From positions 318-21,391 of the forward strand of contig JAENRP010000523.1 of NCBI GenBank assembly GCA_024741835.1: a DNA stretch of 21,074 bases, given 5' to 3'. Position 1 is the stretch's first letter; every line of letters begins with the position of its first letter. The position numbers were made by a program, and so were the translations under genes. The notes beneath the pieces were generated by a model. It did no database searches, had not been told where the DNA came from, and was given only the letters and a program-made list of their open reading frames with translations. Source of the stretch: Diplocarpon mali. Taxonomy: Eukaryota; Ascomycota; Leotiomycetes; Helotiales; Drepanopezizaceae. This document shows positions 1 through 21,074 of this stretch, one piece after another.

Positions 1-5
1 CGCTT

Positions 6-34
6 TTTACCTATAGGCTGGGCCTAGGAGTTAG
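6..34. repeat. 29-bp palindromic element PE1
   Basis: 14+1+14 architecture; right half GGCCTAGGAGTTAG. It lies beyond the proposed stop of ORF A. If ORF A extended this far, PE1 would be read one base out of the usual phase and supply the TAA at 33-31. Confidence 0.7.
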
Positions 35-430
35 AAAAAGAAACTAGCAAAATAAACAAATAAGCTATAAAATCGCAAAAAACAATTAAAATAGAACCAA
101 CCTAAGCGTTAGTTTTCCTTAGTTCTCTTTAAAGGATAGGGAGAACTATTACTAGATAATACTCTCTTTATAGAGCGCCTACTTCTTTTTAATAGCTTGC
201 TATTAGTATTAGAGGAACTAGGTCTTAGTATGATAGGCGTCTCTGTGCTTCTTACTAATGCTAGTATAGTATGACGACTTCTGCTAATAGGGAGAGAAAC
301 TTATATTATAGCATCATCATTATCTTTATCTTTATTATTATTATTGTCCTCTAGAGATTCGTCAGCGGCTAAGGGGGGGGCGATAGGTAACTTAATAAAT
401 AACACTTCCTTCTCTTTGCCTTTGGTCAAA

Positions 431-459
431 TCAAGTCGTAGGCCAGGCCTAGGGGTTAT
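431..459. repeat. 29-bp palindromic element PE2 (in ORF A)
   Basis: Left half TCAAGTCGTAGGCC. Read on the minus strand in the ORF A frame as ITPRPGLRLD. It sits about 3123 nt from the ORF A start, matching PE6 in ORF B (about 3093 nt). Confidence 0.8.
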
Positions 460-1252
460 ATTAGGGGTTATAGTATAGGGTTTCTTAGTGCTATACTTCT
501 TAAGAAGTATAGTCTTATTAATTATATTATCAGCTTTGATATCGTTATTATTGCCTTTTATCTTAGTCTACGATTTGTCTCTATATAGCTGTAATTCCAA
601 TTGTTGAATCATCTTTTATATGTTTGAAAAATCTTTAAAGAGTTCTTACTTATATCTCTTTAGATATATTGCCAATTGCGTTACGTCTTTGGAAAATAAT
701 TCCTTTACTATTATTACTACTAATAGGTTATTCTACGATCTTCTACCTATAAGGGCCTCTGATAATAGACCACCTTTCGTTATACTAAGGGTTGCATAGA
801 ACTTTGCAGAAGATTCTCCTGCTATGCCTTATCTTGCTATACTTAGTCTCTTTATATTAAGTGAGTTGATGAGAAAATCTTTTAAGTTAGTGCTATTCTT
901 AAGTGAATTATTATTAACAACTTCTATATAGTTATTATTAATAGTAAGAAAACCTCCTTTTCCAGGCTCTCTATTGGAGTCTAAGTCTACGAAAGTACCT
1001 TATCTTATAAATATAGAGAATAGAGCAGTCTTGTTAGAAATGTACTTATCTAATAATGTTCTATCCTTAGTATTTAGTTCTTTCTATTATACTGCGCTTT
1101 ATGCTAGATTAAGTGAGATCTATTAAGTATTCTTAAGGCAGTAGGATATGAGACTTAATAATTTATATGACTTTTCCCAAATTGCAAATTCTTTAGTAGA
1201 TTATTTTATTATAGGAATTATATAATAGTTAATAGTTCTATTATTAGGGGAG

Positions 1253-1281
1253 CTGACCTGCGAACCGGGCCTAGGAGTCAA
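1253..1281. repeat. 29-bp palindromic element PE3 (in ORF A)
   Basis: Right half GGCCTAGGAGTCAA. Read in the ORF A frame as LTPRPGSQVS. Its position (about 2301 nt from the start) corresponds to PE7 in ORF B (about 2208 nt). Confidence 0.85.
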
Positions 1282-2482
1282 TTTCATAAACCTAGTATTA
1301 ATATCAATTTTGGTAATAACAATTCTCAAATAGTAGTCAATCTCTATAAACTATATAGGCTTAGGATAAGCCATTAGCTTATATAAAGAATTATAACAGG
1401 TTAGTAGAGCACTAAGATATAATCTATAATGCATTCTTAATATCTATTATATTAAGCTATAAGTTATATTATAGAGGAAGGCGGAAGGTGGCGATGATTT
1501 CTTATCTAAAGTGCGGAAATAGTATCTGTACATTTCTGCCTCTTCTTATGCCAAAGTCACAAACGAACTCTTCCTGCGAATACTATAGCCTTATATGCGC
1601 ACTATACCTAAGAATATATAATTAAATAGTTTAGGCATATTTAAAAAGCCTTTGCTGCAGAGTGATATAAAGTTGTCTAAGGTTAGTATAGACTTATACT
1701 AAGCGGGGGTCTAGGCGATATTATAGAATAATTTCAAAGCTTTAGGCGCTATCTTAAACTTAGCAAATCCTAATAATATATCTTTTTTAACCTGGCTTGC
1801 TATTCTATTACTAGTAGCTATAATTGCATAATTCCCTAGGTGTAGTAAAAACAACTTTAGGTTAAGAGCAGTGCAAAATTTGTAGATATTAGACGATACG
1901 TCTTTGTTATTAAGGCCTATTGTCGCTAGCTCATAGTACTACGCGTATTATCGTTTATAAAGGGCATAGAATTTATCAAAATTAAAGTCCTTAAACATTC
2001 CTACTATAAATTTGAAGAGTCTTGTTTTTATTTCTAGTATTACTATAATCTTAAATCTATCGCTATACTATAGTATTATCTTAATATTAAGGGGAACTTG
2101 ATAGTATTCTATAGAGATAATAGTTATGCTATCTTTTGACTTTTCTTTAAGAATATAATAGTTACTATTCAATTTCTTATAGTTGATAAAGAACTATATG
2201 ATATTATCTATAGAGAATTCGTCTTAGTGCAGTTTTATGATTTGTTTAATAGCTCTTGCCGTTCCTTCCTATGCTAATAAAACTTCTCCTTAACCTTCCT
2301 TTCTTAAACGCTTTATTATCGACTTATAGAATTTGAGAACAAACTTTTGCAAGTCCTTAGGAAAGGATTAAACGATATTAGAGATATCTTTTTTAATATT
2401 ATTAAAAATTTTTAGCATATTAGTAATAGCGCTATTCTCTTCCTCTAGTGAATCTTCTTCTAAGTCTATATTATTATATATG

Positions 2483-2511
2483 TTAACCTGTGGGCTAGGC
2501 CCGCGAGTCAA
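2483..2511. repeat. 29-bp palindromic element PE4 (in ORF A)
   Basis: Right half GGCCCGCGAGTCAA. Read in frame as LTRGPSPQVN. ORF B has no copy at the corresponding place, so this copy was gained in ORF A or lost from ORF B. Confidence 0.85.
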
Positions 2512-2668
2512 CTTCTTTACTATTAGTGTTTGAGGTATTCTAGGTATTTCTAAGGACGGTGATTTAAATATATCTGAGTTTAAAGCTTTAGGGTTATAAT
2601 AGTTAGCAGTTTGCGTTTCTAGTATTATAGGTACCTTATGCTTAAGGACTTCTCTATTACGTGCTGAT

Positions 2669-2697
2669 TCTACTTATAGGCCGGGCCTACGAGTCAA
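2669..2697. repeat. 29-bp palindromic element PE5 (in ORF A)
   Basis: Right half GGCCTACGAGTCAA. Read in frame as LTRRPGL-stop-VE, the stop being TAA where CAA or CGA is expected. It corresponds in position to PE8 in ORF B (885 versus 822 nt from the start). Confidence 0.88.
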
Positions 2698-3582
2698 ATT
2701 TTCCTTATCAGTTAGTTCCGCTAAGGGTGGCAGCATTTTCTAGGCAGTAGGAATTATAAATTCCTATCTTTCTATTTTATTATTAAAATAGTTTATAGTA
2801 TACTTAGCGAGATAGATTATCTTTTCTTTTATAATAAGTAGACTATATTATAACTGTTATAGGCTAAGGGTATTTAAAATTGTTTGGTTAGGAAGGGCTA
2901 GACTATTGTACTATATAGGATCGTCTTTTATAGTCTAAATAGTAGTATATATAATAGTACTTAAGAACCTAACAAACTTTCTACCTTTTATATTATTGCC
3001 TTAGAGTTTCTTTATGCCTTTTTAGATAGTGAAATGATTTAATACCTATATAGCCTTTGCTATTAGTTAGTATATTTTAAAAATTTTGCCTAGTCCTCGT
3101 AGGGCGTTATTGGCTATAATGTCAGTTATAAAGTAGGTTTAGAAGAGGGTACTATAAATGCTACCTATAAACTGTAGCAATCTTTTCATACCTTTATTCT
3201 TTTTGTCTCGGTTTCTTTAAAATAAATCCACTAATATAGAATAACCTTAATACTCTTATAAAAACTTTTCATAATTAATTCCTTTGACCTTAAGCTCTCC
3301 TTTAAGAAAATCATCAAAGCCTAAGAACCCCTTCTTAACGGTAGATATTCTATAGTTAAGTATATTAATAGAAGAATTCAAGAATACTTATTATTCTATT
3401 TCGCCTAACGTTCTATAGGTACTTATAATATCTTCTAATAACCGAAGAGTCTTGCTATCTTATAAGAATCTACCTTCTAATATTAGTTTATTGCTAGATG
3501 TTGCCAAAGACTTGCTGCCTAAGGCAATAAGTGATATATTCTTCTTAAGTGTGACCTTTTTACCTATGCTAGGGAGGGCCAT

Positions 3583-4068
3583 AATGAATTATTTGACAAA
3601 AGTGATAGGGTTCCTTGCTAAAGAATAAATCTTTAAAAAGAATTTATTAAGATTGGAAGCTTAGATTAGAAAAGATTGATAATAGAAAGATAATACTAGT
3701 AGTATTATTAGTGCTAGTGCTAGGTCTTAGTAGGGTTATAGAAAAGGTAAAAAAAGTAAAATCGTAGTGCAAGGAGAGGTTTATTTATAGAGATAGGAAT
3801 CGCATTAGCGCGCAAAGAAAAAGTAGGTATAAAGAGGCCGAAAGTGGGAGTAAAAGTGGGGTATAATGCATATAAGGACCTATAATTGGTAAATGATAAT
3901 TATTAAAGGTAAGGATGATATTTTAAAGGTAAGCGTTAGAAAGTTATATATAAAGGAAATAATCAAGGGATAGATTATATAAAGAATAAAGTAGAGTAAA
4001 GAATATATATAGAATAGAATAATAAATAGAGAATAAAGAGGTGCTAGTATATAGAAAGTAGATAATCC
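3583..4068. other. Purine-rich spacer between ORF B and ORF A, no gene seen
   Basis: The plus strand is rich in A and G (so pyrimidine-rich as the upstream region of ORF A), with many short stop-containing frames and no palindromic element. It could hold the ORF A promoter or the ends of an element, but no direct or inverted terminal repeat was found. Confidence 0.5.
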
Positions 4069-4327
4069 TTAAAAAAGATTCAACTCGAATTCGTAAGTTC
4101 TCCAAATGGTCTTTTCCAGCTATGATAGGCTAGATTCTCTAGATTGCTTGACTCAATTATTAGTTCTATTATCACTTTAGAGTCTTCTTCTCTTATATTG
4201 GTTCTTACCTCTCGGCGATTTCTCTAATTTAAGTATCTCTATTAAAGGAACCTCTGTTTATACTCTTAGGTTTAGTGGCCGAAGTTCATCCGAACCATCT
4301 TATAGGCTGAAGCTAGCTGAGTCTAAC

Positions 4328-4356
4328 CTTATTCGCGGGCTAGGCTCGCGAGTTAG
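4328..4356. repeat. 29-bp palindromic element PE6 (in ORF B)
   Basis: Core CGCGGGCT-A-GGCTCGCG is still strongly self-complementary. Read on the minus strand in the ORF B frame as LTREPSPRIR. Confidence 0.85.
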
Positions 4357-5212
4357 TCTTAGCGTTTCTAAGCTTAAGGGTAAAAATAGAAGATTAGTTC
4401 CTAAATTAGGGTCTAATACTATACTAGCGTCTCGGTTCGTTTCTTTTCCGAATTTTCTTGCAATAAGGCCTTTATCAATTAGTACATTAGGCTCTTAGAT
4501 AGCATTTACTTTATTACATTATCCCTAAGACTTAAGTTTATAAAGAAGCGACTTAGTATTTATAATATTCGTTTAGGCCTTAATAAGGGCGTTAAAGAGT
4601 TTTTGATTATATTCTATAAGGTAGATTTTCAATTTATCCTTATTAAGAAGGAACAACTCCTATACTTTAATTATAATAAAAGGATCTATTTAAGAGCGCC
4701 GACTAATAATGGCTTTAAAGAGGCTGCTGCAGTTCTTAAGATGAAAAGCTACCTTAAAAGGTATAGTAGTTCTATTTATATTAATCTATTAAGGCACTAG
4801 AGGTTGCTCTAGAGCAGAGATTGAAAAGATAAGATTAGAGATTCGAGTCTTATTTTCCAAGGTATTCTTATCGCAAATAGCTGTATAATTATTATAAAAG
4901 GCTATAAAGCCACTAATTCTATAAAGTTTATCTAAGCGCATTTTAAAAAGGTGCCCTTGTTTTGTTATTATTATAATAGGGTTACTATTATTAGTAATAG
5001 GTCGTAAGATCTCTTTTTACTTCATTTTTATAGTTATATAAGCTAGCTGAGATTTTAAACCAAGTGCTTAGGAAGTCTATCGATTTATCTTCTTTATAAA
5101 TAGAGTAAGTTTCACATTCGATTAAGAGCCGACCTACCTATTAAGGCTTTTAAAAGCTGGCCTTTATTCAATCGGTAGGATCTGATAATCTAAGACTTGC
5201 TTTCTAATAAAA

Positions 5213-5241
5213 TTGACTCGCAGGCCAAGACTGCGAGTAAA
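5213..5241. repeat. 29-bp palindromic element PE7 (in ORF B)
   Basis: The left half is the consensus half site TTGACTCGCAGGCC. The right half AGACTGCGAGTAAA carries changes. Read in the ORF B frame as FTRSLGLRVN. Confidence 0.9.
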
Positions 5242-6598
5242 AATCGGAATTTCTTTATTAGTAGTACTTATATCCTTCTTTATTAAAATGATTTAATTGT
5301 AAAGACTAAGGCCAATTAATTAAAGAGGTTTAGGGTAGGCTATAAGCTGATAGGCTCTTCTACTTTTCGCTATTATAGTTAAGAGGTAGAGTTTATAATA
5401 CATTTAAAGGACTTATTAAATAAGATTGAATATTATATTATAAAGAAAATAAAAAGGTATAAAGGTCGCGTTATCTATAAGGCAGAAGTGATAAAGGTAT
5501 ATCTCTACTTCTTATTTTATAATAGAGAGGAATGTACTTATAAAAGCACTATTATTAATAGTAAAATTATCGGTTAGGAAGCGGCATTTAAAGGGTTCAG
5601 GCATTATAATTGACCCTTCTTCCTTTATTTCCTCTTACTATTTATTACTTAATAATATTAAAAAGAAAGAATTATTCTATTCAATTGGCTCTAACGCCTT
5701 TAAGGCTTTAGGATCAGCCTTGAATTTTATAGCACTTAAAGATGCTTCTATTATTAATAGGTTAGATTTGCGTATCCTTAAAGAGATAAAGAACTGATTA
5801 TTAAAGTAGATTAGAAAAAGATTAATATCTTTTACTATATAGAGAAGTTTGAAGTATTTAATAGTTTTATTAATATTAAATCCTTTATAATTGAGACTAT
5901 AGTAAATTAAAAGAGAGCGAATATAAAGGTCGCAAAGTCTTCTCCCTTCGATTCCTACGCTAGGAAGATACTATCGAAAGCGAGTCTTTATTGCAAAGGA
6001 TACTTAAATATTATATCGTTCTCTAAGCTTAAGGTTAAGAATAACCGATTAAGGTATATTGCTATAATTACAAATGTCTTAATTAATAGATTCCTTTTTG
6101 CGTTCTCTTTCTTATAAGATAAAATAGTCTCGCTCGGCATCTAAGAGATTAGGTTCTTAACTTTTATAATTATTAAAGAATTAAATAATATCTATAAGGG
6201 CGAACTTATCTAAGATAAGCTATTAAATCTATCTAACGGCTCTCTTAATTGTCCTTAGAGTAATAGGAATAGGGTCTTCCCTTATATTATTGTTTTTAAA
6301 ACAGTTATATATAAATATAAAGAAGTTAAGAACTAGCTCCTTTAAATTATTAAAAAAGGAGTTTAAATAAGCGCGCAATCCTTTAATTTCAAATTGCAAA
6401 TTAGCTAAGGTGGCTATTAAATAATCTATCCTTCTTAAAGGTTAAGCTAAAATGGGTCGTTTAGCTAAAGGAGAGTCCTTTAAAGATTTTGAAAATTCTA
6501 AAGAGGCTATATTAAGCGTTTAGGTAGTTTATTCGATAGCGGTTTTTAGAATCATTTCGATAAGAGGCAAGTTAGGTCTAGTTTTAAAATTCTCGTTT

Positions 6599-6627
6599 TT
6601 AACTCTTAGTCTAAGACTATAAGTTAA
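6599..6627. repeat. 29-bp palindromic element PE8 (in ORF B)
   Basis: Halves TTAACTCTTAGTCT and AGACTATAAGTTAA around a central A; heavily transition-mutated. Read in frame as LTYSLRLRVK. Confidence 0.8.
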
Positions 6628-7449
6628 ATTATATAATTTAGCACTTATTATATCTTTAGGTTAAGAAGCGAATTTTAAAATAGGTTTAACTATAAATAAC
6701 TAATTCCCTTCTTTATTATTAAAGAAATCTTATCCAAACCCTAATATAAGAGTCTAGTTCTCTTTTAAAATAAGCAAACTATAAGTAGAAGCGTAAAGCC
6801 TTAATATATTAATAATAGTACTATTAGGTAGGGTAATATCTATAGCTTAATTTGATCTTTTTATAGCCCTATTAGCTATTATAAGTACTGCATTAGATAA
6901 GCTTATAAATCTGCGACTATAAATTCGATTGCTTTAGAATTTTACTACTCCTTCTTAAATAATAAAAAAATTGAGAATCTAAATAACTTTAGCTATAGGA
7001 GTATTTTCCTTAAGAATTTTTAATAATACTCGCCTTCTATTATTAGAATCAATATTTATTAAAAAGCGCAAATGAAATAGGAGTCCTCTCTTATTAATAG
7101 CTAAATTATCTAATTGTTTAATAGATTCTTCTCTTTTATCTTAGTCTATTTTGAAAGTGTCGGCCAAGGTTATGTATTAATCTATATTAGCTAAGAATTC
7201 CTCTTTAGAGATTCCCTTTAATCTTAATTCTTCGGTTAAGAAGTCGTCAAATTAGAGAATTCTAAGGACTACTTAGGTTAAAAGGTTATTAATAGCATTT
7301 GCGTAAGCTAAAAGGAGTTTTTATTACTCTATATCTCCTAAGGCTATATAGGTCGATTTAAAGCTCTTTAATAATACAATGGCTCTGCCGTCTTCAGAGA
7401 AGTTTATAACTAGTGCTTATTTATCCCCTATTGCAATAGACAAAACCAT

Positions 7450-7839
7450 TTGTAAGTTCTTTAAAGGTATATTACTTATAAAAGATGGGGAGTATAAATA
7501 AGAGAGTTTAATAAGATATAAGAATTAAAAGGGCATATAGGCTGCAATAGATTTGCTATATATATATTAAGGAAATTGGACTTTTTATTTATTATTTAAG
7601 GAAAGTAATAGGAATGCTATAATTAAAGGCTAATATTAAGAATGTAAAATAAGTTAAAGCAGGTAAGAATTTAAAGTGATCCTAAAAGATCCATATCTTA
7701 AATAATAAAGGAGGCGTCTTTGCCGAAAATTTAAAAATAAGAATTAGAGAAAAGTAGGATAATTAATAGGCTAAGAAATCGTTTAGTATTCCTATTTGCA
7801 TTCTTTAGATATTTTAAAAATAATAATTTAAAGTTGCGA
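7450..7839. other. AT-rich spacer between gypsy pol and ORF B, no independent gene seen
   Basis: The minus-strand pol frame and the ORF B frame are the same frame, and no TGA separates them, only TAA/TAG that RIP can create. Whether this is non-coding, the pol tail or the true N-terminus of ORF B cannot be decided by eye. A gypsy 3' LTR would be expected hereabouts but no match to the region upstream of gag was found. Confidence 0.45.
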
Positions 7840-7861
7840 TTAATTAGGTATTTTAATATTC

Positions 7862-7890
7862 TTTACTTATAGGACCGGCTTATAGGTTAA
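7862..7890. repeat. 29-bp palindromic element PE9 (gypsy pol C-terminal tail)
   Basis: Halves TTTACTTATAGGAC and GGCTTATAGGTTAA. Read in the pol frame as LTYKPVL-stop-VK, downstream of the integrase C-terminal block. Confidence 0.78.
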
Positions 7891-9296
7891 ATTAGAAAAA
7901 TCTTAGTCTTTATCTAAGGGTTTAAAATTGCTTATATCGCTGTCGGTTCTTATAAAGGATTCAGAGGTTATATCAATTTCTGATTTATCTTCTAAAGGGA
8001 ATAAGGTTTAATTGCATTAATAAAAGCGCTTTAATTAATTAGCTGCGAAGGTTCCTTTAATATCGACTCTATTAAGTTCTTAAAGAGAATAGTATCCCTT
8101 TTCTTTCTATTTAGACTTAACCTTAAATAGATTAAGCTATTAATAGTTAAGTTTAATATCTGCTAATATATTAATACTTCTTATAATATTATAGACTAGG
8201 ATAAGATTATCTTTTTAAATAGGGTGCGTTTTAAGTACTTTAAAAGCAGCCTATACTTCCTTAGCTTTTTCCTAATATTATTTCTTTTGCAAAATGATTT
8301 CCTTTATATCTATATCTTAAAGCTTAAGTTATTAGTATCTTATTACTAGCAAATTGGAATAGTTCTGAATTTGACTATAGTTGAATAATCTCTAAATAGG
8401 CTATTAGGATTTAAAAGGGAGCTATACCTCTTTACTATAGATAAGGAAAAATAGTATAATTCCAATCAGTTTATAGATTATCGTTCGATAAGTAAAGAGT
8501 ATTTTATAAAAGTATTTTATCTAATTCTTAAATCCTCTATAGGTAACTTTAAATAGCTTATTAAAAATATCGCAATATCCTCGCTCTATTATTCTATTAG
8601 CTTTCGAGTTATACGCTAAGATTTAAACCCGTTTGATATTATATTTTCGTAAAAAAGCTTTAATTACTCCTTTATTTTTAAGGCCTCTATTAATAGTTAA
8701 TCTATTAAAAAGTCTATAGCAATAGACTACGTCTTCTTAAAGGAACTTTGCAATAGATTCAAAGTTAGCAGATCTTAAAGGTCGTCCTTTAGGCCATCCT
8801 AATAGGTCTTCCTTTGCTAAAATAAAATATATAATCCTATTTTCGATTATTAGTACTTATATAATATTAAGACTAACTTTATAAAAAAGGCCTAATAGCT
8901 AGGTTAGGAATAGGGGATTCTCTTTATAATTAGGTTTTCGTTTCTAATAATAGACGCAACTTTTCATAAAGGCTTTGCAATCCTTAAAAGAACCCTTTTA
9001 AAAGAATTTCCTTAAGAGTCGGTAGTAGATAGACTTAGCTCTTTAATAGCCAGTTTCCTTATAAATATCCTAGATAGCCTTAGTCCTTAGTTTTTTATTA
9101 TTTAAGCAGAATTGTATAAGGAATAAGTTATCGCTCCTTTTAAATAATCGTCTTTCTTACATTAGATAAATTAAAGCTTTAGCTTTAAATTTTTAAAAAT
9201 CTTTAAAAGCAATTGTCTTTAGTCGTCTAAGTGTAATTAAAAATTTCGCAATTTCTTTAAAGTCACTTAAGTAGTTAAGTGATAAAATTCTCTTAT

Positions 9297-9325
9297 TTAA
9301 CTTACGAGCTAGGCTTATAAGTCGA
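9297..9325. repeat. 29-bp palindromic element PE10 (between gypsy RNase H and integrase)
   Basis: Left half TTAACTTACGAGCT, right half GGCTTATAAGTCGA. In the pol frame it is read one base out of the usual phase (RLISLARKL). This phase would meet a TGA in the consensus half site; here that triplet is CGA. Confidence 0.8.
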
Positions 9326-11263
9326 GTCCCTTTAAAGCGATATATCGATAGATAATTAACTTTATTCTCTACCTACTTATTAATATCTATTTTATCTTCT
9401 TTAATTAAATTAAAGGGGTAAGGACAAGTTCTTCTTAAAAGGCTATTAGCGGCGGTGTTTTTCATCCTTAGAATATATTTGACTTTAAAGTCTATTAGTC
9501 TTATTTAAGTAATCCATTTTATTAGTAAAGCTCTTAGTAGGTCACTTATAGCTCTATTCAATTATTCTATTAGTACTTTAATATTAGTTTTAAAGATAAA
9601 GTAAGTGCTATAAAGGTCGCTTTTCATCTTTTTTATCACTTTTAAAGCGCTTTTATATTCCTACTTAATAGTATTATACTTTATCTCTATTAGATTCTAA
9701 AGACCACTTTTAAAGCAAGCTAGATATCTTTTCTATTAGCTATTAGCTTATTAAAGGATAGCATCCTATCTGATTAAGCTTATATTAACTATTAGTATAA
9801 TTGGCCTAGCATTAGCTCTATAGTCTATTTTAATTAGATATAGCGCTTTAAGCAATACTTACTTTAGTTATTTTATAGCCTTTATTTAAGGTTCCTCTTA
9901 TTAAAACTCAGCCCCTTTTTAAAATAAGGCGTAAATAGGTACTGCCTTTTTAGCGAAATCCTTAATCTAAATATAATAGTATACTATAATGCTAATAAAC
10001 GCGCGAGCTTCTGCCATATTATTATACCTCTTCTATTTGTCGATTTTAAGTACTTTAGCCCTTTAAGGACTTCGGCTATTGGAATTAGTAATAAAACTAA
10101 CAATTTCTATTAATAGAAGATAGTATTATAACTTTGGACTAACTATTGCTCCTACCCTTTTAAATCGTATAAGTACTTAATTTAGGTTTTAAATATATTT
10201 TATTATAAATCATTATATACTAAGAAGAACTTCTTTGTAATTATAGAATGATTTTAATCCTTTTACTCTTATATTATCTATATAAAAGAGTGCAATATTA
10301 GGTATATAATCTACTAGTATCTTATAAATTACTTAGATAAATTGAGCGATCGAATTTATAGCCTCTTAAGGTAATCTTATTATTTGAAGTAGCTTAAGAG
10401 GGGTTTGAATTGCTATTATATCTCTCGATTTAATATTAAGAATAAATTAGTTATATTTAAAGAAGAAGTTAATAAAAGAGCTATAGGTTAATCCTACGAA
10501 TTCATTTGAGAACTTATCTATATTCGAAGGAACGTTAGCATCCTTAATAGTTACTTAGTTTATCTCTATTACTACTATTATTAATCTATAAGTTCCCTTT
10601 TCTTTTTTAGCAACTAAGAACCATTTATTCTTATAAAGGCTATTATAGAACTTAAGAATACCTTACTTTAGCCTATCCTTTAATATTTCGATTACCTTTT
10701 CTTAAAGAGCTTTAAGGACCTTAAATGTTTTCTCTTACTAGGCTTTATAAGGTATTATCTTAATCTTAATATAAGGCGTGACCTCTTCTTAAATCTAGCT
10801 AAGTTCCATTTAATTAAAAGCTAAGGCGTCCTCTCAATTTGTTAAGGTTTTATAAAGTAGTTCGCATTCTTACTTTATTAAGTTATCTCTAATTTTTAAT
10901 ATATTGAAACGTTCTTTTATTAGCCGATATCCAATAGGTTTATTAGAAAATCTGCTTATAATAAACTTATCAAATTTACTACTTAGCTTTAAAGGTTAAA
11001 GCTTCTCGTCTTATTCAAACCAATTATCTAATCCTCTAGGCTTTAAGCTATTAGAGATTCCCTAATCTACTAATCGTACTTTATCAGCCTTACTTTTATA
11101 TATAGTTCGAATATTAGCTAGTACTATACTTCTCTACTTCTTTCCTTTTTTATTAAATCTTATAAAATAGTCCGAATTTTCCTTTTTAAAAATAAATAAA
11201 AGATTTTCTAAGTTATCAATTTGAAGTATATAGATGGAAATGTTATTAGTAATTTTATTATTT

Positions 11264-11292
11264 TTCACTCGCGGGTCTAGCTTATAAGTGGT
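11264..11292. repeat. 29-bp palindromic element PE11 (N-terminal part of gypsy pol)
   Basis: Left half TTCACTCGCGGGTC, right half AGCTTATAAGTGGT. Read in the pol frame as TTYKLDPRVK. Confidence 0.75.
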
Positions 11293-11425
11293 TTTTAGGT
11301 TTTTTAAAATGATTAGTAAATTGTCGAAATTTATAAAACGAACTCTCTTTTCTACTTTATTTTTCTTTTTTCTTAATTATTAAGCTGATAAAACGCCGAT
11401 TGTACTATTTTTCAAAATTCTAGAT

Positions 11426-11454
11426 TTAACTCCTAGTCTAAGACTATAAGTCAA
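11426..11454. repeat. 29-bp palindromic element PE12 (N-terminal part of gypsy pol)
   Basis: Halves TTAACTCCTAGTCT and AGACTATAAGTCAA; very similar to PE8. Read in the pol frame as LTYSLRLGVK. Only 133 bp separate it from PE11. Confidence 0.82.
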
Positions 11455-11615
11455 ATCGCTATTATTCAAAATCGGCAAACTTACCTTTCTTTTGCTATAA
11501 CTCTTTGCTAAGTGCCTTCCTTTATTAGTATTAAGCCTAGCCCTTATACTAGCTAATCGTTTCCTAAAACCTTATTTTAAAATTCGGCTATATCTCTTGC
11601 GATAACCATTTGTCC

Positions 11616-11622
11616 TTTTAAA
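11616..11622 (-). promoter_or_regulatory. candidate -1 frameshift slippery heptamer (T TTA AAA)
   Basis: On the minus strand TTTAAAA is positioned T TTA AAA relative to the gag-protease frame, the canonical X XXY YYZ arrangement. It lies 37 nt before the gag-frame TAA at 11579-11577. Slipping back one base enters the frame that carries RT, RNase H and integrase. Upstream of this point the pol frame is dense with stops. The DNA is A/T-rich and RIP-mutated, so the heptamer could be accidental; no downstream structure was assessed. Confidence 0.3.
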
Positions 11623-13341
11623 AATCGATCTATATTTTAAAGACTAGCTTTTATAAGACTATCTCTAGGATAGTTAAATATTAGCTAAGATTTTAAAATA
11701 AAGGGCATTCTTAAAAGAATATTATTTAAAGAATTCTCTATCATTAGAAAGTTAGTATAATTAACGATTCCTCTGACTTTAACCTTTACGTTTTTCACCT
11801 ATCTATTAAAATTGTATTTTAATTTAAAGATAGTCGAATAAATAAGGAGTCGATTGCTAATAATTATCAATAGAGCCATTTCTACTACTTTTCTAGTTAT
11901 TATATTAACTTCTGAACTATAATCAATTAGAGCCTTTGCTTTAACTGATTCTTCTATTAAATAAATAATAATAGGGCTTTTTATCGCAACTATTAAACAA
12001 TTTCGATTAATATTCTAAGATATTAAAGCTATTGCCATAATATTATAGTACCTTTAGGTTCCTTTATCTTTTGCAATCTAAAGACATTTGATTAAGGCTA
12101 GGTGCTTCTTAGAGTTCTTTCGTATTACAATTTCCATTTCCTTATTATTATTCAAATCTTTAAAGGCAACTAGGATATGCTTTCCTAATACTTTATTAAA
12201 GTGTCTAATTAAACCAAGTAGGTCTTTAAACGTAAGGTTAATTTACTAGGCTATAATATTCTCTATAGCTTTCTCTATTACAGTTGAACTAGTATATTTA
12301 TTAACGAATTTTTCCCGCTTTAATATCTATCTCTTTTGCTTAAAGTCAAAGGTCCGCGTAATAACTTTAACTTTTTAATCTTTAAGCTTAGAGCTATCTT
12401 CGTCTATTATATCTCTAATCAATTCGTCTACTATATCGGCTTTATCTTTATCTACTATAGTTCTAGATTATTAAGTATCTTTTAACATTTAGACTTTATA
12501 TTAAAATTCTTAAGTTGCATATATTGATTTCTAGACTTTGGCTAGTTTTATTAGTATTAGGGGAGTAGTATATTTAAAAGGACGCTAAGTATTCTAAGGG
12601 TTTTTAGATATAGAAGTAGCATTAATATTAGTAGATATATTATTATTAACCTATCTTAAGATAGAGATGCCTTTAACTTCTATAGCTATTTGATTAGAAG
12701 CTAGGTCCTTGAGAACTCCCTTAGGTAGGTTGCTAATTGGACTTATATATATATAAGTTGGAATTTTAGCATTTATATCTATAATACGCTATTATTTAAT
12801 TAAATTCTCGTCCTATTTTATACTATATATTATTATTCGAATAGTCTATAATTATAAGCGATTCTAGTACTTTTTAATAAGGATAGCTTTTAGCCTAAGA
12901 TCTCTAATGCAAAGCATCCTATACTTATTAATATATATGACCTTAGTATTAATAAAACAAAGGAAAAGAGGGCAATTGTTATAGTACTTATATAAAGCGC
13001 AGTTAGGTTCTTTATTATTGCAAAAGTTGCAGGTTAATCGTCTTCTATTACCGTTTCCTTAATACCCTATAGTATTAATATTAATAGAGTGCTAGTTAGG
13101 ATCAATTCCTCCTTCTTTAGCCAGCTATTGCATTCTTATATTAGCTGGTTATTCCAAATGATAAAAAGTAAGAGTCTAATAATAGGAACTATTAAGTTAG
13201 CTTATAGTAGCCGAGTTTTATCTATTACTAAATTAAGGAATATGCTATTTTTCTTATAAAAGATTATTAATCCTAGTTTCTAAGCTCTAGATTTAGAGTT
13301 TTACAAATTGGGTCTTAAGTTCCTTAATTCTAAGGTTGGAT

Positions 13342-13370
13342 CTTACTCCTAAGTTGGGCCTGCGAGTAAA
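13342..13370. repeat. 29-bp palindromic element PE13 (in gypsy gag)
   Basis: Right half GGCCTGCGAGTAAA, close to consensus. Read in the gag frame as FTRRPNLGVR. Confidence 0.85.
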
Positions 13371-14350
13371 AGGTATAACTACTAGGTTCTTCTTTACCTC
13401 TTCTATAACTTCCAGCGCTTTTAAGTGTTCTTAGACTAGATTCTTAAAGTCTTTAATATAAGAGGGAGTAAAGGCTTTTTCCTACTCTATAGTATTAATA
13501 GTTCTTTTACTAAGATCTGATTTTAAAGCAAAGGCTAAGAATTCCTTAAATAAGGCGAAGGTTATAAGGTCTTGCTTATCGATCTTAAAATGCTTAATAA
13601 TCTTATTTTAAAGGCTAATAGGTAATCTAAGTAAGAAAAGACGGCCTCTTTCAACTTCACTAAGTATTTTTTAGCTAATTAAGGTATTTAATATATAAGT
13701 AAAAGTCTAATAGTAGTTCTTAAGTTCCTTAGGAGTATAAGTAACTAGAATAAATTCCTTTAAGAAAGCTAGGGTATTGCGAATCTGCTATCTATCAAAT
13801 TCGCAGAATTCAGATTTAAGGGCTTTAATAAGGAGTTCCTATAAATTATAAGTTTTCCATTCGGGAAAGGACTTAATAATATCCTTACTTATATAATTAT
13901 AATAGTAAGGAAGTCGAGAAATCATATCCTCTTATATAATACTAAAATTATAATAAGTTTCCTTATATTGCTTAAGGAAATTAGTAATATTAGCGCTTAT
14001 AAAGTAAGGAGCACTAAGGGAACTAAGGAGGGGAAAGTGACTAATAATAGCCTTAAATGCAGTTATTATTATTTTATACTAACCGTTTAGGTTAATAGAA
14101 TCTATAAGAGGCAAAGGAAAAGCTTTGATATTATAAGATTAATTGCTAAGAGGAGTATTTCGAAATTCAAAAGGGCTTAAAAAACGTTTAGAATCTAAGT
14201 CAATTTTAAAGTGATTAAGACGAGTTTAAAAGGATTTAAATAAAGGGTTAATAAAAAGTTTAAAATTATTATTATTTTTAGTATTTTCTAAAATTAATAT
14301 TAAAAAAGTAAATAGCAGTCTTAAGTTATTTAAAGACATCTTTTTATCCT

Positions 14351-14379
14351 CTTACTTATAGGCTAGGCCTAAGAGTAGA
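14351..14379. repeat. 29-bp palindromic element PE14 (N-terminal gypsy gag)
   Basis: Halves CTTACTTATAGGCT and GGCCTAAGAGTAGA. In the gag frame it is read in the minority phase (LLLGLAYK), as PE10 is; the triplet that is TGA in the consensus is CTA here. Confidence 0.8.
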
Positions 14380-15061
14380 ATTCCAGATTCTATTAAAAGT
14401 TTAATCCGAGTTTGCTAAGAGATTCTAAGTAGGTACTAAATAGCTAATAGGAGCGTTGCAACTAATTATAATAAGATAAGGTTTACCTAATTAAGGACCA
14501 ATTTCTAAAATAAGGTTTATATCTAAGATTCTTCTTAACCTTTAAGCCAATTCCTATTAGTCCTTAGAATAAAGGGGTCTTTAAAGACGATTCTAGGGCA
14601 GTTTTTAAAGTTCTATTAAGCCGAGGCGGCTGAATTATTAGATTCGGATTTCTAAAGATTCTAAGGAGGCACTTTTAGTTAGAGTTTACGCTTAGTATTA
14701 CTTAAGTACTTAAAACTACTGCTATTTAAGATTGCTATTATAAGGTTTGCCAAACTTTTCATACTAGGAAGTCGAAAATTCCGAAAATCTTAGAGTTAAG
14801 GAAGAAAATAAGGATTTTTAAAGCAGAGCTAAAAAGGGAAAATCTAAGGTTATTAATAGTTGCTAAACGAAAATCGACAGTTCTAAATAACTAGGCGATT
14901 AAGAATAAGATTTTTAGAATTGATTAAAATGCTATAAGTATTTTAAAGACGTTTTTTTTTTTCGAAAGGCCGGTCTTTTAACTACAAATTAAAAGATCAA
15001 TAAGGTCGTATAAAGATAGAAATCTTAAGAAATCGGTCCTTGCATAAGTCACTAATATAAA

Positions 15062-15289
15062 ATAGAGGGGAGATAATATAAGAATAGGCCTAAGGGAAGA
15101 CCTAAAAATAAGAAGAGGAAGCACTATAAGCGGGCTCTTTTAAATAAGATATTAAGAACAAGTCCTAAGTATAGGGTATATTCAGTACTTATAGCAACAC
15201 GCGTTATCTCTATATACAGAAGATGGCCCTTTTATCCTCCTACTATCCTACGTCAATTATATGATATATATCATAAGACCTATCCATCT
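15062..15289 (+). pseudogene. Weak plus-strand ORF remnant, basic with an AT-hook-like core
   Basis: From 15080 the frame stays open for about 70 codons, to a TAG near 15290. It starts with a very basic stretch, NRPKGRPKNKKRKHYKR, containing a GRP core as in AT-hooks, then a neutral segment with WPFYPP. Upstream in the same frame are TAA codons. It could be the C-terminal part of a degraded DNA-binding protein or transposase, or chance; no family is recognised. Confidence 0.2.
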
Positions 15290-15573
15290 TAGGTCTCCAT
15301 ATTATAGTACTAAGGTTATAAAGCAAGGAATCATACCTCTTATAATATAGGTTAGCCAAATAGGGAATTATACCTCCTATTCGCCGATTGCTCGCCTCTT
15401 ACTATAAGTCTTATTCAACTTCCTATTAATAGTTGCAGCGTAAGTGCTTTCTAAGGGAAGTTAATAATCAATTATTAGTCTAGCTAAGGCTTATAACCTA
15501 TTAAGCTTAAGTAAGTCGGCGCAATAGGTAAAGGAGGCTTTTAAAAGTCGATAGTCGATATATTAATAAGAGT

Positions 15574-15578
15574 TAAAG
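15574..15578. repeat. Target-site duplication TAAAG (left)
   Basis: Five bases directly abutting the left LTR end, repeated at the right end; 5 bp is the normal copia integrase stagger. Confidence 0.9.
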
Positions 15579-15791
15579 TGACAGAATCGAAAGGTGTAGA
15601 TTCTAGTTCTAGAGAGCTGAAGTAGTATATATACAAGGTAGGCTTACTAAGCCTTAGCCTCCGCTCCGTGCGGTAATCTCCGTACCTTGTATATTTCTAA
15701 CATGCCTGAAGTAGTATATATACAAGGTAGGCTTACTAAGCCTTAGCCTCCGCTCCGTGCGGTAATCTCCGTACCTTGTATATTTCTAACA
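15579..15791 (-). repeat. copia 3' LTR, enlarged by an internal tandem duplication
   Basis: On the element's own strand it begins TGTTAG and ends CTGTCA, giving canonical TG...CA ends. It is 213 bp instead of 124 because 89 bp (15618-15706) are repeated perfectly at 15707-15795; the repeat unit carries the 4 bases TGCC that belong to the adjacent polypurine tract. Without the repeat it matches the other LTR except at four transition sites. Confidence 0.95.
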
Positions 15792-15795
15792 TGCC
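15618..15795. repeat. Perfect 89-bp tandem duplication, two copies
   Basis: The copies 15618-15706 and 15707-15795 are identical. Each starts TGAAGTAGTA and ends TTCTAACATGCC, so the unit covers most of the LTR plus four bases of the polypurine tract. Identity between copies, despite transitions separating the two LTRs, suggests the duplication came after most of the mutation. Confidence 0.95.
15629..15694. repeat. Nested inverted repeats in the copia LTR (three-way-junction-like fold)
   Basis: A 12-bp outer stem, ATATACAAGGTA at 15629-15640 with TACCTTGTATAT at 15683-15694, encloses two small hairpins: GGCTT-ACT-AAGCC (15641-15653) and CCGC-TCCGT-GCGG (15661-15673). The same arrangement repeats in the tandem copy and in the right LTR, where one transition lies just outside the stem. 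The GC-rich core stands out from the AT-rich surroundings. Confidence 0.7.
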
Positions 15796-15805
15796 CCCTA
15801 CTATA
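15792..15805 (-). promoter_or_regulatory. copia polypurine tract (plus-strand primer)
   Basis: On the element strand, TATAGTAGGGGGCA immediately precedes the 3' LTR start TGTTAG. A purine-rich run touching the LTR is the expected plus-strand primer site. TGCC/GGCA from it is also found inside the LTR duplication. Confidence 0.7.
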
Positions 15806-16051
15806 AAGCTCTATAGAACTCAGAGTAAAGAGCCCCACATTTTTTTTTTTTTTTATATAGTCTAGGCCTTATTAACTCCTATAATATACTCTCTAGTATA
15901 TGGCGCCTACGTCTCCCTTATATGGAGTTCAGCTGCCCCGTAGTATAAAAAACGTGCGTTATAGTATAAGAGTACCTCTGACTTAGCTATATTATAGCTT
16001 TTCACCCTTTATATAGTCGTATTATAGATTTCCTCCCTATATATAGCTTTC
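15806..16051 (-). other. copia 3' untranslated segment
   Basis: Between the gag-pol stop and the polypurine tract. It holds a 15-base T run at 15840-15854 (A15 on the element strand) and two near-repeats of TTTCCTCCCT followed by TATATAGC at about 16029-16078, the second overlapping the end of the coding frame. No gene is seen. Confidence 0.5.
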
Positions 16052-19000
16052 CTATGGGTTTCCTCCCTTTATATAGCCTTCTTTTGTCGATTTTCGCTCT
16101 TGTAGGCCTATATAACCCTTGTATTTCTCGAAAGCGGGTCTTGGCAGAGCTTTTGTAAGGGAATCTGCTATATTATTATTTCTAAGTATATAAGCTACTA
16201 TTATCTTGCCTTTAGCTACTATATTGTCCCTTATATAGAAGTATTGGATGTTGATATGCTTTGATTTTGCTGAAAATTTTCGTTCCTTAGTAAGAGATCT
16301 TGCTCCTTTATTATCGAGCTATAAATAAGGTAATCGATCGAGTTGTATATTAAGGTTGGCGAATGGCTTTAGCATTTAAGCTACTTCTCTTGAGCTATTA
16401 GAAGCTGCTATTATCTCAGCTTATTTACTACTTAAAGAAGTAGATTTTTGCCTATTCGCAGCCTAGCTAACAACTCCTCTATTGTACTTAATAAGCCAGC
16501 CTTAGAATGACTTCCTATTGTTCTCTATAGCCTAAGTAGCATTTATATAAGCGTCGAATTGATTTGGTTCGCCTTTTCCATATATAATTCCATCTTCGGC
16601 GGTCTTTTATAGGTATCGCAAGAGGGGTTTTATAGCTTAGAGGTGATCTTATAAAGGGGTTGCTATATGCTATGCCAATTGGCTGATAATATAAGAGATA
16701 TCTGGCCTTATAAGGTTCAAAGGGTATATAACGCTTCCTATAATCTACTAGTAAAGTGAGATATTATTAGGTTGTAATAGCTCGTTAGTATAAGCTTTAT
16801 CTATACCTAATTTCCTTAATACTATACTAGCTAAGGCTAGTAGGTTATTCCCTTTGCAATTAGCTATTCTAAATCTATTAAGAATTTTTTTAATATAGTC
16901 TGTTTAATAGATTTGTAGCGTTTTAGCCTTGCGATCTTGTTTAACTTATATTCTAATAAAGGTGCTAATTAGCCCTAGGTCTTTTCCTTTTTAAGTATTA
17001 AGAATCTTCTTTTTAAAGTAATCGCAATCTTATTATTTTCTAATAATTAGTATATTATCTATAAAGACTAATATATACGCAGTTGTATTATTAGCTTGAT
17101 TTTCCTATATAAATAGATTTAGATCTGCTTTAGCGCTTTGTAGGCTAGCCTTTTCTATTTTATCTTTCACTAATAGCTACTATTCTTAAGGTGCTTATTT
17201 TAGGCTGTATAATAACCTTAGAAGCTTAATATAGGCTTGTTTTCAGCGAAGTTAAGGGTATAATTCGTAGAATAGGTTGCATTTATCGTCTAGTAGTGCT
17301 ATATACACGTCTTTAGCTAAGTACGCGTTTAAGAAGGCTATATCGATATCGATTTGCTCGATTTCTAGGTCTCTCGAGGCTGTAAAGGCGAGTAGAACTT
17401 GTAGAGTTATATACTTAATAATGCTAGCAAAAGTATCGAAGTAATCTACCTCATACTATTGCTCGTAGCCTTTTAATACGATTTAAGCCTTCCTTCTTAC
17501 TAATACTCCATTTACGATCTTATTTCGTAGAACTAATCTCGATTTTATTAGCTTTCTCTTAATAAGAGGTTTACTTAATATTATTTTAAAGGTTCCTGCT
17601 GATTTTACAGCTTCGAATTCACTTAGTATTGCTTCTCTCTATTCTTTTGGATTTTGACTTAATATATTATATACTAATATTACCTCTATAGGAACAGTTG
17701 GTTGATTTCCTATAAAGGTTAATGCACTCTCTTAAGTACTAATCTCGCTAAATACTCATTTTAGCTTTAGCTTTCTACTATACCATAAGGTAGGAGTCTC
17801 TATTTGCTTTAGAATGCGTTGATCAGACGCTTTAAGGATGTTTTCTATTACCCTTTAAGGTTTAGTACCTCTTACTTCAGCTTTATTGCTATAGATTTGC
17901 CTGTTTTCTAATGACTCTAACGTTATAGGTCTTTTAGTACTATGTACTCTCTCAGTTTTATATACTAGCCTCTCTATAACTCTTATAAGAGGTCTTTTAG
18001 TAATATCTACTAGCCTTATAGGTCTTATTGAGCTTATAGCACTATATGCTAGCCTCTTATTCTGAGGTCTTTCCTATAGTTGTACTTCTCTTACGTTATA
18101 CGTTAAGTATTTATCAAATTTAACATTAGCAGATATTAGTTCTTTTAAAGTCTCGACGTTTAATAGCTTATACGTCTTTGAGCTTATCATACCTATGAGT
18201 ATCTAAGCTCCTATTATAGTTCTTAACTCGAACTTACCTAGGCCATTTCCTCTATTATTTAATAGGAACGCTTTAGACCTAAATACTCTGATTTTTAAGA
18301 GATCTTTAATACATTCTGAGTACGCCTCTAATAGAGTTAGGCCTTTTAGCTCTCCAAAAGGTAGAGCCTTCGTAGGCCTCCTATTCTTCAGCCTACAGGC
18401 CCATTCCACAGCGTAGCACTATATATAGCTATTCATCTTGGCGTCGTATATGCAAGAGCGAGCTATTTTCGTAATTTCGTATATCTAACGTTCGATAATA
18501 CTATTTAAACTATACTTATAAGCAGGTGAAGGTTCTAGGGTTATACCTCCTTCTAATAGCCATAGTAAGAATCTGCCTCCAAACTCTCCTATACTATTAT
18601 CAGACCTCTAGTATATTACTAAAGTAGAGTTCTCTATCTCTAATTGCTTCTTTAGGTCTTTGATTTTTGGCTATATCTCGTCGGCGCTCTTATTCTTTAA
18701 TAGCCTTATCTAATAGCATCTGCAGGCGTTATCTACTACTAATAGGAAGTAGCGATACCCTTTAATTAATAGCGGTAGTATTCCTGATATATTGGTATAG
18801 AGTCTTTTATAAATCTTATCTATTCTTATATCTGTTTTCTTATTAAATTGCTCTTTCATTCTGCCTGCTAAGCAGCTTTTGCAGTTTCTCTCTCCTTTAA
18901 GAGCGATTCGAGCTTCTATACTTAGGCTATAGTTATTATCGACTAGCTTCTTTAGCTTAGTATAGTTAAGGTGACTTAGTCTCCTATAGAGGAGCTCTGA

Positions 19001-20416
19001 ATCCGTTTTGTTCGAGTTTTGTAGTATTGTCTCTATATTAATTAGTTCTAGAGGTTATATAAGGCTAAGGTTTATAGCCTTTTTATCTACTTCAATTGCA
19101 ATAGTAGTATGCGATCGAGATAAAGTGAATAATCTACTAAGCTATAGTATAATAAATACTATATCGTCGCCTTAATACCCTTTTGCCTCTTCTTTACTAA
19201 AGATTATAGTAATATTATCGTCGCCAAGCTTTAAGACTGATATAAGTTGAGTATTGCTAAATAATAGAATGTACTATATATTATATAGTATTAGTTTATT
19301 ATTAATAATACAGTCTCTATAGCCAATTGCTTTTAAGAGCGCGCCGTTTGCTATTCTGACTTGCTTTGAGTTATTCTACTTCCTAATTTTAATAAAATCG
19401 TTCTATATACTAGAGAAGTGTCTTATAGTGCCAGAGTCTACTTTTTAAAAAGGCTGATCTGCCTTTAAGCTTAAAGCTATCTTAATAGCTTCTATTATTA
19501 AGGCAACTTTACGTTTTAAGGAATAAGAGTAGATAGATAAGGTTATATTATCTTTAGCTATTTAAGCTTTGGCTTTATCTCCTCCTCTCTTCTTCGACTA
19601 GCACTCTGCTTTCCAATGGCCAGATTTGCTATAATTATAATACTTCCCTCCTTTTTCTCCCTTCTATATTCCTCCTTATTATATTCCTCCTCTTCCTCTA
19701 TTACCTTTGCCTTTATATCTACCTCTGCCTCTATCTCTACCTCTGCCGCAGCCTCCTCTTCCTATAAGGTAAGCCTTAGCGATTAATGCAGCTATCTGCG
19801 TAACTATAGGCGCTACCTTTAGCTCTTATCTATACATTACTTTATACTCTTGAATTGCGACGATTATCTCTTGCAAAGTTATAGGAAAGGTTTTAAGGTT
19901 GATTATAATTGAACTCTATATTCCAACTGTTAAGAGACCGTTAAGCAATTGCTTTTTCATTTAAGTATCGTTAGGAGGGTTACTATAGCCTTAGAGGAGA
20001 GCTTGAATACTCTTAAGTCATAGGATATAATTATTAAACGACTTAGAGTAGGGAATGTACTTAGCCTTATTAAACTGCTTAATCAAGTTCATATAAGTCT
20101 TAGAGTTCTCGATAAGTTTGCTCTCTCCTTCTTTAAAAGCGTTCTAAAGAGCGTAAGCGTTATTAACTATAATTTAAGTGCGATACTTTCTATTAAGGCT
20201 AAGGGTAAGGCCTTTAGCTATAGTAGCTATAGCCTTTTAGTTCTTCTTCTCTTATTTACCTTTAGATTTGGCAGATTTTAAAGGAATAGGGCCAATGGCC
20301 TATTAAAGACAGCCATTTATAGCTAAGTTTTAAATGGTAGCTGGTTCCTATTCCTAGTAGTTAGACCAATTGAGCTTGATCTTAGCGTCGTTGTTCTTAG
20401 TGGTCTTCTTAATCAT
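16052..20416 (-). pseudogene. gag-pol: copia Gag-Pol polyprotein, RIP-degraded
   Basis: One frame of 1455 codons runs from the ATG at 20416 (MIKKTTKNNDAK) to TAG at 16054-16052, with scattered TAG/TAA. Gag ends with an RG-rich stretch (about 19765-19675) and a CX2CX4HX4C knuckle at 19642-19601 whose first two Cys are now Tyr. The protease VDSGT at 19441 is intact. Integrase: the first zinc-binding His is Tyr, SHLNY is present at 18973, CxxC at 18883-18872 is intact; the catalytic triad reads Asn (18793), Asp (18601), Glu (18493). The linker at 18409-18203 is the longest stop-free stretch. The RT active site reads FIDN (17065-17054) for YVDD. RNase H blocks (KSTSLSSK, AEIIAASNSS, DNKGARSLTKE) end with a copia-type KALPRPAFEKYK tail. 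Less mutated than the gypsy body. Confidence 0.93.
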
Positions 20417-20603
20417 TTTTATTAAGTTGGGGTTATTGAAAAAAAAAGGGGTGAAAAATAAGGGTAAAAAGGGGGAGAAGGTGTGTATATATAGGGGTAT
20501 ATAAAGAGGTGTTATATAATTGTGTTTTACTAAGAAGCAGGTTTAAGAGTTCTTTCCAATTGAAGAGATTAATTAAGTTAATCGATTCTAGGAATTGCTA
20601 CTA
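20417..20603 (-). other. copia 5' leader between LTR and gag start
   Basis: A 187-base leader, pyrimidine-rich as read on the element strand, with no reading frame of note. It follows the candidate primer-binding site and precedes the gag ATG at 20416. Confidence 0.6.
20591..20603 (-). promoter_or_regulatory. Candidate copia primer-binding site
   Basis: The 13 bases next to the 5' LTR read TAGTAGCAATTCC on the element strand. Copia-class primer sites often begin TGGTAGC, matching initiator-Met tRNA; a single G-to-A would give the sequence seen. Only the first part agrees, so the call is tentative. Confidence 0.35.
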
Positions 20604-20727
20604 TAACAGAATCGAAAGGTGTAGATTCTAGTTCTAAAGAGCTGAAGTAGTATATATACAAGGTAGGCTTACTAAGCCTTAGCCTCCGCTCCGTGCGGTA
20701 ATCTCCATACCTTGTATATTTCTAATA
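20604..20727 (-). repeat. copia 5' LTR
   Basis: A 124-bp LTR whose terminal dinucleotides have become TA...TA by transitions; the partner LTR keeps TG...CA. Differences from the left LTR are three G-to-A and one C-to-T as read on the plus strand. It contains TATATATAC, which could serve as a TATA element, and the same nested inverted repeats as the left LTR. Confidence 0.93.
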
Positions 20728-20732
20728 TAAAG
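20728..20732. repeat. Target-site duplication TAAAG (right)
   Basis: Identical to 15574-15578 and directly abutting the right LTR end. Confidence 0.9.
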
Positions 20733-21074
20733 AAGGAAGGTTACCCCTTTCTTCCCTATAGTTATATATGTTGAATATAGAATCATAGCTATACTAGCTA
20801 AGTAGGAATAGCTAAGGTGGAGTAGCTATACTAGCTAAGTTGGATTAGAAATCATAACTATACTAAATTTAGCTATAAACTCTATATCCTAGCTATAAGT
20901 CATAGTTCTATATTTAGCTATGACTTATAGTACTAAGTTTAGCTAAAACTATATTACAAATCAAAGGATTACGTATTATATTACGTATACCTATATTGAT
21001 TTATAATCTAGTATAACTCCAATATACTAGAAGGTTCTAGAAGCTCAAGATATTTTGTATATATAGATTGCTTT
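20733..21074. other. Right flank: AT-rich DNA with short direct and inverted repeats
   Basis: TAGCTATACTAGCTAAGT occurs at 20786-20803 and 20823-20840 (37-bp spacing), with degenerate echoes further right. CTATAAGTCATAG at 20893-20905 is the exact inverse of CTATGACTTATAG at 20918-20930. This flank was joined to 15578 before the copia insertion. No coding sequence is seen. Confidence 0.55.

Follow-up and report, generated by a model that had tools for sequence, protein, structure and literature searches.

A roughly 30-bp imperfect palindrome recurs within LTR retrotransposons of the Diplocarpon mali genome

The window analysed here, a stretch of 21,074 nucleotides of Diplocarpon mali contig JAENRP010000523.1, contains a giant Ty3-type LTR retrotransposon on the reverse strand at about positions 1..15302, the 3' end of which is cut by the window edge. 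The element is 83% identical to a 15,764-bp copy located at C12:227886-243649 (hereafter C12), in which the LTR pair of 245 bp is 94% identical to each other and has CTAC on the flanks. The 5' long terminal repeat lies at 15053..15302 of the window (245 bp in C12). The same strand carries a gag plus aspartyl protease frame (approximately 11688..14300), pol encoding reverse transcriptase, RNase H and integrase (approximately 7822..11682), ORF2 (approximately 4168..7463) and ORF3 (approximately 109..3670), a paralogue of ORF2 with 30% identity that is stop-ridden in the window and has intact homologues in Diplocarpon coronariae. The RNase H and integrase zinc domain scored above the Pfam cut-offs, and close relatives contain RVT_1 as well as RNase H and integrase zinc domains; the LTRs together with the Ty3 order of the pol domains identify the carrier as Ty3-type. 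Gag, protease, reverse transcriptase, RNase H, integrase and LTRs are shared with the Ty3-type LTR retrotransposons of fungi, whereas the size of 15.8 kb and the two additional paralogous orphan ORFs distinguish it from them. Searches of Pfam and NCBIfam with ORF2 and ORF3 returned no family above cut-off; a single Pfam match, to PF07299, fell below the threshold (E 0.024 to 0.21), and the best PDB sequence match had an E of 0.29. The structure model of ORF3 had a mean pLDDT of 28.9, too poor for use. Copies of the giant element in the genome were scored at 36 candidate places.

All 14 palindromes of the window, each 29 bp long, are located inside this one 15.8-kb element at positions identical in C12. 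The initial annotation had assigned them to at least three unrelated-looking coding regions, a view that was rejected since these regions belong to the one retrotransposon. Following the element from its 5' end, the first palindrome (element position 915; 14351..14379) is outside the supported ORFs and probably in the 5' leader upstream of gag, and the second (1924; 13342..13370) is in the gag frame, which no homologue supports. Two palindromes (3840; 11426..11454 and 4002; 11264..11292, the weakest copy of the window) occupy the linker preceding the reverse transcriptase, one (5969; 9297..9325) the linker between RNase H and integrase, and one (7404; 7862..7890) the C-terminal tail of pol. 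ORF2 contains three (8671; 6599..6627, 10057; 5213..5241 and 10942; 4328..4356). ORF3 contains four, at 12592 (2669..2697), 12778 (2483..2511), 14008 (1253..1281) and, in its C-terminal tail, 14830 (431..459). The last palindrome (15245; 6..34) is past the ORF3 stop in the 3' untranslated stretch; the intact ORF3 proteins of D. coronariae terminate in KRTKEN just upstream of this place. Within the two paralogues, 12592 is at the place homologous to 8671 and 14008 at that homologous to 10057, while opposite 12778 there is a gap in ORF2. Neighbouring sites are 162 to 1,967 bp apart and cover the whole element, both ends included.

The 14 near-palindromes were confirmed at every coordinate at which they had been reported. 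A 29-column profile built from them gave the copies themselves scores of 24.5 to 39.8 bits, while the runner-up place in the window scored 8.9 bits; the leave-one-out scores were 17.1 to 38.5 bits. None of 300 first-order and none of 150 third-order simulated windows reached 24.5 bits, the maximum being 19.9. The copy at 11264 was the weakest with a leave-one-out score of 17.1 bits, which is within the null tail, and was accepted because the homologous site is present in other copies of the element. The whole-genome scan with transitions allowed that the initial annotation had proposed yielded sites far above chance: in the 49-Mb genome the transition-tolerant pattern matched 1,878 sites versus 0 for the reversed control. 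Stricter patterns matched 90 and 167 sites (control 0 each), and an asymmetric pattern gave 137 forward and 148 reverse matches, which may coincide in place (control 0). An origin of the family by chance or base composition is thus refuted, with 0 of 450 simulated windows attaining the weakest observed score and no control match genome-wide.

The copies, described earlier as a half site, a central base and the inverted half site, are near-palindromes; in the window, the two arms agree at 5 to 12 of 14 positions. When C/T and A/G were merged, which hides RIP changes in the comparison, 19 of 29 columns were invariant among the 14 sites, each compared as its majority string. At this purine/pyrimidine level the majority strings were complementary in all 14 sites at 8 of the 14 arm pairs; pairs 1/29, 3/27, 5/25, 8/22, 12/18 and 13/17 were not complementary throughout. 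Three arm pairs varied between sites, mostly without the complementary swaps expected of compensatory change. A conserved stem, as in mobile GC clusters, was present. The module can be described as an imperfect DNA palindrome of roughly 30 bp. The RIP-type changes suspected from the window were borne out by the differences from C12 to the window, 72 of 84 of which were in the RIP direction.

At 11 of the 12 coding sites of the giant element the palindrome is read in phase 0, encoding a peptide resembling LTRGPGPRVN; the sole coding site off phase 0 is 5969 (RLASPACES), which is open in its own frame. The remaining two of the 14 sites are the one beyond the ORF3 stop and the one outside the supported ORFs. 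The probability of such phase sharing was 5e-5 at an expectation of 1/3 and 0.003 at 1/2, or 4e-4 and 0.011 (calculated by hand) when the two places common to ORF2 and ORF3 were counted once. The palindromes tolerate reading frames inside transposons as had been proposed. The shared phase is also what would be predicted if LTRGPGPRVN were a protein motif under protein selection and the palindrome a by-product of codon choice, and in ORF3 proteins of D. coronariae LTRGPGPRV is invariant at the first site while its neighbours are variable. That explanation is nonetheless improbable, given that one coding site is in another phase and one palindrome is past the ORF3 stop, that the third-position columns 6, 9, 21 and 24 are invariant over the 14 sites (purine/pyrimidine level), and that the palindromes of copia-III, an element family described below, come only after its RNase H has ended. 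An ancestral motif of the pol family, the circumstance that would have argued against an insert, was rejected: none of 66 pol homologues carried the phase-0 peptide at the palindrome places, and a search for the peptide motif among them found three unrelated matches (P0002, P0030 and P0050). The palindrome sites in pol are variable linkers, where relatives differ most.

Conservation of the module was further examined by comparing third-position transversions inside seven ORF2/ORF3 sites with those in the flanks. At a minor count of at least 2, none of the 63 columns within the sites showed a transversion, against 42 of 350 in the flanks (p 0.0011); at a minor count of 1 the numbers were 3 of 63 and 70 of 350 (p 0.002). 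In this comparison columns of related copies were taken as independent, and C/T and A/G changes were hidden. Columns with fewer than five letters were skipped, which removed site 15245 (two rows). Rows excluded from the copy alignments were L001 and L024, which repeat the window, L010, L011 and L039-L041, which repeat C12 (represented a single time, as EL), and L042, which belongs to another family; aligned pieces of fewer than 400 bases and rows with at least 20 missing letters were excluded as well. Since the sites have fewer transversions at third positions than their flanks do, conservation at the DNA or RNA level exceeds that of the encoded peptide, and the absence of any such column inside at minor count 2 also argues against selection on the protein. 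Transversion diversity was higher inside than in the flanks at sites 1924, 5969 and 10057, which speaks against the copied-module reading given below. In favour of that reading, 4 of 19 copies had at 5969 a variant state known at other sites, whereas not one of 150 columns in the flanks contained a transversion.

Conservation exceeding the encoded peptide is likewise expected of a working cis site, either a dyad for a putative dimeric protein (a host factor or ORF2/ORF3) or an RNA hairpin of the life cycle, which unrelated elements would share through a common factor. This main rival, which is possible though less probable than the reading preferred below, is in agreement with the dyad symmetry that every site keeps, at the purine/pyrimidine level, in 8 of its 14 arm pairs, the distribution of palindromes over the whole giant element including both ends, the tandem arrays of two other families, the two paralogous orphan ORFs with no family match above cut-off, and the finding that plant VANC proteins target TE sequences, often tandem repeats (available text of PMC5735166). 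Against it, any binding protein is putative, the structure model of ORF3 is useless, pairs 3/27, 8/22 and 12/18 of the arms are variable and often non-complementary, and the copia element of the same window contains no palindrome site.

Palindrome sites are distributed over many contigs, and those for which the setting was read, a small part of the 1,878, are in retrotransposons. Carriers include a copia family (copia-III) and a probable copia family (copia-II), indicating that more than one family carries the palindrome. Copia-II contains four in-frame units spaced 45 to 48 bp apart, and all 40 scored places, the query's own counted, differ from the query length by a multiple of 3. In copia-III, for which 40 near-full-length places were scored, three palindromes are downstream of the copia RNase H end; a Pfam search of the copia-III piece gave no match, and direct comparison with the window copia pol gave an E of 3e-8. 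The exact degenerate pattern found 0 stretches in the viral collection and 0 in the prokaryote genome collection. One weak protein search, for which the query was a 374-residue piece of P0070 and the scored part 87 residues that include the motif twice, detected no host-gene copy in 255 candidates (E up to 10); this result says little because a lone decapeptide would hardly score.

Some observations count against a copied module. No palindrome-free copy was found at any of the 14 sites, for each of which between 2 and 19 copies were aligned. Inspection of the flanks by eye revealed no target-site duplication of the kind left by a MITE or DNA transposon, although old insertions could have lost it. 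The palindromes are fixed features of one element family, and a view of them as 14 recent independent landings is not supported. In comparisons of homologous places, ORF2 has a gap opposite site 12778, and relatives lack a palindrome at the pol places. Palindromes at homologous places of ORF2 and ORF3 indicate long retention or repeated targeting, neither of which is explained by a purely selfish passenger.

The reading best supported, with a probability of about 0.55, is that the module entered LTR retrotransposons by copying, was amplified by these elements and was retained in frame. Its places in the carriers are fixed and are mostly linkers of low conservation or untranslated ends. The module would have been copied repeatedly into ancestral elements, with loss of those landings that were out of frame or broke domains, and the genome-wide numbers would have arisen mainly via later retrotransposition of the carriers. 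The least certain step is the copying itself, which may have proceeded through hairpin-assisted template switching in reverse transcription or gene conversion between palindromes. Afterwards, RIP mutated the palindrome copies. It is rather unlikely, if conceivable, that the palindrome serves a community of retrotransposons as a shared address tag. In that case ORF2/ORF3 would bind it as a dyad and so shield the tagged DNA from silencing or aid its replication, and copia elements would have borrowed it for their own polyprotein linkers and tails.

In-frame palindromic inserts in bacteria and mobile palindromes in fungal mitochondria are already known. Rickettsia palindromic elements (RPE) are repeat modules in frame inside unrelated reading frames that encode a conserved peptide (available text of PMC10969869). 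The module described here resembles them in being located in frame within reading frames and encoding a conserved peptide; in contrast, RPE are ~150 bp long and reside in bacterial genes, whereas the palindrome of ~29 bp is in fungal LTR retrotransposons, with no sequence relation shown. The GC42 clusters of yeast mitochondria are palindromic and mobile, 42 nt long with target nucleotides AG, and their presence or absence between strains was demonstrated (available text of PMC4478555). The likeness comprises a short GC-rich palindrome in AT-rich DNA, a conserved stem, merging or shuffling variants and many copies (same text); GC42 is mitochondrial, however, and the present sites are in retrotransposons on many contigs with no target site seen. 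The statement of the initial annotation that no named fungal counterpart exists is uncontradicted for nuclear DNA, since no fungal nuclear palindromic insert was present among the literature matches listed, judged on titles and abstract starts, but fails for the named yeast mitochondrial clusters (PMC4478555, as far as available). The D. coronariae genome paper has 0 occurrences of 'palindrom-'. The targets of VANC in Arabidopsis VANDAL transposons are, in the available text of PMC5735166, short TE repeats, often tandem, and thus similar in recurring as short sequences in TEs; VANC21 is assigned to non-coding regions, whereas the giant-element sites are mostly coding and a binding protein is only putative.

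One short module thus occurs in retrotransposons of both the Ty3 and the copia type within a fungal genome, at coding as well as non-coding places, and its DNA is better kept than adjacent third codon positions. Whether a sequence of ~30 bp can pass from one retrotransposon to another as RNA or cDNA, and whether one protein reads a cis site common to unrelated elements, are now testable questions. For annotators, identical peptides in unrelated elements may stem from a DNA module.

Each of the 14 near-palindromes of 29 bp, composed of 14-bp arms around one central base, was present where the initial annotation had placed it in the window. A profile built from the 14 scored them at 24.5 to 39.8 bits versus 8.9 bits for the next best place in the window. 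The weakest copy, starting at window position 11264, scored only 17.1 bits once left out of the profile, although a counterpart is present in other copies of a giant retrotransposon. In 450 simulated windows no place attained 24.5 bits, the score of the weakest palindrome in the full profile. Searches of the genome (49.4 Mb in 676 contigs) with a pattern that at many positions treats C and T, and likewise A and G, as equal returned 1,878 sites versus 0 in the control. Stricter patterns returned 90 sites with three mismatches and 167 with exact matching, and an asymmetric pattern with two mismatches returned 137 forward and 148 reverse matches, one place possibly matching both strands; the control was 0 in each case. 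No match to the exact patterns was found in prokaryote and viral sequence collections. The sites read directly were those within fetched loci.

The window, part of contig C523, was aligned from position 1 to 15,299 in a single piece and at 83% identity to C12:227886-243649, a 15,764-bp reference copy elsewhere in the genome that is bounded by LTRs of 245 bp, 94% identical to each other, with CTAC on both flanks. The element is a Ty3-type LTR retrotransposon, on the minus strand of the window, encoding aspartyl protease, reverse transcriptase, RNase H and integrase. Located 3' of pol are two long ORFs (ORF2 and ORF3; window 109-7463, minus strand), tandem paralogues of about 1,100-1,180 codons with 30% identity. 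All 14 window palindromes recur in the C12 copy at homologous, fixed places. This recurrence, together with the element structure, indicates that the "at least three unrelated-looking coding regions" of the initial annotation are one retrotransposon. Genome-wide, at least 23 places matched window 7800-14400 (best 23 of 527 candidates scored), and scoring the best 36 of 305 candidates gave at least 37 matches to window 1-4080. The giant element contains all 15 of the closest matches among the 90 three-mismatch sites. Neither ORF2 nor ORF3 matched a Pfam or NCBIfam family above cut-off. Four homologues of ORF3 were found (E ≤0.001; best 7,992 candidates scored), all from Diplocarpon coronariae and 68-75% identical to the stop-ridden window copy. 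Published D. coronariae assemblies range from 50.3 to 54.5 Mb, and repeats account for about 34% of the sequence in two strains (PMC11527701).

The module is shared with two further retrotransposon families. The first, copia-II (L042), carries four in-frame palindrome units in tandem (L042:198-364), spaced 45 or 48 bp, each reading FTPRPGPRVN-like plus a short spacer, and the array directly precedes a basic RKRGRP stretch. Assignment of this family as a copia element is probable, judging from a sub-threshold SH3_retrovirus match (E 0.048) and a reading of the sequence. In 40 of 40 scored places, the query's own included (best 40 of 224 candidates), the difference in length to the query is divisible by three, as expected if translation matters. 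The second, copia-III (L006, L007), has three palindromes 64-65 bp apart past the end of the copia RNase H and is present in at least 40 near-full-length places (best 40 of 1,177 candidates scored). Palindrome pairs on contig C8 at 277089-278889 and 308557-310357, with identical 1,772-bp spacing, hint at a fourth carrier family.

The initial annotation regarded the palindromes as inserts, a view that would fail were they an ancestral protein motif conserved at the same position in all homologues. A pol query with stops masked retrieved 66 homologues (best 7,993 candidates scored), of which P0002-P0021 are 35-54% identical, and none has the phase-0 peptide (palindrome starting on the first base of a codon) at a palindrome place; a search of the 66 for this motif gave three matches, all unrelated (P0002, P0030, P0050). 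The peptide of the other-phase site (element coordinate 5969, window 9297) was not seen in 21 pol relatives compared by eye. Of the four pol palindromes, two sit in the linker that precedes reverse transcriptase; the others are in the linker between RNase H and integrase and in the C-terminal tail. At these places the 21 aligned relatives vary in length and sequence, and several end short of the first or last. ORF2 and ORF3 have two palindrome places in common, and ORF3 site 12778 lies opposite a gap in ORF2. Alignments of 2 to 19 copies at each of the 14 sites revealed no palindrome-free copy.

A bias in reading phase was evident in the C12 copy, where 11 of 12 coding-frame sites are in phase 0 with LTRGPGPRVN-like peptides; the remaining site, 5969 in the RNase H-integrase linker, reads RLASPACES in another phase. 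Chance alone would put at least 11 of the 12 in a given phase with a probability of 5e-5 for three phases and 0.003 for two open phases; with the two places shared by ORF2 and ORF3 counted once (9 of 10), the values calculated by hand are 4e-4 and 0.011. Site 15245 is placed 3' of the ORF3 stop, outside the coding sequence, since the D. coronariae ORF3 proteins terminate at KRTKEN. One site near the 5' end of the element is probably in the leader; this placement and the phase 0 of gag site 1924 are tentative since gag has no homologue here. The motif occurs at four places in ORF3 proteins P0070, P0071 and P0072, with variants such as SSRGPGPRVS in P0072, and at three in P0073, in which the fourth place falls inside a larger gap.

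Decay of the palindromes follows the direction expected of RIP, the fungal C-to-T and G-to-A mutation, in agreement with the initial annotation. When C12 is compared with the window, transitions make up 83 of the 84 differences in 13 comparable palindromes, and 72 of the 84 run from C to T or from G to A (site 15245, without a window row, was left out). Conservation extends beyond the peptide. At seven ORF2/ORF3 sites, columns variable by transversion number 7 of 203 inside versus 128 of 1,050 in the flanks (p 6e-5, this and the following p-values being guides only since the compared copies are related). Third codon positions show 3 variable columns of 63 inside and 70 of 350 in the flanks (p 0.002); with singletons set aside, the counts become 0 of 63 and 42 of 350 (p 0.0011). 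The contrast at first or second positions alone was not significant (p 0.14 and 0.2). When all 13 sites with sufficient rows were taken, the third-column contrast was weaker (5 of 117 inside and 77 of 650 in the flanks, p 0.014), and variation at sites 1924, 5969 and 10057 is greater inside the palindrome than in the flanks. A variant state known from other sites is present at 5969 in 4 of 19 copies and looks like exchange among palindromes. Predicted folding of the C12 palindrome RNA ranges from -4.6 to -16.6 kcal/mol, values without a shuffled control for comparison.

As a rival to the main reading of a copied module, the palindrome may be a cis site bound by a factor; the two readings could hold together. 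A bound site accounts better for the long retention and the dyad symmetry, but leaves the arrival of ready-made palindromes unexplained. As a copied module, the palindrome would have been copied repeatedly into ancestral elements, harmful landings would then have been lost, and the carrier elements would have raised its copy number. A guess at the copying route, in keeping with RNA-borne carriers and tandem arrays, is template switching at hairpins in the course of reverse transcription, or else gene conversion. Predicted folding of the C12 palindrome RNA ranges from -4.6 to -16.6 kcal/mol, values without a shuffled control for comparison.

A separate copia element with an RVT_2 match occupies window positions of about 15,581-20,728, in which the profile scan of the window detected no palindrome. 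The terminal repeat of this element occurs three times (15581-15703, 15670-15792 and 20606-20728), doubled at one end.
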